Shown here piece by piece: positions 1 through 64,000 of a stretch of 64,000 nucleotides of DNA. The DNA comes from Alloacidobacterium dinghuense (GTDB taxonomy: Bacteria > Acidobacteriota > Terriglobia > Terriglobales > Acidobacteriaceae): assembly GCF_014274465.1 (NCBI RefSeq), contig NZ_CP060394.1:3782001-3846000 (forward strand). The letters are read 5' to 3'. Position 1 is the first letter of the stretch. Each line of letters starts with the position of its first letter. Under the pieces are notes generated by a model. The model did not search any database. It was not told where the DNA came from and saw nothing but the letters and a program-made list of their open reading frames with translations. The position numbers and the translations under genes are program-made.

Positions 1-382
1 TCGCGGGATTTCCTCCGGCGATGCCTGCGACGATCCAGTACGCGTGGGTGAGATCGAATCGCGGATCGATGCCAAGGGCCATGATGGTGGATGCGGCTTT
101 GGCTGTACCGACTCCGGTGAGCACGCCGAGAACGCCGTTGCTGTTCATGCGCAGATCGTGATTGCCAGCTGGAAATGGAATCACTTTGTCGAGGTGCTCG
201 CGCTCGACCCAGAACTGAAATTCGCCGGGAGCATCGCCGGTATCGGCTCCCTGCTCGTACATTGCGACGACCACAACCTTGACGAGGATGGGGGTTTCCG
301 CAGATGCAGTGGCGCAGAATGAAAATAGCAAACACAACAAAAGACACGACAGGGACCAGCTTCGAAAGCTGCAAAATCGCAT
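1..382 (-). CDS. purine nucleoside permease (NUP) family protein, N-terminal part
   Basis: The gene runs off the left edge, so only its first 127 codons are visible. The ATG at 382-380 follows an AGGA-like ribosome site. Codons 1-28 form a hydrophobic signal peptide ending in CATASA. The mature part reads KVVVVAMYEQGADTGD, then GEFQFWVERE, GVLGVLTGVGTAKAA and DPRFDLTHAYWIVAGIAGG. This succession is the hallmark of the purine nucleoside permease (NUP) family, exported proteins first linked to nucleoside transport in fungi and also found in bacteria. Substrate and true function in bacteria are unsettled. The catalytic or binding C-terminal half is outside the window, so integrity cannot be judged. 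The neighbour at 449-3346 is on the same strand and upstream, 66 bp away. Confidence 0.8.
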   Translation of the reverse strand, partial: MRFCSFRSWSLSCLLLCLLFSFCATASAETPILVKVVVVAMYEQGADTGDAPGEFQFWVEREHLDKVIPFPAGNHDLRMNSNGVLGVLTGVGTAKAASTIMALGIDPRFDLTHAYWIVAGIAGGNPA

Positions 383-448
383 ACGCAATCCTGAGAATGG
401 AATAGTGAGGGCGCCACGTTCAGGGTAACGCAACTTCGCTGCGGAGAT

Positions 449-3346
449 TTACGGGTGCTGTTCGATCTCGAAGTTCAGCGAGGCCACACTTCCGGTCACT
501 GCGGTGACATCGAGGCGTGTCGGGACTCCGTTGCCGGTGAGTGGTGTGAGTGTTACCGATCCATCTGCGCCGGATGTTGCCTGCACCGTCTGCATGGCGA
601 GAATGGGAGCCGATGGGCATCTTCCCTGCGTGGGGCAATCCGGCGTCCACTGCCTGAGTGTTTCGTAGAAGGTGACGACACCGCCTGCCATGGGATGGCC
701 GACGGCGTCGGTCACGCGCAATACAACCGGGTTGGGTGTTTCGCTTGCGCTGAGTGCCTGCCCGGCACCGCTCACGGCAACAAGCTGCGCTACCTGCGGG
801 TGCACGCTATAGATCTGGAATGTTGCGCAGGTCGTGTTTCCAGGCAGGCAGGCGTAGAGGGTTGCGTCTGCGCCTTCCGGGAGTGGTCCGATGTTGAGTG
901 ATGGCGATACGACTCCATTGGCGCTCGTGATTGTTGTTGCTGTGGATGGAGATGTACCTGTCGCCGCGGACCAGTTGATGCTTTGCCCGGCCACAGGAAC
1001 ACCGCCACTCAAGACTTCTGCCTGGGGCGACCATTTAGCGGTTGCGCCGATGGCGATGTAGAGGTTTGGGGTGAGGGCTGCGATTGCTGGCGGCGTGCTT
1101 CCGGTGAATTCCGTAATCACGCTGGCGCCGTCGCTCAGGGATGCAGTTACCTGCGCAAGGGTGGTGGAGCTTGCGGAGACATTCATGGTCGCGAGACCAT
1201 CGCCGCCGGAGAGAACGGAGCAGGTTGATTGACCGCAACCAAGCGCTGCGGTGCCTTCTGTCACCGTGAAAGTTACAGTAATTCCGGCGGCTGGAGTCTT
1301 GTCATCGGCAGAAAGAGCTTTGACGGTGAATGGCGTTGGAACTCCGGTAGCAACGGCTCCCAGCGGCGCGGTTACGATGCCGAGTGCATCGCCTCCCAGG
1401 GCGTCGTAGCTGAGACCATCCTGAATTGCGGTGACACCGAGTGTTGCAGGGTCGCTCACGGTCAGGAGCACGACTCCCTTAGCTCCATTCGCGGGTGGAG
1501 CGATGGCGGTGATCTCGGTGGGTGTGACGCTGGTAACGGCGGCTGAGATTCCATTCACCGTCACAACGGAATTGGGCCGGAAGCCGATGCCACGAATCGT
1601 AATCGGGCCGCCATTCAAGGAGATGCGTGTCGGCATGACGCTGTCGGCGTAGAGCAAGCGACCGTGATAGAGATAGTCGGGGCGCCCATCGCCACGGCTG
1701 TCGGCGACGCCGAGAGTGAGCGAACCTCGCGCCACGGTGGCGACAGATAGCGTTGTCAGTCCTGCCTGGTCACCGTTGAAGGGTTGCGCGGTGCTGCTGA
1801 CGGGCAGAGTGCCGTTGGCGTCAGTGCCGCTCCACGCGCCGAGCACGGGCCTGGCTTTGTTTAAGCTGGGATGGCCGCTCTCGTCGAGGGCTACGGTTTC
1901 GATGGTGAGTTCGCGATTCGGACGCACGGGCCAGGTGAACCATCCGGTGTGCCCGTAGCCGGTGATTCTTCCTGTCCACTCGCCGCTCGGCGGGGTGGGA
2001 GCAGGTTCCGATTGATTGCCGTCGTTGATACTGTAGGACTCGTCGGCGGAGTCCTGAATCACGACGTCCTGCGTGATGCTGAGGCCCGCGGTCATGCCGT
2101 TCAGAGTGATCACGGGCATGGCGCCGGACGGGCTCACCTGTCCTTGCGTATAAGGGCCGACGGAATAGCCCAGCGCATACAGCGGATTCAACGACTCAAA
2201 GGTGAGTTGGTAGTCAGCAATAGTTGTGCCGATGGGCAGTGGAACGCCACTCAGATCGAACCAACCTTCTTCGGCCTGATCGTCGCTGCCGTATTTGTTG
2301 AAGGGATTGCCCTGGTTGTCACTCGAACCGTTGACCGGATTTGGCTGCGCTCCCTGAAAGATTGAGCCACTCACGGCTGCGACGGTGTAGCGAATGTCGG
2401 GCGTGTTTGTTCCCTGTTTCAGCGGGCGCAGTACTACGTTCACACCTTGCATGCCTTGGCCGTTCCTGAAGTGAATGGTTCCCTTCACCGAGATGGTTGC
2501 TGCTGCGGTCAGCTTCTTGCCCGGGAAGCTGCTCTGGTTGGCCGTCGTGATTGGGTACATGCGATTGACGGCTGCGATGTCGTCGTAGCGCAAGGCCATG
2601 CCGTTGGGTGTGCAGGGGATGCCGTTGATGCTGCAGACGTATTCGACGGGATGCATGATGGGCCATCCGGCGAGGCCGTCGGCTGTGATCTGGTCGCCGA
2701 CGAACATCGACTCATTTGCCTGCGACCAGTCGAGGCCGAGGATGCGGCCAAACGCGCGCACCATTTGATATTGCATGACGGAGAGTTGAGCGTTGTTTCC
2801 TGCACAGAGGCCATTCAGAATCATGAGCGCATGCTGGATTGTGCCGTCGGTTGCGACGTTGTCGATGATGGTCATCACGCCATTGTCGCGGCAATCATCA
2901 GCGGCGCTGGCGCCAGCTCCGAAGAAGGCGTTGATGACCGATCCGTCGGCATCGTAGACGATTCCGAGCGGCTTGGATGTGGCGGTCGGCTGAATGTCGG
3001 CGGGCATGGTGATGCCGTTCGGTCCGGCTGATACGTTGGCGCCGCTGACGTCTTCGTTGAGACTGCCTCCATTGGTGATGCTTACCGCTGCCGTCGGCAC
3101 GTTGTTCCACACGCTGGCGGACTGGGCGACCAAGGAAGTCATCAGCGAATGGAAAGCCAGTGGTGTGAGCGCTCCCTGATCGAGATAGTAGGAGATGGCT
3201 CCGTTCTTCCAGTGGACGGGCTGGCCTTTGACCGATGCATTGAAGTAGCTGGAGCCGGCGACCCAGCGCGGGCCACCGGCGAAGGCGAGGTGCGTGAAGA
3301 TCAGCGTAGCGGCCACGACGGAGAACTTGCGGCTGGGGGAGAACAT
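449..3346 (-). CDS. secreted IPT/TIG and Ig-like domain protein with degenerate matrixin-like N-terminus
   Basis: The product is a 965-residue secreted protein with a signal peptide (1-23, ending AFA) and a GGAG ribosome site just before the ATG. Residues 45-210 look like a matrixin-type metalloprotease: YYLDQGAL, ASVWNNV, and then RAFGRILGLDWS at 197-208. The family motif there is HExxHxxGxxH followed by S. Here all three zinc histidines and the catalytic Glu are replaced (R197, A198, R201, W207), while the structural glycines and the GL-D-S frame remain. Residues about 572-640 form an IPT/TIG domain (ITIRGIGFRPNSVVTVNG), followed by bacterial Ig-like repeats up to the C-terminus. I infer a non-catalytic surface or extracellular binding protein rather than a protease. 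No transport or operon partner is evident. Confidence 0.8.
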   Translation of the reverse strand: MFSPSRKFSVVAATLIFTHLAFAGGPRWVAGSSYFNASVKGQPVHWKNGAISYYLDQGALTPLAFHSLMTSLVAQSASVWNNVPTAAVSITNGGSLNEDVSGANVSAGPNGITMPADIQPTATSKPLGIVYDADGSVINAFFGAGASAADDCRDNGVMTIIDNVATDGTIQHALMILNGLCAGNNAQLSVMQYQMVRAFGRILGLDWSQANESMFVGDQITADGLAGWPIMHPVEYVCSINGIPCTPNGMALRYDDIAAVNRMYPITTANQSSFPGKKLTAAATISVKGTIHFRNGQGMQGVNVVLRPLKQGTNTPDIRYTVAAVSGSIFQGAQPNPVNGSSDNQGNPFNKYGSDDQAEEGWFDLSGVPLPIGTTIADYQLTFESLNPLYALGYSVGPYTQGQVSPSGAMPVITLNGMTAGLSITQDVVIQDSADESYSINDGNQSEPAPTPPSGEWTGRITGYGHTGWFTWPVRPNRELTIETVALDESGHPSLNKARPVLGAWSGTDANGTLPVSSTAQPFNGDQAGLTTLSVATVARGSLTLGVADSRGDGRPDYLYHGRLLYADSVMPTRISLNGGPITIRGIGFRPNSVVTVNGISAAVTSVTPTEITAIAPPANGAKGVVLLTVSDPATLGVTAIQDGLSYDALGGDALGIVTAPLGAVATGVPTPFTVKALSADDKTPAAGITVTFTVTEGTAALGCGQSTCSVLSGGDGLATMNVSASSTTLAQVTASLSDGASVITEFTGSTPPAIAALTPNLYIAIGATAKWSPQAEVLSGGVPVAGQSINWSAATGTSPSTATTITSANGVVSPSLNIGPLPEGADATLYACLPGNTTCATFQIYSVHPQVAQLVAVSGAGQALSASETPNPVVLRVTDAVGHPMAGGVVTFYETLRQWTPDCPTQGRCPSAPILAMQTVQATSGADGSVTLTPLTGNGVPTRLDVTAVTGSVASLNFEIEQHP

Positions 3347-3493
3347 GTCTCCATTCGGCCACGGAACCCGCAGACTTTAGGGTCAAAGCGCTGCTCTGTG
3401 TTGCTGCCGGTTTTACTTCGGAACGGACGCAATCACAGCGTTCGGAAATGGGAATCGCTCGGTGATTGCCTCTTGACAAAGCTGGATGCTGCG

Positions 3494-3694
3494 TCAGATC
3501 TCGGGAAAGAAATCGAAGAAGGCGTCGATGCTTTGCCGAAGCTGCGCCTCGATCTGCTCCCGCGAACCTTCGAGGATGTGCATGGTGACGCGCGCTGCAT
3601 TTCCATTCTTGAGTTGAATGGGCGCCTCGCCAACTTCCGCGATTTCATCGGCGGGCAGGAGCCGTAAGCCATAAACCAAAGTCAGATTTGCCAT
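3494..3694 (-). CDS. small conserved-looking hypothetical protein (66 aa)
   Basis: The ORF encodes 66 residues, acidic, with no signal peptide or membrane segment. It begins MANLTLVYGLRLLPADEIAE, has a central beta-like stretch (AARVTMHIL) and ends in a helix with SREQIEAQLRQSIDAFFDFF. I do not recognise the family. It sits alone, divergent from thioredoxin reductase (114 bp away) and in the same direction as the large secreted protein. Codon use is like the neighbours and no overlapping frame gives a better protein, so I consider it real, but no function can be offered. Confidence 0.55.
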   Translation of the reverse strand: MANLTLVYGLRLLPADEIAEVGEAPIQLKNGNAARVTMHILEGSREQIEAQLRQSIDAFFDFFPEI

Positions 3695-3808
3695 GACGCT
3701 ATCTTAGAGCCTGCCCGCATGCGTGTCCTGGGTGGTCCGCATCTTTTCGCGGGGTGAAACATCTACCAATTCAGCCTCAAAAGGTACAATCAAGGTTTCA
3801 CTGTAATT

Positions 3809-4744
3809 ATGTCCGATTCGATACGCGATACCGTTATTCTTGGCTCCGGCTGCGCCGGGCTTACCGCCGCCATTTACACCGCACGCGCCAACCTGAAGCC
3901 TCTACTGCTGGAAGGCCATGAACCGGGCGGCCAGCTTTCGATTACGACTCTTGTCGAAAACTTTCCCGGCTGGCCGGAGGGCATTCAGGGACCGCAGTTG
4001 ATCGAGAATATGAAGCTGCAGGCGGCGCGCTTTGGCGCGGAGTTCCGCATGGGCCATCTGGCGTCCGCCGATCTGTTGAAGCGGCCGTTTACGCTGAAGG
4101 TTGGCAACGAGACGATTCATACGCGCACGCTGATTATTGCCAGCGGCGCTTCGGCGCGGTGGCTTGGGCTTCCTTCAGAGCAGGCTCTGATCGGGCACGG
4201 CGTCAGCTCCTGCGCGACCTGTGACGGCTTCTTCTTTAGCGGCAAGGAAATTGCGGTGGTCGGCGGCGGCGATTCGGCGATGGAAGAGGCTCTCTTTCTC
4301 ACTCGGTTTGCGACCAAGGTCAGCCTGCTGCACCGGCGCAATCAGTTCCGCGCTTCGAAAATTATGCTGGATCGCGCGATTGCTCACCCGAAGATTGAGT
4401 TCCGCGCGAACACGGTGATCGAGGAAGTTCTCGGCGTCGAACAGAAGGAAGTGAGCGGGGTGCGCACTCGCGACACGGTTACCGGCGCAGAGTCGGTTCT
4501 GAATATCAGCGGGCTCTTTCTCGGCATCGGGCACATTCCGAATGCGAAGATGTTCGACGGGCAGATCGACCTCGACGAGGATGGGTATGTTAAGACGCAT
4601 GACAACGTCTTGACCCGTGTTCCCGGTGTGTATGCCTGCGGCGATGTACAGGACCGGCGCTATCGCCAGGCGATTACTGCTGCAGGAACCGGCTGCATGG
4701 CGGCGCTTGAGGTGGAGAAATATCTGGAAGAGCACGGGCACTGA
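3809..4744 (+). CDS. trxB: thioredoxin reductase (NADPH), FAD-dependent
   Basis: The enzyme passes electrons from NADPH through FAD to thioredoxin in the cytoplasm. Its 311 residues match the normal bacterial length. The FAD dinucleotide motif GSGCAG is at 12-17. The redox-active pair lies in CATC (Cys135/Cys138). The NADPH motif GGGDSA is at 152-157, with the HRR phosphate-binding motif at 175-177. The C-terminal FAD-binding segment GVYACGDVQDRRYRQ is intact. The start at ATG 3809 places the FAD motif at the usual distance. The gene is monocistronic and ends just before a strong bidirectional terminator (4804-4832). A thioredoxin-like fusion occurs at 22.2 kb, but no trxA lies next to this gene. 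Confidence 0.95.
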   Translation: MSDSIRDTVILGSGCAGLTAAIYTARANLKPLLLEGHEPGGQLSITTLVENFPGWPEGIQGPQLIENMKLQAARFGAEFRMGHLASADLLKRPFTLKVGNETIHTRTLIIASGASARWLGLPSEQALIGHGVSSCATCDGFFFSGKEIAVVGGGDSAMEEALFLTRFATKVSLLHRRNQFRASKIMLDRAIAHPKIEFRANTVIEEVLGVEQKEVSGVRTRDTVTGAESVLNISGLFLGIGHIPNAKMFDGQIDLDEDGYVKTHDNVLTRVPGVYACGDVQDRRYRQAITAAGTGCMAALEVEKYLEEHGH

Positions 4745-4803
4745 GGCTGTACTTCTTCTAGCCTTGGCGCAGTCGTGCCGGTGCAAAGTGAATATCAAAA
4801 AAG

Positions 4804-4832
4804 AAAGGGCGCTCTCACTGAGCGCCCTTTTT
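4804..4832. terminator. bidirectional intrinsic terminator
   Basis: A perfect 11-bp stem (AAAGGGCGCTC / GAGCGCCCTTT) with a 5-nt loop is followed by T on the plus strand and, because of the A-run before it, by a T-rich tract on the minus strand as well. It lies between the convergent ends of trxB (4744) and the TonB receptor gene (4865), so it can stop transcription from both sides. Confidence 0.85.
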
Positions 4833-4864
4833 AAATCCACTGAACTATTAAGCTGAACTGGGAA

Positions 4865-7800
4865 TCAGAAGCTGAACTTCAGCCAGAAGCGCAAGTTCCG
4901 GTTGGTGGTGGCGCGAGCATTCGTAGTATTCATGAAGCTCGTGGTTCCGATGTCCAGCAGGCTGGTGTCAAGAACTCCAACATCGTTGTGATTGCCGATG
5001 TTCTGCACTTCTGCCCGAAGCTGGAATGTTGCGCTCTCAAGGTGGGTCCATGGAGCCGGAATGTCCTTCTCGGCAGCCACGTTCCAGATGGTTGTTCCGG
5101 GGTTGCGGAAGCTGTTGCGACCGACCTCAAGGGGCATGAATTGCGGCCCGTATGGAATCAGCCAATGGACCTGGCTTGGGCTTACGACAACCACATTGCC
5201 GGTTGAATTGAATTGTCCATAGTCGTAATAGACACCCGGAGTTCCTCCAATGTAGAAACCGTCAATCCCTGCGGTGTTGATGGGAGCATGAACGCTTCCA
5301 ATGATAGGCCGATCGTTGGTAGCACTGCCATCGCCGTTCGTGTCGACGCCGGGAAGAGTGAAGGTGCTGGGCGGCCCGGCCTGCAGTTGCGTGACTCCAG
5401 AGAATGACCAATGCCGGGTAAGGCCGCTTAACAGCATGTCTGTTGTATGGTTGTCAGACCGGATGCCGAGCGGCGCCCAAGTGTAGGCGACGGAAAAGAA
5501 CTGCGGAAAATCAAAGGCGGAAGCGCCCCAGTCCTGACGGCGACCACCTGGAGCGAGGTTCGCGCTGTACGAAGTGCTGCTGTTGAAGAGGGTGAAGACT
5601 TCGGAACCGTTGTCCAGGTTCTTACCGTAGGTATATGCGGCGCGGAAAGTGAGGCCGTGCGAGAACCTCCGCGACAACTCTGCCTGGAGGCTGTCGTATT
5701 CCGAAGCGGCGGTGTTTCCGCGTGCATTCACGGCGCCACGATCGGGGTTCAGCCGTTCGCCGGTGTTGAAGTCGAAGTAGTTGTATTGCTGATTGGCATA
5801 CAGCTTACGTCCGCGGGTGCCGACGTAGTTGAAGGTAAACTTCAGGTCCGCCGGCAGGGCACGTTCAATTCCCAGGTTCCACTGGTATACGCGCGGATTG
5901 ACCAGGTTCTTATCGACGCTCAACACACTTGAGAACGGGCTGATCGGAGCGGGCGTAATGGATGGAACCAAGCTGAGAGCGTTGCCCAAGCCAGTCGGAT
6001 CTTGCGAAATCAAGGTTGTCGATACGGCGTTGGGCGAAGACTGAGCGGAATTGACCGGAATGTTGCTGAAGTCCGTATCGTAGAAGATACCGGCGCCGCC
6101 GTGCACGACAGTCTTGCCGCTGCCCAGCCAGCCACCTCCGCTGGGAGCATAAGCAAAGCCGAAACGCGGCCCAAAGTTCAAGTTGCCGGTATTGACCTTG
6201 TAAACGTTCGTAATTGGCGCGAAGGGATCCTCTACATCAATTCCCGGATATGGCAAGGAGTTGCTTGGATCTGTGATGTAGTCATAGCGAAGGCCGAGAT
6301 TCAGGGTGAGATCGGGCATCACTTTGACGTCATCCTGAACAAAGCCGGCTGAACGCCAGATATGTGGATCGAAGCGTGTGGGGCCAAACGTCCGCGTGGC
6401 TGTGCCGCCCTTGCCCAGATTGTCATTCAGGTAATTGCCCATGCCCGTGAAGCCCGCGCTGCTCGTGACTGTCAACTGCCCCAGCGCTTCCTGAGCCACC
6501 AGATCGGTTTCCAGGATGCGGCCGATGTCGGCTCCCATGCGAATGGACTGTCTGCCGATGTTCCAGCTTACTGTGTCCTGAAACTGATAGAAGTTTTCCA
6601 GACGACCCTGAGGAATGTTCTGGGAGATGCCTAGAACTGGAAAGGACGGAGTGCTTCCACCGTTGTACGCGTCCTGGAACTCAAGAGAATAGTTCTTTGC
6701 CAGCGGATTCGCGTTCGTCTCGGGCGTGGCCTGGAAGAGAAAATCGATGCGCGTCATAGAGGCGCGGAATTCGTTGAGAAGACGCGGGCTGAAAACATGC
6801 GTCCAGTTCACATAGCTGAGATATGACGGCCCTCCGACCTCTCCATCGAAGCCGGGCAAGCCGGAAGTGTTCAGACCAAGATCCGGAGTAAAGGTTGCAT
6901 TGTCGCGCAGGAAGCGGACGGCAAATGAATCCTTCTGATTCGGAGTGTAGTCGCCGCGAATGATGTATTGCAGATCAGGCTCCTGCTGAGGAACGGGGGG
7001 ACGCTCGAACAGGCCGGTGGTAACGACGCAGCCGCTTGCAGGGCAGGCGCCAGAAGCGCCGGTGGTGGGCTGGCCGACATTGATTGGCGCTGTCGCGCCG
7101 ACGAAGTTGTACTGATTCAGGTATGTGCCGCTGTTGAGCAGACCCTGCAGAAGCGCTACATTGGGTCCGCCAATGGAAGTCAGCACGTTGTAGCCGTTCT
7201 GGTCGGGCAGTTCAATCGGGGATGAGTTTGAATTGCCATAGAAGCGGGTCCACTGCGAAGCTCCGAAGAGAAACAGCTTGTTTCTCCATACGGGGCCACC
7301 TCCGGTGAATCCAAACTGGTGCTCGTCATACCGCGCCTTGTTGGCAGAACTCTTGGGCGTGATCAGGCGGGTCTGGCCATCGACTGAATTGAGCCCCGAT
7401 CCGGAATACAGCTCAAACGCTGAGCCATGGAACTGATTGGTGCCGGATTTCGTCACCAGGTTGACAACGGCGCCACCTGCGCGTCCATACTCAGCCGCCG
7501 GAGAATTCGTCAGCACCGTGACGGATTGAAAGATGTCGGGAATCTGCGGCTGAAATGCCTGGCCGCCAAGACTCACGTCATTGATGTCCTGGCTGTCCAT
7601 CATGAAGTTGTTGGCGCGCGGACGCGAACCGTTCACTTCAATCTGCTCGTAATTGCCGCCAGCGCCTTGGAGGTTCAGCATGGGGTTGACATATTGAACG
7701 CCGGGGATGGTTGTGGCGAGCTCAATTGGATTCAGGGAGAAGATCGGCAGCGTTTTCAGATCGCTGGTGTCAATCGTGCCTGAAAGCTGTCCGTTTTCAA

Positions 7801-8188
7801 GGTTGATGCCGTTCGTCGTGCCCTGAACGGTGACAGTCCCGGTGACCGTGCCAACACTCAACATGATGTCGCGCGAGGTTACCACTGAGGGGGTCACTTC
7901 TACGTCTTTAATTTGATTCGCGGCAAATCCCTGAGCAGAGGTGTTGATGGTGTACAAGCTGGGATTGATTGCATCGAGCCGGTATTCTCCGCCCCCATTT
8001 GTTTGGGCGGTGCGAACTTCACCCGTCAACTGGCTCTCGATGGTAACTGTTGCGTTCGCCACGACGGCGCCGCTTGCATCGCGGACAACGCCAGCAAGTG
8101 TTCCCTTGCTCGTTTGCGCGATCAAGGAAGTACCCGCCATTAACAGCAGAAGAAATAACAAAGGCAAAGATTTGGTCGCTCTTGGCAT
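4865..8188 (-). CDS. TonB-dependent receptor-like outer-membrane protein with N-terminal carboxypeptidase-regulatory domain
   Basis: The start is placed at ATG 8188 because it has a GGGGAGG ribosome site and opens directly into a signal peptide (MPRATKSLPLLFLLLLMAG, cleavage near LIAQ). An in-frame ATG 66 bp upstream would add a non-signal leader. The product has 1107 residues. A carboxypeptidase-regulatory (transthyretin-like) domain (GTLAGVVRDASGAVVANATV) comes first, then a plug (QIEVNGSRPRANNFMMDSQD; GRAGGAVVNLVTKSGTNQFH), then a long barrel ending in aromatic RFWLKFSF. This Oar-like architecture is expanded in Acidobacteriota and probably imports or binds large polymers. No dedicated TonB or SusD partner is adjacent. 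It shares a 20-bp upstream motif with the next receptor gene. Confidence 0.9.
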   Translation of the reverse strand: MPRATKSLPLLFLLLLMAGTSLIAQTSKGTLAGVVRDASGAVVANATVTIESQLTGEVRTAQTNGGGEYRLDAINPSLYTINTSAQGFAANQIKDVEVTPSVVTSRDIMLSVGTVTGTVTVQGTTNGINLENGQLSGTIDTSDLKTLPIFSLNPIELATTIPGVQYVNPMLNLQGAGGNYEQIEVNGSRPRANNFMMDSQDINDVSLGGQAFQPQIPDIFQSVTVLTNSPAAEYGRAGGAVVNLVTKSGTNQFHGSAFELYSGSGLNSVDGQTRLITPKSSANKARYDEHQFGFTGGGPVWRNKLFLFGASQWTRFYGNSNSSPIELPDQNGYNVLTSIGGPNVALLQGLLNSGTYLNQYNFVGATAPINVGQPTTGASGACPASGCVVTTGLFERPPVPQQEPDLQYIIRGDYTPNQKDSFAVRFLRDNATFTPDLGLNTSGLPGFDGEVGGPSYLSYVNWTHVFSPRLLNEFRASMTRIDFLFQATPETNANPLAKNYSLEFQDAYNGGSTPSFPVLGISQNIPQGRLENFYQFQDTVSWNIGRQSIRMGADIGRILETDLVAQEALGQLTVTSSAGFTGMGNYLNDNLGKGGTATRTFGPTRFDPHIWRSAGFVQDDVKVMPDLTLNLGLRYDYITDPSNSLPYPGIDVEDPFAPITNVYKVNTGNLNFGPRFGFAYAPSGGGWLGSGKTVVHGGAGIFYDTDFSNIPVNSAQSSPNAVSTTLISQDPTGLGNALSLVPSITPAPISPFSSVLSVDKNLVNPRVYQWNLGIERALPADLKFTFNYVGTRGRKLYANQQYNYFDFNTGERLNPDRGAVNARGNTAASEYDSLQAELSRRFSHGLTFRAAYTYGKNLDNGSEVFTLFNSSTSYSANLAPGGRRQDWGASAFDFPQFFSVAYTWAPLGIRSDNHTTDMLLSGLTRHWSFSGVTQLQAGPPSTFTLPGVDTNGDGSATNDRPIIGSVHAPINTAGIDGFYIGGTPGVYYDYGQFNSTGNVVVVSPSQVHWLIPYGPQFMPLEVGRNSFRNPGTTIWNVAAEKDIPAPWTHLESATFQLRAEVQNIGNHNDVGVLDTSLLDIGTTSFMNTTNARATTNRNLRFWLKFSF

Positions 8189-8480
8189 ATTCAGCCTCCC
8201 CGATAAAACCGATCCAGCAGAATTGAAGTGTGAAACCAGACCCATCACAGGCAATTTGAGTGCCGAACGGACGGCTTTTGATAGTCAAGTGGTAAATACA
8301 TAGAATTCATACATTTATCGAAAGACTACATATTCATCCAGTCAATGATTTGAGGTCGGATATTTAACAATCAGCAAATATCCCTATGGAATTCGGTAGA
8401 CGGCAGAAGCGCGCGGCCGTATCGGGCGGAGATGCGGCTGGCTGTGCAGGATTCGTCATTGAAGGCTGCACCAAAAAGAT
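8189..8480 (-). other. upstream region of the 4865-8188 receptor gene
   Basis: This AT-rich stretch has no credible gene. It holds the GGGGAGG ribosome site next to ATG 8188, the motif at 8361-8380 that recurs upstream of the next receptor gene, and several short AT palindromic tracts (for example ATACATAGAATTCATAC around 8295). Confidence 0.5.
8361..8380. promoter_or_regulatory. 20-bp element shared by two TonB-receptor upstream regions
   Basis: TATTTAACAATCAGCAAATA lies about 173 bp upstream of the receptor start at 8188. The same element with three changes (17 of 20 identical) occurs at 12213-12232, about 154 bp upstream of the second receptor gene. The similar placement before two paralogous genes suggests a regulator site or an upstream promoter element; the binder is unknown. 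Confidence 0.4.
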
Positions 8481-8502
8481 GGGCACCCGTGAAAGGGTGC
8501 CC
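8481..8502 (-). terminator. intrinsic terminator after the second receptor gene
   Basis: An 8-bp GC stem (GGGCACCC / GGGTGCCC) with a 6-nt loop is followed, reading on the minus strand, by ATCTTTTTGG. It begins 24 bp after the stop codon of the gene at 8526-12059. Confidence 0.75.
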
Positions 8503-8525
8503 GATACCAGAAATTTCTGATTGGA

Positions 8526-11500
8526 TCAAAAGTAGAATTTCGCGGCCAACTGCACGGCGCGTCCAGGTTGCGGATCGGCGTTTACGTCAGCGGTGCTGGC
8601 TCCAACAACGGACTGGACAGCACCGAACTGCGCGCCGTCGGTGAAGTTTGCGTCAGGGTTGGAGAAGTTGGCGTGATTGAAGGCGTTGAAGGATTCAAGA
8701 CGCAACTGGATGTAGCGCTGACCTTCAGCACCGAGCGGGAAGTTCTTTGCCAGCTCCAGGTTGGTGTAGTTGAAGCCGGGGCCATGGAAGAAGTTGCGCT
8801 TCGCATTGCCGAAGGCGCCTACGGGCTCCTGGGAAAAGATTGAGTTGTCGAACCAATTGCCCGTCTTGCGGACATCGAGCGACTTGACGCTGAAGGTGGA
8901 GGTTTCCACGTTATCCGGGCACGAATAATAGGTGTACTGATCGCAATACAGCGAATTGAACGTGCCGGAGTTGGTGATGGTGACGGGGAATCCGGTTTGC
9001 AGAGCTGTGACTCCGGTCAAGTGCCATCCACTGAGCGCTTCGCGCGCGATCAGGTTGTTCTTCCAACTTGCGAAGATCGGGATTTCGTAGTCGTAAGAAG
9101 CTACGAAACGATGACGTGCATCGTAGTCCGAATCGCCATAGGCGAGGTACTGGAAGCCGGGAAATGTATTGACGGTCGCGCCGTTAAAGCCGGAGCTTTC
9201 GAGGCCTGAGCCGTTGTCCAGTCCGTGGCTGAAGGTGTAAGCGAGGGTGAAGGCCAATCCATGGCTCGGACCCTTGGTGAGGCTGGCCTGCAGGGAATTG
9301 TAGCTTGAGGCACCGTCAGTGTGTTGCTGGCCGACGCTCAAGTACCAAGGTATGGTCGTGCCCGGGACGGTCGCAGGCTGCGTAAAGTACTGCGGGTAGT
9401 CTTGGTGGAGGCGAGCCCGGCCCGCAGTGCATGTCGCATCGGCGAGGCAGGCTGCATGGCCAGCCGCGGTGATGGGATCGCCCTCATACGCGCGGACCAG
9501 CTTCCGGCCCATCGAGCCAACATAGCCGATCTGCATGACCATGGTGGGGGAGATGGCGCGCTGAATGTTCAAGTTGTAGTTGTAAACGTACGGTACAGAA
9601 TAGTTTTTCGGATATGTGCTGATATCCAGTCCGGAATAGTTCGGCCAGTTCAGCGTCGCACCTGGGCTGGGGCGGACATAGGGGAACGGGTTAGGCTCGG
9701 AACCATTTCCGGCTACGTCTGTGAAGGGATTTGCAAAGCCTGGGCTGCCGCCGAAATCGCCTGCACCGAAGGAGTTCTTGAGCCACGGCGGATCGCTGAG
9801 GTTCTGCAACTGACCTTCTTCGGCGTCGCGGTTGTAGTAGAGACCGAAGCCGCCGCGCAGGGCGAACTCATGCGAACCCTGAGGACCGATCAGCTTCTCG
9901 GGGCCGGAAGACGGCGACCAGGCAAAGCCGAGGCGCGGACCGAAGTGATCCCACCTGGTGGTGGGGCCGCCTGCTTTGTTGCAGCCCGGGTCGGTCGGGA
10001 AGGTAAGGCCTGGAGGGCCACCGGGGAAGGCCTGAGAGGTTTCCGATCCCGGAGTCCAGCAGTTGATACCAAGACCACCGAACTGGTGGTTGCTGTTCGG
10101 AGTCTCTACATCCCATGCCAAGCCGTAGTTAAGGGTGAGATCGTTGGTGATCTTCCAGCTGTCCTGCCCATAGGCATAGTACTCATACGATCTGGCATCG
10201 ATGGCACTGCCAGAGGTCTGCGCGTATTGGTCGGGCACGCCAAGGACGAAGTCGAGGATCGGGTCGCCTGAGCTATATGGTCCGGCACCGTTGAAGGTGT
10301 AGTTGCCGTTGTTGTTGGCGGAGTAAGGGTTGTTTACCACAAACTGCTCGATCGACACACCGAACTTCAGGCTGTGGTTGCCAACGATTTTGGTGAAGTT
10401 GTCGGCCCCAGAAAGATTCGTGTCCTTGCGCGGCTGAGGACCTTCATTGCTGAAACCAAGGAAGCTCAGGCCCAAGGGGTTGTTGTTGAGACCTGCCACG
10501 CTGATGAGAGGCAGGCTCGATTGCGCAGAGTTGGGAACGATGTTGAAGCCGTAGGTTGCCGGATCGACAACCGTTGCCGGCTCAACGTCGGCATAGTTGA
10601 AGCGGAAGTAGCCTGCACGCAGTTCATTCAGTGTTGTCGAGCTAAATGTATGGGTCCAGGAAGCCATGAAGAGCTTGAAGTGGCGGGCATTGTTCATGCC
10701 AAACCCGGGCAGGTCGGATCCACCAAAGCTCAGTGTTCTCGTATCAGGATTGGACTGGAAGACGCTCGATCCCCAGATGGAATCGTTGTTCGTGGGGTGG
10801 TAGTCGAGACGGATGACACCCTGATCTGCCGCGCCGGTATTTGGAGAGTTGAAGTTGTAGTACGAGACACCGTTGCGAACTTCATTGGGCGCGGGGACAA
10901 ATTTATTCAGCAGATTCTGTGAGATGGAATTGTATTGGGATTGCGCGAGCTGCACCGTTCCACCCGGGAAGCAGGTATTCCAGGGAGTTCCCGCGGGGCA
11001 ACCGTTGATCGCAAAAGGTATCGGGTTTGTGGACAGGCCTGTGGCGTTGTTCGCACCGCTGCTGGCGAGGTTATTGTCACCGCTGAAGTCTCCGCCAATC
11101 TGCGATGTATTGAAGACCGGAGCCAGCGTAGTTGAACCGGTTCTGCGGCGATATCCCTGATAGCCAAGGAAGAAGAAGAGCTTGTCCTTAATGACCGGGC
11201 CGCCAATTGTGGCGCCGTAGAGGTTCTGGTGATAGGGCGGACGTGTCTGCGAGAAGTAGTTTCCATTGTTCAGAAACGTATCGCGATAGAAGTAGAAGGC
11301 GCTGCCGTGGAAGTGGTTGGCGCCTGACTTGATGGTCTGGTTGACGATGGCTCCGCTATTGCGGGCGAACTCCGGGTTCAGGGTGCTGGTGACGATGTTC
11401 TCTTCGGCCAGCGCGTCTGGATTGACGGCGATGCCTTCGGTCTGGAGTGGGCCATCATTGATATCAGCGCCATCGAGCAGGAAGGAGTTGCTCTGCGTCT

Positions 11501-12059
11501 GGCTGCCGTTGGCGGAATAGTTTCCGAAGCGATCGCTGGATTCGACACTACCCGGCTGGAGCTTCTGAAGACCGGATGCGTCGCGGCCAAGGAGCGGCAT
11601 GGTCTCAATCTGCTGGCTGGTGACGACCTGCTTGAGCTGCGTGTCCGCAGTTTCAACCTGGACGGCTGCAGCCTGCACTTGGACGGTCTGCGAGGCGGCA
11701 CCGATCTGAAGTTGGGCCGGAACGTCGCGATTGTCATTCAGATGCAGGGTGAGGCCGGAGGTCTGAAAGTCCTCGAAGCCGGCAGCGTGGACCGTAACGG
11801 TGTAGGGGCCACCGATCTGCAATTGGGGCATGGTGTAGTAGCCCTGGCTATCGCTCGTTACTGTTGTCTTAATACCTGTGCTGGTATTGATTGCCGTCAC
11901 TGTCGCGTTGGGAACGACAGCACCACTGGAATCAGTTACCGTGCCGTGAACGGTGGCGTATGTGACCTGCGCCAAGGCCCGATTCTGGAGTCCAAGAAGG
12001 ACCAGAAACAAGGCGACTGTTCCATACAATAATTTTGATTTCAATAATTTATCGGTCAT
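8526..12059 (-). CDS. TonB-dependent receptor-like outer-membrane protein with N-terminal carboxypeptidase-regulatory domain
   Basis: The 1177-residue product has a signal peptide (to about residue 30, ending NRALAQ) after a GGAGAGG ribosome site. The regulatory fold follows (ATVHGTVTDSSGAVVPNATV), then a plug region (GRDASGLQKLQPG; NSFLLDGADINDGPLQ; NSGAIVNQTIKSGANHFHGS) and a barrel ending in QLAAKFYF. It resembles the neighbouring receptor in layout but not closely in sequence, so the pair is not a recent duplication. Tandem placement in the same direction, separate terminators and the shared 20-bp upstream element point to independently transcribed but co-regulated genes. The ligand cannot be told from the sequence. 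Confidence 0.9.
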   Translation of the reverse strand: MTDKLLKSKLLYGTVALFLVLLGLQNRALAQVTYATVHGTVTDSSGAVVPNATVTAINTSTGIKTTVTSDSQGYYTMPQLQIGGPYTVTVHAAGFEDFQTSGLTLHLNDNRDVPAQLQIGAASQTVQVQAAAVQVETADTQLKQVVTSQQIETMPLLGRDASGLQKLQPGSVESSDRFGNYSANGSQTQSNSFLLDGADINDGPLQTEGIAVNPDALAEENIVTSTLNPEFARNSGAIVNQTIKSGANHFHGSAFYFYRDTFLNNGNYFSQTRPPYHQNLYGATIGGPVIKDKLFFFLGYQGYRRRTGSTTLAPVFNTSQIGGDFSGDNNLASSGANNATGLSTNPIPFAINGCPAGTPWNTCFPGGTVQLAQSQYNSISQNLLNKFVPAPNEVRNGVSYYNFNSPNTGAADQGVIRLDYHPTNNDSIWGSSVFQSNPDTRTLSFGGSDLPGFGMNNARHFKLFMASWTHTFSSTTLNELRAGYFRFNYADVEPATVVDPATYGFNIVPNSAQSSLPLISVAGLNNNPLGLSFLGFSNEGPQPRKDTNLSGADNFTKIVGNHSLKFGVSIEQFVVNNPYSANNNGNYTFNGAGPYSSGDPILDFVLGVPDQYAQTSGSAIDARSYEYYAYGQDSWKITNDLTLNYGLAWDVETPNSNHQFGGLGINCWTPGSETSQAFPGGPPGLTFPTDPGCNKAGGPTTRWDHFGPRLGFAWSPSSGPEKLIGPQGSHEFALRGGFGLYYNRDAEEGQLQNLSDPPWLKNSFGAGDFGGSPGFANPFTDVAGNGSEPNPFPYVRPSPGATLNWPNYSGLDISTYPKNYSVPYVYNYNLNIQRAISPTMVMQIGYVGSMGRKLVRAYEGDPITAAGHAACLADATCTAGRARLHQDYPQYFTQPATVPGTTIPWYLSVGQQHTDGASSYNSLQASLTKGPSHGLAFTLAYTFSHGLDNGSGLESSGFNGATVNTFPGFQYLAYGDSDYDARHRFVASYDYEIPIFASWKNNLIAREALSGWHLTGVTALQTGFPVTITNSGTFNSLYCDQYTYYSCPDNVETSTFSVKSLDVRKTGNWFDNSIFSQEPVGAFGNAKRNFFHGPGFNYTNLELAKNFPLGAEGQRYIQLRLESFNAFNHANFSNPDANFTDGAQFGAVQSVVGASTADVNADPQPGRAVQLAAKFYF

Positions 12060-12212
12060 TTCCTCTCCACCTATACGCGTTCAACTGACCTAGCAATTCC
12101 GAGTGGGTCCAGCCGCCTTCTATCTGGGGCGAGCCTCTATTAATCTCGGAGTAACTATTGTGCAATTAGTTAACCATTGGGAAGGGTATATGAGGAAATG
12201 AGGCAAAATGCT

Positions 12213-12232
12213 TATTTAACAATTAGTTAATA
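12213..12232. promoter_or_regulatory. second copy of the shared receptor upstream element
   Basis: TATTTAACAATTAGTTAATA lies in a very AT-rich tract (about 12150-12300) upstream of the receptor gene starting at 12059. A partial further copy of the core (CAATTAGTTAA) is seen near 12164. The 20-mer matches the element at 8361-8380 in 17 positions. The tract also precedes yggS on the other side, so it may serve as a divergent promoter region. Confidence 0.4.
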
Positions 12233-12340
12233 AATTAAATATAAATGTTAATTTATTAATCAATTAATAAATATACATTTTTTAGAAGACTCAATTCCAG
12301 AGCCTGTAGAACGGCCTGGGCGCTACAATCACGTCTGGAA

Positions 12341-13093
12341 ATGTTCACGAGCGAAGCGATCCAAGAAAATGTCGTCCGTATTGCGGAGAGAATCCATTCG
12401 GCCTGTGCGCGCTCAGGGCGGAGGGAAAGCCAAGTAAAGTTGATGGCTGTTTCGAAGACGCACCCGGCCGAGGCGATTGCGGCCGGCTTTGCGGCGGGGC
12501 TGCGGCTGTTTGGCGAGAACAGGGTGCAGGAATTTCAGCAAAAGGCCAGCGATTTAAAGGGCTTAGGGTTAGACGTCGAAGGACTTGCGGCGGCTTCTGG
12601 TGAGAGTGCGGCGGTTCATTTGATTGGACATCTGCAGTCGAACAAGAGCGCGCGGGCGGCGGAGATTTTCTCTGGCGTTGACACGGTCGATTCACTGCGA
12701 CTGGCGCAGAGGCTGGATGAGGCGGCAAAGAAACTTGGGCGCAGGCTGCCGGTGCTGGTCGAGATCAAGCTGAGCGATGAGGCGGCGAAGAGTGGACTTG
12801 GTGCTGAGTCGCCGGAACTGGCTGAGTTGCTGGAGCGGCTGCCGGATCTTGGCAATCTTGAGATGCGCGGGCTGATGACAGTGGCGCCGCTTGATGAAAA
12901 TCCGGAGACAGCACGGGCTTGTTTTCGGCGGCTGCGGTTGCTGCGGGATGAGCGGGCGGCACGGCACCAGCGACTGGATTTCGGCGAGCTATCGATGGGG
13001 ATGTCGGGCGATTTTGAGATTGCCGTTGAGGAAGGGTCGACGCTGGTGCGGATCGGGACGGCGATCTTTGGGGCTCGGCCTAAACCGGCATGA
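12341..13093 (+). CDS. YggS/PLPBP family pyridoxal-phosphate-binding protein
   Basis: Members of this family are single-domain alanine-racemase-fold proteins that bind PLP, take part in vitamin B6 homeostasis and have no confirmed catalytic reaction. The 250 residues are normal for the family. The PLP lysine lies in [13 protein letters not shown] (Lys39). [30 protein letters not shown] and the C-terminal [27 protein letters not shown] are all typical. It diverges from the receptor gene at 12059. The next downstream sequence is a frameshifted DUF167/YggU remnant; yggS and yggU are frequent neighbours in bacteria, so the pair looks ancestral with the second member decaying here. Confidence 0.92.
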
Positions 13094-13118
13094 TGGGGCT
13101 ACGGGAATCGGAAGCAGG

Positions 13119-13375
13119 GTGAGCTTTGCGTTGCGGATGCAGTCTCGGGCGAGGCGTACGGAGATTGTCGGGACGCTTGGCGATGCATTGAAGGTTGCCG
13201 TGGCTGCTCCTCCGGTGGAGGGTAAGAGCGAATGAGGCATTGATTCCCTTCTTTGCTGAGCTGCTTGCGGTTTCGCGATCTTCGGTGGAGATTGTTGGTG
13301 GTGGCGTCGCGGAATAAGGTGGTTCGGGTGACTGGGGTGACGTCCGAGTTAGTGCGAGATCGATTGGGAGTTTGA
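13119..13375 (+). pseudogene. DUF167 (YggU family) pseudogene with two frameshifts
   Basis: Three reading frames joined together give one DUF167 protein. Frame A from GTG 13119 reads VSFALRMQSRARRTEIVG and DALKVAVAAPPVEGK. An extra base near 13225-13228 breaks it and leads to TGA at 13233. Frame B continues NEALIPFFAELLAVSRSSVEIVGG until an extra base near 13299-13303 would give TAA at 13315. Frame C ends SRNKVVRVTGVTSELVRDRLGV and stops at 13375. The joined product has the family's usual order and length (about 85 residues), including the APPVEGKxNEAL signature. Either the gene is dead in this strain or the two shifts are sequencing errors in a GGT/GTG-rich stretch. It follows yggS by 25 bp. 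Confidence 0.75.
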
Positions 13376-13399
13376 TTCCCTAGTTTGGGTTCTTGCTTT

Positions 13400-13422
13400 C
13401 CCACATCTCTCCGAGATGTGGG
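13400..13422. repeat. inverted repeat (REP-like hairpin)
   Basis: CCCACATCT and AGATGTGGG are perfect 9-bp arms around a 5-nt centre, followed by GGCACCC. The hairpin lies directly before the dispersed repeat at 13454-13485, so the two may belong to one composite intergenic element. There is no T-run, which argues against an ordinary terminator. Confidence 0.45.
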
Positions 13423-13453
13423 GCACCCATTTCCGTGCTACACCTCAAATAAC

Positions 13454-13485
13454 AGCAGATCCTTCGCTCCGCTCAGGATGACAAC
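13454..13485. repeat. dispersed intergenic repeat, copy 1
   Basis: The core AGCAGATCCTTCGCT, then CCGCTCAGGATGACAAC, recurs at 16566-16594 with small changes. Read on the opposite strand, it encodes the VILSGAKDLLL-type peptides that often turn up in spurious ORFs of Acidobacteriota genomes. It lies between the DUF167 remnant and the symporter gene. Confidence 0.6.
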
Positions 13486-13554
13486 CTTGTAACGTTGTTC
13501 CCAGTTTGAGGCTTTCCCCGTAGACTGACAGTTTACGTCTCCTAAAGGAAGAAC

Positions 13555-14997
13555 ATGAGTCATCTCTACGCCGTGGTGGTCGGCGCTATCGTTCTTACTC
13601 TGCTTGTGGTGTCGCTGACACGGCTGGGCAAGGTCAAGACCAAGGCTGATTATCTGGTTGCGGGGCGGTCGCTGCCAGCGTTTGTGCTGGTGTTTACGCT
13701 GCTCTCTTCGTGGATCGGGTCGGGGTCGCTGCTGGGCGGCGCGGAGAATGCTTACAACCACGGGCTGGTGGCCCTGTGGCAGGGCGGCGGCGGATGGGCG
13801 GGGCTGCTGCTGATCTACTTTATTGCGCCAAGGGCGCGGCGGTCGGCGAAGTTTACGATTCCCGATTTGCTGGAGTCTCGCTATAACCAGACGGCGCGCG
13901 TGCTGGGCGTGATTGCGGTGCTGTTTGCGTACACGGCGATTACGAGCTATCAGCTGATTGGCGGCGGAGATATTCTCAGCCTGATTTTTCCCACGGTGAT
14001 CTCGCCGGATTTCGGCAAATACATCATGGCGGCGTTTGTGATTGTGTTTACGGCGATTGCCGGGATGTCGTCGGTCGCGTATATGGATGTGGTGATCGGG
14101 CTGCTGGCGACGGTAACAATGCTGATTGCGCTGCCGGTGCTGATGCATTCGGTGGGCGGATGGAGCGGATTTCATGCGGAGCTGCCTGCTTCGCATTTCA
14201 CTCCGCTGGGGGATGACACTCTGATGCAGGCGTTGGAGTTGTTTGTGCCGACGTGCCTGCTGATGCTGGGGAATCAGGCGATGTATCAGAAGTTTTTCTC
14301 GGCCAAGTCAGAGAAAGATGCGCGCGTGGCGGTAGTGGGGTGGATCTGCGGCACGGTAGTTCTGGAAACGGTGATTGTGCTGCTCGCGATGGTAGGGCAT
14401 GTGCTGGCGATCAAGAGCGGCGCGTCACCGTTTCCGCGGGAGATTCTGGCGTTTACAGCGCTGCACAGTTTGCCAGGACTGCTGGGTGCGCTGCTGATGG
14501 GCGCGATCTTCGCGAAGATTATTTCGACGGCGAATAATTTTCTGTTCTCGCCTGCGACCAACCTGGTGAATGACATTTTCGTGCGCTACATTGCGCCGGA
14601 GGCTTCGAATAAGCGGATTCTGATCGTTTCGCGATTGATGGTGGTGCTGCTGGGGATCTGGGCGCTGTATCAGGCGCTGCATACCGGGTCGGTGCTGAAA
14701 AAGGCGCTGTATGCTTACACCATTTATTCGGCGGCGCTGACGCCGGTGATTCTGGCGGCTTTTTATTCGAAGCGCGTGAATGCGGCCGGCGCGGTGACTG
14801 CGATTTTCGCGGGTACATTTATTACTGTCTTCTGGGATTCGAGCTTCGTGCACAATCATTTGCCCGCCGTACTGGCGCAGCGGGACGCGATTTTTCCCGC
14901 ACTGATTGTCGCGGTGCTTTGCCTGGTTGTGGTGAGCGCGCTGACCAAGCCGCCACGCAAGGATCAGGTTGCCATTTTCTTTGGCGAGAAGGCATAA
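13555..14997 (+). CDS. sodium:solute symporter family transporter
   Basis: The 480-residue protein is almost wholly membrane-embedded, with about 13 hydrophobic segments as expected for the SSS (SLC5-like, LeuT-fold) family. Near the N-terminus KTKADYLVAGRSLPAFVLVF is the classic first-loop signature, followed by the SSWIGSGSLLGGAENAYNHG segment and AISTANNFLFSPATN-like residues (here KIISTANNFLFSPATN), which form part of the substrate/Na+ pathway. A good ribosome site (AAGGAAG) precedes ATG 13555. The substrate cannot be assigned. The gene stands alone and ends at a terminator hairpin (15002-15040). Confidence 0.88.
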   Translation: MSHLYAVVVGAIVLTLLVVSLTRLGKVKTKADYLVAGRSLPAFVLVFTLLSSWIGSGSLLGGAENAYNHGLVALWQGGGGWAGLLLIYFIAPRARRSAKFTIPDLLESRYNQTARVLGVIAVLFAYTAITSYQLIGGGDILSLIFPTVISPDFGKYIMAAFVIVFTAIAGMSSVAYMDVVIGLLATVTMLIALPVLMHSVGGWSGFHAELPASHFTPLGDDTLMQALELFVPTCLLMLGNQAMYQKFFSAKSEKDARVAVVGWICGTVVLETVIVLLAMVGHVLAIKSGASPFPREILAFTALHSLPGLLGALLMGAIFAKIISTANNFLFSPATNLVNDIFVRYIAPEASNKRILIVSRLMVVLLGIWALYQALHTGSVLKKALYAYTIYSAALTPVILAAFYSKRVNAAGAVTAIFAGTFITVFWDSSFVHNHLPAVLAQRDAIFPALIVAVLCLVVVSALTKPPRKDQVAIFFGEKA

Positions 14998-15001
14998 AAA
15001 T

Positions 15002-15040
15002 AGGCAGGCGGCCTGGGGTTGGGTTAAGCCGCCTGCCTTT
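15002..15040 (+). terminator. intrinsic terminator after the symporter gene
   Basis: An 11-bp GC-rich stem (AGGCAGGCGGC / GCCGCCTGCCT) encloses a 15-nt loop and is followed by a short T-run. It starts five bases after the TAA of the symporter. Confidence 0.7.
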
Positions 15041-15368
15041 CGCAGGGTCGAGAAGCAGGTTTCGGAGTTGCTTCTACCCGTGTAAAACTGCGATCTCCGG
15101 TTTTTGTTCCATGTCGCTCCGAAATTTTTTCAGGAGCGATATCAAGCTGCACATTGCGATGGGCTTGATGTTGCCTTGTCCACCCACGGCCTCGGGGGCA
15201 GGATGACGCAATTCGCTGGGAGACCGGCTCTCGCCTTAGAGCTCCTGGCTTGCCGAAGGCAGCGTATCGGAATTCTTTTTGGTGTCCGACTGAATTGGGA
15301 TTATCTGTGGGCTGTCTGCGATGAACCGATTCCTTCGCGATGTAGAGAGCATTTGCTAGGCTAGGCCC
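15041..15368 (+). other. intergenic region before the DUF503 gene
   Basis: I see no convincing gene. The short ORFs on both strands lack family resemblance. A 7-bp inverted repeat (TCGCTCC / GGAGCGA, 15114-15140) surrounds a T-rich loop and could be a weak hairpin. Confidence 0.4.
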
Positions 15369-15665
15369 ATGCCGGTTGCGGTGCTCACGCTGGAGATTCG
15401 TATCGAGAATGCTCATTCGCTCAAAGATCGTCGGCAGGTGGTGCGCAGTTTGAAGGAAAAGCTGCAAAACGGCTTCAATATTTCGGTGGCAGAGATGGAT
15501 GAAGCAGTTACCTGGCAGTCGGCGACGATTGGCGTCGCTGCGATCTCAGGCTCGCGGGATTACCTGGCCGGGTTGATGAAGCAGGTTGAGGATGCGGCTG
15601 TGCGTATCAGCAACGATCTGGGCGCGCAGGTGGCAGATGCGTGGTGGGAGTACCTGGAGAACTGA
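15369..15665 (+). CDS. DUF503 family protein (YlxP-like)
   Basis: The 98 residues cover the whole DUF503 domain: MPVAVLTLEIRIENAHSLKD, then RRQVVRSLKEKLQNGFNISV, AEMD, and WQSATIGVAAISGS. Family members are small ferredoxin-like-fold proteins encoded next to rbfA in many bacteria and are thought to be linked to ribosome or translation functions; the biochemical role is not settled. Here rbfA follows after 490 bp, with a terminator-like hairpin between, so the pair may not be one transcript. The ribosome site is weak (GGC), but the ATG is the only start that keeps the conserved first strand intact. Confidence 0.88.
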   Translation: MPVAVLTLEIRIENAHSLKDRRQVVRSLKEKLQNGFNISVAEMDEAVTWQSATIGVAAISGSRDYLAGLMKQVEDAAVRISNDLGAQVADAWWEYLEN

Positions 15666-15875
15666 TCTGGCCAGGCTGGGCACGCCTCGGATTGGGTAAT
15701 GCTCCGATTGACGGTCCGATTAACAAATCTGTTGCAGTTTATTGTCGACTTAGGTAACCGATCGTTGATTACGACTGTTTGGCATCGTGAAACTAAGATG
15801 GGATTGGCTTAGGCCCCGAGAGACTTTACATTTCAAACATTGAGTAGCACTTGGGGGAGGGCTACTGAATTGTGG
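15666..15875 (+). other. intergenic region between DUF503 and rbfA (first part)
   Basis: No gene is visible. The full gap reaches 16155 and includes the hairpin at 15876-15905 and, after it, a GTGGCGCCAC palindrome near 15940. The rbfA promoter probably lies in the AT-richer part after 16040. Confidence 0.4.
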
Positions 15876-15905
15876 CGCCTGTGGAATAACTTCCACAGGC
15901 GTTTT
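15876..15905 (+). terminator. terminator-like hairpin upstream of rbfA
   Basis: A perfect 10-bp stem (CGCCTGTGGA / TCCACAGGCG) with a 6-nt loop is followed by TTTT. It lies 210 bp after the DUF503 stop and 250 bp before rbfA. It may end the upstream transcript or act as an attenuator in a long rbfA leader. Confidence 0.55.
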
Positions 15906-16155
15906 ACATTTTGGCGCAAACCTGGCGCTTGCAAGGCCGTGGCGCCACTTTGATATCCGATCCTCGTTGCGTTTTTCGTCCTTTCGCAACGGTAATTTTT
16001 CTTTTCTCTGCGGGTCCTGTTGCGCCGACGTAAGTGGTTTCCTTTCAACCGTCATTCATTGCGACAGCACAACTTTTACATTTACCTGCTTACTTTTGTG
16101 CAACGCAGGCCGTCTGGTCTGATATTCTCAATCGTTTAACCAAAGGAAGTTTGAG

Positions 16156-16533
16156 ATGCCAGAGCAACGGGCGCGCAAGTACCACCAGGACCGCGTGGCG
16201 GAGACGCTGCGTGAAGAAATAGGAGCGATGATCGAAGGCGAATTATCGGATCCGCGAATCAGCTTTGCCTATGTAAGCCAGGTTGTGCTGAATCCTGGGG
16301 GGAAGTCGGCGCTGATTTATGTCGCGGTCGATGGCGGCCCCGAAGAAGAAAAGCAGACGATCGAGGGCTTGATGGCGGCGCGGGGTTACATCCGACATGA
16401 ACTGCTGGAGCGTATGGGAGTGCGGCATGTTCCGGATCTTTCGTTCCATATCGACCGGTCAGAAAAGATGAAGACGCGGATTGATGAACTGCTGGGCCGG
16501 GCGCAAAAGAGACAGAAAAGCGTGGCTGAGTAA
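16156..16533 (+). CDS. rbfA: ribosome-binding factor A
   Basis: RbfA binds the 30S subunit and assists maturation of the 16S rRNA 5' region. The 125 residues are standard length. The N-terminus RARKYHQDRVAETLREEIG is typical for the KH-like fold, with GELSDPRISFAYVSQVVL and the C-terminal VRHVPDLSFHIDRSEKMKTRIDELL. A strong ribosome site (AAGGAAG) precedes ATG 16156. DUF503 lies upstream and an NrnA-type DHH phosphoesterase downstream, the gene order often seen at the end of the nusA-infB cluster, although infB is not in this window. Confidence 0.95.
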   Translation: MPEQRARKYHQDRVAETLREEIGAMIEGELSDPRISFAYVSQVVLNPGGKSALIYVAVDGGPEEEKQTIEGLMAARGYIRHELLERMGVRHVPDLSFHIDRSEKMKTRIDELLGRAQKRQKSVAE

Positions 16534-16565
16534 GGCTGGGAAACTTTTAAGTGAAGAAAGGCAAA

Positions 16566-16594
16566 AGCAGATCCTTCGCTGCACTCAGGACAAC
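16566..16594. repeat. dispersed intergenic repeat, copy 2
   Basis: AGCAGATCCTTCGCT followed by GCACTCAGG and ACAAC matches copy 1 (13454-13485), apart from two substitutions and the loss of three bases (ATG). It fills much of the 95-bp gap between rbfA and the DHH phosphoesterase gene. Confidence 0.6.
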
Positions 16595-16628
16595 AATTCC
16601 TGAGTTTGTATGAAACCAACAGGGGCCC

Positions 16629-17615
16629 ATGGGAGATCGGCACACTATCCACGCAGTATTGGACGCGATTGAGCGCGGACAGCGGTTTCTGGTCAGCGCA
16701 CATGCGCGGCCGGATGGCGATGCCGTGGGATCGATGCTGGCGTGCGGAATGATTCTGGAGCAGCTGGGCAAGCAGGTGGAGATGGTTTCCTGTGACCGGG
16801 TGCCGCTGATCTACAGGTCGCTTCCCTGCGCTTCTGTGGTACGCCAGGTGAGCCGCGTAGAAGGCGAATACGACGCGGTGATTCTGCTGGAATGCGACGG
16901 GATCGAGCGCTCGCGGCTGCGCGGTCTGGATGGACGTTTCCTGATCAATATCGATCACCATGTGAGCGGGCGCACCTTTGGCAACATCAACTGGATCGAT
17001 ACGGAGGCGTGCGCCGTCGCGGAGATGGTCTACAAGCTGGCCATGGTTGCCGGCGTTTGCATTACGCCAGAGATGGCAACATGCCTTTACACGGCGGTGC
17101 TGACGGATACGGGATCGTTCTGCTACGACGGAACCGATGCTCATACCTTTGAGCTGGCGGCAGAGCTGGTGCGGCACGGGGCGAAGTCGGCGACGATTGC
17201 CAAGGATGTTTACTTTTCGCACCCGACTTCGAAGATGCTCCTGCTGGGCGCGGCTCTTTCGAACCTGCGGCGCGAAGGACGCATTGCCTGGATGTGGGTG
17301 ACGCATGACGACATGGTTCGCACGAGCGCAGCGGAGGAAGACTGCGAGGGAATCGTAAATTATGCAATTGCGATTGCCGGAGTCGATGTGGCGATCTTCC
17401 TGCGCGAACTCAGCAATCACCGGGTGCGGCTCTCTTTGCGCAGCAAGGGCGATGTGAATGTGGCTCGGCTTGCTGAGCGTTTTGGCGGCGGCGGCCACCA
17501 GCATGCCAGCGGTTGCACGATCGATGGGCCGCTACCGGATGCGACGGACATGATTCTCGAGGTGGCCCGGCGCACCCTGAGCGCAGCGGTTCATGAGTCG
17601 CATAGTTTAATCTGA
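16629..17615 (+). CDS. DHH family phosphoesterase, NrnA-like (oligoribonuclease / pAp phosphatase)
   Basis: The 328-residue protein has the two-domain DHH-DHHA1 layout of NrnA enzymes, which degrade short RNA oligonucleotides and dephosphorylate 3'-phosphoadenosine 5'-phosphate in the cytoplasm. Metal ligands are visible as AHARPDGDAVGS (His25, Asp29, Asp31), LLECDGIERS, and the name-giving DHH in INIDHHVSG (109-111). The DHHA1 substrate loop FGGGGHQHASGC lies near residue 290. No motif residue is missing. It follows rbfA in the same direction, a conserved neighbourhood. A dispersed repeat lies in the gap, so co-transcription is uncertain. Confidence 0.92.
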   Translation: MGDRHTIHAVLDAIERGQRFLVSAHARPDGDAVGSMLACGMILEQLGKQVEMVSCDRVPLIYRSLPCASVVRQVSRVEGEYDAVILLECDGIERSRLRGLDGRFLINIDHHVSGRTFGNINWIDTEACAVAEMVYKLAMVAGVCITPEMATCLYTAVLTDTGSFCYDGTDAHTFELAAELVRHGAKSATIAKDVYFSHPTSKMLLLGAALSNLRREGRIAWMWVTHDDMVRTSAAEEDCEGIVNYAIAIAGVDVAIFLRELSNHRVRLSLRSKGDVNVARLAERFGGGGHQHASGCTIDGPLPDATDMILEVARRTLSAAVHESHSLI

Positions 17616-17713
17616 TAGCCTTGACTCGGAAAGCAATTCCATCCGGGATTTCAGAAAAGAACGTGGCTATCCCTAAGAGCATCAAGGCGCTACGCATAAA
17701 CCCTACGACTGCT

Positions 17714-19408
17714 ATGGCGCGCTTCCCTTTTCTGGGAACGACACTGGAAACACTGACTCTGTTTCTCTTTACTGCCTTCTTCCTGTTTTACGGATTAGTG
17801 CCTATCTTTGGCGGCGACGGCATCGGGCTGGTGGGGGCGGATGAACCGCGCTATGCCCAGATAGCGCGAGAGATGCTCAATCGGCACGATTACGTGACGC
17901 CGATTCTGTATGGCAAGCCGTGGCTGGAAAAACCAGCGCTCTATTACTGGCGAGCGATGTTTGCCTTCAGGGAATTCGGCGTGCATGACTGGTCGGCGCG
18001 AATCCCTTCGGCAAGCTTTGCGTTTGTGCTGGTTACGCTCATCTTTCTGCACATGCGGCGATTTCGCCCTGGCGGACAGCTGGACGCCGCGCTGCTGACG
18101 GCTTCCTGCGCGGGGATATTGAGCTTTGCGCGCGGGGCTTCAACGGACATGCAGATGGCTGCGCCGTTCTGTATCGGCATGCTGGGCTGGTATGCCTGGT
18201 ATGAGACGAACAGCAAGTTCTGGCTCTTTGATCTTTACTTCTTTGTAGGCGCGGCGACTCTGGCCAAGGGGCCGGTAGCTCCCTTTCTTGCGCTGGTCAT
18301 CATAGCGGCGTTTGCGGCGTTGCGAAAAGAGTGGTCGATCCTGCGACGAAGCATCTGGTGGCCGGGGGTTGCGCTCTACTTCGCGATGGTGCTGCCGTGG
18401 TTTATCGCGGTACAGAAGCGCAATCCTAACTTTTTGCGGGTCTTCTTTCTCGAACACAATCTGGAGCGCTTTGCCACCAACCGCTTCGAGCACGAACAGC
18501 ATTTCTGGTATTACCTGCCCGTGGTTGTGTTGAGCATGATGCCGTGGACAGTGATCGCGATCGCGGCCTTGGTGAATGCGGTGCAGGGGTCGATGGCAGA
18601 GTGGCGGGCGCGACGGGTGAAGTATCACTACATGGGCTTTCAGCGGACGGGCGACGCCTTCCCTGAGTTTCTGGTGCTCTGGGCGGTGATTCCGGTGGTC
18701 TTCTTTTCCTTCTCGGAGTCCAAGCTGCCGGGCTATGTGTTGCCTTCCGTTCCGCCGCTGATGATTTTGAGCGGTGACTATTTGAACCGCATGCGCGGGC
18801 GAGGGTTGAAGGCGTGGCTGCTGATTCTGCACGGCGTGCTTGCGGGCGGCCTTACGACGCTGGTCCTGCTGCTGCCGCGGTTAATTCAACACTCCGACCA
18901 GATGCCCCCTGCGAATGCGCTGATTGCCGCGGGCGCGACGGGATTTGCCGCAACCATCTTTATCCTCATCACGGTAGCGCGGTTCGGTCTTCATCGGTTG
19001 CGGATTGCAACCATGATTCCGATTGTGATTCTGCTGCTGTTTCTTTATGGAATCGGGCCGTTCTTCGGTTTCGGGCAGATTGCCTCGACGAAGGGAACGG
19101 TGCAGCTGATCGACCTGACGTATTCGGCGCGCCCGCTATCGAAGATTCTGCAACAAATCAGTCCCCCGGACGGTACGGTTGCGGTGTTCCGGGTTCGTCG
19201 CGATGTGGAATTTGGCCTGTCGTTCTATCGCAACCGGAAAGTAGTGAATTACGAGCATGAGGGGATTCCGAAGGAGCAACATATCCTCATAGCTCGCGAA
19301 TCTTATGTCGACGAACTGCGTCAAAAACTTACCGGCAGGCGATATGAGCCTTTGTTCGTGTATCCTGCTCAGAATCTGGTTGTCTACGCAGTAGCGGCAG
19401 AAGAGTAA
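17714..19408 (+). CDS. ArnT-like glycosyltransferase family 39 membrane protein
   Basis: The protein is a polytopic membrane glycosyltransferase of the dolichyl-phosphomannose/ArnT (GT39, GT-C fold) type, using polyprenyl-phosphate sugars outside the cytoplasm. The catalytic first loop GADEPRYAQIAREML, with its D-E-P-R, and YGKPWLEKPALYYW are diagnostic. About 12 hydrophobic segments follow, then a soluble C-terminal region. The start is uncertain: TTG 17621, GTG 17663 and ATG 17714 are in frame and none has a clear ribosome site. I take the ATG, which begins just before the first membrane helix (564 aa). The acceptor could be lipid A, a protein or another glycolipid. Confidence 0.85.
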   Translation: MARFPFLGTTLETLTLFLFTAFFLFYGLVPIFGGDGIGLVGADEPRYAQIAREMLNRHDYVTPILYGKPWLEKPALYYWRAMFAFREFGVHDWSARIPSASFAFVLVTLIFLHMRRFRPGGQLDAALLTASCAGILSFARGASTDMQMAAPFCIGMLGWYAWYETNSKFWLFDLYFFVGAATLAKGPVAPFLALVIIAAFAALRKEWSILRRSIWWPGVALYFAMVLPWFIAVQKRNPNFLRVFFLEHNLERFATNRFEHEQHFWYYLPVVVLSMMPWTVIAIAALVNAVQGSMAEWRARRVKYHYMGFQRTGDAFPEFLVLWAVIPVVFFSFSESKLPGYVLPSVPPLMILSGDYLNRMRGRGLKAWLLILHGVLAGGLTTLVLLLPRLIQHSDQMPPANALIAAGATGFAATIFILITVARFGLHRLRIATMIPIVILLLFLYGIGPFFGFGQIASTKGTVQLIDLTYSARPLSKILQQISPPDGTVAVFRVRRDVEFGLSFYRNRKVVNYEHEGIPKEQHILIARESYVDELRQKLTGRRYEPLFVYPAQNLVVYAVAAEE

Positions 19409-19501
19409 ATCAGCAGGTGGGTGTTTCTTCCCGAATTACGGCTTCGTTCTGGAACGCGGCCCTGAAGATACATCAATCACTTAGTTCATGGTGCAGACAG
19501 C

Positions 19502-20482
19502 TTGAGCTCGGCATTGCAGTTTGAGATTCTCGACCTGAGGCATTTTTCAGCCAGCAGCCTGCGACCGGTGCTGGACGAGGAGAGTCGTCTCTGGAGCGAT
19601 CGGCTGCGATGGGATTACCGTACTTCTGCGGACCTGTTGCTGCAGTACCTTGATTCCCGCGTGCTGCCGGGCTATGTCGCCCTGGAAAATGGACGCATTG
19701 CCGGGTATGTCTTCTGCGTGTACGAAGACCATAAGGCGATCATCGGCGATGTGTTTTCTCTTTCCGATGCACCTGCCGAAGTAGAAAGCCAGCTGCTGCG
19801 CCATTTGATTGAGCTTCTTCGGCACTCGCCGGGGATCGATCGCATAGAGTGCCAGCTGTTGCTGCATCCGCATGGACTGCATGCCGAGATTTTCGAACGG
19901 GCGGGCTTCAAGCTCTTTCGCCGCCTCTTCATGGAGCTTGATCTGACACAGTTCGCAGCGTCGGGATCGCGTCGGCCGCTTCCAGAAGGCATTGTTCTCA
20001 GCAGGTGGCGGGAAAACGATTTTCATCCGGCGGGATATCTGATTGCCGATGCCTACAATGGGCACCTGGATAGCTTTATCAATGATCAATACCGGTCGGT
20101 AAGCGGCTCACTTCGATTCCTGCACAATATCGTTCGCTTTCCCGGTTGCGGGTTGTTTGATCCGGCTGCATCGAGAACGATGGCGCGCACGGCAGATGGC
20201 TCGCTGGCTGGGGTGCTCTTGTGCTCTCGCGTGCGTGAGGACATCGGGCACGTGACGCAGGTCTGCGTAGCGAGAGATCAGCGTGGGCTCGGGCTGGGCA
20301 GGCGGCTGATTGAAGAATGCGCGGAGGAATTGCGGGGACGCGGGTTTCGCGGCCTGACACTGACTGTCACGGAAGAGAATGCGAACGCAGTGGATCTTTA
20401 CCGCAGCGTGGGCTTTGTTGAAAAGCATTCCTTCGACGCGATGGTCTGGGACCGCTCCTGGAACTGGACGAAAGAGTCTTAA
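19502..20482 (+). CDS. GNAT family N-acetyltransferase, probable tandem GNAT fold
   Basis: The 326 residues are about twice the size of one GNAT domain. The C-terminal half has the acetyl-CoA site: VTQVCVARDQRGLGLGRRLI with the R/Q-x-x-G-x-G/A loop, and ENANAVDLYRSVGFV. The N-terminal half (LPGYVALENGRIAGYVFCVY) keeps the fold but not the pyrophosphate loop, so only the second domain is likely to be active. Translation starts at TTG 19502; the nearby ATG frame stops after five codons. The substrate is unknown. Its stop is one base from the stop of the small membrane protein on the other strand. Confidence 0.85.
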   Translation: MSSALQFEILDLRHFSASSLRPVLDEESRLWSDRLRWDYRTSADLLLQYLDSRVLPGYVALENGRIAGYVFCVYEDHKAIIGDVFSLSDAPAEVESQLLRHLIELLRHSPGIDRIECQLLLHPHGLHAEIFERAGFKLFRRLFMELDLTQFAASGSRRPLPEGIVLSRWRENDFHPAGYLIADAYNGHLDSFINDQYRSVSGSLRFLHNIVRFPGCGLFDPAASRTMARTADGSLAGVLLCSRVREDIGHVTQVCVARDQRGLGLGRRLIEECAEELRGRGFRGLTLTVTEENANAVDLYRSVGFVEKHSFDAMVWDRSWNWTKES

Positions 20483-20483
20483 G

Positions 20484-20663
20484 CTAGCGGCGAATGAACC
20501 ACATGAGCCAACTGGCAACGATCACGATCCCCACAAACATTGCCCAGCAGTAAAGGCCGTAGCGAACCATCGCCTTTGGATTGGTGCGCTGTGTGATCGC
20601 GAAGACTACCGAGGCAAACGTCGCAAAGAGCAGAACAGCGGAGAAATGGGAAAGCACTAACAT
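20484..20663 (-). CDS. 59-residue two-helix membrane protein
   Basis: This small gene is translated from ATG 20663 and stops at TAG 20484. It begins MLVLSHFSAVLLFATFASVV, has a short polar loop (TQRTNPKAMVRYG), then a second hydrophobic helix (WAMFVGIVIVASWLMWF) ending in RR. Its ATG overlaps the stop of the upstream 139-aa membrane protein (ATGTTAG), so the two are probably translationally coupled and function together in the inner membrane. I do not recognise the family. Confidence 0.7.
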   Translation of the reverse strand: MLVLSHFSAVLLFATFASVVFAITQRTNPKAMVRYGLYCWAMFVGIVIVASWLMWFIRR

Positions 20664-21076
20664 GCGGGCTTCCTGCCTATGCGGAGATTGTGCGCGTCGA
20701 CGGCGGAGATGATGTTGAGGAGGCCGGCAACGACGATGAACTTCGTTCCATAGTCGGCCGTTGCCACCTGAACGGCACCGTGTCCCAGATCCATGAGGCG
20801 GCCCAGACCGTAGAGAGCGCCACAGCCAAGATCTCCTGCAAAGCCAAGCATTTCCAGCACATCGCCCATGTTGGGCTGATAGAGCTTACCCTGCATCAGG
20901 ATTCCAAGGGTGAACATGCTGGTAATGGAGACAAAGAGCAAAATCGCGCGGATCCAATGCTTTGTGAGCGCGTGGCCCAGACCAGGAACCAGCCAACCGA
21001 GAATGAGCGCAGCATATGGCAAGCCGGGAGACTTCTCCTCCAGCTTTGCGCTTACCTGAACTTTCGATGCCATCAT
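20657..21076 (-). CDS. DUF6677-like multi-pass membrane protein (139 aa)
   Basis: The start is taken at ATG ATG 21076/21073; the ORF is open further upstream, but that part is low-complexity and unlike a protein. The sequence KSPGLPYAALILGWLVPGLG, with HALTKHWIRA after it, gives a first helix with a TM2-like Pro-Gly break. A second helix follows (AILLFVSITSMFTLGILM), then a Gly-rich loop and a third hydrophobic stretch (FIVVAGLLNIISAVDAHN). It resembles small membrane proteins annotated DUF6677 in Acidobacteriota; I am not certain of that name. It is coupled to the 59-aa protein by a stop/start overlap. Function unknown. Confidence 0.6.
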   Translation of the reverse strand: MMASKVQVSAKLEEKSPGLPYAALILGWLVPGLGHALTKHWIRAILLFVSITSMFTLGILMQGKLYQPNMGDVLEMLGFAGDLGCGALYGLGRLMDLGHGAVQVATADYGTKFIVVAGLLNIISAVDAHNLRIGRKPAC

Positions 21077-21240
21077 CTTGACTATACAGCACGAATGAGC
21101 CGAAGACCCTGCGGCTGGAGCACTGGGTTGGAGCGAAAGTTTTCCAAGAGCGCCAGAACGAGAGCAGGCACGACGATGCCTTTTACCAATCAATGATCTC
21201 CAGTGCGCATCTTGCCTGATCAGCGCGATGAAGGCCGAGT

Positions 21241-21501
21241 CTATTTCGCCGCCTTCGCTCCCCTGATCCTTGCCCACCGCGCCTTGTTGGCCTCGGAGAT
21301 CTTCTTGCGAGCCGCAGCCGAGAGTACACGCTTCTTCCTCACCGGTGCAGCCGTCTTTGCGGAAGCGGATCCTTTTGTTGAGGCAGATGAAGCCGTCTTC
21401 GCCGAGGTTCCAGTGGGCGCAACCTGCGCAAGCGAGTCGCGAATTTTCGTCAGGCGTTCGATCTCCTTGTTCAATTCGGCTATTGCTCCGGTGATGCTCA
21501 T
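21241..21501 (-). CDS. small basic coiled-coil/Lys-Ala-rich protein (86 aa)
   Basis: Residues 1-25 form a likely helix (AIAELNKEIERLTKIRD). A Ser/Thr/Ala/Lys linker follows, and then a very basic tail with RKKRVLSAAARKKISEANKA, ending RWARIRGAKAAK. The A-ARKKISEAxKARWAK pattern is common in small bacterial proteins that look like nucleic-acid-associated or histone-H1-like proteins, but no function has been established that I can name. The gene stands alone. A TCCCTCC-complement ribosome site (GGAGGGA) lies before ATG 21501. Confidence 0.7.
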   Translation of the reverse strand: MSITGAIAELNKEIERLTKIRDSLAQVAPTGTSAKTASSASTKGSASAKTAAPVRKKRVLSAAARKKISEANKARWARIRGAKAAK

Positions 21502-21724
21502 CCTTCCCTCCTGTAAAGCTTTTAAAGCCGGCCCAAGAACATGCCATCCAGCGACTTAGCTGGTGAAGCTCCGAACCCTGTCTTCGGTTGGATTGCCGCA
21601 ATATATCAGCAAACGTCCTCTTTTGGTTTGTTTTGTGACTTAAGCAAGTGAACCGCCTGCCTGCCCCTTGCCATCGAATACGCGATCGAGCAATCTGGAC
21701 ATATTCTTCTTAAAGGTTTGAGGC

Positions 21725-22132
21725 ATGGCTACTGTGAAGCTCTGGACGGATGAAGAGGTTTCTCTGCATCCGAGAATCAAAGCGGTATTCGACGATATCC
21801 GCGCCACGCGCAAGAGCGACTTTGTGAATAATTTCTGGCGGGCGCTCGCGAACGAGCCGGCGTTGCTTGAACGCACATGGTCGAGCATCAAGGCGGTCAT
21901 GATCGAACCGGGCGCGCTCGATCCGATCACGAAAGAGTTGATTTATATTGCTGTTTCAACCGTGAACAGCTGCAGCTACTGCGTGCATTCGCACACAGCA
22001 GCCGCGCGAGCCAAGGGAATCAGTGATCTGCAATACAGCGAGTTTCTGGCAGTGGTCAGAATGGCTTCCGAGACAAATGCCTTAGCGACGGCGCTCCAGG
22101 TCCCCGTCGATCCTGAATTCGACGCGAGCTAG
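21725..22132 (+). CDS. carboxymuconolactone decarboxylase / AhpD-like protein
   Basis: The 135-residue protein has the AhpD-fold core with the redox motif CSYCVHSH (Cys83, Cys86, His90), preceded by ITKELIYIAVSTVNS and followed by AAARAKGIS. Such proteins serve as alkylhydroperoxidase partners or general thiol peroxidases; without the decarboxylase residues I favour a redox role. An AAAGG ribosome site stands at good distance from ATG 21725. It is convergent with the redoxin/TlpA gene, another thiol-redox protein, but they are not co-transcribed. Confidence 0.88.
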   Translation: MATVKLWTDEEVSLHPRIKAVFDDIRATRKSDFVNNFWRALANEPALLERTWSSIKAVMIEPGALDPITKELIYIAVSTVNSCSYCVHSHTAAARAKGISDLQYSEFLAVVRMASETNALATALQVPVDPEFDAS

Positions 22133-22193
22133 GTTGAATCGGAAAATCGGACCTCTCGTTGATTGGTTCACGCACGCAGCAGTGGCTGCAGGC

Positions 22194-23336
22194 TCAATTA
22201 CCGCCAGCCCAATACTTGTTGAAGCCAATGTAGTCTGAGGGCATGGCAGCCAGGATTTTCCGGCGCATTTCGAGCAGGTCGACGGAGCCCAGCGTTTTGT
22301 AGATGACCTTGCCGTCTGGGGCGAGGACAACGGTATAGGGCACGGCGGACTGCCAAGCCGGATCAAATGCTGCTTGCAATTTCTCGGTGTCGTCAGATGC
22401 AAAGAGAAGATTGCGCGTCGTGGCGTGCTTCTTCTGCAGAAAGCGCAAGACACCAGGCTCCTCATCCGGCATGTTCGCCGAGACAGTAACCATGTCAAAG
22501 TCACGGGCGCTGTACATCCGATAGGTGTCCTGCAGGTCTGCGAATTCGGCAACACAGGAGCCGCACCATGTCGCCCAGAAATTGATCACCGTGACGTGGC
22601 CGCTTGTTCCCGAGCGGAGCTTTTTCAGCCCTGCGGCATCTACTTTTTCAACCTGAACTGGCTCTGCCTCAAGCTTTCTCTCGGCGGCTTCTCTCTGCTC
22701 AGATTTTTCAGACCACTTTGTGGAGCAACCGAAGACGCCTGTGTGCTTCACGGCAATGTCTTTGCCTGCCAGCAAAGCATCGATCGCATCCTGGGCGTCG
22801 TGGGTCTTTACCATTTCGATGCGGTAGTTGTTATCAAAGCGGCCTTCATAGCGAAGGTGCCGCTCCTTATCAAAAACGAAGACATGCGGTGTTGCCTGCG
22901 GCCCATAGGCGAGAGTCACCGACTCGGTATCGCCGGCATACAGGTAGGGATAATGAAGATGCTTGTACTGCACGCGAATCTTCATGTCGTCGAGTGTGTC
23001 GCTGACATCGGAAGAGTCGAGTTCATCGATTCGGATGGCTTTCGGATCGTTTCCCTGAATGGCAACGACCGCCACTCCGCGCTTTCCGTAATCTTCATAG
23101 AGCTGTTCGATGCGGCGTTCATACATCTGGGCAATCGGGCAGTGATTGCAGGTGAACAGCACGACCAGAAGGGGACTGCTCGCGTAGTCAGTGAGTTTGT
23201 GGGTCTTGCCATCTACGCCCGGCAGCGAGAAGTCCGGAGCCGACGAACCCAGAGGAAGGATGGGATGTGCCGGTTGCGCCAAAACAGCGACAGAAAAAAG
23301 CAACATTGTTGCGGCAAAAGCGACCCTCTTTAACAT
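22194..23336 (-). CDS. exported two-domain redoxin: peroxiredoxin-like plus TlpA-like thioredoxin domain
   Basis: ATG 23336 has a strong GGAGGAAA ribosome site and opens a signal peptide (MLKRVAFAATMLLFSVAVLA), so the longer ORF start is discarded. The 380-residue product joins two thioredoxin folds. The first (about 28-195) is redoxin-like with FTCNHCPIAQMYERR (Cys63, Cys66). The second (about 228-370) is TlpA/ResA-like with NFWATWCGSC (Cys258, Cys261). Both folds keep CxxC motifs, so the protein may relay or act on disulfides outside the cytoplasm. It is the last gene of a leftward group with the sugar isomerase (29 bp upstream) and ThuA protein; a functional link to them is not obvious. 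Confidence 0.85.
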   Translation of the reverse strand: MLKRVAFAATMLLFSVAVLAQPAHPILPLGSSAPDFSLPGVDGKTHKLTDYASSPLLVVLFTCNHCPIAQMYERRIEQLYEDYGKRGVAVVAIQGNDPKAIRIDELDSSDVSDTLDDMKIRVQYKHLHYPYLYAGDTESVTLAYGPQATPHVFVFDKERHLRYEGRFDNNYRIEMVKTHDAQDAIDALLAGKDIAVKHTGVFGCSTKWSEKSEQREAAERKLEAEPVQVEKVDAAGLKKLRSGTSGHVTVINFWATWCGSCVAEFADLQDTYRMYSARDFDMVTVSANMPDEEPGVLRFLQKKHATTRNLLFASDDTEKLQAAFDPAWQSAVPYTVVLAPDGKVIYKTLGSVDLLEMRRKILAAMPSDYIGFNKYWAGGN

Positions 23337-23364
23337 CGTTTCCTCCATGCGTTGCTCGGCGCGA

Positions 23365-24168
23365 CTATTGCGCGAGCTTTCTGGCAAATGTTACTTCCTG
23401 CACCATGTCCTGATTGACGTCGCCTTCCTTCTCATATTCGACGGCGACGAGGCCTGCGAAGTTTTGCCGGTGCAGTTCCTGCATCACTTCCGGAATCTTT
23501 GCAATGCCATTGCCCAACAGCACGTTCACTTCTCCGCCCTTGGCCTGAATATCCTTTAAGTGAACCATTCGCAAACGCGGCTCCAATTTGCGGATGGCAT
23601 CAACAGTGTCATAGCCGCAGGACGCGAAGTGGCCAGTATCCGCTGTGGCTCCCATGGTCTTCGACATCCCGGATAGGGCATTCAGTACATCTTCAGGGCT
23701 TTCATAAGCAAATTTATACGGGAAGAAATGATTGTGAAGTCCGAAGGTCAGTCCTTCTTCGGTGAGGCGGTGGTCAAGCTGCTTCAGAATATCTTCTGTG
23801 GCGTCGCCGGTAATATTGGTCGCGCCCAGCAGCTTTGCAAAGCGGATTGCATCGGTGATGTCCTGAGTATTCTTGAAGGTGGCGGCATAGTAGGAAACAC
23901 AGCGGATTCCGGCGCGGTCCAGCTTTTCCTTAGCGGTGCGGAACAACGCATCCTCAGGATGGCTCAGCAACATGAACTCGACGCGGGACATTTCTATTTC
24001 GCGAACACGTAGAGCCTTCAGCTGGACAATCATGTCGTCGACTGAGAGGCCGTGATAGCTGTAGGTTCCAACACCGATGTTAAGTGAATCGAAAGCGCGC
24101 AGCGGCGCCGCTGCACTGGCGACACAGGAAGCGACAGCAAGTTTGGCAAATGCTCGTCGAGTCAGCAT
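23365..24168 (-). CDS. exported sugar phosphate isomerase/epimerase-like TIM-barrel protein
   Basis: The 267 residues begin with a twin-arginine-like signal (MLTRRAFAKLAVASC, cleavage near LRA). The rest is a xylose-isomerase-like TIM barrel: LNIGVGTYSYHGLSVDDMI, GLHNHFFPYKF (metal-site histidines), TADTGHFASCGYDT, and LRMVHLKDIQAKGGE with the typical Asp/His metal ligands. Members act on sugars such as 3-keto-glycosides, inosose or hydroxypyruvate. With an adjacent ThuA-domain protein, a pairing frequent in acidobacterial and planctomycete sugar clusters, keto-sugar metabolism is plausible. It lies 28 bp from the ThuA gene and is probably co-transcribed. Confidence 0.85.
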   Translation of the reverse strand: MLTRRAFAKLAVASCVASAAAPLRAFDSLNIGVGTYSYHGLSVDDMIVQLKALRVREIEMSRVEFMLLSHPEDALFRTAKEKLDRAGIRCVSYYAATFKNTQDITDAIRFAKLLGATNITGDATEDILKQLDHRLTEEGLTFGLHNHFFPYKFAYESPEDVLNALSGMSKTMGATADTGHFASCGYDTVDAIRKLEPRLRMVHLKDIQAKGGEVNVLLGNGIAKIPEVMQELHRQNFAGLVAVEYEKEGDVNQDMVQEVTFARKLAQ

Positions 24169-24196
24169 TCAACTCCTCTCTCGTTTGAGAGATCTA

Positions 24197-25021
24197 CTAT
24201 TTGGGGGCAGGTAGCGCAGGCGACGGCGTAACGTCTGCATTCACCAGCCCCGTGGCCCACTTGATTGCCTCAACATACATCTGTTGGAGGCGTGGATCGT
24301 CCCAGGTTTCCTTCGGATGCCCCAATGTCGAATAGTAGACGCGACCTTTCCCGTACATTTTGGCCCAGGTGACAATGAAGTCGTGATCTGTTCGATGCAC
24401 CCTTGGGTTGGACAAGTCGAGTTTGCTGGCATCGAGGCTCATGAGAACGTGTACTTTGTCACGCGAGGAGGATTTCATCTGGTAGATCTCGTCGCGAAGA
24501 GTAAAAGCATGCGGCCACTGCTCCATGCCGGGGAACTTCGGGTCTTCCACAACGATTGGCGCATCAAACGTTCCCCAGGGATGCTCGTCGAAGGTACCGC
24601 CAACCATGTCGACGAATTCCGGCCACTTGGTCATTGTGATCGCCGCACTATGAACGCCGATGAACCCTTTACCGTCGTCATGCACGAAAGACAGAAGATC
24701 CGCCTTCTGCTGTACATCCATTTCCAAGTCGCCACCCGTGAAGAAGAGAACGGCATCGAAATTTGTTAAGTTCTTTGCGTTGTATTCGAGCTTTCTCTTC
24801 GTAAGGGCTTCGGTATCGGTGCGGATGGTCGTGTCCCACAATCCAGTCTGTTCGCCAAGACGCTCGATGGTGGCCATGGCGTGCGAAACCGACTCGTGCC
24901 GATATCCCTTCTCTTCGCCGATCACAAGAAGGTGCTTCTTCTGGCCGCTCATGGTTTGAGCAGGACACACGATGCAGGCTGCAATGTGAAACAGCAAAAG
25001 GCAGTGGCGGATCGTCTTCAT
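24197..25021 (-). CDS. exported ThuA domain protein
   Basis: The ThuA (trehalose-utilisation) fold is a class-I glutamine-amidotransferase-like domain used in disaccharide metabolism, with no firmly proven reaction. The 274-residue form starting at ATG 25021 begins with a signal peptide (MKTIRHCLLLFHIAACIVC); an ATG nine codons earlier is an alternative. Typical elements are HLLVIGEEKGYRHESVSHA, FDAVLFFTGGDLEM, GFIGVHSAAIT, GGTFDEHPWGTFD and the C-terminal YGKGRVYYSTLGHP. The isomerase gene follows closely. Expression may depend on the ROK regulator encoded upstream on the same strand. Confidence 0.87.
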   Translation of the reverse strand: MKTIRHCLLLFHIAACIVCPAQTMSGQKKHLLVIGEEKGYRHESVSHAMATIERLGEQTGLWDTTIRTDTEALTKRKLEYNAKNLTNFDAVLFFTGGDLEMDVQQKADLLSFVHDDGKGFIGVHSAAITMTKWPEFVDMVGGTFDEHPWGTFDAPIVVEDPKFPGMEQWPHAFTLRDEIYQMKSSSRDKVHVLMSLDASKLDLSNPRVHRTDHDFIVTWAKMYGKGRVYYSTLGHPKETWDDPRLQQMYVEAIKWATGLVNADVTPSPALPAPK

Positions 25022-25168
25022 AAACTGCAAATGATTGGGGCGGTACATGGTCCGAAGGCATTACGAACGCGTTTCTAATGTTCCATAACTAAGTCAGGAC
25101 CAACATCCATGCGACCATACGGCGAATAGCCTGTCAAGAACTTGTTCGCTTTCGGTCGGAGTCGCGTA

Positions 25169-26389
25169 TCAAGTTGGCGGCTGGGGGAGCAATACGGAAG
25201 AGATGGCGTCGAGCGCAAGGGAAACCGCGCCCCAAAGCCCGGCGCGAGGACCGAGGGCACTGGTGCCGATCTTCGGCACCGCAAACTCACTGCCCTCAAG
25301 CTGTTTGAGAACCGAGCTGACCAATACGGGATGACTGCCAATCTCTCCGCCTAAGAGGATGAGCCCCGGGTTCAGAATGAGCGACAGGTTGACGATGATG
25401 TCGGAGACAATGTCAGCTCTCAACCGGACGATTCTTTGCGCGTCTGCGTCGCCGGCCTGGGCAATATCGAGGACATCAAGCGCGGTCAGCTGCTTTACGC
25501 TCTTTGTGGCAATGTGACTGCGGCCAATCCTTTTGCTCTCTTTATCCCAGCTCTTTAGAATTCCTGAACTGGTCAGGACTGTCTCGAGCTCTCCGAACTC
25601 ATGAATGGCGGGCTGCCTGCGCTGAATGTGCGGAAGGCGAAGATAAGCGATTTCGCCGGCAGACCATTTTGAGCCATGGTGAATTTTGCCGCCCAGGATA
25701 ATGCCGGCGCCCACGTTTGTTCCGATGGCGACAAAGACAAAGTCCTGCTCGGTCTGCGCTGCGCCGCAGTAGTGTTCTCCCTGAGCGGCAAGATTGGTGT
25801 CGTTTTCGATGATGACCAGGCAGTCGACGATTTTATTGAGCATGGCACGCAGAGGAACTGCTCGCCATCCATCCAGAGTGCTGATGGATAGGACGCTGCC
25901 TTCCTCAACATTCGCGATCGCGGGCGCTCCCACGACCATCATCAGCAATTGCTTGCGCGTTTTCTTCTGCTTCTGCAATAGATTTTGCAGTGCCTTACCA
26001 ATGTAGGCGCAAACGGCTTCGGGGGTTGTTTTGCGGTTCTTGAGCGCGATTTTCAGCGAATCGAGTTCATTTCCGTTCAAGTCCGCGAGAAGAAATGAAA
26101 GGCTTTCTGCGGAGATTTCAACTGCGAGGATGCAGCCGCGCTCGGCTTTGAAGCGAATCATGTCAGGGGGGCGGCCGCCGCTCGACTCTCCCTCGCCCAG
26201 AGGCTCGATCAGGTTTTCTGACAGGAGATCCTTCACTACGTTTGTGACCGTTGGTGCGCTTAGACCGGAGGCCCGGACGAGGTCGGCTCTTGAGCAGGAG
26301 CCACATTCACGCAGGAGCGTGAGAATGCTGAGCGCGTTCGTGTGACGCAGCGTGGACGGCCTGCCGATCTGGATCGACTTTCTTTTCAC
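25169..26389 (-). CDS. ROK family transcriptional regulator (NagC/XylR type)
   Basis: The 406-residue protein has a MarR-like winged helix at the N-terminus (about 12-80; LRECGSCSRADLVRASGLSA, TVTNVVKDLL, then the wing GGRPPDMIRF) and a ROK sugar-binding domain. The ROK part has GAPAIANVEEGSVLS, the Asp of ENDTNLAAQGEH and AIGTNVGAGIILGG. The Cys-rich zinc motif (CGRxGCxE) that normally follows GEIAY is absent (here GEIAYLRLPHIQRRQ). Such regulators are usually repressors released by a sugar or sugar phosphate. It is divergent from the SIS enzyme, porter and kinase genes, the likely targets. Confidence 0.88.
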   Translation of the reverse strand: MKRKSIQIGRPSTLRHTNALSILTLLRECGSCSRADLVRASGLSAPTVTNVVKDLLSENLIEPLGEGESSGGRPPDMIRFKAERGCILAVEISAESLSFLLADLNGNELDSLKIALKNRKTTPEAVCAYIGKALQNLLQKQKKTRKQLLMMVVGAPAIANVEEGSVLSISTLDGWRAVPLRAMLNKIVDCLVIIENDTNLAAQGEHYCGAAQTEQDFVFVAIGTNVGAGIILGGKIHHGSKWSAGEIAYLRLPHIQRRQPAIHEFGELETVLTSSGILKSWDKESKRIGRSHIATKSVKQLTALDVLDIAQAGDADAQRIVRLRADIVSDIIVNLSLILNPGLILLGGEIGSHPVLVSSVLKQLEGSEFAVPKIGTSALGPRAGLWGAVSLALDAISSVLLPQPPT

Positions 26390-26472
26390 TCATTGCCTTC
26401 AACGACAAGGGCGCGTCTCTGCGATTTTATTTCGCCGCGCTTCGGTTTGAATTTGTGGCAAAACATGCAAAG

Positions 26473-26530
26473 AAGTCCTTGCTCAAAACAGACACAGGCA
26501 GAATACTAAATAAACGTTAGGAAGTCCTTT
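26473..26530 (+). promoter_or_regulatory. divergent control region: putative promoter and GAAGTCCTT direct repeats
   Basis: Between the ROK regulator and the SIS gene, GAAGTCCTT occurs twice in direct orientation (26473-26481 and 26522-26530). A weak sigma-70-like promoter may run from TTGCTC (26480-26485) over a 17-bp spacer to AATACT (26503-26508). The repeats flank it and could be operator half-sites for the ROK protein. This rests on position and pattern only. Confidence 0.3.
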
Positions 26531-26567
26531 GAAGTTAAGACCGATCGGAAGATTGAGAATCAAGTAA

Positions 26568-27668
26568 ATGGAAGAAACGAAACAGGCGCCGCGCTGGATT
26601 TCAGGCATCGAGCCGCCGCAAGAACTGCTCACGGCTACCGGCACACAGATTCTGGAGATTGAGTGCCGCGAACAGCCTGCTAAGCTTCACGATCTGATTC
26701 GCGCGTACGGGAACGATCCGGCGATCCGCAGCGAATTGAAGAAATTTCGGAGTCTCGCAGCGGGCAAAGGCCCGGTGCTCTTTATCGGGATGGGGGCATC
26801 GTTTTGTTCATCGATCAGCGGATCCATTTTTCTGCAATCGCATGGAAGACTGGCGTTTTCCGTCGATGCCGGCGAGTGGCTTCATTACGCATCCTCTATC
26901 TGGGCCGACGCAGCACTTTCTGTGTTGCTGACAACGTCCGGGGAGAGCGCGGAACTGGTGGAGCTTTTCAAGAGAGGTACCGGCAGGCCGTTGGGCTTGA
27001 TCTGCAACAACTCTGCAAGCACATGCTGGAATCTCGCGGAGAACCGACTGCCTATATTGGCTGGACCCGAATACGGCAATGCGACCAAGACATATACAAA
27101 CGCTACAGCCGCCGCCATCATTCTTGCATCGGAAATGGTTGGATGCGCGTGGGAGGAAGATGCGGAACGGGCAGCAGCAGTATTTGCGGCTCATCTCGAT
27201 CCTATCTTCGCCATCCGGAGCGAATTGGAGAAGTTCTGCAGGGGCGCTGCGAACATTGAGATCATTGGCCGGGGCGCGGCATACGGCGGCGCGATTTTGA
27301 GTGCGCTCTGTATCCGTGAAATGAGCGGCCAGAGGGCCGCAGCGCACACTGGAGCAGGTTTTAAGCACGGGCCGAATCTGGATGTTGATGCTTCACATGT
27401 GGCGATTATTTTCGCGCTAGGGCGGGCTGCGGACCTTGGGGTGAAGCTCGCGCAGGAGTGCAACCGACGCGGCGGAAAGGTCGTTCTTATTTCGAACGAT
27501 GAGCACAGGGCTTCAGATAAGCTGTTTCCTGTCAGGATCGAGTCGGTGCCCGAGCCGTGGGAGGGAATTACGTCACTTCTTGTGCCGCAGGCGCTTACGC
27601 TTGGCATTGTGGAACGAACAGGCTGCCGGTTGCCGCCTCGCTTTCAGTACGGAGTGATGGAGCAGTAG
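26568..27668 (+). CDS. SIS-domain (GlmS/AgaS-like) sugar isomerase or deaminase/deglycase
   Basis: The 366 residues make two SIS domains like the isomerase half of glucosamine-6-phosphate synthase, without the glutaminase half. The first has VLFIGMGASFCSSISGS and VLLTTSGESAELVEL; the second has EIIGRGAAYGGAILSALCIR and the FKHGPNLDVD motif near the sugar-phosphate site. Relatives are AgaS (galactosamine-6-P deaminase/isomerase) and FrlB-like deglycases, so an amino-sugar phosphate or Amadori substrate is likely. It is first in a rightward set with the sugar porter, ROK kinase and RidA. The N-terminus is MEETKQAPRW; no signal peptide, so it is cytoplasmic. Confidence 0.85.
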   Translation: MEETKQAPRWISGIEPPQELLTATGTQILEIECREQPAKLHDLIRAYGNDPAIRSELKKFRSLAAGKGPVLFIGMGASFCSSISGSIFLQSHGRLAFSVDAGEWLHYASSIWADAALSVLLTTSGESAELVELFKRGTGRPLGLICNNSASTCWNLAENRLPILAGPEYGNATKTYTNATAAAIILASEMVGCAWEEDAERAAAVFAAHLDPIFAIRSELEKFCRGAANIEIIGRGAAYGGAILSALCIREMSGQRAAAHTGAGFKHGPNLDVDASHVAIIFALGRAADLGVKLAQECNRRGGKVVLISNDEHRASDKLFPVRIESVPEPWEGITSLLVPQALTLGIVERTGCRLPPRFQYGVMEQ

Positions 27669-27691
27669 CTTTATTTTTGCGAGTTAAAAGG

Positions 27692-29071
27692 ATGCCCGTG
27701 TCTGATTCCATAGCCGCCTCACAGATACAAGTCAATCGCGGTTTTCTCTGGAGAGTTTCCTTCATCGCCGGACTGGGAGGCATTCTCTACGGGTATGACA
27801 TGGGGATCATTGCTGCCGCCTTGATTTTCGTGCGCCAGTCATTCGGCCTTTCAACGCAGATGCAGGAAATGGTCGTAAGCATTGTGCTTGTTGGCGCGAT
27901 GCTCGGCGCAATTATCGGCGGCAGCATCGCAGACCGTATCGGCAGGCGCTCAACGTTGCTTTGGGGTGGCGGCCTTTTTATCTTTGGCTCGGTTCTTGCT
28001 CCACTCTCACCGAATGTGCTCACGCTGATCGTTGCTCGCGCGATCCTGGGACTTGCCATCGGTTTCACCTCTGTGACGGCTCCGGTTTATGTTTCGGAGC
28101 TTGCTCCCCCGCAATCGCGCGGCGGGCTCATCAGCCTTTACCAATTCGCGCTTACTCTCGGGATTGCGCTTGCGGACCTGGTAGGTTACTGGCTCGCCGG
28201 AGAGCAGGCGTGGAGGCTGATGTTTGGCATTGGAGCCGTTCCCGCTGCCTTGTTTCTGTTACTGGTCCTTACTCTGCCGGAGAGCCCACGCTGGCTGTTT
28301 GCGCAAAACCGGGCTACAGAAGCGCAGGTTGTTCTGACAACGTACACGAACGAGGCCGGCTCGCGACTCTTGCTGGACGACATTCATACCGCACTCGAAG
28401 CAAAGATTGACCGGCGCTGGAGTGCGCTCTGGAGTCCCGCGGCGCGCGGAGCCCTTTTTATCGCCGTCGGATTTACCGTCCTGCAACAGGTCACAGGGAT
28501 CAATACCATCATCTACTATGGGCCACAAATCTTTGCGCTTGCCGGAATCACTTCCAACAAGAACGCGATCTTCGCAACTCTGATTGTCGCCGTAACGAAC
28601 ATGCTGGCTACTGTGATTGCGCTTTTCCTGGTGGATCGAATTGGGCGCAAGCCACTTTTATATATTGGGGTGAGCGGAATGACGGTGTCGCTCTTCATGC
28701 TGGCTATCGCTTTCCATCAGGTCGCCTTCGGATCGTCGCTTGGAATGATCGCTACCGTCTGCCTGGTGGTGTACATTGCCTGCTTCGCCTTCAGCATGGG
28801 GCCGATTGCCTGGATTCTTGTTTCCGAAGTGTTTCCATTGCAAATTCGCGGACGTGGAGTTGCGGCAGCAACACTGGGATCAGGCGCATCGAACTTTCTT
28901 GTGTCACTCACATTTCTCTCACTCATCAAAGCGGCGGGTAATGTCTTCACCTTTGTTATCTATGGGGGCTTCTGTATCGTTACTCTGCTTTTTGTGCGCT
29001 TTATCGTTCCGGAAACAAAGGGCCGCGAATTAGAGAGCATCAGCGCAAAGCCAAGTGTCGCAGTCAACTAG
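27692..29071 (+). CDS. MFS sugar porter family transporter
   Basis: The protein has 12 hydrophobic segments and full sugar-porter signatures: GGILYGYDMGIIAAAL, IADRIGRRSTLLWGG, PVYVSELAPPQSRGGLISL, PESPRWLF, LQQVTGINTIIYYGP, DRIGRKPLLYIG and PETKGREL. It should import a monosaccharide by proton symport. Two starts compete: ATG 27692 directly after AAAAGG, or GTG 27698, which lies five bases after AAAGGA and so has the better spacing. The difference is two residues. It begins 23 bp after the SIS gene and is followed by the ROK kinase, which suggests uptake followed by phosphorylation. Confidence 0.92.
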   Translation: MPVSDSIAASQIQVNRGFLWRVSFIAGLGGILYGYDMGIIAAALIFVRQSFGLSTQMQEMVVSIVLVGAMLGAIIGGSIADRIGRRSTLLWGGGLFIFGSVLAPLSPNVLTLIVARAILGLAIGFTSVTAPVYVSELAPPQSRGGLISLYQFALTLGIALADLVGYWLAGEQAWRLMFGIGAVPAALFLLLVLTLPESPRWLFAQNRATEAQVVLTTYTNEAGSRLLLDDIHTALEAKIDRRWSALWSPAARGALFIAVGFTVLQQVTGINTIIYYGPQIFALAGITSNKNAIFATLIVAVTNMLATVIALFLVDRIGRKPLLYIGVSGMTVSLFMLAIAFHQVAFGSSLGMIATVCLVVYIACFAFSMGPIAWILVSEVFPLQIRGRGVAAATLGSGASNFLVSLTFLSLIKAAGNVFTFVIYGGFCIVTLLFVRFIVPETKGRELESISAKPSVAVN

Positions 29072-29095
29072 AAACCAATATCAAGGGGCAATAAG

Positions 29096-30112
29096 CTGCT
29101 TACATCCGGCAATCAATACGTTCTCGGTATCGACATAGGGGGGACCAACCTTCGCCTCGCCCTGGCAGACATGGCGGGAGGAGCGATTGTTGCCAAATGG
29201 TCTTCTTCTACTGCGGGAAGCCGCGACGCGAATGTGATCATTGATCTGATTCGAAGTGGCGCAGAAGAGCTTTTGCGGCAAGCCGATGTGCCACGCAGCG
29301 CATTGAAAGCAGTTGCTGCCGGCGCACCCGGCGTCACCAATGTAGAAGCAGGCATCGTGGTGGCCACATCCTATCTGCTCGGTTGGCGCAATGTTCCGCT
29401 TCGCGATCTGCTCGAAGCTGCCTTTGAAGTTCCCGCAGCGGTGGACAATGATGTGAATCTGGCGGCCATTGGCGAATACTGGGCCGGCGCCGCAAAGGGT
29501 GTGCGTGATTTTGTTTTCCTGGCTGTGGGAACGGGCATCGGAGCGGGCATCATTCTCGACGGTAAGCCGTTTCGCGGAATGGACTGGTCGGCGGGTGAGA
29601 TTGGTTACATGCTTGTGCCGGGTGTATCGGACGGCGTTGCAGACACGAGCACGCCTGGGGCGCTCGAAGAATTGATTGGCGGTGAAGGCATTCGGGCAGA
29701 GTGGAGACGGAGATGGAGCAAAGGAGGCACATCGCTTTGCAAGGATCTGACGGCAACTGAGATATTTGACGGCGCAGTAAGCGGGGATGCGCTCGCGCGA
29801 TCCATTCTCGAACAGTCAGCTCGGCTCCTGGCCTATGCGATTTACAACATTTCACTGGTGTTGAACTGCTCTCTTTTTCTGTTGGGCGGAGGAGTTGGAA
29901 TGCATCGGGCACTTGGGGATGCGACTCGGCAGGAATTGGAAAAGTGGCGACGACACGGAAACATGCAGCTCATTCATAGCGGATTGGGAGTTGATGCACA
30001 GTTGATAGGCGCTGTGCGGTTGGCTCTCGATACTGCGAACGATCGAGGTGGTATTGCCGAAACGGCCGCCTCCAAAGTGGAACGCACATTTAACGCAACG
30101 AGGAGAAAATAG
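29096..30112 (+). CDS. ROK family sugar kinase, probable CTG start
   Basis: The conventional ATG at 29171 would remove the phosphate-binding loop. In the same frame upstream, after the TAG of the porter gene (29069), the protein reads YVLGIDIGGTNLRLALAD, the essential N-terminal ATP site of ROK kinases. No ATG, GTG or TTG exists in that stretch. CTG 29096 lies seven bases after AAGGGG and is the best start (338 aa). Further motifs are GAPGVTNVEAGIVV, DNDVNLAAIGEYW (catalytic Asp) and AVGTGIGAGIILDG. The Cys-rich zinc motif after GEIGY is missing, as in the ROK regulator at 25169-26389. The enzyme likely phosphorylates the imported (amino)sugar in the cytoplasm. Confidence 0.85.
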   Translation: MLTSGNQYVLGIDIGGTNLRLALADMAGGAIVAKWSSSTAGSRDANVIIDLIRSGAEELLRQADVPRSALKAVAAGAPGVTNVEAGIVVATSYLLGWRNVPLRDLLEAAFEVPAAVDNDVNLAAIGEYWAGAAKGVRDFVFLAVGTGIGAGIILDGKPFRGMDWSAGEIGYMLVPGVSDGVADTSTPGALEELIGGEGIRAEWRRRWSKGGTSLCKDLTATEIFDGAVSGDALARSILEQSARLLAYAIYNISLVLNCSLFLLGGGVGMHRALGDATRQELEKWRRHGNMQLIHSGLGVDAQLIGAVRLALDTANDRGGIAETAASKVERTFNATRRK

Positions 30113-30118
30113 CAAAAC

Positions 30119-30571
30119 ATGAAAAGAGCAAGTTCGCCGATATCAAGACCACTCATCTGGATGGCCGGGCTTTTGATCTTAGGTAGCTCAGGGAACGTTT
30201 TCGCACAACATCAAGCCGTTGACTTTACGCCGGGCATGCCCTTCAGTGAAGGATATATTGCCGGCAATACTCTGTATGTCGCGGGCCAACAGGGGCCTGA
30301 TTCGCATGGCAAGGTTACTGGTACTGACATCACACTTCAGACCACGAATGCTATCGCCGCGATCGAGAAAGTTGTCAAGAAGGCAGGCTTTCAGATGACG
30401 GACATCGTATCGGTAACTGTTTATGTTACAGATCTTAACGATGTCGAAAAAATGAATGAGGTCTATAAGAAGCTTATGCCGGATCCGAAACCGGCGCGTG
30501 CCACAGTACAGGTCGCGGGCTTGATCGGCGGAGCAAAGATAGAAATTTCGGCGATTGCGGTGAAACACTAG
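30119..30571 (+). CDS. RidA/YjgF family enamine deaminase with signal peptide
   Basis: RidA proteins hydrolyse reactive enamine/imine intermediates released by PLP enzymes and are normally cytoplasmic. This 150-residue copy has a signal sequence (LIWMAGLLILGSSGNVFA, residues 12-29) ahead of the complete domain. The substrate-binding Arg (PARATVQVAG, Arg127) and Glu (KIEISAIAVKH, Glu142) are present. It starts seven bases after the ROK kinase stop, with AGGAGA as ribosome site inside the end of that gene. A second exported RidA lies at 36096-36563 among exported PLP enzymes on the opposite strand, which gives a likely reason for exporting this activity. Confidence 0.9.
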   Translation: MKRASSPISRPLIWMAGLLILGSSGNVFAQHQAVDFTPGMPFSEGYIAGNTLYVAGQQGPDSHGKVTGTDITLQTTNAIAAIEKVVKKAGFQMTDIVSVTVYVTDLNDVEKMNEVYKKLMPDPKPARATVQVAGLIGGAKIEISAIAVKH

Positions 30572-30705
30572 CCGATCACAAAAACATTTGCGTACTGCAA
30601 CAGCATCCGAACGCGGGTCCCGTCCTTGAGAGACAGGACTCCGTTCTCAAAGCGTATTTAGCTGTCATGCCTAGTCAGGAAGAGCGAAGGCAAAGCAAGG
30701 AAGGC

Positions 30706-31683
30706 CTAATCGTACGGCACAAATCCGCGGGTGGTGGTCGGAAGCTTATATACCGATGTGGTTGCGGTTATGTAGAGCACCGAGTTGTTCGCACCGCCCC
30801 ATGAGAGGTTCGCCGGTTGCTCCGGGACTTCGATGGTTCCGAGATGCTCGCCTGTCGGACTCCATACCCAGATGCCGCGCGGTCCTACGACAAAGAGATT
30901 TCCTTTTTGGTCGACACGGATACCGTCGGGAACTCCGTCTTTTGTGCCGTCGTCTTCGCTGCCGAAGATGCGTCCATTTGAGATGGTTCCATCGGGATGA
31001 AAGTCGTACACGCGGATATTTTTCTTTTCTGAGTCATCGATATAGAGGTGCTTGCCGTCAGGAGAGAATGCTAATCCGTTCGGCTGCGTGAGGTCTTTTG
31101 TAAGCAGAGTGACTTTTCCAGTCGCGTCGAGACGATAGACTCCCTGAAATGGTGTTTCCTGTTTTTCACCCTTCTGCAAGTCGAGGGTTGGATCGGTGAA
31201 ATAGAGGGCTCCGTCCGGACCCAAAACTACGTCGTTTGGACTGTTGAATTTCTTTCCCTCAAAGCGATCTGCAAGCACGGTGTAACTCTTTCCATCTTGC
31301 GAGAGACGAATCACCGCTCGAAGGGCGCTTGCGGTGCTGATCAGCCTATGGTCGTGATCGTAGGTGCTGCCATCAGGATCGACCAGCGCGACCATTTCTT
31401 CGCGGTGCCCATCGGGAAAGACGCGAAAGATTTTGTTCAGCTCTTCGTCACTGACCCACACGAAATCGGATTTGTCCCATACCGGACCTTCGGTGAAACC
31501 GAAGCCAGTTGCCATTGTCTCCAGCCTGGCATCATGGCTCATTAGATCCCAGAAGGACGGAGTATTTGCCACAAGCCTAAACGGTCGCCGGGAAGGAGCG
31601 TTTTGTGCCGGGGCAGATAAGGGCCACACCACTAAGGGCAACACCATGCAAAGAATCAAGACTGTATTTGCAAACTTTTTCAT
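30706..31683 (-). CDS. exported SMP-30/gluconolactonase-like protein
   Basis: The 325-residue product has a Sec signal (MKKFANTVLILCMVLPLVV, cleavage near APA) and the six-bladed propeller of SMP-30/gluconolactonases, which open sugar lactones with a bound divalent metal. Typical strands are GFTEGPVWDKSDFVWVSDEE (metal-ligand Glu), KFNSPNDVVLGPDGALYFTD (Asn/Asp ligands) and QPNGLAFSPDGKHLYIDDS. Its ATG overlaps the stop of the preceding lactonase gene (ATGA), making it the last gene of a tightly packed leftward operon. It may act on the product of the FAD-dependent oxidase encoded two genes upstream. Confidence 0.88.
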   Translation of the reverse strand: MKKFANTVLILCMVLPLVVWPLSAPAQNAPSRRPFRLVANTPSFWDLMSHDARLETMATGFGFTEGPVWDKSDFVWVSDEELNKIFRVFPDGHREEMVALVDPDGSTYDHDHRLISTASALRAVIRLSQDGKSYTVLADRFEGKKFNSPNDVVLGPDGALYFTDPTLDLQKGEKQETPFQGVYRLDATGKVTLLTKDLTQPNGLAFSPDGKHLYIDDSEKKNIRVYDFHPDGTISNGRIFGSEDDGTKDGVPDGIRVDQKGNLFVVGPRGIWVWSPTGEHLGTIEVPEQPANLSWGGANNSVLYITATTSVYKLPTTTRGFVPYD

Positions 31684-32867
31684 ACTTCGTCCAAATCGTC
31701 TTCCGAGTCAACAACTTTAGTATGGTTTGGCGAACTCATTATGAGGGTTATGGGGGCGGTTACCTTCGCCGCCATGACCGCATTACCCAGCTTGCCACTG
31801 TCATGAACATAAATCGACAGCACTTCGTGCTGAATTCTATCGACGGCAAAGATGCGGCGGCCATCCGAGGACAGCCTCAAGGAATGCAGAGATCGCCCTT
31901 CAAGCCTCCATTGCTGCAAGGGGGACAGCTTTCCCGTCACAGGATTTATGGTCCAGGAGGAAATGCGGTCATCCGCAGATGTCGCGTAAAGAACGTCACT
32001 TGACGACGAAATAACAAGTTGCTGCGCTTCATGCGGAGTAGCTGCTGCATTCGTCAAGACTTGTTGTTCGTGTTTGACTTCGGCAGCATCCGCATTCCAG
32101 CGATAACAATCGATTGATTCATCGAGACTGTTTGATACGTAGAGAAAATTTCCGGAGGGATGTACGGCGATGTGTCCGGGACCCGACGCTGGACGGCAAG
32201 CGGTCTGAATCGTTCGTGTCATCCTGCCGCGCTGAAACGCGAACACATGGATGCGGTCACATCCTTCGTCTGTGGCGAGAAGATATTGTCCTGACGCATC
32301 GAACGCAACCGTGTGCGGGTGTGCGGATGCTTGGTAGTCGGGATGAGGACCGGCACCGACCTCTTTCAAAATCTGCGCGACCCGGCCCAGAGAACCGTCA
32401 GCGGCAATCGGCAATACGTTGAAGGCGCCGCCGCCGTGGATGGCCACGATGAAATAGTTGCCATCGGGCGAGACTTCAATGTGCCTTGGATTGATACCGG
32501 AGAGCGACAGAGGCTGGCGACTTAGCAAGTTCAGCTCGGCATTATTGGCGTCAAATTGATACGCCTCTACCGTGCCACGCGGCAGTCCTTCATATTCGTC
32601 GATCTCGTTTGCTACATAAAGAATTTGTCGGCTGGGATGGAGGGCCAGGGACACGGGCGAGCGGCTTGGTATGCTCTGTTTCCACTGCCATGCATCGCCG
32701 CGTACTGCGAAGGCGTGAACTTCCCCGGCTGCGGCAACGAAGGCGAACTCCTGAGCGGGTATCGCCTCTTTCGCGAATGGCATTGCTTTGTCCAGCGTGC
32801 CGAGAAGAGACGTATATCCGATGCCTTGTAGGAATTCACGACGATTCCATTGCTTGCTCTCGCTCAT
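31680..32867 (-). CDS. Tat-exported seven-bladed propeller lactonase (YbhE/6-phosphogluconolactonase-like)
   Basis: ATG 32867 is chosen because it lies four bases after the stop of the oxidase gene and starts a twin-arginine signal (NRREFLQGIG); the longer ORF would overlap the oxidase. The 395-residue protein has the repeated blade pattern of YbhE-type lactonases: RSPVSLALHPSRQILYVANE, NPRHIEVSPDGNYFIVAIHG, HTVAFDASGQYLLATDEGCD, GPGHIAVHPSGNFLYVSNSL. Cytoplasmic relatives hydrolyse 6-phosphogluconolactone. Export argues for an unphosphorylated sugar lactone here. Two lactonases of unrelated folds in one operon suggest different ring sizes or substrates. Confidence 0.87.
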   Translation of the reverse strand: MSESKQWNRREFLQGIGYTSLLGTLDKAMPFAKEAIPAQEFAFVAAAGEVHAFAVRGDAWQWKQSIPSRSPVSLALHPSRQILYVANEIDEYEGLPRGTVEAYQFDANNAELNLLSRQPLSLSGINPRHIEVSPDGNYFIVAIHGGGAFNVLPIAADGSLGRVAQILKEVGAGPHPDYQASAHPHTVAFDASGQYLLATDEGCDRIHVFAFQRGRMTRTIQTACRPASGPGHIAVHPSGNFLYVSNSLDESIDCYRWNADAAEVKHEQQVLTNAAATPHEAQQLVISSSSDVLYATSADDRISSWTINPVTGKLSPLQQWRLEGRSLHSLRLSSDGRRIFAVDRIQHEVLSIYVHDSGKLGNAVMAAKVTAPITLIMSSPNHTKVVDSEDDLDEV

Positions 32868-32871
32868 AGTG

Positions 32872-34398
32872 CTAGGTACGGACAGACATCGCGTGGTGGA
32901 AGACATTGTTCGGGTCATAACGTCGCTTCACACCTTGCAGGAACTCATATAATCCCTGATCGCCGTAGTAGAGCTGCGGCCAGAATGAGTATGCGAGCAT
33001 GTCGCTATCGGGATAGTTAATGTAACAGCCCTCGTAATGCTCCCCGGGATAGGGCGTAGATGCGTAGCGAGGGTCTACCTTGGAATTGGTGTACAAGTCA
33101 GCGTAGAAATCCTTCAGCCACTTGAGTCGGCCCGCGTCGTCTTCCGCATTTTGCCAATACGACTGAAATTGCAGCTTCATGGTCGACGAACGCTGCCAGA
33201 TTGAAGTTTCTTCTGCGAGGTTAGCGCGGTTGGTCGCTCCGCCATAGGAATCGATTGCCAGGAAAAATCCTCGCAGGTCCACTCCGGAGACTTCACGCGT
33301 CATGTGCTTGTACATGCATTTCGCTTCTTCCGGCGTAAAGTTCGTCTTCATGTAGCTTGATTTGTACTTGGCTCGGCCGCTCCCTTCGCCACCGCTGTCG
33401 CCAATGGTGGCGTCAAGCCATAACCGTCGGCTCATCGGGTAGAGCCCTGGGCATGCTTCGCCTGGGCCAGAGGCGCCGGGTATCGCTCTTTGTCCGGTAG
33501 GTGCAGGAGCCCCCGGCGTCGGCTTGCAGGGAGAGAAGAGATCAAGAAACTCGTTCACTACGCTCAGGTCTTTGCAGGTTCCGTCGGGATTACAGAACTG
33601 CAACGAGAGACCGAGTCGTTTTGTCGAGGCGTGAGAAATGTCGAGAATGGAGAAGAGGCCATAGGTATCAGGGTCCTTGCCACGCGATTCCCAGTAATGA
33701 CCGTAAGTGGTGAGGATGGTGACAAATCGTTCCTCGGTCATCGTCGTCCAATCAAACGACAGGCCTGAATGGACGACTTCCTGCGGAGCTGGAGGTAGCT
33801 TGTCGAAGAAGAAAGTGGTGACGACTCCGAAGTTGCCGCCACCTGCGCCGCGACATGCGCGGAAGAGATCAGGATCATGCTGTTTATCGACGTGACGCAA
33901 AACTACTTTGCCATTCGCATCGACTGTCAGAATGTCCACGGCCGATAACCAGTCCACTGTCAGTCCGTGCAGGCGCGAAAGCAGACCGTATCCCCCTCCG
34001 CTGATGTGGCCACCTGCGCCGACGGCGTAACAGGTCCCGGCGGGGATGGTTACCCCGTACCTCTTATAGAGGTCGAGATAGACGTCTCCTAATTGCCTTC
34101 CGGCGCTGATCTTGTACACCGTTCCATCTTTCGCGGAGTGCGGTTCCTGAAGGCTGAGATCGAGAATCGCACCGCCCGGATTATTCACGACGAAGTCTTC
34201 GTAGCAATGGCCGCCGCTGCGCACGGTTGGACGCAGCCCGGCGTTGACGATTCGCTGCAAGGCTTCAGCTACCTCCGCCGTGTTTTCGCACAGTTCGATA
34301 CGGCTGGCGAAGTCTGCTTCCGACGGAGGCAGGCGGAGGTTTCTGCTTCTTCTCAGTGTGGGGTAACGCGGGTCCTGATGGGTAACGGTAATTGCCAT
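32872..34398 (-). CDS. FAD-dependent carbohydrate oxidase of the berberine-bridge type, bicovalent flavin
   Basis: The 508 residues have the FAD_binding_4 fold and C-terminal BBE segment (YDPNNVFHHAMSVR). Two covalent flavin ligands can be read directly: His64 in VRSGGHCYEDF and Cys123 in IPAGTCYAVGAGG, followed by HISGGGYGLLSRLHG. Bicovalent members include chito- and gluco-oligosaccharide oxidases that turn reducing sugars into lactones with production of hydrogen peroxide. The gene lies between a SelA-like lyase (33 bp) and two lactonases (4-bp gap), matching an oxidase-lactonase sequence. No signal peptide is visible, unlike its neighbours, so it may act in the cytoplasm or leave by another route. 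Confidence 0.88.
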   Translation of the reverse strand: MAITVTHQDPRYPTLRRSRNLRLPPSEADFASRIELCENTAEVAEALQRIVNAGLRPTVRSGGHCYEDFVVNNPGGAILDLSLQEPHSAKDGTVYKISAGRQLGDVYLDLYKRYGVTIPAGTCYAVGAGGHISGGGYGLLSRLHGLTVDWLSAVDILTVDANGKVVLRHVDKQHDPDLFRACRGAGGGNFGVVTTFFFDKLPPAPQEVVHSGLSFDWTTMTEERFVTILTTYGHYWESRGKDPDTYGLFSILDISHASTKRLGLSLQFCNPDGTCKDLSVVNEFLDLFSPCKPTPGAPAPTGQRAIPGASGPGEACPGLYPMSRRLWLDATIGDSGGEGSGRAKYKSSYMKTNFTPEEAKCMYKHMTREVSGVDLRGFFLAIDSYGGATNRANLAEETSIWQRSSTMKLQFQSYWQNAEDDAGRLKWLKDFYADLYTNSKVDPRYASTPYPGEHYEGCYINYPDSDMLAYSFWPQLYYGDQGLYEFLQGVKRRYDPNNVFHHAMSVRT

Positions 34399-34431
34399 GT
34401 CGCTCCCGGAATCATCGCTGGTTCGTCGATA

Positions 34432-36045
34432 TTAGCTCCTTACCGCTGTCCAGGTAGCATCTCCATATTCGCCCATGTGAACCGTGCCACTCGCGTTGCT
34501 GCCGGAAACGACTCCGCGGAATGTCCAGAAAATGGAGTTACCGGGCACCTCCATGTCGCTCGTCAGCTCAATATGGTCGGCCTGCACGAGACCCTTCAGG
34601 TCTGCCTTATAGATTTCGCCTTGCTGGGTTCCGGTCACGCGGTCTCCATCTTGCTGCAGAGTGAATTTCTGTTCTCCGATGCCGCGAATATATTTGATCT
34701 CGACCGCCCAGTTGCCGGCGATCTGCACCGGAGCACCCTGCGGAATGACCGGATTTTCGTAGTGGCCCGGGTGCGTGAGTCCTTCGTAAATCGCATCAGC
34801 CACGATCTTTTCCTCACCGGCAGCCATCATGTAGGGCATGATCGTGAGAGAACTCTGCATCTTGTCGGGACGCCTGCCGGTGCCACTGTCGACAAGGATG
34901 CGGGGCGTGCCTTTGTCGAGGCGCTCGACCAGCTCTGTTCCAGTGATTTTGAGCTGGTTGGCGTCCCAATTGATACGGAGTTGCGGAGCGCGGTTGGAAA
35001 GATCTTCGGGCTGAATATATTCGGTCGTGACCGAAGGCAGGCCTTTTACGCGGCCTTCGATGTGCTGAAGCCACGATAGCCATTCACGCTGCTCGGCAGC
35101 GTGGTCACGCTTGTACCACTCGCGCACGGCTGCCAGCATGCCCATGCACTCTTCTTTACCGACTTTGAGGGCACGTCCCCAGTTGTGATGTGGCGCGGCA
35201 TTGAACCATGCAGCACGCACAATGTCCTTTTGACCGAGAAGAACTCCAGCCGCCTGCGGCCCGCGCATACACTTACCGCCGGAATAACCTACGAGCGTTG
35301 CGCCATGGCCGATATGGATGTTTGGAACGAGGGGCTCTTCGGCGGCAGCGTCTACGAAGACGGGAACGTTCTTTTCTTTCGCGATGGAGCAGATGTTCGG
35401 GATGGAGAGCGGGCCTTTTTCCGCGGCAGGGCTGGAGAGAATGTAGACCATTGCTGTGCGCTCGCAGAGTTTGGAGCGCAGCTCTTCTTCCGAATCCACC
35501 TCGACAATTTCGACGCCGCACATGCGCACGCCAAAATCATAGGGATTGCGGGAATGCCTGGGAATGATGACCTGATCGCGCTTCTTCGAATAAGGCATTG
35601 CCTGGGTCCGCTCGGGGTCTGCGCCCGCGATGCAGGCGACTGTTGCGACGGCAATTGCCGCTTCGCATCCCGTGGTTATGATCGCTGCATCCGCGCCCAT
35701 AAGCTTGGCTACCTCGCTGCCGACTGCGGGCATCAGCTCGTCAAGATGAACATAATAGTTCGACGCTTCGAGCATTGCCTGCTTTACCTGCGGCAGAGAG
35801 CGGGAACCGGTAATGATGGTGTACGTGCCGCGCGCGTTGATCAGCGGACGAACACCGATGCGCGTGAAAAGGTTGTCACCGTCTATTCCCTCAACGGCAG
35901 TGTGGATCGATCGCTGCGGCTTGGCGATCGTTGCAGCGTTTGCAACCAAGGGAGAAACAGCCGTAGCGGCAGATACGGCTGTAAGCATTCCCGACTGCTT
36001 CAGAACTTCTCGCCGGGACGGGCGCGCATTACGAAAGAGAGACAT
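34432..36045 (-). CDS. Tat-exported SelA-like PLP-dependent lyase with C-terminal beta domain
   Basis: The 537-residue protein starts with a twin-arginine signal (PSRREVLKQSG, cleavage near NAA). Residues about 55-425 are the SelA/DgaE-like fold-type I PLP domain: NARGTYTIITGSRSLPQVKQ, PVFVDAAAEEPL (Asp232 for the PLP ring) and the Schiff-base lysine in YSGGKCMRGPQAAG (Lys258). Relatives include D-glucosaminate-6-phosphate ammonia-lyase, which removes ammonia from 2-amino-aldonates. An extra domain of about 110 residues, rich in beta strands (FTLQQDGDRVTGTQQGEIY), follows and is missing from the paralogue at 36610-37890. Tat export fits a folded, cofactor-loaded enzyme. The RidA gene is 50 bp upstream. 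Confidence 0.85.
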   Translation of the reverse strand: MSLFRNARPSRREVLKQSGMLTAVSAATAVSPLVANAATIAKPQRSIHTAVEGIDGDNLFTRIGVRPLINARGTYTIITGSRSLPQVKQAMLEASNYYVHLDELMPAVGSEVAKLMGADAAIITTGCEAAIAVATVACIAGADPERTQAMPYSKKRDQVIIPRHSRNPYDFGVRMCGVEIVEVDSEEELRSKLCERTAMVYILSSPAAEKGPLSIPNICSIAKEKNVPVFVDAAAEEPLVPNIHIGHGATLVGYSGGKCMRGPQAAGVLLGQKDIVRAAWFNAAPHHNWGRALKVGKEECMGMLAAVREWYKRDHAAEQREWLSWLQHIEGRVKGLPSVTTEYIQPEDLSNRAPQLRINWDANQLKITGTELVERLDKGTPRILVDSGTGRRPDKMQSSLTIMPYMMAAGEEKIVADAIYEGLTHPGHYENPVIPQGAPVQIAGNWAVEIKYIRGIGEQKFTLQQDGDRVTGTQQGEIYKADLKGLVQADHIELTSDMEVPGNSIFWTFRGVVSGSNASGTVHMGEYGDATWTAVRS

Positions 36046-36095
36046 GGACAGACCTTATATTCTTCTTGAATTGTGTTGTTAAGCAGAACAACAGC

Positions 36096-36563
36096 TCAGA
36101 TGTACGCGATTAAATCAATTTCGACCAGTGAATTGCCGGGGATGCCGCCAGCCGGCGCAATCGTCGTGCGTACCGGAGGAACGCTTCCCCAACGCCCTTT
36201 GTACACGGTGTTCATTCTCTCCCAGTCCTTGATGTCGTTGAGATAGACATTCACTTTCAGAACCTTGTCCATGGACGAACCCGCCGATTGAAGCTTCTGC
36301 TCTAGCTCATCGAGCACATGCTTGGTGTGTTCTTCAATCGTTCCTTCGAAATGCGCTCCCACGCCTGCGAGGAAGAGAAGGTTGCCATATGAGACTGCTC
36401 CACTGAAGAGCGGGGTTTCTCCGGGCTTTGGCGGCGGATAGCTTTTCTTTTCAAGCTTCTCTGTTTTGGCTGAAGCGGTTTCGCTTAGAATTGCCGAGCT
36501 GCCCACAGCTGCGGCTGCTATCGCTGCATTCTTGAGAAGACCTCTTCTCGACTGCTCTTTCAT
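36096..36563 (-). CDS. Tat-exported RidA family enamine deaminase
   Basis: ATG 36563 has a good AAGGAGAG ribosome site and starts a twin-arginine signal (QSRRGLLKNAAIAAAAVG, cleavage near ASA). The 155-residue product keeps the RidA core: LFSGAVSYGNLLFLAGVGAH, NVYLNDIKDWERMNTVYK, the substrate Arg in PPVRTTIAPAG and the C-terminal Glu in LVEIDLIAYI. It lies between two exported SelA-like lyases in one operon (46 and 50 bp gaps), which strongly suggests it hydrolyses the enamine or imine they release. The sequence differs clearly from the Sec-exported RidA at 30119-30571. Confidence 0.9.
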   Translation of the reverse strand: MKEQSRRGLLKNAAIAAAAVGSSAILSETASAKTEKLEKKSYPPPKPGETPLFSGAVSYGNLLFLAGVGAHFEGTIEEHTKHVLDELEQKLQSAGSSMDKVLKVNVYLNDIKDWERMNTVYKGRWGSVPPVRTTIAPAGGIPGNSLVEIDLIAYI

Positions 36564-36609
36564 GCTTATTCTCTCCTTTGGGTTTGGAAGCAAATGCCCT
36601 CTGCTATAC

Positions 36610-37890
36610 CTAAGTCTTCATCAGAGCTGTTCTCAGACTACGACCGACGATCTCCGCCTCCCCTGGCTGCAACATCCAGGTAGAAATCACGATCGTATTC
36701 TCGTCGGATGGAAGACCGACTCGTGAGCTTGTGCCTGTTGCCGGATTCAATTCGATCGAGGGAGTCTGAGCGCGCAACTTTTCCTGGACCTGCTGGGGCG
36801 TAAGGCCCACAACCGACGGGTTATACGAGAGCAACAGATGCGGAACATGATTTGCGATGGGCGGCATGAAGACACGCGTCTTCATTGTGGGAACGTCCTT
36901 CACCGCATCTACGATGATGTTCGTCAGCCGCATGTACTCCGCCTGGTTCTTTTCGTCGGATTGTTCCAGGAGCCAATCCACGGCGGCAACCATGCCGACA
37001 ATCTGTTCTTTGGCAACTTTCATTCCGCGACCCACCGCGTCGGAATTGGGGTTGTTGTTTGCCACCGCGAGATCGATGAGGTGCTTCTTGCCAAGGAGCA
37101 ATCCGGCATTCTGCGGACCGCGAATTCCCTTGCCGCCGGAAAAGCACACCAGATCGAAGCCCATGCCTGTGTACTTCCATAGATTTTCGATCGGGGGCAT
37201 GTCGGCAGCAGCGTCATTGTGGCAGGGAACGCCGTGCTCATGCGCGACCCTCAACCAGGTTTCGCGGTCGATCTGTGCGCCATCCGGTCCAGCCTCCGCG
37301 GCATTGAAAAAGTTCGTCATTATAGTGTTTGGACTCAATGCTCGCTTGTAGTCTTCCAGCGTGACGACTTCCTTGATACGAGCACCGCACAGCAACATGG
37401 CGTGGTCGTACTCATAGCGGTGGGCCTTTTGCACGACAACTTCGTTTTTCATTTTGTCCACATTTTCCGGAATCTCCTGTGGACTCGCGCCATTCGCCGA
37501 TGCGATGCAAGCCGCAGTGGCGAGCGTCAACGCCGCCGATGCTCCTGAAGAAACAACAGCAGCCTCGCAGCGCAACTTCTTCGCCAGATACTCGCCTGCG
37601 GCGAGTTGCAGGTCTTTCAGCCGCACAGGATGCAGCGCAGCCTGCGCCACGGCTCGCTGTACTTGCGGAGGCATACACGCGGCGGTGAGGTACGTGTAGG
37701 TTCCAGCCGCGTTAATGATCTTTGCGACGCCTAACTTTGCATAGTAGTCGTCGGCGGAAGGAGCGTTTTCGGCAAACGATTCGGAAGGCCGTACAGCGAG
37801 AGGAGCGATGCCGAGTGCGGCAGCCGCGGTAGAAGACAAACTGAGAAATCTTCTGCGGGAAAGGCGACTGTCCGCACCCTGTTTAGGCAT
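36610..37890 (-). CDS. Tat-exported SelA-like PLP-dependent lyase (first gene of the operon)
   Basis: ATG 37890 is taken as start (426 aa); a GTG six codons earlier is possible but has no ribosome site. The signal SRRRFLSLSSTAAAALG is twin-arginine. The PLP domain has NAAGTYTYLTAACMPPQVQR, VPCHNDAAADMPP (Asp for the PLP ring) and the lysine in CFSGGKGIRGPQNAG (Lys254). Its C-terminus (PSIELNPATGTSSRVGLPSD) corresponds to the end of the SelA-like fold, without the extra beta domain of its paralogue. The two copies are divergent, which suggests different substrates or a hetero-oligomer. It is the first gene after the palindrome at 38037-38052, so it probably leads the operon. Confidence 0.85.
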   Translation of the reverse strand: MPKQGADSRLSRRRFLSLSSTAAAALGIAPLAVRPSESFAENAPSADDYYAKLGVAKIINAAGTYTYLTAACMPPQVQRAVAQAALHPVRLKDLQLAAGEYLAKKLRCEAAVVSSGASAALTLATAACIASANGASPQEIPENVDKMKNEVVVQKAHRYEYDHAMLLCGARIKEVVTLEDYKRALSPNTIMTNFFNAAEAGPDGAQIDRETWLRVAHEHGVPCHNDAAADMPPIENLWKYTGMGFDLVCFSGGKGIRGPQNAGLLLGKKHLIDLAVANNNPNSDAVGRGMKVAKEQIVGMVAAVDWLLEQSDEKNQAEYMRLTNIIVDAVKDVPTMKTRVFMPPIANHVPHLLLSYNPSVVGLTPQQVQEKLRAQTPSIELNPATGTSSRVGLPSDENTIVISTWMLQPGEAEIVGRSLRTALMKT

Positions 37891-38036
37891 TTCCTTGATC
37901 CACCTCACGCAAAGCGATGTTCAGGAGACGAAGATCCGTCTCAATGGCAAGCAGTAGAAAAACATCAGATCTTTCAGTGCAACCATTCCACGCGAAGCTC
38001 AGCATGCTGTCATCGGTCACACGCCCCTTCACAAAT

Positions 38037-38052
38037 TAGGACAAATGCCCTA
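38037..38052. promoter_or_regulatory. putative operator of the PLP lyase/oxidase/lactonase operon
   Basis: TAGGACAAATGCCCTA is an imperfect palindrome in the 172-bp gap between rraA-like gene and the first SelA-like gene, about 150 bp upstream of its start. A 15-base core differs by one base from AGGACAAATGTCCTA at 51518-51532, upstream of the third TonB receptor gene. NarL/LuxR-type response regulators bind short inverted repeats of this size, and one is encoded at 38873-39496. No −35/−10 pair could be assigned with confidence. Confidence 0.5.
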
Positions 38053-38062
38053 CGGCGTCGCG

Positions 38063-38845
38063 CTAGAGGCGGCCGAATTGCTTTACGGCCTCTTCAATCG
38101 AGTGAAACTTTTCGATGAAAGGATACATCGAGTGCTCGCTGTCATCCAGATGCTGCGCCAACACCAGGATTTCAGGAGCCTTTTCACGCGGCACGACTAC
38201 GACGCCATCCTGATCGGCCACAATGATGTCCTGCGGTTCCACCTTCACTCCATCACAGACGACAGGAACATTCATTCCACCGAAACGGTAGTGGCTTACG
38301 GATGTGGATGGAACCGGACCTGTTGAGTACACGGGAAACCCGATCTTCTTGAGCTGCGGAAGGTCACGAACTCCGCCATCAATGACAGCGCCGGTAAAGC
38401 CTCGTGAAAACATGGCGGTTCCCATGAGACCGCCCATGCCAGCTATGTCGGCGCCATCCTCAACGGTCATCACATAGACGGATCCCGGACCGCCTGTATC
38501 GATTGCCTTCAGCATGCCCGCCAAGGCATTTGGGTCGTGGTTTTCCTCTTTCACCAGTTTGACCGTGAGAGCAGTGCCCGCGAATTTAGCGGGGAAGATG
38601 GATTGCATGCGATGCGACATATAGCGCTTTTCGTGAAGCAGCTGCTCAATCGCATCCGAGACGGACGCGGCTTCAACGTGGCGATATGCATCGATCATCA
38701 GTGCAGGGTCGGCGGCATAGTCGGCTGCGGTCTTTGGAGTGTCGGCAAGAACGATGTGCGTAACGGTAAGGGTAGCGGCCAAGGCAATAACAGCAGAAGC
38801 TGCCACGATGGTGCATCGACGCAAGAAAAACACAGATGCCTTCAA
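38063..38845 (-). CDS. exported RraA-like protein (4-hydroxy-4-methyl-2-oxoglutarate aldolase family)
   Basis: The 260-residue protein carries an N-terminal signal or anchor (CTIVAASAVIALAATLTVTH, then VLADTP). The RraA-like fold follows: VYVMTVEDGADIAGMGGLMG and GFTGAVIDGGVRDLPQLKK, the latter with the Arg-Asp pair needed for metal-dependent pyruvate aldolases of this family, then GVKVEPQDIIVADQDGVVVV. Family members either cleave 4-hydroxy-2-keto acids to pyruvate or, in RraA proper, inhibit RNase E. Export rules out the second role here. Its place next to the lyase operon suggests it cleaves a 2-keto-3-deoxy acid formed by it. Confidence 0.85.
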   Translation of the reverse strand: MKASVFFLRRCTIVAASAVIALAATLTVTHIVLADTPKTAADYAADPALMIDAYRHVEAASVSDAIEQLLHEKRYMSHRMQSIFPAKFAGTALTVKLVKEENHDPNALAGMLKAIDTGGPGSVYVMTVEDGADIAGMGGLMGTAMFSRGFTGAVIDGGVRDLPQLKKIGFPVYSTGPVPSTSVSHYRFGGMNVPVVCDGVKVEPQDIIVADQDGVVVVPREKAPEILVLAQHLDDSEHSMYPFIEKFHSIEEAVKQFGRL

Positions 38846-38872
38846 CTTAACCTCCGGTGTGTGTTGGAATTT

Positions 38873-39496
38873 TCAATCCAGATGGATGAGACCTCGCTGG
38901 AGAGCGAAGATCGTTGCCTGCGTGCGGTCGCGAGCTCCCATTTTATCGAGCACTGAAGATACGTGAATCCGCACCGTCTTCTCCGCGATGTGGAGCTCGT
39001 CGGCAATCTCACGATTGGAGCGGCCTTGAGCGATGCAGGCAAGCACTTCCGACTCGCGAGGGGTCAGGTCGACGGATGGAATCCGCTCGGCCAGCCGGTC
39101 GAGAGCTATGCGAGGAAGGTAGCGAAGGCCACGATCGACACTTTGGATCGCGTTGACCAGTTCTTCGCCGCTCGCATCCTTCGTGAGATATGCCATGGCA
39201 CCAGAGCGAACGGCGCGGTAAATATCTTCGCTTCCCTGATAATTTGAGAGGACGACGATGCGCGCCTTGGGAAACTCCTGCCGCAATTGCGTGATCAGCT
39301 CAAAGCCACTCATACGCGGCAGACGCAAGTCGACCACGGCCACATCGGGCTGGAGGGAGCGATACATCACGATTCCCTCTTCGCCATCGGATGCTTCGCC
39401 TACGACTCGGATCTGCGAGTGACCTGACAATACCGAGTGCAACGCCATTCGCGCCAGATAATGATCTTCAACCAGAAGGACACGAATCTCTTTCAT
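38873..39496 (-). CDS. NarL/FixJ-type response regulator
   Basis: The 207 residues form a complete receiver (Asp56 in VAVVDLRLP; Asp11 acidic pocket in VEDH; Lys106 in YLTKDAS) and a LuxR-type helix-turn-helix (LTPRESEVLACIAQGRSNRE, VRIHVSSVLDKMGARDRTQA). Its ATG overlaps the stop of the sensor kinase gene (ATGA), so the two form a cognate pair. It lies next to the rraA-like gene on the same strand. The palindromes at 38037-38052 and 51518-51532 are candidate binding sites, which would make it the activator of the catabolic operon and the third TonB receptor. Confidence 0.93.
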   Translation of the reverse strand: MKEIRVLLVEDHYLARMALHSVLSGHSQIRVVGEASDGEEGIVMYRSLQPDVAVVDLRLPRMSGFELITQLRQEFPKARIVVLSNYQGSEDIYRAVRSGAMAYLTKDASGEELVNAIQSVDRGLRYLPRIALDRLAERIPSVDLTPRESEVLACIAQGRSNREIADELHIAEKTVRIHVSSVLDKMGARDRTQATIFALQRGLIHLD

Positions 39497-42400
39497 ATGC
39501 CGATCCAGGGAACAATGTACTGATGTTGCTGCCCGCTGACCTTTTGCAGGGCATTAAAGGAGACGTTCACGGATACCTCCGTTCCTTCATCATGTGAGCT
39601 TTGCACGCGCAATACGCCGCCCACTTTTCTGGCACGCTCTTCCATGACGGGGATTCCGAAATGTCCCACTTTGGAGGAGTCGCCTCGAAACCCTTTGCCG
39701 TCGTCCCTGACGGTCAGATTGAGCGAATCCGGCTCATAGCGCAGATGAACGGCGATGTGGGAAGGAGAAGCATGCCGCATGGCGTTGGAAACAGCCTCCT
39801 GTCCGATACAGACAAGATGGTGCACATATGCCGGCGCGAGCGGCACCTCATCCCCTTCCATGCGAAACGTGATGACCAGCGAGTCACCCGGCTCCTGCGC
39901 ATTCAAGGTGCGTGACAGGGCATGGGAAAGGATGTTGGTCATGTCTCCTGTGTCGCGCAGGTCCCAGATGATGCGCCGGGCCTCAGCCTGGCAATGAGAG
40001 ACCATACCACGTGCGAGCTCGCAGGATTTCGCTGCAGCCGTGTCCACCAGCGCGCCATCGCGGAAGATTTTCGAAGTCGCTTCAAGCTGCCACGATATGG
40101 CGGCAAAGCCAGCCATCAAGGTATCGTGACACTCTCGCGCAATTCGATTCCGCTCCTCGATGACGACACCGATCTGTCCTTTGACTAACTTCACGCGCTG
40201 TCTAAAGAACTGGACCGCCAGCGCTGCAGCTAACAACAAGACTGCGAGATAGAAATACCAGGTCTGATAGAAATAACCCTGCTGCTTTACGGTTGCGGAA
40301 ACAACCGAAGGCCCCCACGGTTCACCACTATTGCGCGCCTGTACTTCGAATGTGTACTTGCCTGGTGGAAGCTTACGATAACGCGCCATGCGCGCCTGTG
40401 TCGTCGTCCAATCCGGATCGTAGCCGCTGAGGCGATAGCGAAACTCAATCTGAGAGGGATTGGAGAGATGAATCGCGTTGAACAGGAAGGTTACATCAGA
40501 CTGGCCCGGCGCGATTTCAACACTAGATCCATTGAGGACATGATCCCGATTTAAGTCGTCGCTAAAGGTCCATCCCAGGGTGGGAGTGATGGGGCCTGAA
40601 GCAGCCGGGAGATTGGCTTCACCCGTTGTGCGCGAGAAGCCTTTGGTCGTGGCAAACCAGAGCGTGCCATCGGGAGCGCGAGCTGAACCCGGCTGAGGAA
40701 ATTCATTGCATTCACTGGATTGCATGCCGTCTTCGCGTCCAAAGACAACCGGCGCCAGATATCGATCTTCACCGTCAGCGACGGCATGTAGAGCAGCAAC
40801 CGTAACCCGCACAATGCCACGCGAGGTTCCCAGCCACAGGCGACCATGCGCGTCTTCTACCGCTGTGCGAACGGGCAGCATCGGGAGGCCGCTCCTTGCG
40901 CTCAATGGCTCTGCGCGATCATGGACGAGAAGAGCAAGACCTCCGGCTCTTGTGCCGATCCACGTATAGCCAAGACTGTCGCGAATCAGCGAAATCACAT
41001 GCGAATGCGGCAGATCGGTAATGGGAGTAGAGTGTCCTTCGCGTACGCGAAAGAGGCCGGTATTCGTGCCCACCAGCATCGAGCCGTCAACATCTTCCAG
41101 CATGCAGGTAATCAGCTTGGCATCGAGAAACAGAGACCGCTGTCCAGTGAGTTCGCCACTCGCAAAATAGAGCAGACCGAGATAGGTTCCGATCCACAAA
41201 CCACCGTGGCGGTCTACCAGGATTGAGCTGACGGCGTTGCCTGGGGACTCTGTGCCGAGAAGATAGTGCCGGAAGGAGGTTCCGTCATAGCGGTAGATGC
41301 CGTTGAACCAGGTTCCAATCCACAGTTGTCCCCGCTGGTTCTCAGCGAACGCACGAATATGCGTGGAGAGAGGCATGTCGGACGGCGTCATTACCGTGAG
41401 TTTTCCGTTGTGGACGCGATAGAGTCCCTTGTCCCAGGTGCCCAGCCACAGATCGCCATGGCTGTCCGACAAAACTGTCGATGCGTAGGCTTCGGGAAAG
41501 CCGTCCGGTTCGCTATATGGAGCAAATGCCGCTCTGCGCCAGCGGCTCAGGCCGCCGGCGAACATGCCGATCCAGAGGTTGTGCTCATTGTCGATGAAGA
41601 GGGAGCGGATGGTGTCATCCGGCAGCCCATCCTGCGACGACCACGACGAGACACCATCACTCCCGATTCGGCGAATGCCACTGTGACGGGTTCCAACCCA
41701 GAGATTGCCCTGGGCATCGCCCAGCATCACGGTAACGGGAGTGGGTACGCGCGCTGCAACGACTTCTTCGTACGCTGCTCCTTGCTGGCGTGGCTTTAAC
41801 TGAACGACACTGTTCGCCGTGCCAACCCAGAGGCGATGCAGCGGATCGCGATAAATGGCGACCGGGTTGCCCAGAGTTCTATCGCGCAACGTATAGCGCT
41901 CCGGCTTTCCACCGCGCACCACGTGGAAGAGCCCGTTCGACGTGACAAAGAACATGCCGCCGCGATTATCTTCGGCGAAAGGCGCGACGATATCTCCGGA
42001 AATCATGCCAGTCTCGCCGAAGCTTTCCAACTGGCCATCATGAAACCGTTCAATACCATTTTGCGTTGCAATCCAGAGCACGCCGGCCGAATCCTGATAC
42101 AGCCTTCGAACTCGCTCATTCATACGACCAGCAAGCTCACTGATGTTGTTGGGAGTACCGGAGCCGTTGTATTGCAACACGCCTCGTCCGTCGGTCCCGA
42201 TCCAGAGATCACCACTCTTTCCGATCAGGACCGCATTCACGGCCTCCCCGTCGATATCTCCGGGGATGGGAAGACTTTGGAAACGTAGGCCGTCGAATGT
42301 GGTCAGGCCGGCAGCGGTAGCAAGAAGCAAAGAACCGTCCGGCTCCTGCGCGATCATGCGGACGTTGTTTTCCGGCAGGCCGTCTTCTACCTGCCATCCC

Positions 42401-42549
42401 TGCTTCTGGTATTCAGAGAGGCGAAAATTTGTTTGCGCCGAAACTCTTGCGGGTATGACGACGGAGAAGGCAAACAGGCACAGCCCCACAAGGACGCTCC
42501 TCGAACGCCGGAGGACGAGCTTGAGCGGACATCGGACAAAGCACCCCAT
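39493..42549 (-). CDS. two-component sensor histidine kinase with beta-propeller sensor domain
   Basis: The 1018-residue protein has a signal peptide (to about residue 38, VSA) and a large periplasmic sensor of repeated propeller blades (Reg_prop, for example LWIGTDGRGVLQYN, GLWIGTYLGLLYF). A Y_Y_Y domain follows (IEFRYRLSGYDPDWTTTQAR), then one transmembrane helix (YFYLAVLLLAAALAVQFF). The cytoplasmic part is a HisKA_3 kinase with ERNRIARECHDTLMAG (His808) and an ATPase domain (QEAVSNAMRHA, DDGKGF). This layout is known from polysaccharide-utilisation regulators, where the propeller binds a sugar. Here it should control its overlapping response-regulator gene. Confidence 0.93.
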   Translation of the reverse strand: MGCFVRCPLKLVLRRSRSVLVGLCLFAFSVVIPARVSAQTNFRLSEYQKQGWQVEDGLPENNVRMIAQEPDGSLLLATAAGLTTFDGLRFQSLPIPGDIDGEAVNAVLIGKSGDLWIGTDGRGVLQYNGSGTPNNISELAGRMNERVRRLYQDSAGVLWIATQNGIERFHDGQLESFGETGMISGDIVAPFAEDNRGGMFFVTSNGLFHVVRGGKPERYTLRDRTLGNPVAIYRDPLHRLWVGTANSVVQLKPRQQGAAYEEVVAARVPTPVTVMLGDAQGNLWVGTRHSGIRRIGSDGVSSWSSQDGLPDDTIRSLFIDNEHNLWIGMFAGGLSRWRRAAFAPYSEPDGFPEAYASTVLSDSHGDLWLGTWDKGLYRVHNGKLTVMTPSDMPLSTHIRAFAENQRGQLWIGTWFNGIYRYDGTSFRHYLLGTESPGNAVSSILVDRHGGLWIGTYLGLLYFASGELTGQRSLFLDAKLITCMLEDVDGSMLVGTNTGLFRVREGHSTPITDLPHSHVISLIRDSLGYTWIGTRAGGLALLVHDRAEPLSARSGLPMLPVRTAVEDAHGRLWLGTSRGIVRVTVAALHAVADGEDRYLAPVVFGREDGMQSSECNEFPQPGSARAPDGTLWFATTKGFSRTTGEANLPAASGPITPTLGWTFSDDLNRDHVLNGSSVEIAPGQSDVTFLFNAIHLSNPSQIEFRYRLSGYDPDWTTTQARMARYRKLPPGKYTFEVQARNSGEPWGPSVVSATVKQQGYFYQTWYFYLAVLLLAAALAVQFFRQRVKLVKGQIGVVIEERNRIARECHDTLMAGFAAISWQLEATSKIFRDGALVDTAAAKSCELARGMVSHCQAEARRIIWDLRDTGDMTNILSHALSRTLNAQEPGDSLVITFRMEGDEVPLAPAYVHHLVCIGQEAVSNAMRHASPSHIAVHLRYEPDSLNLTVRDDGKGFRGDSSKVGHFGIPVMEERARKVGGVLRVQSSHDEGTEVSVNVSFNALQKVSGQQHQYIVPWIGI

Positions 42550-42656
42550 GCTGGAAGGATTACTCTTACGGCATCACAAGTCGGGGCAAGTTGTAAAGGC
42601 GATCCGGCGCTTCATTTATCGCCTCAAATCAGTTTTTTCGATTCACTCAGCGCCCA

Positions 42657-43967
42657 TCAAGTTCTTTCGAGCGGGCGCTCAGGGTGAACGACCAACCAAC
42701 AGAACCCACCAATCAGAGCCAGCACTGCCGCCGCACCGAACGAACTGCCCCAGCCAAAATGTTGAGCAATCCAGGGAGTGAGCGAAGCAGTCACCGCGCC
42801 GCCGATCTGCCCGCCCATGTTCACGATGCTGGAAAAAACGCCGGAGCTGCGTCCCGCAATATCGACGGAGACCGAGAAAAAAGAACTCTGGGAGAGGTAT
42901 AGCATTCCGGCGCCGCCTGCCAGTATCAGTCCAGCGAGACTGCGACTTTGTACCTGCGAACCCAAGAGCAGGAAAATGGCGGTTGAAAAAAGTGCGGCTG
43001 AGGCGAGATAGCAACGGCCAGTGCGCAGGCCGTATTTACGCGTCAGTCGATCGCTTAAAGCGCCGCCAGCGAGGCAGAAAACTGTCATCGAAAGAAAAGG
43101 CAGCATGGAAATGCGCGCACTTGATTTCAAATCAAAGCCGCGTACCTGCGCCATATAAAGAAAAAACCAGCTGAAGAAAATCCAGGCGATGTAGCCAAAA
43201 CCGAAATATCCGACCATCAGCGCGGCGAGGTCAGTACGGTGAAAGATTGCCCGCCAGGAGATCCCAGAGGAACCTGGCCTTTCTGTGGTTGTCGGCGCTA
43301 CTGCGGGACGCTCCTGGTACTCTTCCAGGCCATCCTGAATTTTTTTCAGTTCAGCCGCGGATACTGCGGGATGCTCCTCGGGTGTATCGCGAGCAGCAAA
43401 CCACCAGACCATGCCGGCAACGACTCCGATAAGGGCGCTGAACCAGAAGGCGGCGCGCCAGCCGTGATTTGTAATGAGCCACGTCAACAACGGCGGCGTC
43501 AGGCCGCTTCCTGCTCCGACGCCTGCGAAGATGAGTCCGTTGACGAAACCCCGCTCCTGCTGCGGAATCCATTGTGCGACAAACTGGTTTGCCGCGGGGT
43601 ACACAACGGACTCACCCGCGCCAAGAGCAAATCGGATCGCGATCAAAACAGCAACTGCGTGCGACATATCCGTTGGCAGCAGCGCGGTAAGCTCGGTGAC
43701 AACGCCCCACCACAGAACACCAAGAGCAAGGACACGACGTGGGCCAAAGCGCGCGGCCATCCAGCCAGCAGGAATTTGCAAGCCGGCGTATCCGACAAGG
43801 AAGGCCGAAAAGATCCAACCCAAATGCTGATTCCCGAGCCCATATTCAGCGCTGATCTGCAGCCCGGCGATTGAGATATTGGTCCGATCAAGAAATGCGA
43901 CGGCGCTGAGAATGAAGAGAAGAAATGAAAGATAAAAACGTACTTGCGAGCGGCGTTCGGGTGACAT
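42657..43967 (-). CDS. MFS transporter, anion:cation symporter (sugar acid) type
   Basis: The 436 residues contain 12 hydrophobic segments. LDRTNISIAGLQISAEYGLG, SAFLVGYAGLQIPAGWMAAR and RFALGAGESVVYPAANQFVA are typical of the ACS family, which takes up organic anions such as galactonate, glucarate, hexuronates and phthalate. Since the neighbouring operon is predicted to make aldonates or keto-deoxy acids outside the cytoplasm, import of such an acid is a reasonable role. The gene lies 107 bp upstream of the sensor kinase gene in the same direction; ATG 43967 is the natural start. Confidence 0.88.
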   Translation of the reverse strand: MSPERRSQVRFYLSFLLFILSAVAFLDRTNISIAGLQISAEYGLGNQHLGWIFSAFLVGYAGLQIPAGWMAARFGPRRVLALGVLWWGVVTELTALLPTDMSHAVAVLIAIRFALGAGESVVYPAANQFVAQWIPQQERGFVNGLIFAGVGAGSGLTPPLLTWLITNHGWRAAFWFSALIGVVAGMVWWFAARDTPEEHPAVSAAELKKIQDGLEEYQERPAVAPTTTERPGSSGISWRAIFHRTDLAALMVGYFGFGYIAWIFFSWFFLYMAQVRGFDLKSSARISMLPFLSMTVFCLAGGALSDRLTRKYGLRTGRCYLASAALFSTAIFLLLGSQVQSRSLAGLILAGGAGMLYLSQSSFFSVSVDIAGRSSGVFSSIVNMGGQIGGAVTASLTPWIAQHFGWGSSFGAAAVLALIGGFCWLVVHPERPLERT

Positions 43968-43997
43968 CTACACTCCGTTGAAAAATATCATTCCGCG

Positions 43998-45260
43998 TCA
44001 GTGCGCATTGAGTCCGTCGATCAATCCGTTCCGATATGCGCGAATGGCAGGCACACAACCGAGCAGCGCGCCCGCCAGTACGACTACACAAGCATATAGG
44101 GAGACTCGCGACGAGACACCGACCATCGCCAAAGGTATGCCGAAGTGCGCCTCCATAGGAGCACGAGCAAGCCATAGCAACCCATAAGCTGCAATAAGAC
44201 CAAAGGCCATTCCGGCTGCGCTGATGAGCGTTGACTCAAGCACGAAGAGAATAAAAATCTGGCGCGCATGAAATCCAATTGCCCGGAGGACGGCAACTTC
44301 CCTTCTCCGCTCATTCAATGCGGTGTAGAGGGCAATGAGCATGGCCACGAGGCCCACGACGAGTACGGCGCCACTGACAAGTGAGAGCGCGACGTCCGCG
44401 TAGCTGAGCATGCTCCAGAGTTCCTGCAGCGTGAGAGCCGGAATGATCGCGGTTAACGGCTCGTCCCGATAATTGTTAATTTCACGCTGAAGGAGCAAGG
44501 TATCAACACGCGACCGCGTGCGAACAAGAAATGCACTGATGTTCTGGATGTGCAGGTCTTCCTTACGAATTTTCGCGGCGGGAACTTCTTCTCCGAGAGC
44601 GGGCGGCGTACCTCCAGCCCAGTCCAGATGGATCGCCTCCTCACCATACAGCGTGATATAGATGCCGCGGTCTACAGGAGTTGCCGTGCGCGCCAAAATG
44701 CCGACCACGGTGAAAGGCTTATCGCCATGCTTCAGCAGGCTGACGTCTTCAAGCCCATGGCTCAAGACAATCTTTGAGCCGACGTGATAACCGAGGCGCT
44801 CCGCTACCTCCTTCCCGATGACGGCGTCGAAGATGCCGTCCGGTGCTGTTCCATCTGTGAACTGAAGCGAGTGGTCGCGATGAAAGCGATAGTGCTCGTA
44901 AAAATTTTCGTCAGTCGCAATTACGCGATAGCCATGATGGCTATCGCCCATCGACAAAGGAATCGTCCATTGCACTGCTGGATGATCACGGAAATGTTCA
45001 TACGATGTGTAGGAGATTTCATTTGAGGGCGTGCCTATATGAAATACCGAATACAGCAGGAGCGGCAGCGCCCCTCCGCGCGCTCCAACGACCAGATCGG
45101 TCTGGCTCAAGGTGCCGGAGAAACCTTCCTGTGCGCCCTGCCGGATACGATCCACACTTACGAGCAACAAAACACTCAGCGCAATGGAAAAAACAGTAAG
45201 GCTTGTGGTCACGACCCGACTCTTCAAAGAGGAAAAGGCAAGGCGCAACAGAACTAGCAT
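43998..45260 (-). CDS. FtsX-family ABC transporter permease (MacB/LolC-like)
   Basis: The 420-residue protein has one N-terminal helix (VTTSLTVFSIALSVLLLVSV), a periplasmic domain (about 45-265) and three C-terminal helices of the FtsX type (MLIALYTALNERRREVAVLR AIG region). These permeases do not import nutrients; they extract lipoproteins or pass mechanical signals across the periplasm. Its ATG overlaps the TAG of the ATPase gene (ATGCTAG), so the two are translationally coupled. The order DUF3299, ATPase, permease resembles a zinc-responsive operon known in Pseudomonas. Confidence 0.88.
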   Translation of the reverse strand: MLVLLRLAFSSLKSRVVTTSLTVFSIALSVLLLVSVDRIRQGAQEGFSGTLSQTDLVVGARGGALPLLLYSVFHIGTPSNEISYTSYEHFRDHPAVQWTIPLSMGDSHHGYRVIATDENFYEHYRFHRDHSLQFTDGTAPDGIFDAVIGKEVAERLGYHVGSKIVLSHGLEDVSLLKHGDKPFTVVGILARTATPVDRGIYITLYGEEAIHLDWAGGTPPALGEEVPAAKIRKEDLHIQNISAFLVRTRSRVDTLLLQREINNYRDEPLTAIIPALTLQELWSMLSYADVALSLVSGAVLVVGLVAMLIALYTALNERRREVAVLRAIGFHARQIFILFVLESTLISAAGMAFGLIAAYGLLWLARAPMEAHFGIPLAMVGVSSRVSLYACVVVLAGALLGCVPAIRAYRNGLIDGLNAH

Positions 45261-45937
45261 AAGACCACCTGATTGATTTCCGGCACCGATATATGGCGCT
45301 CAAATCGTGACATCAAGGAGCTGTCGTGACTGACAAAGATCAGCGTCGAACGGGCCTCATCGCAGACTTCAATCAAGAGTCGAAGAAAGCTCTCCTGACG
45401 ATCGCGGTCGAGCGAGGAAGTGGGCTCATCAGCGATTACCAGACGCGGCGCTCCGATAACAGCGCGGGCGATGGCCACACGCTGCTGCTGCCCTGTACTC
45501 AGCTTGGTAACCCGTTTGTGCAGGATATCGCCGAGGTCAAGCCGCCCGGCTATGCGCGCAATCTCGCCGTCAAGCGTGGAAGCCATAATCCGCTTCATCC
45601 TTCTGGCATGCACGTAGCAAGGCAAGGCAATATTTTCACGAACAGAAAGATACGGAATCAAATTGAAGCTCTGAAAGATATAGCCCATCTCTGCGCCACG
45701 ATGGCGATCTCTCGCAGAAGGCGACATGCGACGCAAGTCCTTTCCCAGCACCTGCACTTCTCCGGTATTGGCTCGCAACACGCCGGCGACGATACCAAGC
45801 AGCGTTGTCTTACCGCTGCCGCTGGGGCCGTAAAGGAAAACACGTTCTCCCTCATCGATCAGCAATTCATCGATCTGAAGTAGTGGAGCGTTTTGCTCGT
45901 AAGAAAATGTGACGTCCTGCAGATGGACCGCTGACAA
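45254..45937 (-). CDS. ABC transporter ATP-binding protein (MacB/LolD type)
   Basis: The 227 residues hold a complete ATPase: Walker A GPSGSGKTT (37-45), Q-loop in YIFQSFNLIPYLSVRENI, signature LSTGQQQRVAIARA, Walker B RLVIADEPTSSLD and the switch histidine in LIFVSHD. The sequence RGAEMGYIFQSFNLIPYLS is typical for the LolD/MacB/FtsE subgroup that partners FtsX-like permeases, which is encoded next with a stop/start overlap. It starts directly after the stop of the DUF3299 gene, so the three genes form one operon. Confidence 0.93.
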   Translation of the reverse strand: MSAVHLQDVTFSYEQNAPLLQIDELLIDEGERVFLYGPSGSGKTTLLGIVAGVLRANTGEVQVLGKDLRRMSPSARDRHRGAEMGYIFQSFNLIPYLSVRENIALPCYVHARRMKRIMASTLDGEIARIAGRLDLGDILHKRVTKLSTGQQQRVAIARAVIGAPRLVIADEPTSSLDRDRQESFLRLLIEVCDEARSTLIFVSHDSSLMSRFERHISVPEINQVVLC

Positions 45938-46402
45938 TTATTGCTCCACGTAAGGTTTGACGGCATCTCCGTCGAGGTTGTAGGAAACATCTCCATACGG
46001 ACTCTTGACATTCGTTATTTTCAATACTCCGGTCACAACGATGGGCTCAGTAAAGGACATCTTCGCTTTTCCCCCATGCGTGAGCTGCACATAGACCATC
46101 TGATTCGGCGGCGGTGGCGGAACGTGAATACATGCGCCAGCATATGGAACAAGAAGGAACTCCGTGACCTCCTGCGCATCGTCTTCCAGCGGCACCATAA
46201 AACCTGGGATAGAAACGCGCTTGCCATTCAATTGCCGCACAGGAGAACTTTCAGCACTGGAAGAAGTGAGCATCTTGAGCGTGCTCCAGCCCACCTGCTG
46301 CGGAACCGGCTCGGCTGCGCGGGTGCTCGCTGCAAGAAACACGCCAACCAACGCAAGCAAATAGATCGAGCTTCGCCACAGAATTCGCATCATTCGTTTC
46401 AA
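45938..46402 (-). CDS. exported DUF3299 domain protein
   Basis: The 154-residue product has a signal peptide (SIYLLALVGVFLAASTRAA) and the DUF3299 core: VSIPGFMVPLEDDAQEVTEF, LLVPYAGACIHVPPPPPNQM and VVTGVLKI. The conserved Cys-Ile-His and poly-proline segment is the family hallmark. The role is unknown, but in Pseudomonas aeruginosa a homologue sits with an MacB-like ABC pair and a DUF2796 protein in a Zur-controlled operon, which points to metal or metalloprotein handling. The DUF2796 partner is absent here. The ATPase gene follows without a gap. Confidence 0.88.
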   Translation of the reverse strand: MKRMMRILWRSSIYLLALVGVFLAASTRAAEPVPQQVGWSTLKMLTSSSAESSPVRQLNGKRVSIPGFMVPLEDDAQEVTEFLLVPYAGACIHVPPPPPNQMVYVQLTHGGKAKMSFTEPIVVTGVLKITNVKSPYGDVSYNLDGDAVKPYVEQ

Positions 46403-46427
46403 TCCGGACGCATTGTCGAGATGCGTA

Positions 46428-47780
46428 TTACTTCACCGGTGTAGACTCCGGAAACTTCTTATGCGCTGCGCCGCCGAAGGGTCGCTCGGTGAAAGTCGTC
46501 CAGCGACTTGCCAGTTTGACGTCGCTGGTGGGAGACGAGTTCCAAAGATCGGATGAAATGCCGTTCAGATCGTAGACTACCTTTCCGCCACGCACCGTCA
46601 ATTGACAGATGAGCTTCTGCGTTCCCATCAACTTCGTGTTGTACATGTCGACGAAACCGTACTTGCCGTGCTCGACGCTGAGAACTGCGATGTCTGCCGG
46701 AGCCCCGACGGAAAGATTGCCGAGCTGATCCTGCTTGACCTCGTGCGCTGGATTCCATGTCATCTCGGTTACGACCTGCGGAATGGTTTGCCCCATCGCC
46801 AGAAATTTGTCGGCCACGTTGAGCATGTCTTTCATGCCGGCATTCATACTGCTGATGTGCAGATCCGTAGAAATCGAATCAGGTTGAAAGCCACCCTGCA
46901 TCACGGGAATCGCAACGGTCCATGCGAATGATCCTCCACCGTGCCCTACATCGAAATAGATTCCGCGCTGGCGTCCGACAAGTAGGGCCTTGCTGGCCTT
47001 GCCCGTTTCGGGGTCTTGTTCTCCGCGCAGACCCGAATAGCAATGCGTATAAATATCTCCGGGACGCAGCTTCTGAGACAGCAGATCGTAGAGTGGCCTT
47101 TCAATACGACGGGAGCCATAGTCGATCATCACGGGAATGTTCGCGATGTTGCCGGCAATGACCGCCTGCTCATAGGGCTTCCATTCCGGCCCGGTGAAAT
47201 GCGCGCTCTTGATGCCGACGACGACTCCGGGGTATTTCAGCGCCATCTTGCCGGTGGCTTCGCCATCCATGTCATCAAGATTGTCTTCATATTTCGGTCC
47301 GCGCATGCCGGAACCTACGATATTCAAATCCGCCAGGACGCGCGTCTTCGAGCGGTCAATGATGCGCTGCTTGAAGTCCTCGAAGTTGCGCCATCCCGAA
47401 CCGCCGGCGTCTACGACCGTTGTGACACCGACGCGAAACGTGAAGCCGTCCGGATAGACGCTGTTGTCGCCCGCGTATGACTCTTTCTCACCTGTTCCCG
47501 CATAAACATGCACGTGGATATCGACGAGACCGGGCGTAACGTAGAACCCTTTTACGTCGATTGTCTTTACAGCCTTTTTCGGGTCGATATGCGGCGCAAC
47601 TTCGGCGACCAACCCGTCTTTCACGGCAACATCTTCCACCGCATCCACATGATTCTTCGCGTCAAGAACGTGGCCACCCTGCAGAATCATGTCGTAATCC
47701 TGAGCACTGGCCGCACCGGCAGACACCAACCCAGTGCCAATCGCAACAACCGCTAATGAACAATATTTGCCAAACTGCAT
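46428..47780 (-). CDS. exported amidohydrolase/deacetylase family metallohydrolase
   Basis: The 450-residue protein has a Sec signal (CSLAVVAIGTGLVSAGAASA) and the amidohydrolase TIM barrel: YDMILQGGHVLDAKNHVDAV, the metal motif GLVDIHVHVYAG, a candidate bridging residue in VGIKSAH (Lys), then YTHCYSG and the C-terminal Asp-type site DVGHGGGSFAW. It belongs to the group that includes EF_0837 and AHA_3915, often encoded beside DgaE/SelA-like PLP enzymes. That supports a functional link with the exported SelA-like lyases at 34.4-37.9 kb, for example release of an acyl group from an N-acyl amino acid or amino-sugar acid. It lies 25 bp upstream of the DUF3299 gene in the same direction. Confidence 0.88.
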   Translation of the reverse strand: MQFGKYCSLAVVAIGTGLVSAGAASAQDYDMILQGGHVLDAKNHVDAVEDVAVKDGLVAEVAPHIDPKKAVKTIDVKGFYVTPGLVDIHVHVYAGTGEKESYAGDNSVYPDGFTFRVGVTTVVDAGGSGWRNFEDFKQRIIDRSKTRVLADLNIVGSGMRGPKYEDNLDDMDGEATGKMALKYPGVVVGIKSAHFTGPEWKPYEQAVIAGNIANIPVMIDYGSRRIERPLYDLLSQKLRPGDIYTHCYSGLRGEQDPETGKASKALLVGRQRGIYFDVGHGGGSFAWTVAIPVMQGGFQPDSISTDLHISSMNAGMKDMLNVADKFLAMGQTIPQVVTEMTWNPAHEVKQDQLGNLSVGAPADIAVLSVEHGKYGFVDMYNTKLMGTQKLICQLTVRGGKVVYDLNGISSDLWNSSPTSDVKLASRWTTFTERPFGGAAHKKFPESTPVK

Positions 47781-47924
47781 TTGCTCCCTCCAAGAAGCTC
47801 CAACCCATGATCATACGAAGGGATGAAATTTAAAACTTAGAGATCAACGGGCACGCTGTCATCGGCCCATCGCCTTGCCGAAAGATACGTCAATTGACCT
47901 AAGCGCGACGTCGACCGAAAAAGA

Positions 47925-47946
47925 AGCCGCTGCATGTGCAGCGGCT
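47925..47946 (-). terminator. intrinsic terminator after the third TonB receptor gene
   Basis: AGCCGCTGCA and TGCAGCGGCT are perfect 10-bp arms with a two-base centre (effectively an 8-bp stem with a 6-nt loop). On the minus strand, TTCTTTTTCGG follows. The hairpin starts 33 bp after the stop codon at 47980. Confidence 0.75.
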
Positions 47947-47979
47947 GTAGGGAGGCCAACATCGTGGGGTTCGACATCA

Positions 47980-50900
47980 TCAGAAAACCAGCTTTCCAGC
48001 GAGTTGGATCGTACGCGGCGCGTAGAAAGTACTGGTAGTCGTGACAGTGCCAAAGTTGCTCGTGGCCACCGGATTCGTTGGATCAAACCCCTGCTCGATC
48101 TCCGAGTTCGGGTTGCCGGCGCTGGGATGGTTGAAGAGATTTCCCGCTTCCGCGCGGAACTGGAACTTCAGGTTCTCCCAGATATTAAAGTTCTTGAAGA
48201 TGGAGAAGTTCACATTGCTGTATCCCGGACCATGGATGGAATTGCGTCTTGAGTCTCCATAGGTGCCCACCGCGGGAATAACAAACGCCGATGCATCGAT
48301 ACACGATGTTCCGCCGTTGTTATAACCGCCATTCCGGATGTAGTCGTGCAGGCTGCAATGCGCCATCGCCGGATGAAGAACGTTGGGGCGCTGGACGTTG
48401 CCTCTGGGCAAACCGACGTTTGCGTTGTCGAAGCCCAGGTTGACGTTAAACGGCTCGCCCGTCTGGAGCGTCACAATCGCGTTCGTCTGCCATCCTCCCA
48501 AGACTTCGCGCACTAAAGCGTTGGCATGGGGAATGTTAGGCAGGTCGTACGTTACTGTGCCTACGAAGCGGTTGCGGATATCCCAGTTCGAATCACCATA
48601 ATCGAGCCCGATGTTGTACTGATCCATCGTCGTAGTCGCGCCATTCGAGTTATCCGTGATGTCCAGGTCATGGCTCCACGTGTAGCTCAGCATGCCCGAC
48701 AGACCATGGCTTGCGCGCTGCCGCAAAATCGCCGTGAAGCCGTTGTAGTGCGAATACTCATCGTTCTGGATCCGTCGGATCGAGCCAAAGAGCTGATTCG
48801 GCCTGCGGATGTTGATGTTTCTATTCGTTGAGGGCTGCGGCGCATTGTCGTAGAAATCGCGATCCAGGTGAATCGCATGCGAGCCCAGGTACTGCAGCTC
48901 AGCGCCGGCACCCTTCCACAGATCCTGCCCCCATGAGAGATTCCACTGATACAAAGTCTGCGTCGGCAGATACGGCCCCATCGTGACCGCACTCACATAC
49001 GTGCACTTCGGAGTACAAGTGCCGGCCACTGGCGATCCTGATCCAGCACCCGGAGTGGGGCTCGACAGCGAGAGCAAGGCCGACGCCGTTGAAAAGTAAT
49101 TAACCGAGGCTGACAGCGGATAGTTCTGCGTCGTCAGCGTGTATGTGTTGAGCTGGTTCGCGTTGTAGTAAATGCCGAATCCACCGCGCAGCGTCGTGTT
49201 TTCCGTGGCCCGGTAAGCGAAGCCGATTCGCGGAGCCCAATTGTTGTGGTTGGGAGCGTTGAATTTGAATCCCGGAGTTGGCGTAAAGTCTGCGGCAACC
49301 GAAGCATTCGAAGCAGGAATGAGCGCCGTCTGGTCCGGATTCAGAATGCGTGCATAACCGTTCAAGCTGTACGGCACGGTTGGGAGTTCGTAGCGCAAAC
49401 CATAATTCAAAGTGAGCTTCCGAAACGGCTGCCAGTTGTCGAGAACAAAGAAGCCGTCGCGCCATTCGCCGATCGATCCCTTGACGGGAAGAACCGGAGT
49501 CATTGCGCTTTGAGCCAGACCAATGACAAAGTCCGCAGCGCCATAGCCTGTGCTCGTGTAGCCTGCATCGGTGGGTGCAGTGCCAGTGAAGCTGAACGCG
49601 CCACGAGGCTCGTTCGTTGCCTGACGTCCAATCGTGAGCTTCCGCAGTTCTGCGCCAGCCATGATGTTATGTTTGCCGTGGGTCCAGCTCACCTGGTCAT
49701 AGCCGTCAATGGTGCGGTCGTCCTGGTACCAGTTCGACGCGTCGTTTCCAGCTTCATGGTAAGTATCAAAATTGATGGATGGGATTCCGGGGTTGTTGTA
49801 GACCGAATCAGAGTCAAAGCCAGGAATGCCGAGCTTCGTTCCCGCATCCGTCAGACCATTTTCAGCAAAATAGTTGAGGTTATTTGAAGTGACGGTATTG
49901 AGGCCGACACGGAAATCGTTGACCAGGTTTGGCGTGATGATGTGCGTGTAGCCGATCGCGATGTTTCTGGTATCCGTGGGCCCGTACGACGCGTCGGTCG
50001 GAAATGGATCGCCACCCACTATGCTCAGGTTTTGCCAGTGATAGCGAACGAAGAGACGAACGTGTTCGCCAATATTCTCATCAATACGGTCCAGGCTCTG
50101 CTTAATGAAGAGATTCGCCGGATAGTTCACGTTCAGGTTATTCGTGCTGCCCGGAAGGTTCGGCGGCGCGATGTATTGTTCAATGTTCTTGGCGATTTGC
50201 CCCGCCGGGGTGTTCAGCTCAGAAGCTGGAATCTGATTGCTGGGATAAGGCTGGCCTGTATATGGATCGTATAGTTGCTGGCTTCCATTCAGGAACGAGA
50301 AATCGCCAGCTTCCATGGCTGATGTCAACGTGGAGACAGGTCCCTGATTCGACTGCTGTACCTGATTGATTTTTTCGTATGAAGCGAAGAAGAAGGTCTT
50401 ATTGCGCCCGTTATAAATCTTTGGAATGTAGACCGGACCGCCGAGATCAAAACCGTATTGGTTGTAGTGCTGAATCGGCGTCGGCGCACCTTGAGGATTG
50501 AAGAACGGAGCCGCATTGAGCGCAGTGTTCTGAATGTAGTCGTAAACAGCACCGTGCAAGCTGTTGGTGCCTGATTTGCTGATCAGATTAATGTGCAGCC
50601 CAAGATACGATCCATACTGCGCGGTGTAGTTGCCGCTCTGCATCTGCACTTCGGAAATCATGTCCGTGCTGGGGCGCGCAGGTGCAAGACTGATGAGGTT
50701 ATTCATGATCGAGACGCCGTCGAGATTGAGACTGTTCTGAATCTCGCGCTGCCCGGCGCCAATAAAATCCTCGCCCGGAGGAACGCCCGAATAGTTGCTC
50801 GTCGGGCCAATCATCACATTCGACGCTGTGGCCGCTACTTCAAGGGCATTATGGCCAATCAAGGGCAAGTCTTCCACTGCCTTTGTATCGAATGTCTCCC

Positions 50901-51315
50901 CGAGCGTTGCATCGTCGGTCGCAATCGCAGGCATGGTTGCGGACACAGTCACCGATGCAGTCGTTGAGCCAACTGTGAGATTGAAATCGGTTCGCAATGC
51001 CTGGTTGATGGTTAGAACAAGCCCGGTCTTCGTCAGCTTGTTGAACCCTGATTGCTCAACGGCGATGTCATACGTTCCGGGAACGATAAAGGTGATGGAG
51101 TAGTAGCCTTCCGCATTCGTCGCACCGGGATAGACAACCTTCGTCTCTTCGTTTACGGCGGTTACGTTCGCCCCGGAAATCGGGGCGCCGGTCGGATCTA
51201 CCACCGTTCCTACAAGCGCAGTGTTATTCGCAACCTGGGCTCGCAGCATTCCACCGATCAGGAAGATTCCAACCACTGCTACTGGCCTAATACACAGCAA
51301 AAACAAGCGTTTCAT
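47980..51315 (-). CDS. TonB-dependent receptor-like outer-membrane protein with N-terminal carboxypeptidase-regulatory domain
   Basis: The 1111-residue product has a signal peptide (to about residue 26, MLRAQ), a carboxypeptidase-regulatory fold (TALVGTVVDPTGAPISGANV), a plug (NSLNLDGVSIMNNLISL; MQSGNYTAQYGSYLGLHINL) and a long barrel ending in RTIQLAGKLVF. ATG 51315 follows a GGAGAGATAGAGAG purine-rich ribosome site. It is the outer-membrane component nearest to the predicted catabolic region and shares a near-identical palindrome with that operon (51518-51532 and 38037-38052). It is therefore the likely uptake receptor for the substrate of the pathway. A terminator follows at 47925-47946. 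Confidence 0.9.
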   Translation of the reverse strand: MKRLFLLCIRPVAVVGIFLIGGMLRAQVANNTALVGTVVDPTGAPISGANVTAVNEETKVVYPGATNAEGYYSITFIVPGTYDIAVEQSGFNKLTKTGLVLTINQALRTDFNLTVGSTTASVTVSATMPAIATDDATLGETFDTKAVEDLPLIGHNALEVAATASNVMIGPTSNYSGVPPGEDFIGAGQREIQNSLNLDGVSIMNNLISLAPARPSTDMISEVQMQSGNYTAQYGSYLGLHINLISKSGTNSLHGAVYDYIQNTALNAAPFFNPQGAPTPIQHYNQYGFDLGGPVYIPKIYNGRNKTFFFASYEKINQVQQSNQGPVSTLTSAMEAGDFSFLNGSQQLYDPYTGQPYPSNQIPASELNTPAGQIAKNIEQYIAPPNLPGSTNNLNVNYPANLFIKQSLDRIDENIGEHVRLFVRYHWQNLSIVGGDPFPTDASYGPTDTRNIAIGYTHIITPNLVNDFRVGLNTVTSNNLNYFAENGLTDAGTKLGIPGFDSDSVYNNPGIPSINFDTYHEAGNDASNWYQDDRTIDGYDQVSWTHGKHNIMAGAELRKLTIGRQATNEPRGAFSFTGTAPTDAGYTSTGYGAADFVIGLAQSAMTPVLPVKGSIGEWRDGFFVLDNWQPFRKLTLNYGLRYELPTVPYSLNGYARILNPDQTALIPASNASVAADFTPTPGFKFNAPNHNNWAPRIGFAYRATENTTLRGGFGIYYNANQLNTYTLTTQNYPLSASVNYFSTASALLSLSSPTPGAGSGSPVAGTCTPKCTYVSAVTMGPYLPTQTLYQWNLSWGQDLWKGAGAELQYLGSHAIHLDRDFYDNAPQPSTNRNINIRRPNQLFGSIRRIQNDEYSHYNGFTAILRQRASHGLSGMLSYTWSHDLDITDNSNGATTTMDQYNIGLDYGDSNWDIRNRFVGTVTYDLPNIPHANALVREVLGGWQTNAIVTLQTGEPFNVNLGFDNANVGLPRGNVQRPNVLHPAMAHCSLHDYIRNGGYNNGGTSCIDASAFVIPAVGTYGDSRRNSIHGPGYSNVNFSIFKNFNIWENLKFQFRAEAGNLFNHPSAGNPNSEIEQGFDPTNPVATSNFGTVTTTSTFYAPRTIQLAGKLVF

Positions 51316-51674
51316 GCTCTCTATCTCTCCAGATTTTGAATGAAACAGTCAGAACCCCAGGAAAACCGACGATCCGATATGCCATCGCTCTCGTGCCGAT
51401 CAGCGGATGTAGGAATACTCAGGGAGCGACGCAACCTTTCTCGTACAACTTTTGACTTGGGAGAATTGAACAACGATGAGATCGGCCTGTCATCAGGCTG
51501 TAATACGGTTTTCGAGCAGGACAAATGTCCTAGAAGCCCCCTGAGAGAATGCGGCGTATCTGATGGACGAATGACTCACGAGGATTGAAAATCGAACCCT
51601 CAACCGGGCAGAAAAGGCTCGATATCTCAGGCATCGCGTAAACTGAATGAGACTTGCAGGTGTGGGTGGTCAGA
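51316..51674. other. divergent control region between TonB receptor and radical SAM genes
   Basis: No credible gene is seen; the plus-strand ORF at 51340-51588 has no family resemblance. The region holds the palindrome at 51517-51533 and the ribosome sites of the two divergent genes. Confidence 0.5.
51517..51533. promoter_or_regulatory. putative operator upstream of the third TonB receptor gene
   Basis: CAGGACAAATGTCCTAG contains the perfect arms AGGAC / GTCCT around AAAT. A 15-base core matches the element at 38037-38052 in all but one position. It lies about 200 bp upstream of the receptor start and may also affect the divergent radical SAM gene. Confidence 0.5.
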
Positions 51675-52820
51675 ATGACGCTTGCCCGATCGGTTAGGAA
51701 CCTGCGATCCCTCGATCGCCGCTTTCGTCAGGCGCGCATGCTGGGCCGTGCCATCAAGTCAAGCCATCATCCAATCCTCGCTCATATTATTCCAATCCGG
51801 CGCTGCAATCTTTCCTGCGCGTACTGCAATGAATATGACAAGGTATCCTCTCCCGTGCCGATCGCGGAGATGCTTCGTCGTGTGGATCTTCTTGCAGCTC
51901 TCGGTACAGGCATTATTACGTTCAGTGGCGGCGAACCGCTGCTGCATCCCGAACTCGATGAAATCATTCGCAGAATTCGCAGCCACGGCATTATCGCTAC
52001 GCTGATCACCAACGGATACTTGCTGACTCCGGAACGCATTCAGCAACTCAATCGCGCTGGTCTTGAACATCTGCAGATCAGCATCGATAACGTACAACCG
52101 GACGATGTGTCGAAAAAGAGCCTGAAAGTCCTCGACAAAAAGCTTCAGTGGCTGGCCGAGCATGCCTGGTTCGACGTGAATATCAACTCTGTTTTGGGAG
52201 CGGGGGTTCGAAATCCGGCAGATGCGTTAACGATTACGCGCCGCGCGCTTGAGCTGGGGTTTGATACTACGGTTGGCATTATCCATGATCACAGCGGACA
52301 ACTTCGCCCTTTAGAGGGCGAGGAGAGATCTGTATACCAGCAGATACAAAGTGAGAGGAAGCCGGCTTTCTGGGCCTTCGCGTACGACAATCTCTTTCAC
52401 AAGAATCTCGCGCTAGGTCAGTCAAACGAGTGGCAGTGCCGGGCGGGGAGCCGTTATCTCTACATTTGCGAAGATGGGCTCGTTCACTACTGTTCGCAGC
52501 AGCGAGGATACCCTGCGATCCCGTTGGAGAAGTACACGTCTGAGGACCTTGAGCGAGAGTACTGGACGCGGAAGCCCTGCGCTCCTTATTGCACTATTTC
52601 ATGCGTGCATCGAGTGGCAATGATTGATCTTGTTCGCGAAAAACCACGACAGGCATTAGCCAGATTCTTTCCGCCGGGACAAGCGGGCACGCCAGCCAAA
52701 CTTCCTTTGGGAATAAGATTTCTATCCTCGATCTTTCTTACTCCGGAGAATGGCAGGCCTCAGAACCCTGCCGCTAAAGCCATGGCGGGCGCTGTGATGA
52801 GGGTGCTTGGTATCAAGTGA
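51675..52820 (+). CDS. radical SAM protein with C-terminal Cys-rich (SPASM-like) region
   Basis: ATG 51675 is preferred over the in-frame TTG 51654. The 381-residue protein has the radical SAM cluster motif CNLSCAYC (Cys44, Cys48, Cys51), the GGE-like SAM motif [11 protein letters not shown] and the strand LISIDN-type segment [13 protein letters not shown]. Near residues 255-315 there are further cysteines ([37 protein letters not shown]) that could bind an auxiliary cluster. This arrangement resembles SPASM enzymes and the HpnH-like lipid-modifying group. The product is unknown. Its 3' end overlaps the convergent PAP2 gene by 61 bp. Confidence 0.87.
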
Positions 52821-53620
52821 CTGAACCAGGCCGCAGCGACGATCAATGCCATCGCCGCTCCCAGGAGCACATCGATTGCATAGTGATATCCACCCACCAC
52901 TGCAGCAACTGCAATCGCGAATGCTACAACCAGAAAAACCACACCTGCGATCGGCACGAAATGCAGCAGGACGAGCGATACTGCCAACGCAGAGGCAACG
53001 TGAGCGCTGGGAAACGAGATCGCGTGAATGCTTCCATATTTCAGAAGCCAGAGATTGAGCACACGGCCTTTGTTCGCGGCAGCTTTTGGTTCTGCATGGA
53101 TACTCCGCGGCGGCAGAGCGGGCACGAATGGAGTGATGCCATAGCACACATAGGTTGGCACGAGAACAAGAAACCAATAGGTGCTCGTATATTGACGCAA
53201 ACCCGCAGCGTAGAGCACACCGAGTCCCAACGGCACCAGCGGATAGCAAAACATGTAGGCCCATTCGATGGAGCCGCGGGTAAGACGATCAAACGCTCCG
53301 CCCAAGTGGGGCACAACGTTCAATAGCGAGCGATCAGTCTTGATGAGCCAACTCTGAATTTTTTCGTTCGGTCCCATGAAGAACTGGCCTGTCTGCCAAT
53401 AGGGCACGAGCATCAAAACCACCGGCAACCAATCACGAAGAACCGAGACACTGTAGGGATCGAATACGCGTTGAGAGGAGCGCGCCGCAGCAATCGCAAG
53501 GAGGGCAAGAACTGCGAGCAGTGTTACGATCCGCCGGCGTCCTGCGGGCAGCGGTCGAATCCACGCAGCTACAGCCAGAATGGTAGCGAAACCTGCCTGG
53601 ATCCATTCGGAAGTTCGCAT
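52760..53620 (-). CDS. PAP2 superfamily membrane phosphatase
   Basis: The 286-residue form from ATG 53620 (GGGG upstream) starts with a membrane helix; ATGs at 53653 and 53698 are alternatives. Six hydrophobic segments are visible. The phosphatase motifs are [13 protein letters not shown] (PSxH with the catalytic His) and [15 protein letters not shown] (HxxxD of motif 3), in the PAP2_3/inositol-phosphorylceramide-synthase-like arrangement. It probably dephosphorylates or transfers head groups on phospholipids at the outer face of the inner membrane. The diacylglycerol-kinase-like gene lies upstream on the same strand, which supports lipid metabolism. Confidence 0.85.
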
Positions 53621-53703
53621 CGATAGCCCCAGAGAACAAAGACTCTCCCACATTCGCAGTGTTTGACTCTCAGGGCAAGTGCGAAAAAAGCAGACCACTC
53701 AAA

Positions 53704-53749
53704 GGTTGTTTTGGAGGAGTGGTTTCGGTTGTTTTGGAGGAGTGGTTTC
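53704..53749. repeat. tandem 23-bp direct repeat (two units)
   Basis: GGTTGTTTTGGAGGAGTGG followed by TTTC is present twice without interruption (53704-53726 and 53727-53749), both copies identical. It lies between the diacylglycerol-kinase-like gene and the PAP2 gene, upstream of the latter's chosen start, and could alter its expression through slippage. Confidence 0.85.
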
Positions 53750-53774
53750 GACTCAATCGATGTCAACGATCGAG

Positions 53775-54725
53775 TCATGCAGCGGGGACAGGATGAGACA
53801 GCAACCTGACACTCACATTGGCCATTTCGATCGTGGCGCAGGAAGCTCCAAGGATTTCACCGTCTGCTTCGACTGCAATCGGCACGTCATAGGTTATGCC
53901 TGGGATTGGCGCGCATTCCACGCGCAACACGTCCTCGTAGCGAGCTGCCGCTCGGTCGGTTTGTCGACGTTCGCGCTGGCCTGCACCGAGAAACAGCGCC
54001 TGGAAGGAGGCTTGCGCAAGACGTCGACGCGATGCACCCTCAACGCTCGCAAGCCGCAGAAAGGGGAAATCCAAACTGGCTCCCGGGCGCCAGAGATTCA
54101 GTTCCGCCACGCGCACGGCAATCATTTCTGAGGCGCTCCTTTCGAGCACTTCGCCCTCGACAGTTGTGATCTTCAATTTGAAGGGCTGCACAGGATGCGA
54201 AAAGAGCACTCTGGCTCCGGCTGAGAAGTAAGCAAGACGTCCCGTTCTGTCCTTCTGGTTGCGCCGCGCAACCTCCATCATGGCGGCATGCACTCCCATG
54301 CCGGCAGCCATGGCAAAGAACCAGGATCGCTTGCCTTCAGAAGTGCAACAAGTGATTCTTCCTAGAGGTACGAGGCGAGGCTTTGCCGCCAGCAGCCAAC
54401 GGGCCGCTTCGGCGGGATTCTTAGGAATTTTCAGATTCTGTGCCAGCACATTCCCCGTTCCAAAGGGAAGAATGCCGAGGGGAATATCCGAACCGGCAAC
54501 TCCCTGCAAGACATCGAAGACCGTACCATCGCCGCCAGCGACGATAATGGCATCCACACCTTGTTCTACCGCTCGCTTCGCCTTGCCCCCCGCCGCCCGT
54601 TCCGCGCCCGTCTCCAGAACTTCGACCTTGCCTCCGGCCTGCTCAAAGACACGCAGAATGCGCGGAAGAACCGACCCATTCAGTGACTCGAAGAGCGGGT
54701 TAGCCAAAAGAAGGATCCGGCGCAT
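53775..54725 (-). CDS. diacylglycerol kinase / sphingosine kinase family protein (YegS-like)
   Basis: The 316 residues have the DAGK catalytic domain: RRILLLANPLFESLNG, the nucleotide loop DAIIVAGGDGTVFDVLQGVA, and LGILPFGTGNVLAQNLKIP with the typical GTxN. The C-terminal beta domain contains VEADGEILGASCATIEMAN. Such enzymes phosphorylate diacylglycerol, ceramide or similar lipids at the membrane. The gene is followed by a PAP2 phosphatase (opposite chemistry) after a tandem repeat, and both may serve the same lipid pathway as the radical SAM protein. Confidence 0.92.
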   Translation of the reverse strand: MRRILLLANPLFESLNGSVLPRILRVFEQAGGKVEVLETGAERAAGGKAKRAVEQGVDAIIVAGGDGTVFDVLQGVAGSDIPLGILPFGTGNVLAQNLKIPKNPAEAARWLLAAKPRLVPLGRITCCTSEGKRSWFFAMAAGMGVHAAMMEVARRNQKDRTGRLAYFSAGARVLFSHPVQPFKLKITTVEGEVLERSASEMIAVRVAELNLWRPGASLDFPFLRLASVEGASRRRLAQASFQALFLGAGQRERRQTDRAAARYEDVLRVECAPIPGITYDVPIAVEADGEILGASCATIEMANVSVRLLSHPVPAA

Positions 54726-55091
54726 TCAACTATCCTAGATGGTTTGGCGGCCGGATAGAGACAGCCTTTTTTAGATGACAGGAATCGACGACTGTCGATT
54801 GCTTTCTTGCGTGATGAGGCAGAAACTATAGGAACCATTTCATTTACTTAGTCCACGCACCAAGGTCTCATGATCTTACGTAAGGTGACTTCCTGATGGG
54901 AGTGGTGCTATATTCATTCTTCGCTGGTTTTCGTTGATAACTTTCGGGCCATGGTAATTATAAAAAACAGCCGAAATTGGCTAATTTCATCCGCCCAGGA
55001 TGTCTTACTTGAACTTAATATTGATTTCCCCGATCATAAACGCCCGGTTCTTTGTGAAACGATGACAACCAAAATAACGTGAAGGTCAAAG
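54726..55091 (+). other. intergenic region upstream of response regulator
   Basis: No gene is seen in this AT-rich stretch between divergent genes. It includes a 10-bp perfect palindrome CTTACGTAAG (54874-54883) and, just before TTG 55092, the ribosome site GAAGG. The promoter for the response regulator is probably in the AT-rich part 54940-55080. Confidence 0.4.
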
Positions 55092-55724
55092 TTGATTCGT
55101 TGTGTAATTGCTGACGACCACAGTCTGGTACGGCAAGCTTTGCTTGAAGTGCTTGCGCGGGATGGTGGCATCCATTTTGTCGGCGCCTTCGAGGATGCCG
55201 GACAAGCAGCGGCTTGCGCCGTACGTGAGCGGGCCGACATTCTTATTCTGGATGTGGCCATGCCAGGCTATTCACCATTCGACGCATCTCGGCTTGCCAA
55301 AAAGTCCGTTCCCAGTCTCAAAGTTGTTTTTCTTAGCGGCTACAGCGACGACATATATATCCGGCGAGCGATCGAGGCAGGAGCGCACGCCTACGTCCTT
55401 AAGTCCAGCGAGAGGCAGGAGCTGAGGATCGCAATTGAGAAAGCACATCGGGGAGAAAAGCACATTCCGATGGCGGATCGCTTCTTCAACCGGCCAATTG
55501 AAGAGTCCGGTGCTGATTACCACCTGACTGTGAGAGAACGCGAGGTTCTCAAGTTGCTGGCACAAGGCAAGACAGTCAAAGACGTCGCCATCATATTGGG
55601 TTTAAGCGGAAAGACTGTGGAATCCCACAAGACCAATCTGATGCGCAAGCTGGATCTGCACAACAAAGCGGAATTGGTTCAGTACGCGGTTGCACACAAG
55701 ATCATTTTCGTGAATGTGCCCTAG
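55092..55724 (+). CDS. NarL/LuxR-type response regulator
   Basis: The gene starts at TTG 55092, five bases after GAAGGT. The 210-residue protein has a normal receiver (acidic pair in IADDHS, phosphoacceptor Asp54 in ILDVAMPGYSPFDA, Lys in YVLKSSE) and a LuxR HTH (LTVREREVLKLLAQGKTVKD, KTVESHKTNLMRKLDLHNKA). No histidine kinase is adjacent, so it is an orphan here. It is convergent with two small genes, one coding for a regulator with a degenerate receiver. Confidence 0.92.
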   Translation: MIRCVIADDHSLVRQALLEVLARDGGIHFVGAFEDAGQAAACAVRERADILILDVAMPGYSPFDASRLAKKSVPSLKVVFLSGYSDDIYIRRAIEAGAHAYVLKSSERQELRIAIEKAHRGEKHIPMADRFFNRPIEESGADYHLTVREREVLKLLAQGKTVKDVAIILGLSGKTVESHKTNLMRKLDLHNKAELVQYAVAHKIIFVNVP

Positions 55725-55733
55725 CGAACCACA

Positions 55734-55997
55734 TCAGCACTGGCCTGGAGCAGTCCCGATCCAGCGTTGCGCAAGCCAGGCATCTGGCTCGAGCGTCGCT
55801 GCCGGGCTGAAGGCCGCCGCTAGAATGCACAGCGTTTCATATACAAGGCGTTCGGTCGCAATCTTCCAGTCTGTGGGCAACTCGCCCTTTTCGTCGTGAT
55901 GTACACTCAACACGACCATGTCCTGCCAAAGCGCGATGGGAAAATTGCTCCGCCTGAAATCGACCAATTCTGAAGCATCCATCTGAGCTGTCCTCAC
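55734..55997 (-). CDS. hypothetical protein coupled to the atypical LuxR-type regulator (87 aa)
   Basis: GTG 55997 overlaps the TGA of the upstream regulator gene (GTGA), so translation is probably coupled; an in-frame ATG at 55982 would shorten it by five residues. The protein is soluble, with the stretch FPIALWQDMVVLSVHHDEKG, then LPTDWKIATERLVYETLCIL, and no recognised domain. The tight link suggests a partner or modulator of the regulator. Function unknown. Confidence 0.55.
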   Translation of the reverse strand: MRTAQMDASELVDFRRSNFPIALWQDMVVLSVHHDEKGELPTDWKIATERLVYETLCILAAAFSPAATLEPDAWLAQRWIGTAPGQC

Positions 55998-56710
55998 GCT
56001 ACCTCCACGGATGCCACGGCAGCCGCCAAAGTCGGGTGATGAATCGTAAACAATGCCAGCTCCAGTCGGTCAGACACGCCGACCTTGTCGAAAATCCCAC
56101 GCAAGTAATTTTTGATAACCTGTTCGCTGGTTTTAAGTTTGAGACCCACTTCGCGATTCTTGCAGCCTTGCATAATCAGAGAGAGAACCTTAAGCTCTTT
56201 CGGCGTTAATCCGTCCCGGACCCTGGTGCCCACGGGATCGCTGGGCGATGCACCCACGTCAGCGGCCTGCACATAGTGCTCTCCACGGCAGACCTGACGT
56301 ATACAGTCCAACAGCATTGCACCGGAAGCCGAGCGATAGAGCAGGCCGTGCGCGCCCTGGTCGAGAAACGTCTTCGCGTCTTCCCCCATCTCGGCGACTA
56401 CGATCGATCGCCCGTTGTTCAATTGAATGCGCGCAAGAAGGCCGGGAGAGTTTGCCAGCAGCTTTGAGGCAACTACTACAATTGCGTTGGGATAAGAATC
56501 CACTGCACGATTCAAACGGATGGTTTCTTTGCACTGCATAACAATCCGCAGGTCTTCTTCCGCCATAAGCAGTCGTGCTGCGCCCGCGCGGAAGATGTCT
56601 GAATCATCGGCCAAAATAAGATACGGCAAAGAGTCCTCCAAAGTCAGAATTCCCGTGTGTTCTGAATTCGTCGACCGGTAAAGGCGATGCCCCCGCATCG
56701 CCCCCCGCAT
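55994..56710 (-). CDS. LuxR-type regulator with degenerate (phosphoacceptor-less) receiver domain
   Basis: The 238 residues end in a sound LuxR HTH (LTPKELKVLSLIMQGCKNRE, VIKNYLRGIFDKVGVSDRLE). The N-terminal domain keeps the receiver fold and acidic start (LILADDSDIFRAGAARLL), but where the phosphorylated Asp should be it reads AIVVVASKLLANSP, with no Asp, and the conserved Lys region reads HGLLYRSAS. It is thus a pseudo-receiver, regulated by something other than phosphorylation. A 35-bp element with ACCCTAG direct repeats lies 64-98 bp upstream of its start. The 87-aa gene follows with a GTGA overlap. Confidence 0.85.
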   Translation of the reverse strand: MRGAMRGHRLYRSTNSEHTGILTLEDSLPYLILADDSDIFRAGAARLLMAEEDLRIVMQCKETIRLNRAVDSYPNAIVVVASKLLANSPGLLARIQLNNGRSIVVAEMGEDAKTFLDQGAHGLLYRSASGAMLLDCIRQVCRGEHYVQAADVGASPSDPVGTRVRDGLTPKELKVLSLIMQGCKNREVGLKLKTSEQVIKNYLRGIFDKVGVSDRLELALFTIHHPTLAAAVASVEVA

Positions 56711-56773
56711 TTAGTTGTCACGTCCTTGGGCTTGACCTTATATTTGCCGATTGTCGGCTTCCCGCATATCCGG

Positions 56774-56808
56774 CAAACACCCTAGATAGTCTGGATAAAA
56801 ACCCTAGA
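56774..56808. promoter_or_regulatory. 35-bp element with two ACCCTAG repeats 22 bp apart, copy 1
   Basis: CAAACACCCTAG, nine variable bases, then ATAAAAACCCTAGA. The two ACCCTAG heptamers start 22 bp apart, two helical turns, as expected for a protein dimer binding one face. It lies directly upstream of the pseudo-receiver regulator. A second copy with identical spacing is at 58206-58240 (28 of 35 positions equal). Confidence 0.5.
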
Positions 56809-56836
56809 CACCCTCGTCTGGGAATGTACCGTTCGT

Positions 56837-57850
56837 CTACCAGCGATAGACCCGCAGGTTATCCAGATAGATGACAGGCGATCCCTTTGCGCCGAGCCCA
56901 TCTACCTGGAAGTTGGTTAGTAGAGCAGGAGCCCAGCCAAGCGCGAAAGCCGATGGCACAGTGGCGTTTAGATCCTGCCTGTCGTTGTCCACCCACACAG
57001 ACTTGTAGGTAACATTGCCCGAGTTGTCGCGGGAGTAGCTGATCTGAACGTGGTGCCAGCTATTTATCGTCCAGTTACGCACATTGCAGGATGCCTTTGA
57101 GTGCAACCACCGGTCTGACGGACTCGCAGGAGTTCCCGCATTTGTTGTGTAATCCCATGTACCGGAGTAGCCATCGCATTGAACTCCAAAGATTACAGTT
57201 TGTCCGTTCGGCATTACCTGGTTCATATCCATTTCCAGGTTTGCGATTTGACTGGAAGAACCGTTGAGGTAAACCCATGCATCGTACAGAAAGTTTGTGG
57301 CTTCTGTATCGTCCCCGAAAGAGACGAAATACCGCTCAGCACCGGAGTCCGCGTAGGTGGTGGCAAATTGACGTGTGTGGCCCGATTGCGATGGAGAGTT
57401 TGTGATGGCTGTGCTTCCGATTGACATACCGGAGCCGCTTCCCGAGTCGTTCACTCCCTGCCAATTGCTCAGTGTTTGAATGCCACTTACACTTATCGCA
57501 TCCGAAGGAACCACGGGAGAGCTCGAAAGACTTGCGATCGTCACAGGGATGTCGGAAACACACACTGCGCCATGGTCGCCCCATGCTTTCACATGCAGCG
57601 TATGTGTACCAGGAGCAGCGGTGACCAAGGCCTGAACCGATGTGCTGTTCACAATGGTCGTGTCTGTACTGTCATCAAGCGAATAGCCCATCGCGGCCAC
57701 ATTTTGCGACGAGCAGTTTGGAGCATTCGCCGAAAGGGCGAACGGCGATGACACTTCACTTGCGTTGGCAGGACTGCTGACAGTGATACTGGCAAACGAC
57801 TGTAGTGCGAATGTCGAGAGAATCAAGAATGCACAGGGGAGGGTTCTCAT
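56837..57850 (-). CDS. secreted protein with Ig-like and LamG/concanavalin-like domains
   Basis: The 337-residue product has a signal peptide (CAFLILSTFALQSFA). Residues about 22-110 form an Ig-like domain (ITVSSPANASEVSSPFALSA; GTHTLHVKAWGDHGAVC). Residues about 125-337 look like a concanavalin-A-like jelly roll: YLNGSSSQIANLEMDMNQVM, CNVRNWTINSWHHVQISYSR, the final LDNLRVYRW. No glycosidase catalytic motif is seen, so I infer a carbohydrate-binding or adhesive surface protein. Proteins of this type recur in Acidobacteriota. It stands alone. Confidence 0.75.
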   Translation of the reverse strand: MRTLPCAFLILSTFALQSFASITVSSPANASEVSSPFALSANAPNCSSQNVAAMGYSLDDSTDTTIVNSTSVQALVTAAPGTHTLHVKAWGDHGAVCVSDIPVTIASLSSSPVVPSDAISVSGIQTLSNWQGVNDSGSGSGMSIGSTAITNSPSQSGHTRQFATTYADSGAERYFVSFGDDTEATNFLYDAWVYLNGSSSQIANLEMDMNQVMPNGQTVIFGVQCDGYSGTWDYTTNAGTPASPSDRWLHSKASCNVRNWTINSWHHVQISYSRDNSGNVTYKSVWVDNDRQDLNATVPSAFALGWAPALLTNFQVDGLGAKGSPVIYLDNLRVYRW

Positions 57851-58702
57851 GAATCAGCCTTTAAGAGAGTCTGGACGTAGGGGGCTAACATTGCGCACGG
57901 CTGCATCTTCTCCGTCCGTTCAGCAGACGAGCCGAGTAAGTTGACGATGACATTGGTCTGGCCTGAGCTGCGAAATGCCGATGAAGCGAAGCCCGAGAAA
58001 ACGGCGGACGGCGATTTCGCTCCTGAGTTGTGGACTGCAGGGACTCTTGCTTTTGACTCAGGAATCAGAACTGTCTAAGAACGTCTACAGTTCCAAGTGT
58101 GATCAGACTTGCAGCAAAGATGCTTCAAACCGCTTTCTCACTTCGTTGTCACATCTTTTGACCCGTTTGTATAGTCCCGCGATTTCGAATGCTTTTTGCA
58201 TCCGTCAAACACCCTAGTTATCGCGCATAAAAACCTTAGAGAATTTGTCCGAGTCCGCAGGATAAGAAATCCGGCGTCGATTCTGCGGTTGAGATCTGTG
58301 TCGGTTGCCTCGGCATCGGTGTCATCTCGGATGGATACGTTAGAGAGAAGCTTCAACAAGTTTGGCGAACGTGTTTACAAAGAACCGAGCAATTGGCTTA
58401 CCTCGACGAAGGCCGGCGTTGCGCCCTGAGTAAGGCACCGTCACACTTGCCCCCTTGCGCAGATTGATTCTGGCGCTCGGACGTCCACAGACTCCAATTT
58501 TTGTTACAATCTAGCTTATGAGGTGATGACAAGGCCCCGGCATTCACCCATGCGCAACTAGTTCCGGCATTCTGTACTCTCTTTACTAGTTGCTCTATCG
58601 GGAAGTTGTTTTCTGCCTGTGGAAGACAGCAGGAACAGGCGAAAATGGATGGCCCTCCGGGCTGGTGGAATCACCGGCTCAGGTTAAAGTAGGAAACCTA
58701 AC
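57851..58702. other. long intergenic region before tRNA-Val
   Basis: About 850 bp hold no convincing gene; the short ORFs on both strands have no family resemblance. Visible elements are the second copy of the ACCCTAG element (58206-58240), a 9-bp inverted repeat GCAACTAGT / ACTAGTTGC (58554-58593) and a possible TACAAT −10 box at 58505. A leader or small RNA before the tRNA cannot be excluded. Confidence 0.4.
58206..58240. promoter_or_regulatory. 35-bp element with ACCCTAG/ACCTTAG repeats 22 bp apart, copy 2
   Basis: CAAACACCCTAG, nine variable bases, then ATAAAAACCTTAGA, the same layout as at 56774-56808. It lies about 355 bp upstream of the secreted LamG-like gene, so both genes could be controlled by the same regulator. 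Confidence 0.45.
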
Positions 58703-58779
58703 AGGCGCGTAGCTCAGTTGGTTAGAGCGCTACCTTGACACGGTAGAGGTCAGGAGTTCGAGTCTCCTCGTGCCTACCA
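58703..58779 (+). tRNA. tRNA-Val (GAC)
   Basis: A complete cloverleaf is readable. The 7-bp acceptor stem pairs AGGCGCG with CGTGCCT. The D arm contains AGTTGGTTA, the anticodon stem CTACC/GGTAG carries loop TTGACAC with anticodon GAC (58737-58739), and the T arm has GGAGTTCGAGTCTCC. The terminal ACCA is encoded. Its 3' end faces the integrase gene 109 bp away, which marks it as the probable integration target. Confidence 0.95.
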
Positions 58780-58887
58780 TATCTTTCAATGACTTACAGA
58801 TTTTTCGCTCTCTTCCCACCGCTCCACTACGCTCCAACAAGGGCCTAAATGGTTGCAAACATTCCAAACCAACTCTCCTAATCCGCC

Positions 58888-60126
58888 TCACCCCGTCGAC
58901 CTCCGCTCAAGATAGCCTGTCATCAAGGCCCCTTGAATCATCGGCGCTTGTACATCTACCTCGTCAGGGAAAATAGCCTGTACCACACGTTGCTGCGCCC
59001 TTCGCTTTTCCTCCATCCGGGCTTGCGAATAAATCTCCAGCGTTGATCTGCTGTTGGCGTGGCGCATCAGTTCTTGAACGACCTTGACGTTCTCGTCATT
59101 AGCAATCAGAAGCGTGGAATAAGTACGCCGAAAAGTATGCCACCCGATCACTTTACGTATCCCAGCCTTTAGCGCGGCAGGGCGGATGACTTTTTGCAAG
59201 ACAGCGTCCGGCCAGAACGGGCGACTCCCATTAGTGTGAGGACTTGCAAACATCCAGTCGTCCGCTTCCCGGTATTTGCTGGCTTCTTTCCAAAGCCAGA
59301 GGTCAGCGGCTACACGCTCATCCAGAGGGATTGGCTTGCGAGAGGCTTCCGTCTTGCATTTTCCGGTCTTTCCTAAATAGATCGACCGTTGGACATCAAG
59401 CTGTAAATTCGAAAAATCAGCGTCGCGCCATTTAAGAGCAAACAGTTCGCTACGGCGCAATCCTGTTGTCACATCCAAAATCACCATCAAGCGAAAGCAT
59501 GAATTAAGTTCTTGCAGCAAGCTCTGGATCTCAAATATTTCCAAGACTTCAGGGGTTTTCTGACGTTTTGCGCTTTGACGAACCAGAGTTATCGGATTTT
59601 TTCCCTGGTCAAACCATTCGTAGCGTATCGCATGATTGAAAAGCGCACTGAGGAGGCTACGGATTTTAGCCTTCGTTGAATCCGCCAGTAGGTTGCCATC
59701 AGCACGCCGTAACCACCTTAACCATCGCTCAACTGCTATTGTTCTAATCGAATAGATGCTTGTTTCTCCCCAATAGGGGCGTACCCATCTTCTTAGGAAT
59801 GCGCGATACACAATCCTCGTTGCAAGCGAATGCCAGTCGGCACTCTCCGACAGTTCTGTGTGTATATAGTGATCGACCAGATCTTCAACGGCGATGTCCC
59901 GCAAGGACTCGCGATTGCGATCTTCATTCACCCGCATTCGCAATCCATTTGCTGCTTCCTGAGCCAGTTCTCTCGTGGGATACTCACCAACGGTCCCTAT
60001 AAAAGCAGTACGCCGCACACGCTTTCCTGTCGCATCGGTCTCTCGCCACAGAAACTCCCAACAATCGGAACCTGATTTACGCTTTGCATACCTCAGACAA
60101 CCACGCTGATAGCATTGCCGCATCAT
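58888..60126 (-). CDS. tyrosine recombinase/integrase of a putative genomic island
   Basis: The 412-residue protein has an N-terminal arm and SAM-like core-binding domain (about 75-175) and a catalytic domain with all expected residues: Arg224 in TTGLRRSELFAL, a Lys in GKCKTEASRKP, His330 and Arg333 in GWHTFRRTYS, His356 in LMRHANSRSTLEIY and the nucleophile Tyr366. The gene lies next to the 3' end of tRNA-Val and points toward it, the usual layout of tRNA-integrated islands or prophages. The far attachment site was not found in the remaining 4 kb. No excisionase gene is recognisable. Confidence 0.92.
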   Translation of the reverse strand: MMRQCYQRGCLRYAKRKSGSDCWEFLWRETDATGKRVRRTAFIGTVGEYPTRELAQEAANGLRMRVNEDRNRESLRDIAVEDLVDHYIHTELSESADWHSLATRIVYRAFLRRWVRPYWGETSIYSIRTIAVERWLRWLRRADGNLLADSTKAKIRSLLSALFNHAIRYEWFDQGKNPITLVRQSAKRQKTPEVLEIFEIQSLLQELNSCFRLMVILDVTTGLRRSELFALKWRDADFSNLQLDVQRSIYLGKTGKCKTEASRKPIPLDERVAADLWLWKEASKYREADDWMFASPHTNGSRPFWPDAVLQKVIRPAALKAGIRKVIGWHTFRRTYSTLLIANDENVKVVQELMRHANSRSTLEIYSQARMEEKRRAQQRVVQAIFPDEVDVQAPMIQGALMTGYLERRSTG

Positions 60127-60494
60127 GGTGTCCTCCCATTTGGGAGTTTCACGCTATGGTTGAAAATGTTCCAGGTCAGGGGCACGCCAAAGAGGCGGCT
60201 TGCGACGAGTAGAGGACATGTTGTACTGATGACGACCTAGGAGCTTCCTCGCCACTTGTCCGAGATGCAGTTTGGGAGCACTCCGAGCATTCCGCGAGCT
60301 CCCGTGCTCCAGAATCGGCCAGGTGAAGTGCTGCCCGTTTCAAGAATGTCAGGTTTCTTTAGCGACCTTTCGTGGATCCTTATCCTCTCGGAGACGAACA
60401 AAATTGGGCTGCGCAATATGTCTCCGCCGGCACAGATCTTCCCTGCCAAACGCATCCCATTACATGAACGCTTTCTCAATGCATCGGAGTCGCC
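60127..60494. other. intergenic region upstream of the integrase gene
   Basis: Nothing identifiable is seen. Overlapping ORFs on both strands (60256-60636 plus, 60237-60506 minus) lack family resemblance. The region probably contains the integrase promoter and that of the receiver-like gene at 60495. Confidence 0.35.
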
Positions 60495-60860
60495 ATGGAC
60501 CGGCACATACTTCTTGTTTCGAAAGGTGAGAGTGATCTTCTCTCCAAGTTTCGTTGCGATACCCTACAAAGCGCCGGATACGAAACAACTGAAGCGCCAA
60601 GCCTGGGACGAGCCGTCGCTGTTATCTTTTCCGTGATGCCTGATCTAGTCATTCTGGAGCCATACTTCGCCGAAAGGGAGAGAACTGCATTCATCGGAGG
60701 TCTGCATGAGAGCTATCCCGATATGCAGATACTGTGTCTCCCGCATGGTGATGTCCGGCCTGATTTACTTCTCAAAGCCTGCGGAACCATTTTGTCTGGT
60801 CACCTAGGCAGCAAAACAGTTCATACTATTGAAGAATTCGAAGCGAGAAAATCGGCATGA
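60495..60860 (+). CDS. receiver-like single-domain protein with Glu at the phosphoacceptor position
   Basis: The 121 residues follow a CheY-like pattern: RHILLVSKGESDLLSKFRCD, then SAGYETTEAPSLGRAVAVIF, the third strand PDLVILEPYFAERERT, and QILCLPHGDVRPDLLLKACG. The acidic pair after strand 1 is lost (VSKGES) and the Asp that should be phosphorylated after strand 3 is Glu (LEP), which in other receivers can mimic the phosphorylated state. No output domain is attached. It is probably a protein-interaction module, close to another degenerate receiver at 61031-61375. Confidence 0.65.
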   Translation: MDRHILLVSKGESDLLSKFRCDTLQSAGYETTEAPSLGRAVAVIFSVMPDLVILEPYFAERERTAFIGGLHESYPDMQILCLPHGDVRPDLLLKACGTILSGHLGSKTVHTIEEFEARKSA

Positions 60861-60887
60861 ACCTTGCCGCGTCCATACGGCCACGAT

Positions 60888-61049
60888 ATGAAACACGATT
60901 ATCATTTCGCGATGAGCGAAAACAAAGATGGCAGCTTCGACAGCATTTGTCTGGTCTGCTTTCGCACCGTTGGAAGCTCATCGTGTCGGTCAGAATTGGA
61001 AAAAATGGGAACGAGTTGTTCTGATTCCACTTACAGGTTCTTGCTCTGA
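60888..61049 (+). CDS. small CxxC protein, C-terminus possibly altered
   Basis: From ATG 60888 the peptide reads MKHDYHFAMSENKDGSFDSI, then CLVCFRTVGSSSCRSELEKM. I recall a group of small acidobacterial proteins with the same FDSICLxCFxTV core followed by EL-x-x-x-E-x-x-H-x-C. Here the last motif is not complete (ELEKMGTSC), which may reflect a frameshift or divergence. The CxxC pair could bind metal. The last 19 bp overlap the convergent gene at 61031. Function unknown. Confidence 0.5.
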   Translation: MKHDYHFAMSENKDGSFDSICLVCFRTVGSSSCRSELEKMGTSCSDSTYRFLL

Positions 61050-61375
61050 GCAATCGAGCTTGCGATGTGGGCCAACCATTCCCGTGGCGGAGTGAGTACC
61101 GGAATCACCAGATCGAACTTCGCGTCGCATAGTTGACTCGGTGCTTCCGCGAACACAATCACAGGGGTGTTTGGTCTGGATTGGGTAATACTGGCAACAC
61201 GATATAAGTTAAATTCTTGGTCCTCAGGCACGACTACAGCGTCGACATGTTCTCGCCCTAATTTGTCAATCAGCGAGTCGATGGATGAGCATATATCCAC
61301 TTGAAATCCGGCGCTCTTCAATACCGGAACTCGGGTCGCAAGGTCGACCCCAAAGTGAATGATGTGAGTAGCCAT
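61031..61375 (-). CDS. receiver-like single-domain protein without phosphoacceptor Asp
   Basis: The 114 residues are THIIHFGVDLATRVPVLKSA, then GFQVDICSSIDSLIDKLGRE, HVDAVVVPEDQEFNLYR and NTPVIVFAEAPSQ, which trace the alternating strand-helix order of a CheY fold. No acidic pair follows strand 1, and the phosphorylation site region reads VVVPEDQ. The C-terminal VIPVLTPPREWLAHIAS replaces the usual Lys-Pro segment. It is probably a pseudo-receiver. A perfect 8-bp inverted repeat lies 14 bp upstream of its start. Confidence 0.65.
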   Translation of the reverse strand: MATHIIHFGVDLATRVPVLKSAGFQVDICSSIDSLIDKLGREHVDAVVVPEDQEFNLYRVASITQSRPNTPVIVFAEAPSQLCDAKFDLVIPVLTPPREWLAHIASSIAQSKNL

Positions 61376-61388
61376 GGCTCGTACCCAA

Positions 61389-61407
61389 GTCTTAATATGA
61401 TTAAGAC
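61389..61407. promoter_or_regulatory. perfect inverted repeat upstream of the receiver-like gene
   Basis: GTCTTAAT-ATG-ATTAAGAC forms two perfect 8-bp arms. It lies 14 bp from the ATG of the gene at 61031-61375, overlapping the region where an operator, or a leader hairpin masking the ribosome site, would sit. Confidence 0.5.
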
Positions 61408-61755
61408 ATTACGCCACGATTCTATGCCAAAAGTCTTAGTGGATGTTCCGTGGCGGATACGCCAGCATCGAGGAGCCTCGCAATGCGCGGATGAGAGAGT
61501 CGTCCTAGAATGGCCCTTCCCTCTTGAACCGCCCTGCACCACCTGGACCCATGAGGGCAATGTTTAGGATCTATACTGCCACGCGGCGCTCAAAGCGCCC
61601 GTCGCTGCGGTTCGCTAGCCAGACTACCCCCATGCCACCCGTCCAATCGGCGATATCACCCTGTGATGGACTTAACGCTCGACATTGATCCAGATTCAGG
61701 TGTGTCATCTGACCATTCCCGTTGGCAACGCCAGATAGTATCAACGTACATACAC
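61408..61755. other. intergenic region downstream of the HisC-like gene
   Basis: No gene can be supported. A minus-strand ORF at 61571-61798 ends in a faintly PilZ-like phrase (GVVWLANRSDGRFERR) but overlaps the end of the aminotransferase gene and lacks the PilZ motif, so it may be a remnant or chance. Confidence 0.35.
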
Positions 61756-62889
61756 CTAGTGGTGCATCGTATGTTTCGGATAAGGCAGCATGTCCCATGC
61801 TTGCCAGAAACGCTGCATTTCCTCAGGACGCCCCAGAGAGATTCGAATGTATGTTCTCATCGGCGAGAAACTTCGACCGATCAAAATCTTATTCTCGTGG
61901 AAGTGCTGGATCACTTCTTCCGCCGGATGAAAGGTATTCATCATCACAAAGTTGGCATGAGAGTCTATCGGCTTGAGGGCACGGGCCATCGCCTGATTGA
62001 AAAATTCCTGACGGTCGTCCATATTGCGTCGAATAGAATCGTTCACGCTCTCGGTATCCTCCAGAGCAGCCAAAGCGGCTTGAATCACAACTGTATTGAT
62101 ATTGTCCTGACTGGCGAACTGCCGCATCTTCTGAACCGTATTCGGCGATGCCATGGCGTAGCCCAATCGCATGCCCGCTAGGCCGTAGACCTCGGAAAAA
62201 GTGCGCGTAACAATGACCCGCTCATTATCGAGAGGGTGATCGATAAAGGAGGCGTACATCCCGGATTGACCCGCGTAATGGTGGTAGGCCTCATCGATCA
62301 CGACAAAGGTGGACGCTGGGAGTTTCGCAATAAAATCTTCCAAATCTTTACGAGGAGTAAGTGACGCGGTGGGATTGTTCGGATTGCAGATGTATACCAG
62401 CGTGGTTAATGAACCGGCACGCGCTTGCATACCGTCAAGGTCATGGGAGAACGTTAGTGTCAACCCGACTGATATGACTTCCGAGGAGGCTGAACGTGCA
62501 TAGTCTTCGATGGCTTCAAAAGTCGGTGAAGCCTGGATCAGTTGCTTGCCTTTGCCGAGGAATGCAAAGGCCGCCATGCGGAGGATGTCTGTAGAGCCAC
62601 AACCAAGGAGGATCTGTTCCGGTTTCCTCCCGTGCAGATCAGCAATTCGTTCAGTCAGGGAGTTGGGCTCCATAAGCGGATAACGGTTCACGCATCCAAC
62701 GGAAGAATGTATGGCATCGAGTACTTTCTTAGATGGACCATACGCATTCTCGTTGTTGTCGAGGCGGACCAGACCGTCATCTTGTTTGAATGTAGCGGCG
62801 CTCGAAAAGTCTGTAAGCGGGCGTGCAGCCATCCCGGCTACGGCGCCGGCACCCGCGGATCGAAGAAAGAGCCTGCGCGATGTAATCAT
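61756..62889 (-). CDS. Tat-exported HisC-like aminotransferase homologue lacking the PLP lysine
   Basis: The 377 residues start with a twin-arginine signal (SRRLFLRSAGAGAVAGMA). The rest is a fold-type I aminotransferase near histidinol-phosphate aminotransferase: VRLDNNENAYGPS, LLGCGSTDILRMAAFAFLG, YICNPNNPTASLTPR, VVIDEAYHHYAG and RTFSEVYGLAGMRLGYAM. The PLP-ring Asp199, Tyr202 and phosphate-binding Arg241 remain, but the Schiff-base lysine, expected in TFSK-x-YGLAG, is Glu233 (codon GAG at 62193-62191). The protein should not transaminate in the normal way. It is either inactivated by one A-to-G change or has a non-catalytic role. It does not lie in a histidine operon. Confidence 0.85.
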   Translation of the reverse strand: MITSRRLFLRSAGAGAVAGMAARPLTDFSSAATFKQDDGLVRLDNNENAYGPSKKVLDAIHSSVGCVNRYPLMEPNSLTERIADLHGRKPEQILLGCGSTDILRMAAFAFLGKGKQLIQASPTFEAIEDYARSASSEVISVGLTLTFSHDLDGMQARAGSLTTLVYICNPNNPTASLTPRKDLEDFIAKLPASTFVVIDEAYHHYAGQSGMYASFIDHPLDNERVIVTRTFSEVYGLAGMRLGYAMASPNTVQKMRQFASQDNINTVVIQAALAALEDTESVNDSIRRNMDDRQEFFNQAMARALKPIDSHANFVMMNTFHPAEEVIQHFHENKILIGRSFSPMRTYIRISLGRPEEMQRFWQAWDMLPYPKHTMHH

Positions 62890-62982
62890 AGTGTTTCCTT
62901 ACGAAGAAGAATGGTCTTCAAAGCAGGTAACAGTTAGAGGGCAAAACACTGCCATTCGAGATCTGGTCCAGATTGGCAACGA

Positions 62983-63408
62983 CTATTGCTTCGTCAGAGT
63001 CCCCGTTCCGTCATCCGTTTCGCACCCGCCCGTAGCGCTGCCGTTCAGGATGTAGGTGGACTTCAGCTGTGTGCCTGTGTTATCAAGCGAACCCCGCAGC
63101 GTTACGTTGTCCCCTTCTTTGTCGCTGCCGGCGAGGACTACGTTAGAACCAGTAACTGTGACCTCCAGATGCGCGCCTTTCAGACAATGCGAGGTTAAGT
63201 TCGAACTCCCAGCGAGATGTCCGCGCGAATCCGGGTTGATGACGACCGTTATCGTGAAGGGAGCGACATCTGAATGGTTCGAATAGAACATTCCCGACCA
63301 TCTTCCTTTGATATCGGTAGCAGCGTAAAGAGAAGCGCCCCCCATTATGATCATCAAGGTTAACGACCGAAGGAGGTAAGCACGAAACGGCATGATTGTG
63401 CTTTTCAT
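62983..63408 (-). CDS. secreted small beta-rich hypothetical protein (141 aa)
   Basis: ATG 63408 is chosen because AAGGAAA lies upstream and it begins a signal peptide (LLRSLTLMIIMGGASLYA). The mature part reads DIKGRWSGMFYSNHSDVAPF, then TITVVINPDSRGHLAGSSNL and DNVTLRGSLDNTGTQLKSTY, and is predicted mainly beta, with two cysteines (CLKG and GGCETDDG) that may pair. The pattern resembles small lipocalin-like or 'extracellular beta' proteins, but I do not recognise a family. It follows the Ig-repeat gene on the same strand. Confidence 0.65.
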   Translation of the reverse strand: MKSTIMPFRAYLLRSLTLMIIMGGASLYAATDIKGRWSGMFYSNHSDVAPFTITVVINPDSRGHLAGSSNLTSHCLKGAHLEVTVTGSNVVLAGSDKEGDNVTLRGSLDNTGTQLKSTYILNGSATGGCETDDGTGTLTKQ

Positions 63409-63443
63409 GGCGATTTTTCCTTTGAATTCAGCTTCCTCAAACA

Positions 63444-64000
63444 TTACTGAGTTATCAGAGTTACGTTCGCAGAGTGTGTCAGCCCTCCCCCGGTTGCGGT
63501 GATTGTAAGGGAATAATTGCCGGTCGAAGCGCTCGCCGATGCCGATATGGTTAGAGTTGAAGTGCTCGTCCCCCGGACACTAGAAGGACTAAATGATGCA
63601 CTGGTACCTGTTGGCAACCCGCTAACGTTGAACGTAACAGTGGAAGAGAACGACCCCAGAGCCGAGACGCTTACGCTATATGCTCCACTCGAATTCCTCG
63701 CCACCGTGCGGCTGCTGGGCGAAACCGACATCGAGAAATCGACCACAATGAGTTTTATCTCCGTGGCGTTGGTGAGAGAACCGTTCGCGGCATTAATCCA
63801 AAAGTAATAGGTGCCAGTTGGCGTTGAACTCGAAGTGTTCACTGTGAGAGTGGAGGATCCCGAACCCGCAACGGAAGTGGGGGAGAAACTGGCCGTTACG
63901 CCAGAGGGCAGCCCGGTGACACTGAAACTTACGTTTCCCGCGAATCCAACAGATGGTGTCACGCTCACGCTAAAGGTCGTGCTGTTTCCCCGTGAGACAA
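63444..64000 (-). CDS. secreted Ig-like repeat protein, C-terminal part
   Basis: The reading frame is open to the right edge, so the N-terminus lies outside the window. At least two repeats of about 88 residues are visible: GFAGNVSFSVTGLPSGVTAS with FSPTSVAGSGSSTLTVNTSS, and GSFSSTVTFNVSGLPTGTSA with FSPSSVRGTSTSTLTISASA. These Ser/Thr-rich Ig-like repeats are common in large acidobacterial surface proteins, where they act as spacers behind propeller or carbohydrate-binding domains. The function of the missing part cannot be told. The stop is at 63444-63446. Confidence 0.75.
   Translation of the reverse strand, partial: VSRGNSTTFSVSVTPSVGFAGNVSFSVTGLPSGVTASFSPTSVAGSGSSTLTVNTSSSTPTGTYYFWINAANGSLTNATEIKLIVVDFSMSVSPSSRTVARNSSGAYSVSVSALGSFSSTVTFNVSGLPTGTSASFSPSSVRGTSTSTLTISASASASTGNYSLTITATGGGLTHSANVTLITQ

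Follow-up and report, generated by a model that had tools for sequence, protein, structure and literature searches.

In the periplasm, aldoses are oxidised directly by PQQ glucose dehydrogenase. For oxidised amino sugars, the closest described system is the Ong pathway of Pseudoalteromonas, in which GlcNAc1A from oxidised chito-oligosaccharides is deacetylated to GlcN1A by OngB (a subtype V D-aminoacylase-like protein) and converted to 2-keto-3-deoxygluconate (KDG) by OngC, a PLP enzyme of fold type III; the RidA-family gene OngD is required for growth on GlcNAc1A, and these accounts describe a cytoplasmic catabolism in which KdgK phosphorylates KDG (PMC9537276, PMC12017989). A related phosphorylated route uses DgaE/DGL (7LC0), a SelA-like PLP lyase that acts on a 6-phosphate, yields a KDG-type product and contains His-162, His-163 and three phosphate arginines (301, 332 and 346); its H163A variant releases the enamine (PMC9529869). 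The N-acetyl-D-hexosamine oxidase of Ralstonia solanacearum (7ZZK) prefers GlcNAc and GalNAc and produces the lactone, and its discoverers state that no pathway is known for it (PMC9299179).

The 64,000-nt stretch of Alloacidobacterium dinghuense DNA analysed here (the window) contains an array of genes on a single strand, from 51315 to 30706 (minus strand; Table 1). In this soil bacterium, the array would encode, with a probability of roughly two in three, a pathway that oxidises N-acetylated amino sugars outside the cytoplasm and without phosphorylation. The oxidase (NagOx) would convert GlcNAc (or GalNAc) at C1 to the lactone, which the Tat-type lactonase (and the SMP-30 protein) would hydrolyse to N-acetylglucosaminate, and the exported amidohydrolase would split the latter into glucosaminate and acetate. 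The Tat-exported SelA-like PLP enzymes would eliminate water from glucosaminate, releasing an enamine/imine that the co-exported RidA would turn into KDG and ammonia. KDG could then be cleaved to pyruvate and glyceraldehyde by the RraA-like aldolase or imported by the MFS carrier, with the TonB-type receptor feeding the pathway and the propeller-type two-component system controlling it. We infer each of these reactions and their order, the substrates on which the amidohydrolase and the lyases act, and where the oxidase is located.

Table 1. Features of the array and of its divergent neighbours (window coordinates).
Feature	Position	Strand	Basis
TonB-dependent/Oar-type outer-membrane receptor, candidate amino-sugar or chito-oligosaccharide importer	47980-51315	-	Pfam OMP_b-brl_4, 685 bits
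Sec-exported cog3964-type amidohydrolase, candidate N-acetylhexosaminate deacetylase	46428-47780	-	NCBIfam NF006689
DUF3299 protein	45938-46402	-	Pfam PF11736
ABC ATPase	45254-45937	-	Pfam
FtsX/MacB-type permease	43998-45260	-	Pfam
MFS transporter, D-galactonate-transporter (ACS) type, candidate KDG/sugar-acid importer	42657-43967	-	TIGR00893
Propeller-type sensor kinase, two-component system	39493-42549	-	Pfam
Response regulator, two-component system	38873-39496	-	Recognised from sequence
Sec-exported RraA-family protein, candidate class II pyruvate aldolase for KDG	38063-38845	-	PF03737, 133 bits
SelA1, Tat-type SelA/DgaE-like PLP enzyme, candidate 2-amino-aldonate ammonia-lyase	36610-37908	-	TIGR01437, 7LC0
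Tat-type RidA, candidate enamine/imine hydrolase	36096-36593	-	PF01042, 68 bits
SelA2, Tat-type SelA/DgaE-like PLP enzyme, extra C-terminal domain of ~95 residues	34432-36045	-	7LC0
NagOx, bicovalent-FAD (FAD/BBE) N-acetylhexosamine oxidase, no signal peptide	32872-34398	-	7ZZK
Tat-type YbhE/PGL lactonase	31680-32918	-	PF10282, 175 bits
Sec-exported SMP-30/gluconolactonase	30706-31683	-	PF08450, 169 bits
Divergent set: SIS (GlmS/NagB-II-like), sugar-porter MFS, ROK kinase, Sec-type RidA	26568-30571	+	

As in the Ong pathway, deacetylation would be followed by PLP-dependent deamination to KDG, with a RidA-family gene at hand; unlike it, the window enzymes carry Tat/Sec-like signals, the lyases match SelA/DgaE, and the route would begin at the free sugar by way of the oxidase. 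These signals and lyase matches do not agree with membership of the Ong pathway itself (cytoplasmic enzymes, fold-type III deaminase). With DgaE/DGL the window lyases share the SelA-like type, the PLP lysine and the predicted KDG-type product, but they bear export signals; with PQQ glucose dehydrogenase the route would share C1 oxidation of an aldose outside the cytoplasm, ahead of uptake, but deacetylation and deamination would also take place there. A preliminary description had proposed oxidation, lactone hydrolysis, a SelA-like lyase acting on an unphosphorylated 2-amino-aldonate and a dedicated exported RidA, all of which are retained, although it lacked the deacetylation implied by an oxidase whose kin oxidise GlcNAc/GalNAc. 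It had also named glucosaminate catabolism as the known analogue; that phosphorylated route is related, although it does not stand alone, and the Ong pathway as described for GlcNAc1A is closest (PMC9537276).

Computation here shows which genes are present and how conserved they are, which proteins bear export signals, that the oxidase is homologous to a characterised HexNAc oxidase, and how the active sites have changed. All the genes named previously, from the RraA-like protein through SMP-30, were found in that order on the minus strand, and the gaps of 46, 50, 33 and 4 bp and the 4-bp overlap are reproduced if internal ATG starts are taken for RidA (36563) and the lactonase (32867). The leftward operon placed at 30119-38845 holds for the genes from 30706 upwards, whereas 30119-30571 is a plus-strand Sec-type RidA gene outside it, belonging to a divergent set that perhaps encodes a cytoplasmic amino-sugar route. 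Upstream of RraA, on the same strand, the array continues with the response regulator, sensor kinase, MFS (for which TIGR00893 is the best match, with 217 bits against a cut-off of 395), FtsX, ABC, DUF3299, amidohydrolase and TonB-type receptor genes (to 51315); the DUF3299 gene also adjoins the amidohydrolase in loci L053, L070, L109 and L041. Pfam scans of 40 window proteins revealed no chitinase or hexosaminidase. Signals were scored by a simple regex and hydropathy rule, not SignalP; as described before, SelA1, SelA2 and RraA score as Tat or Sec and the oxidase does not; the amidohydrolase also scores as Tat or Sec, and the lactonase falls just under the rule, with its twin-arginine motif (NRREFL) plain by eye.

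Co-occurrence and clustering in relatives are strong and exceed chance. The preliminary description had held that genome surveys showing these genes to be rarely neighbours would count against it; instead, the same genes recur together in other Acidobacteriota. Granulicella tundricola MP5ACTX9 carries on one strand of plasmid pACIX902 a cassette (MFS-HK-RR-receptor-RraA-SelA1-RidA-SelA2-amidohydrolase-lactonase-oxidase) in which each gene was matched to a window gene (the receptor homologue at 1168 bits); SMP-30 is absent from this run. Across 60 named loci (31 from Acidobacteriaceae, 11 other acidobacterial, 14 alphaproteobacterial and four from Bacteroidota), RidA lies at most 5 kb from SelA2 in 42, and at most 200 bp away on the same strand in 38; within the locus stretch examined, homologues of the receptor (some weak), the sensor kinase and the response regulator were each found in 20/60. 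In three phyla, relatives of the SelA-like enzymes, RidA and the amidohydrolase have retained their export signals. NagOx was not found in 17/31 Acidobacteriaceae loci, within the stretch examined, and PQQ or GMC dehydrogenases, the former of which do not use oxygen directly, sometimes stand in its place, as independent exchanges: GMC in 10/14 alphaproteobacterial loci and PQQ dehydrogenase in 4/14, as well as in Adhaeribacter. In the A. dinghuense genome itself, a paralogous cluster joins SelA3 and RidA to a PQQ dehydrogenase, seen in 15 of the 18 loci examined.

NagOx matches 7ZZK over its full length (residues 1-507, E 5e-200), with 289/506 residues identical (57%), and this identity makes GlcNAc/GalNAc the likely substrate. 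His64 and Cys123, which bind the bicovalent FAD, are kept, the loop cysteines are present in both enzymes, and 13 of 16 checked positions are identical; in contrast, Leu251, which lines the N-acetyl pocket, is Ile in the window and Gln381 is Ala. Position 251 varies among 18 relatives, being Ile in 7, Leu in 3, Gly, Phe and Asn in 2 each, Met and Ala in 1 each and Arg in none. Since NagOx groups with the GlcNAc/GalNAc oxidase (PMC9299179, PMC9850908), the N-acetyl group would have to come off before the PLP enzyme acts, and a deacetylase would be needed.

This step, absent from the earlier scheme, falls most plausibly to the exported amidohydrolase, which scores 400 bits with NF006689, above its cut-off of 371 (best structure matches 8wzy, 2ogj, 8je0 and 2ics). 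Among its 43 homologues, 42 have a Sec or Tat signal, and in the 42 aligned ones of at least 380 residues (one short row was left out) the HxH, Lys, His and Asp positions are invariant, a further His being present in 17/42. An OngB-type GlcNAc1A deacetylase (close D-aminoacylase homology, Cys/His/His metal site) is ruled out here, the D-aminoacylase match reaching only E 7e-5 over ~65 residues. The amidohydrolase and NagOx each occur in 16 of 150 family genomes and coincide in 14 (1.7 expected), and the former is present in 9/9 oxidase genera of this sample; with the paralogue SelA3 as control, the p values were 0.003 when genomes were counted and 0.06 when genera were.

The location of the oxidase is, with the mixed functions of the SelA-like family and the predicted cleavage of KDG by RraA, among the weakest points of the pathway. 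The alignment with 7ZZK starts at residue 1, so that a leader is absent from both proteins, and no signal was scored on any of 15 NagOx N-termini (one a fragment), one truncated piece being additional. NagOx is possibly carried to the periplasm via Tat by the adjoining lactonase; a lactonase match adjoins it in 12 of 14 named loci with NagOx, and 21 of 23 lactonases scored have a Tat-like signal (in loci L032-L034, which are from the same genus, no SMP-30 gene was found next to NagOx). It is unlikely that NagOx is instead cytoplasmic or released otherwise, with the exported enzymes processing oxidised chito-oligosaccharide ends (GlcNAc1A) that lytic polysaccharide monooxygenases, or else other organisms, have made outside. 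GlcNAc1A is described as a product of oxidative chitin breakdown (PMC9537276), the oxidase lacks a signal, and RidA, SelA2 and amidohydrolase occur without NagOx, in the stretch examined, in 8/31 Acidobacteriaceae and 12/18 alphaproteobacterial/Bacteroidota loci. However, such a split is at odds with the adjoining, mostly Tat-like lactonases, with the co-variation of NagOx and amidohydrolase, with one relative, L050, that bears a Tat signal itself as well as an insertion of a cytochrome c domain, and with the description of cytoplasmic peroxide-forming oxidases as rare (PMC9299179).

Both SelA-like proteins match 7LC0 (SelA1 E 3e-22, SelA2 E 8e-34) but score far under the DgaE-type cut-offs (TIGR01437 157 for SelA1 and 166 vs 385; NF047797 118 and 149 vs 600). 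The PLP lysine is present in 85/85 aligned proteins (27/27 SelA1; 58/58 SelA2, all 58 falling in one clade, with two short rows of 60 left out), as against His-163 in 0/85 (SelA2 0/58) and His-162 in 1/85. His-163 bars enamine release in DgaE-type lyases, and its absence here fits a co-exported RidA; Tat-like signals are found on 59/60 SelA2, 27/27 SelA1 and 42/43 RidA ORFs. In the 11 other acidobacterial loci (several of them short contigs) no aligned SelA-like protein has His-163, and a nearby RidA is present in one and the amidohydrolase in none, indicating that loss of the histidine does not require a neighbouring RidA. RidA, under the TIGR00004 cut-off (60.6 vs 106.25 bits) and within the PF01042 fold family, has an invariant Arg and Glu, presumably functional, in 42/42 homologues (one weak row, L100, left out). 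The RraA-like protein resembles the 4-hydroxy-2-oxoacid aldolase 3NOJ (E 8e-19) and has an Arg-Asp motif, which we take to be functional, in 26/26 homologues that are 200 residues or longer, two fragments having been set aside.

Arg-301, Arg-332 and Arg-346 are kept in 31/85, 1/85 and 0/85, and both window proteins lack all three; Arg-226, which published docking puts close to the carboxylate of the substrate, is kept in 12/85 and is Gln and Lys in the window proteins. With Arg-226 mostly lost and Arg-301 partly kept, the binding-site evidence is not one-sided, and relatives of SelA2 at 33% identity in rhizobial PEP-mutase clusters mean that the family is functionally mixed. It is nevertheless improbable that the SelA-like/RidA/amidohydrolase core serves N-acyl-D-amino acids or other 2-amino acids (cell-wall turnover) beside a separate oxidase. 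Such a role would suit a core more widespread than the oxidase, relatives in non-sugar clusters, the frequent loss of Arg-226 and a known GlcNAc1A deacetylase whose nearest characterised relatives are reported to be D-aminoacylases (PMC12017989). The joint presence of NagOx and amidohydrolase in those 14 genomes argues against it, as do the sugar-acid-dehydratase-type genes of the alphaproteobacterial loci and the sugar-type oxidoreductases that accompany SelA2 in 14/31 Acidobacteriaceae, 11/14 alphaproteobacterial and 1/4 Bacteroidota loci (none of the three oxidoreductases being found in the 11 other acidobacterial loci, within the stretch examined). That the oxidase chiefly makes hydrogen peroxide against competitors, as proposed for the Ralstonia enzyme (PMC9299179), with the downstream genes merely clearing its product, is very improbable, as catabolism is the role suggested by a receptor, a carrier, a deacetylase, two lyases and a RidA that are all dedicated to it, and PQQ dehydrogenases replace the oxidase in some relatives.

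A fuller version of the N-acetylated amino-sugar pathway, which we put forward tentatively, would join a complete, plasmid-borne, exported HexNAc pathway to an enamine hand-off to RidA, a Tat-carried oxidase and an exchangeable oxidising module. Free N-acetylhexosamine would give a 2-keto-3-deoxy acid (or pyruvate and glyceraldehyde), ammonia and acetate; Tat-exported PLP enzymes without a built-in proton donor would pass their reactive enamine to the co-exported RidA; the leaderless FAD enzyme would cross the membrane folded, with the Tat lactonase as its possible carrier; and other lineages would have PQQ and GMC dehydrogenases in place of the sugar-oxidising module.

The pathway would provide a biological role for N-acetylhexosamine oxidase, an enzyme so far without one, and would have both PLP-dependent deamination and the RidA reaction take place outside the cytoplasm, a location unexpected for either. 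Why RidA partners some lyases may depend on whether the histidine that serves DGL as proton donor is there. Finally, the pathway predicts a way in which acidobacteria could draw on amino sugars for nitrogen and carbon with no need of kinases.

The leftward operon claimed by the preliminary description is real, and the gaps reported there are reproduced if RidA and the YbhE-type lactonase start at internal ATGs; it forms the downstream part of a one-strand gene array. The span first assigned to it also took in a plus-strand RidA, and this part did not stand, as that gene is one of a divergent set that may serve a cytoplasmic amino-sugar route. The DUF3299, ABC and FtsX genes accompany the amidohydrolase also in four loci of relatives (L053, L070, L109 and L041). 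A phage-type integrase gene lies close to the right end of the window.

Features of the window, in array order where they belong to the array, and of other loci discussed
Feature	Position	Strand	Content or remark
One-strand array	51315 to 30706	-	the next 13 rows
TonB-type receptor		-
Amidohydrolase	46428-47780	-	candidate deacetylase
DUF3299, ABC, FtsX	43998-46402	-	DUF3299, ABC ATPase, FtsX/MacB-type permease
MFS		-
Sensor kinase		-
Response regulator		-
RraA-like	38063-38845	-
SelA1	36610-37908	-	SelA/DgaE-like PLP enzyme
RidA	36096-36593	-	Tat-type
SelA2	34432-36045	-	SelA/DgaE-like PLP enzyme
Oxidase (NagOx)	32872-34398	-	FAD/BBE type
Lactonase	31680-32918	-	YbhE-type
SMP-30	30706-31683	-	predicted lactonase
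SelA2 C-terminal extension	34432-34720	-	about 95 residues
Divergent set	26568-30571	+	SIS protein (best models GlmS/NagB-II), sugar-porter MFS, ROK kinase, Sec-type RidA
Sec-type RidA	30119-30571	+	in divergent set
Phage-type integrase	58888-60126	-
L030, second own-genome cluster	G000:C1:3545001-3564000		SelA3, triple RidA, SMP-30, cytochrome c, cupin, DUF4380, PQQ dehydrogenase
L031, own genome	G000:C1:3921001-3940000		fourth SelA-like protein, GH39, GH92, pectate-lyase-like genes
L050, NagOx relative	1844-3868		cytochrome c domain inserted

The substrate of the pathway is suggested by the oxidase, which matches the N-acetyl-D-hexosamine oxidase from Ralstonia (7ZZK) over residues 1-507 (E 5e-200), with 289 of 506 aligned residues identical. 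Sixteen positions were compared (active-site residues cited in the excerpts of PMC9850908, two FAD-linking residues and two loop cysteines), and 13 are identical, the changes being Ser122 to Thr, Leu251 to Ile and Gln381 to Ala. The Ralstonia enzyme forms a lactone and has K_M values of 0.26 mM (GlcNAc), 0.32 mM (GalNAc), 4.5 mM (glucosamine) and 216 mM (glucose); its authors call its biological function unclear and place its closest homologues in Acidobacteriales and Burkholderiales (PMC9299179). The plasmid collection searched gave no Ralstonia match. We put the probability that the oxidase acts on GlcNAc/GalNAc at roughly 0.85, and the predicted lactonases likely have that role.

A PLP enzyme requires a free amine, so that an N-acetylated substrate requires a deacetylase. 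This is probably the exported amidohydrolase of the array, which scores 400 bits (cut-off 371) against NF006689, the 'amidohydrolase/deacetylase family metallohydrolase' model. No other protein of its genome matches the related EF_0837 model over the full length (a second match spans 57 positions). EF_0837 presumably adjoins a SelA-like gene in Enterococcus. The cog3964 enzymes act as hydrolases on acetyl-(R)-mandelate, itself a carboxylate acylated at the alpha position; a search of the open-licence literature yielded no paper about their substrates. Orthology with OngB, of the known GlcNAc1A (Ong) pathway, was rejected on the best matches of the amidohydrolase compared with published OngB relatives.

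Among 150 genomes of the family, searched with thresholds chosen per query (oxidase 1e-60, SelA2 1e-100, RidA 1e-25, amidohydrolase 1e-100), oxidase and amidohydrolase were each found in 16 and together in 14 (expected 1.7, p 7.8e-16), or in 13 when the own genome was left out (p 6.4e-15), and the amidohydrolase was present in all nine oxidase genera of the sample (p 5e-11). SelA2 was found in 14 genomes, 12 of them with the oxidase, and RidA in 21, 13 of them with it. As a control for relatedness, the own-genome paralogue SelA3 was present in 22 genomes and accompanied the oxidase in seven (p 0.003 by genome, 0.06 by genus).

SelA1 and SelA2 are rather likely to be hexosaminate ammonia-lyases. 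In DGL (DgaE), a SelA-like lyase that acts on a 6-phosphate, His-163 protonates C3, and the H163A variant is fully active but releases the enamine, a transient at 293 nm being reported for it; the authors propose, in the excerpted text, that this histidine avoids a toxic intermediate (PMC9529869). When 85 proteins were aligned to DGL (58 SelA2 and 27 SelA1, short ones left out), the PLP lysine was kept in all 58 and all 27 (position 213 in the chain numbering used, which the DGL His and Arg numbers fit; printed as 217 in PMC9529869), His-163 was found in none and His-162 in one. Of the arginines docked to phosphate in DGL, Arg-346 is kept by none of the 85 proteins (83 have Tyr or Trp there), while one keeps Arg-332 and 31 keep Arg-301; all three are missing from both window proteins. 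Judged from the alignment, these losses would fit an unphosphorylated substrate and enamine release, and the latter would explain the presence of the companion RidA, which is likely a helper. Against this reading, just 12 of the 85 retain Arg-226, which is docked close to the carboxylate, so that there must be further differences in how substrate is bound. Also against it are 8T7J, a protein of unknown function in which these histidines are likewise missing, and relatives from other acidobacteria that have no His-163 and no RidA seen as neighbour; 11 such loci ruled out a strict link by which every lyase without His-163 would have a RidA beside it. Filing the lyases as DgaE was also rejected, as they fall short of the cut-offs and of the active-site residues, the likeness in chemistry being kept. 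The RraA-like protein is a possible, still doubtful, KDG aldolase.

An exported location is highly probable for all pathway proteins except the oxidase. By a simple rule (twin-arginine motif plus hydropathy), Tat-like signals were found in 59/60 SelA2, 27/27 SelA1, 42/43 RidA and 21/23 lactonase ORFs, the window's own lactonase being one of the two that fail, and Sec or Tat signals in 42/43 amidohydrolase and 27/28 RraA ORFs (the remaining RraA is truncated). None was found in the 15 NagOx proteins scored, one of them a fragment; one further piece is truncated. A lactonase match adjoins NagOx in 12 of 14 loci, and it is a reasonable guess, no more, that NagOx crosses the membrane in complex with the lactonase; on balance, we lean towards an exported oxidase. 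The NagOx relative of L050 carries a Tat signal and, within a NagOx-specific loop, an inserted cytochrome c domain; this suggests that at least this enzyme would be located outside. Such a fusion was dismissed as the usual way of exporting the oxidase: L050 alone showed it, with Ser in place of the histidyl FAD residue, and in the order sample, where 53 of 298 genomes gave a match and four candidates were scored per genome, the matches listed skip the inserted domain. A possible lactonase-oxidase fusion (G326) was checked and is not a fusion.

The genome_contigs collection, described as covering 84,980 species, was scanned by pattern with the SelA2 alignment. This gave 208 pattern matches, of which 60 encode relatives; the reach of the scan is limited by the pattern step, many loci are truncated at contig ends and some are near relatives. 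With taxon groups assigned by record title, RidA lies no more than 5 kb from SelA2 in 42 of the 60 loci (Acidobacteriaceae 27/31, Alphaproteobacteria 13/14, Bacteroidota 1/4, other acidobacteria 1/11) and the amidohydrolase in 33 (17/31, 12/14, 4/4 and 0/11, respectively), followed by RraA (27), SelA1 (24) and the oxidase (13, all Acidobacteriaceae). The clearest case is plasmid pACIX902 of Granulicella tundricola MP5ACTX9, with MFS, kinase, regulator, receptor, RraA, SelA1, RidA, SelA2, amidohydrolase, lactonase and oxidase in a single run, each best matching the corresponding window protein (the lactonase weakly, 84 bits). SelA2 (58/58, support 0.88) and SelA1 with its relatives (0.96) form separate clades. 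The C-terminal extension of SelA2 is conserved, has no Pfam match and is absent from SelA1. SelA2 occurs without SelA1 in Alphaproteobacteria (SelA1 in 0/14 loci), and SelA1 without detected SelA2 in two genomes, G039 and G142 (the latter 59% complete), suggesting that their roles overlap, perhaps divided by gluco and galacto epimers.

Other lineages appear to have exchanged the oxidising enzyme. The alphaproteobacterial clusters contain a GMC oxidoreductase (10/14 loci) and PQQ dehydrogenases (4/14), and also genes of sugar-acid-dehydratase type; in Adhaeribacter, RidA, amidohydrolase, a PQQ-cytochrome dehydrogenase and SelA2 are consecutive. None of NagOx, GMC and PQQ dehydrogenase was found in the 11 other acidobacterial loci. 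Among 18 SelA3 loci fetched from relatives, 15 have a PQQ dehydrogenase and 17 a RidA. On two rhizobial plasmids (L178 and L179), SelA2 relatives with about 33% identity lie inside PEP-mutase (phosphonate) gene clusters, and the family thus has other functions.

Among the matches listed from the open-licence literature, a scope with few subscription journals, and judging by titles and abstract openings, neither an exported RidA with such lyases nor a periplasmic route of this kind was found. The nearest published pathway is Ong, which, in the excerpts of PMC9537276 and PMC12017989, shares the same intermediates and likewise includes a RidA gene, described by its authors as of unknown role. It differs from the route proposed here in being cytoplasmic and made of other enzyme families.
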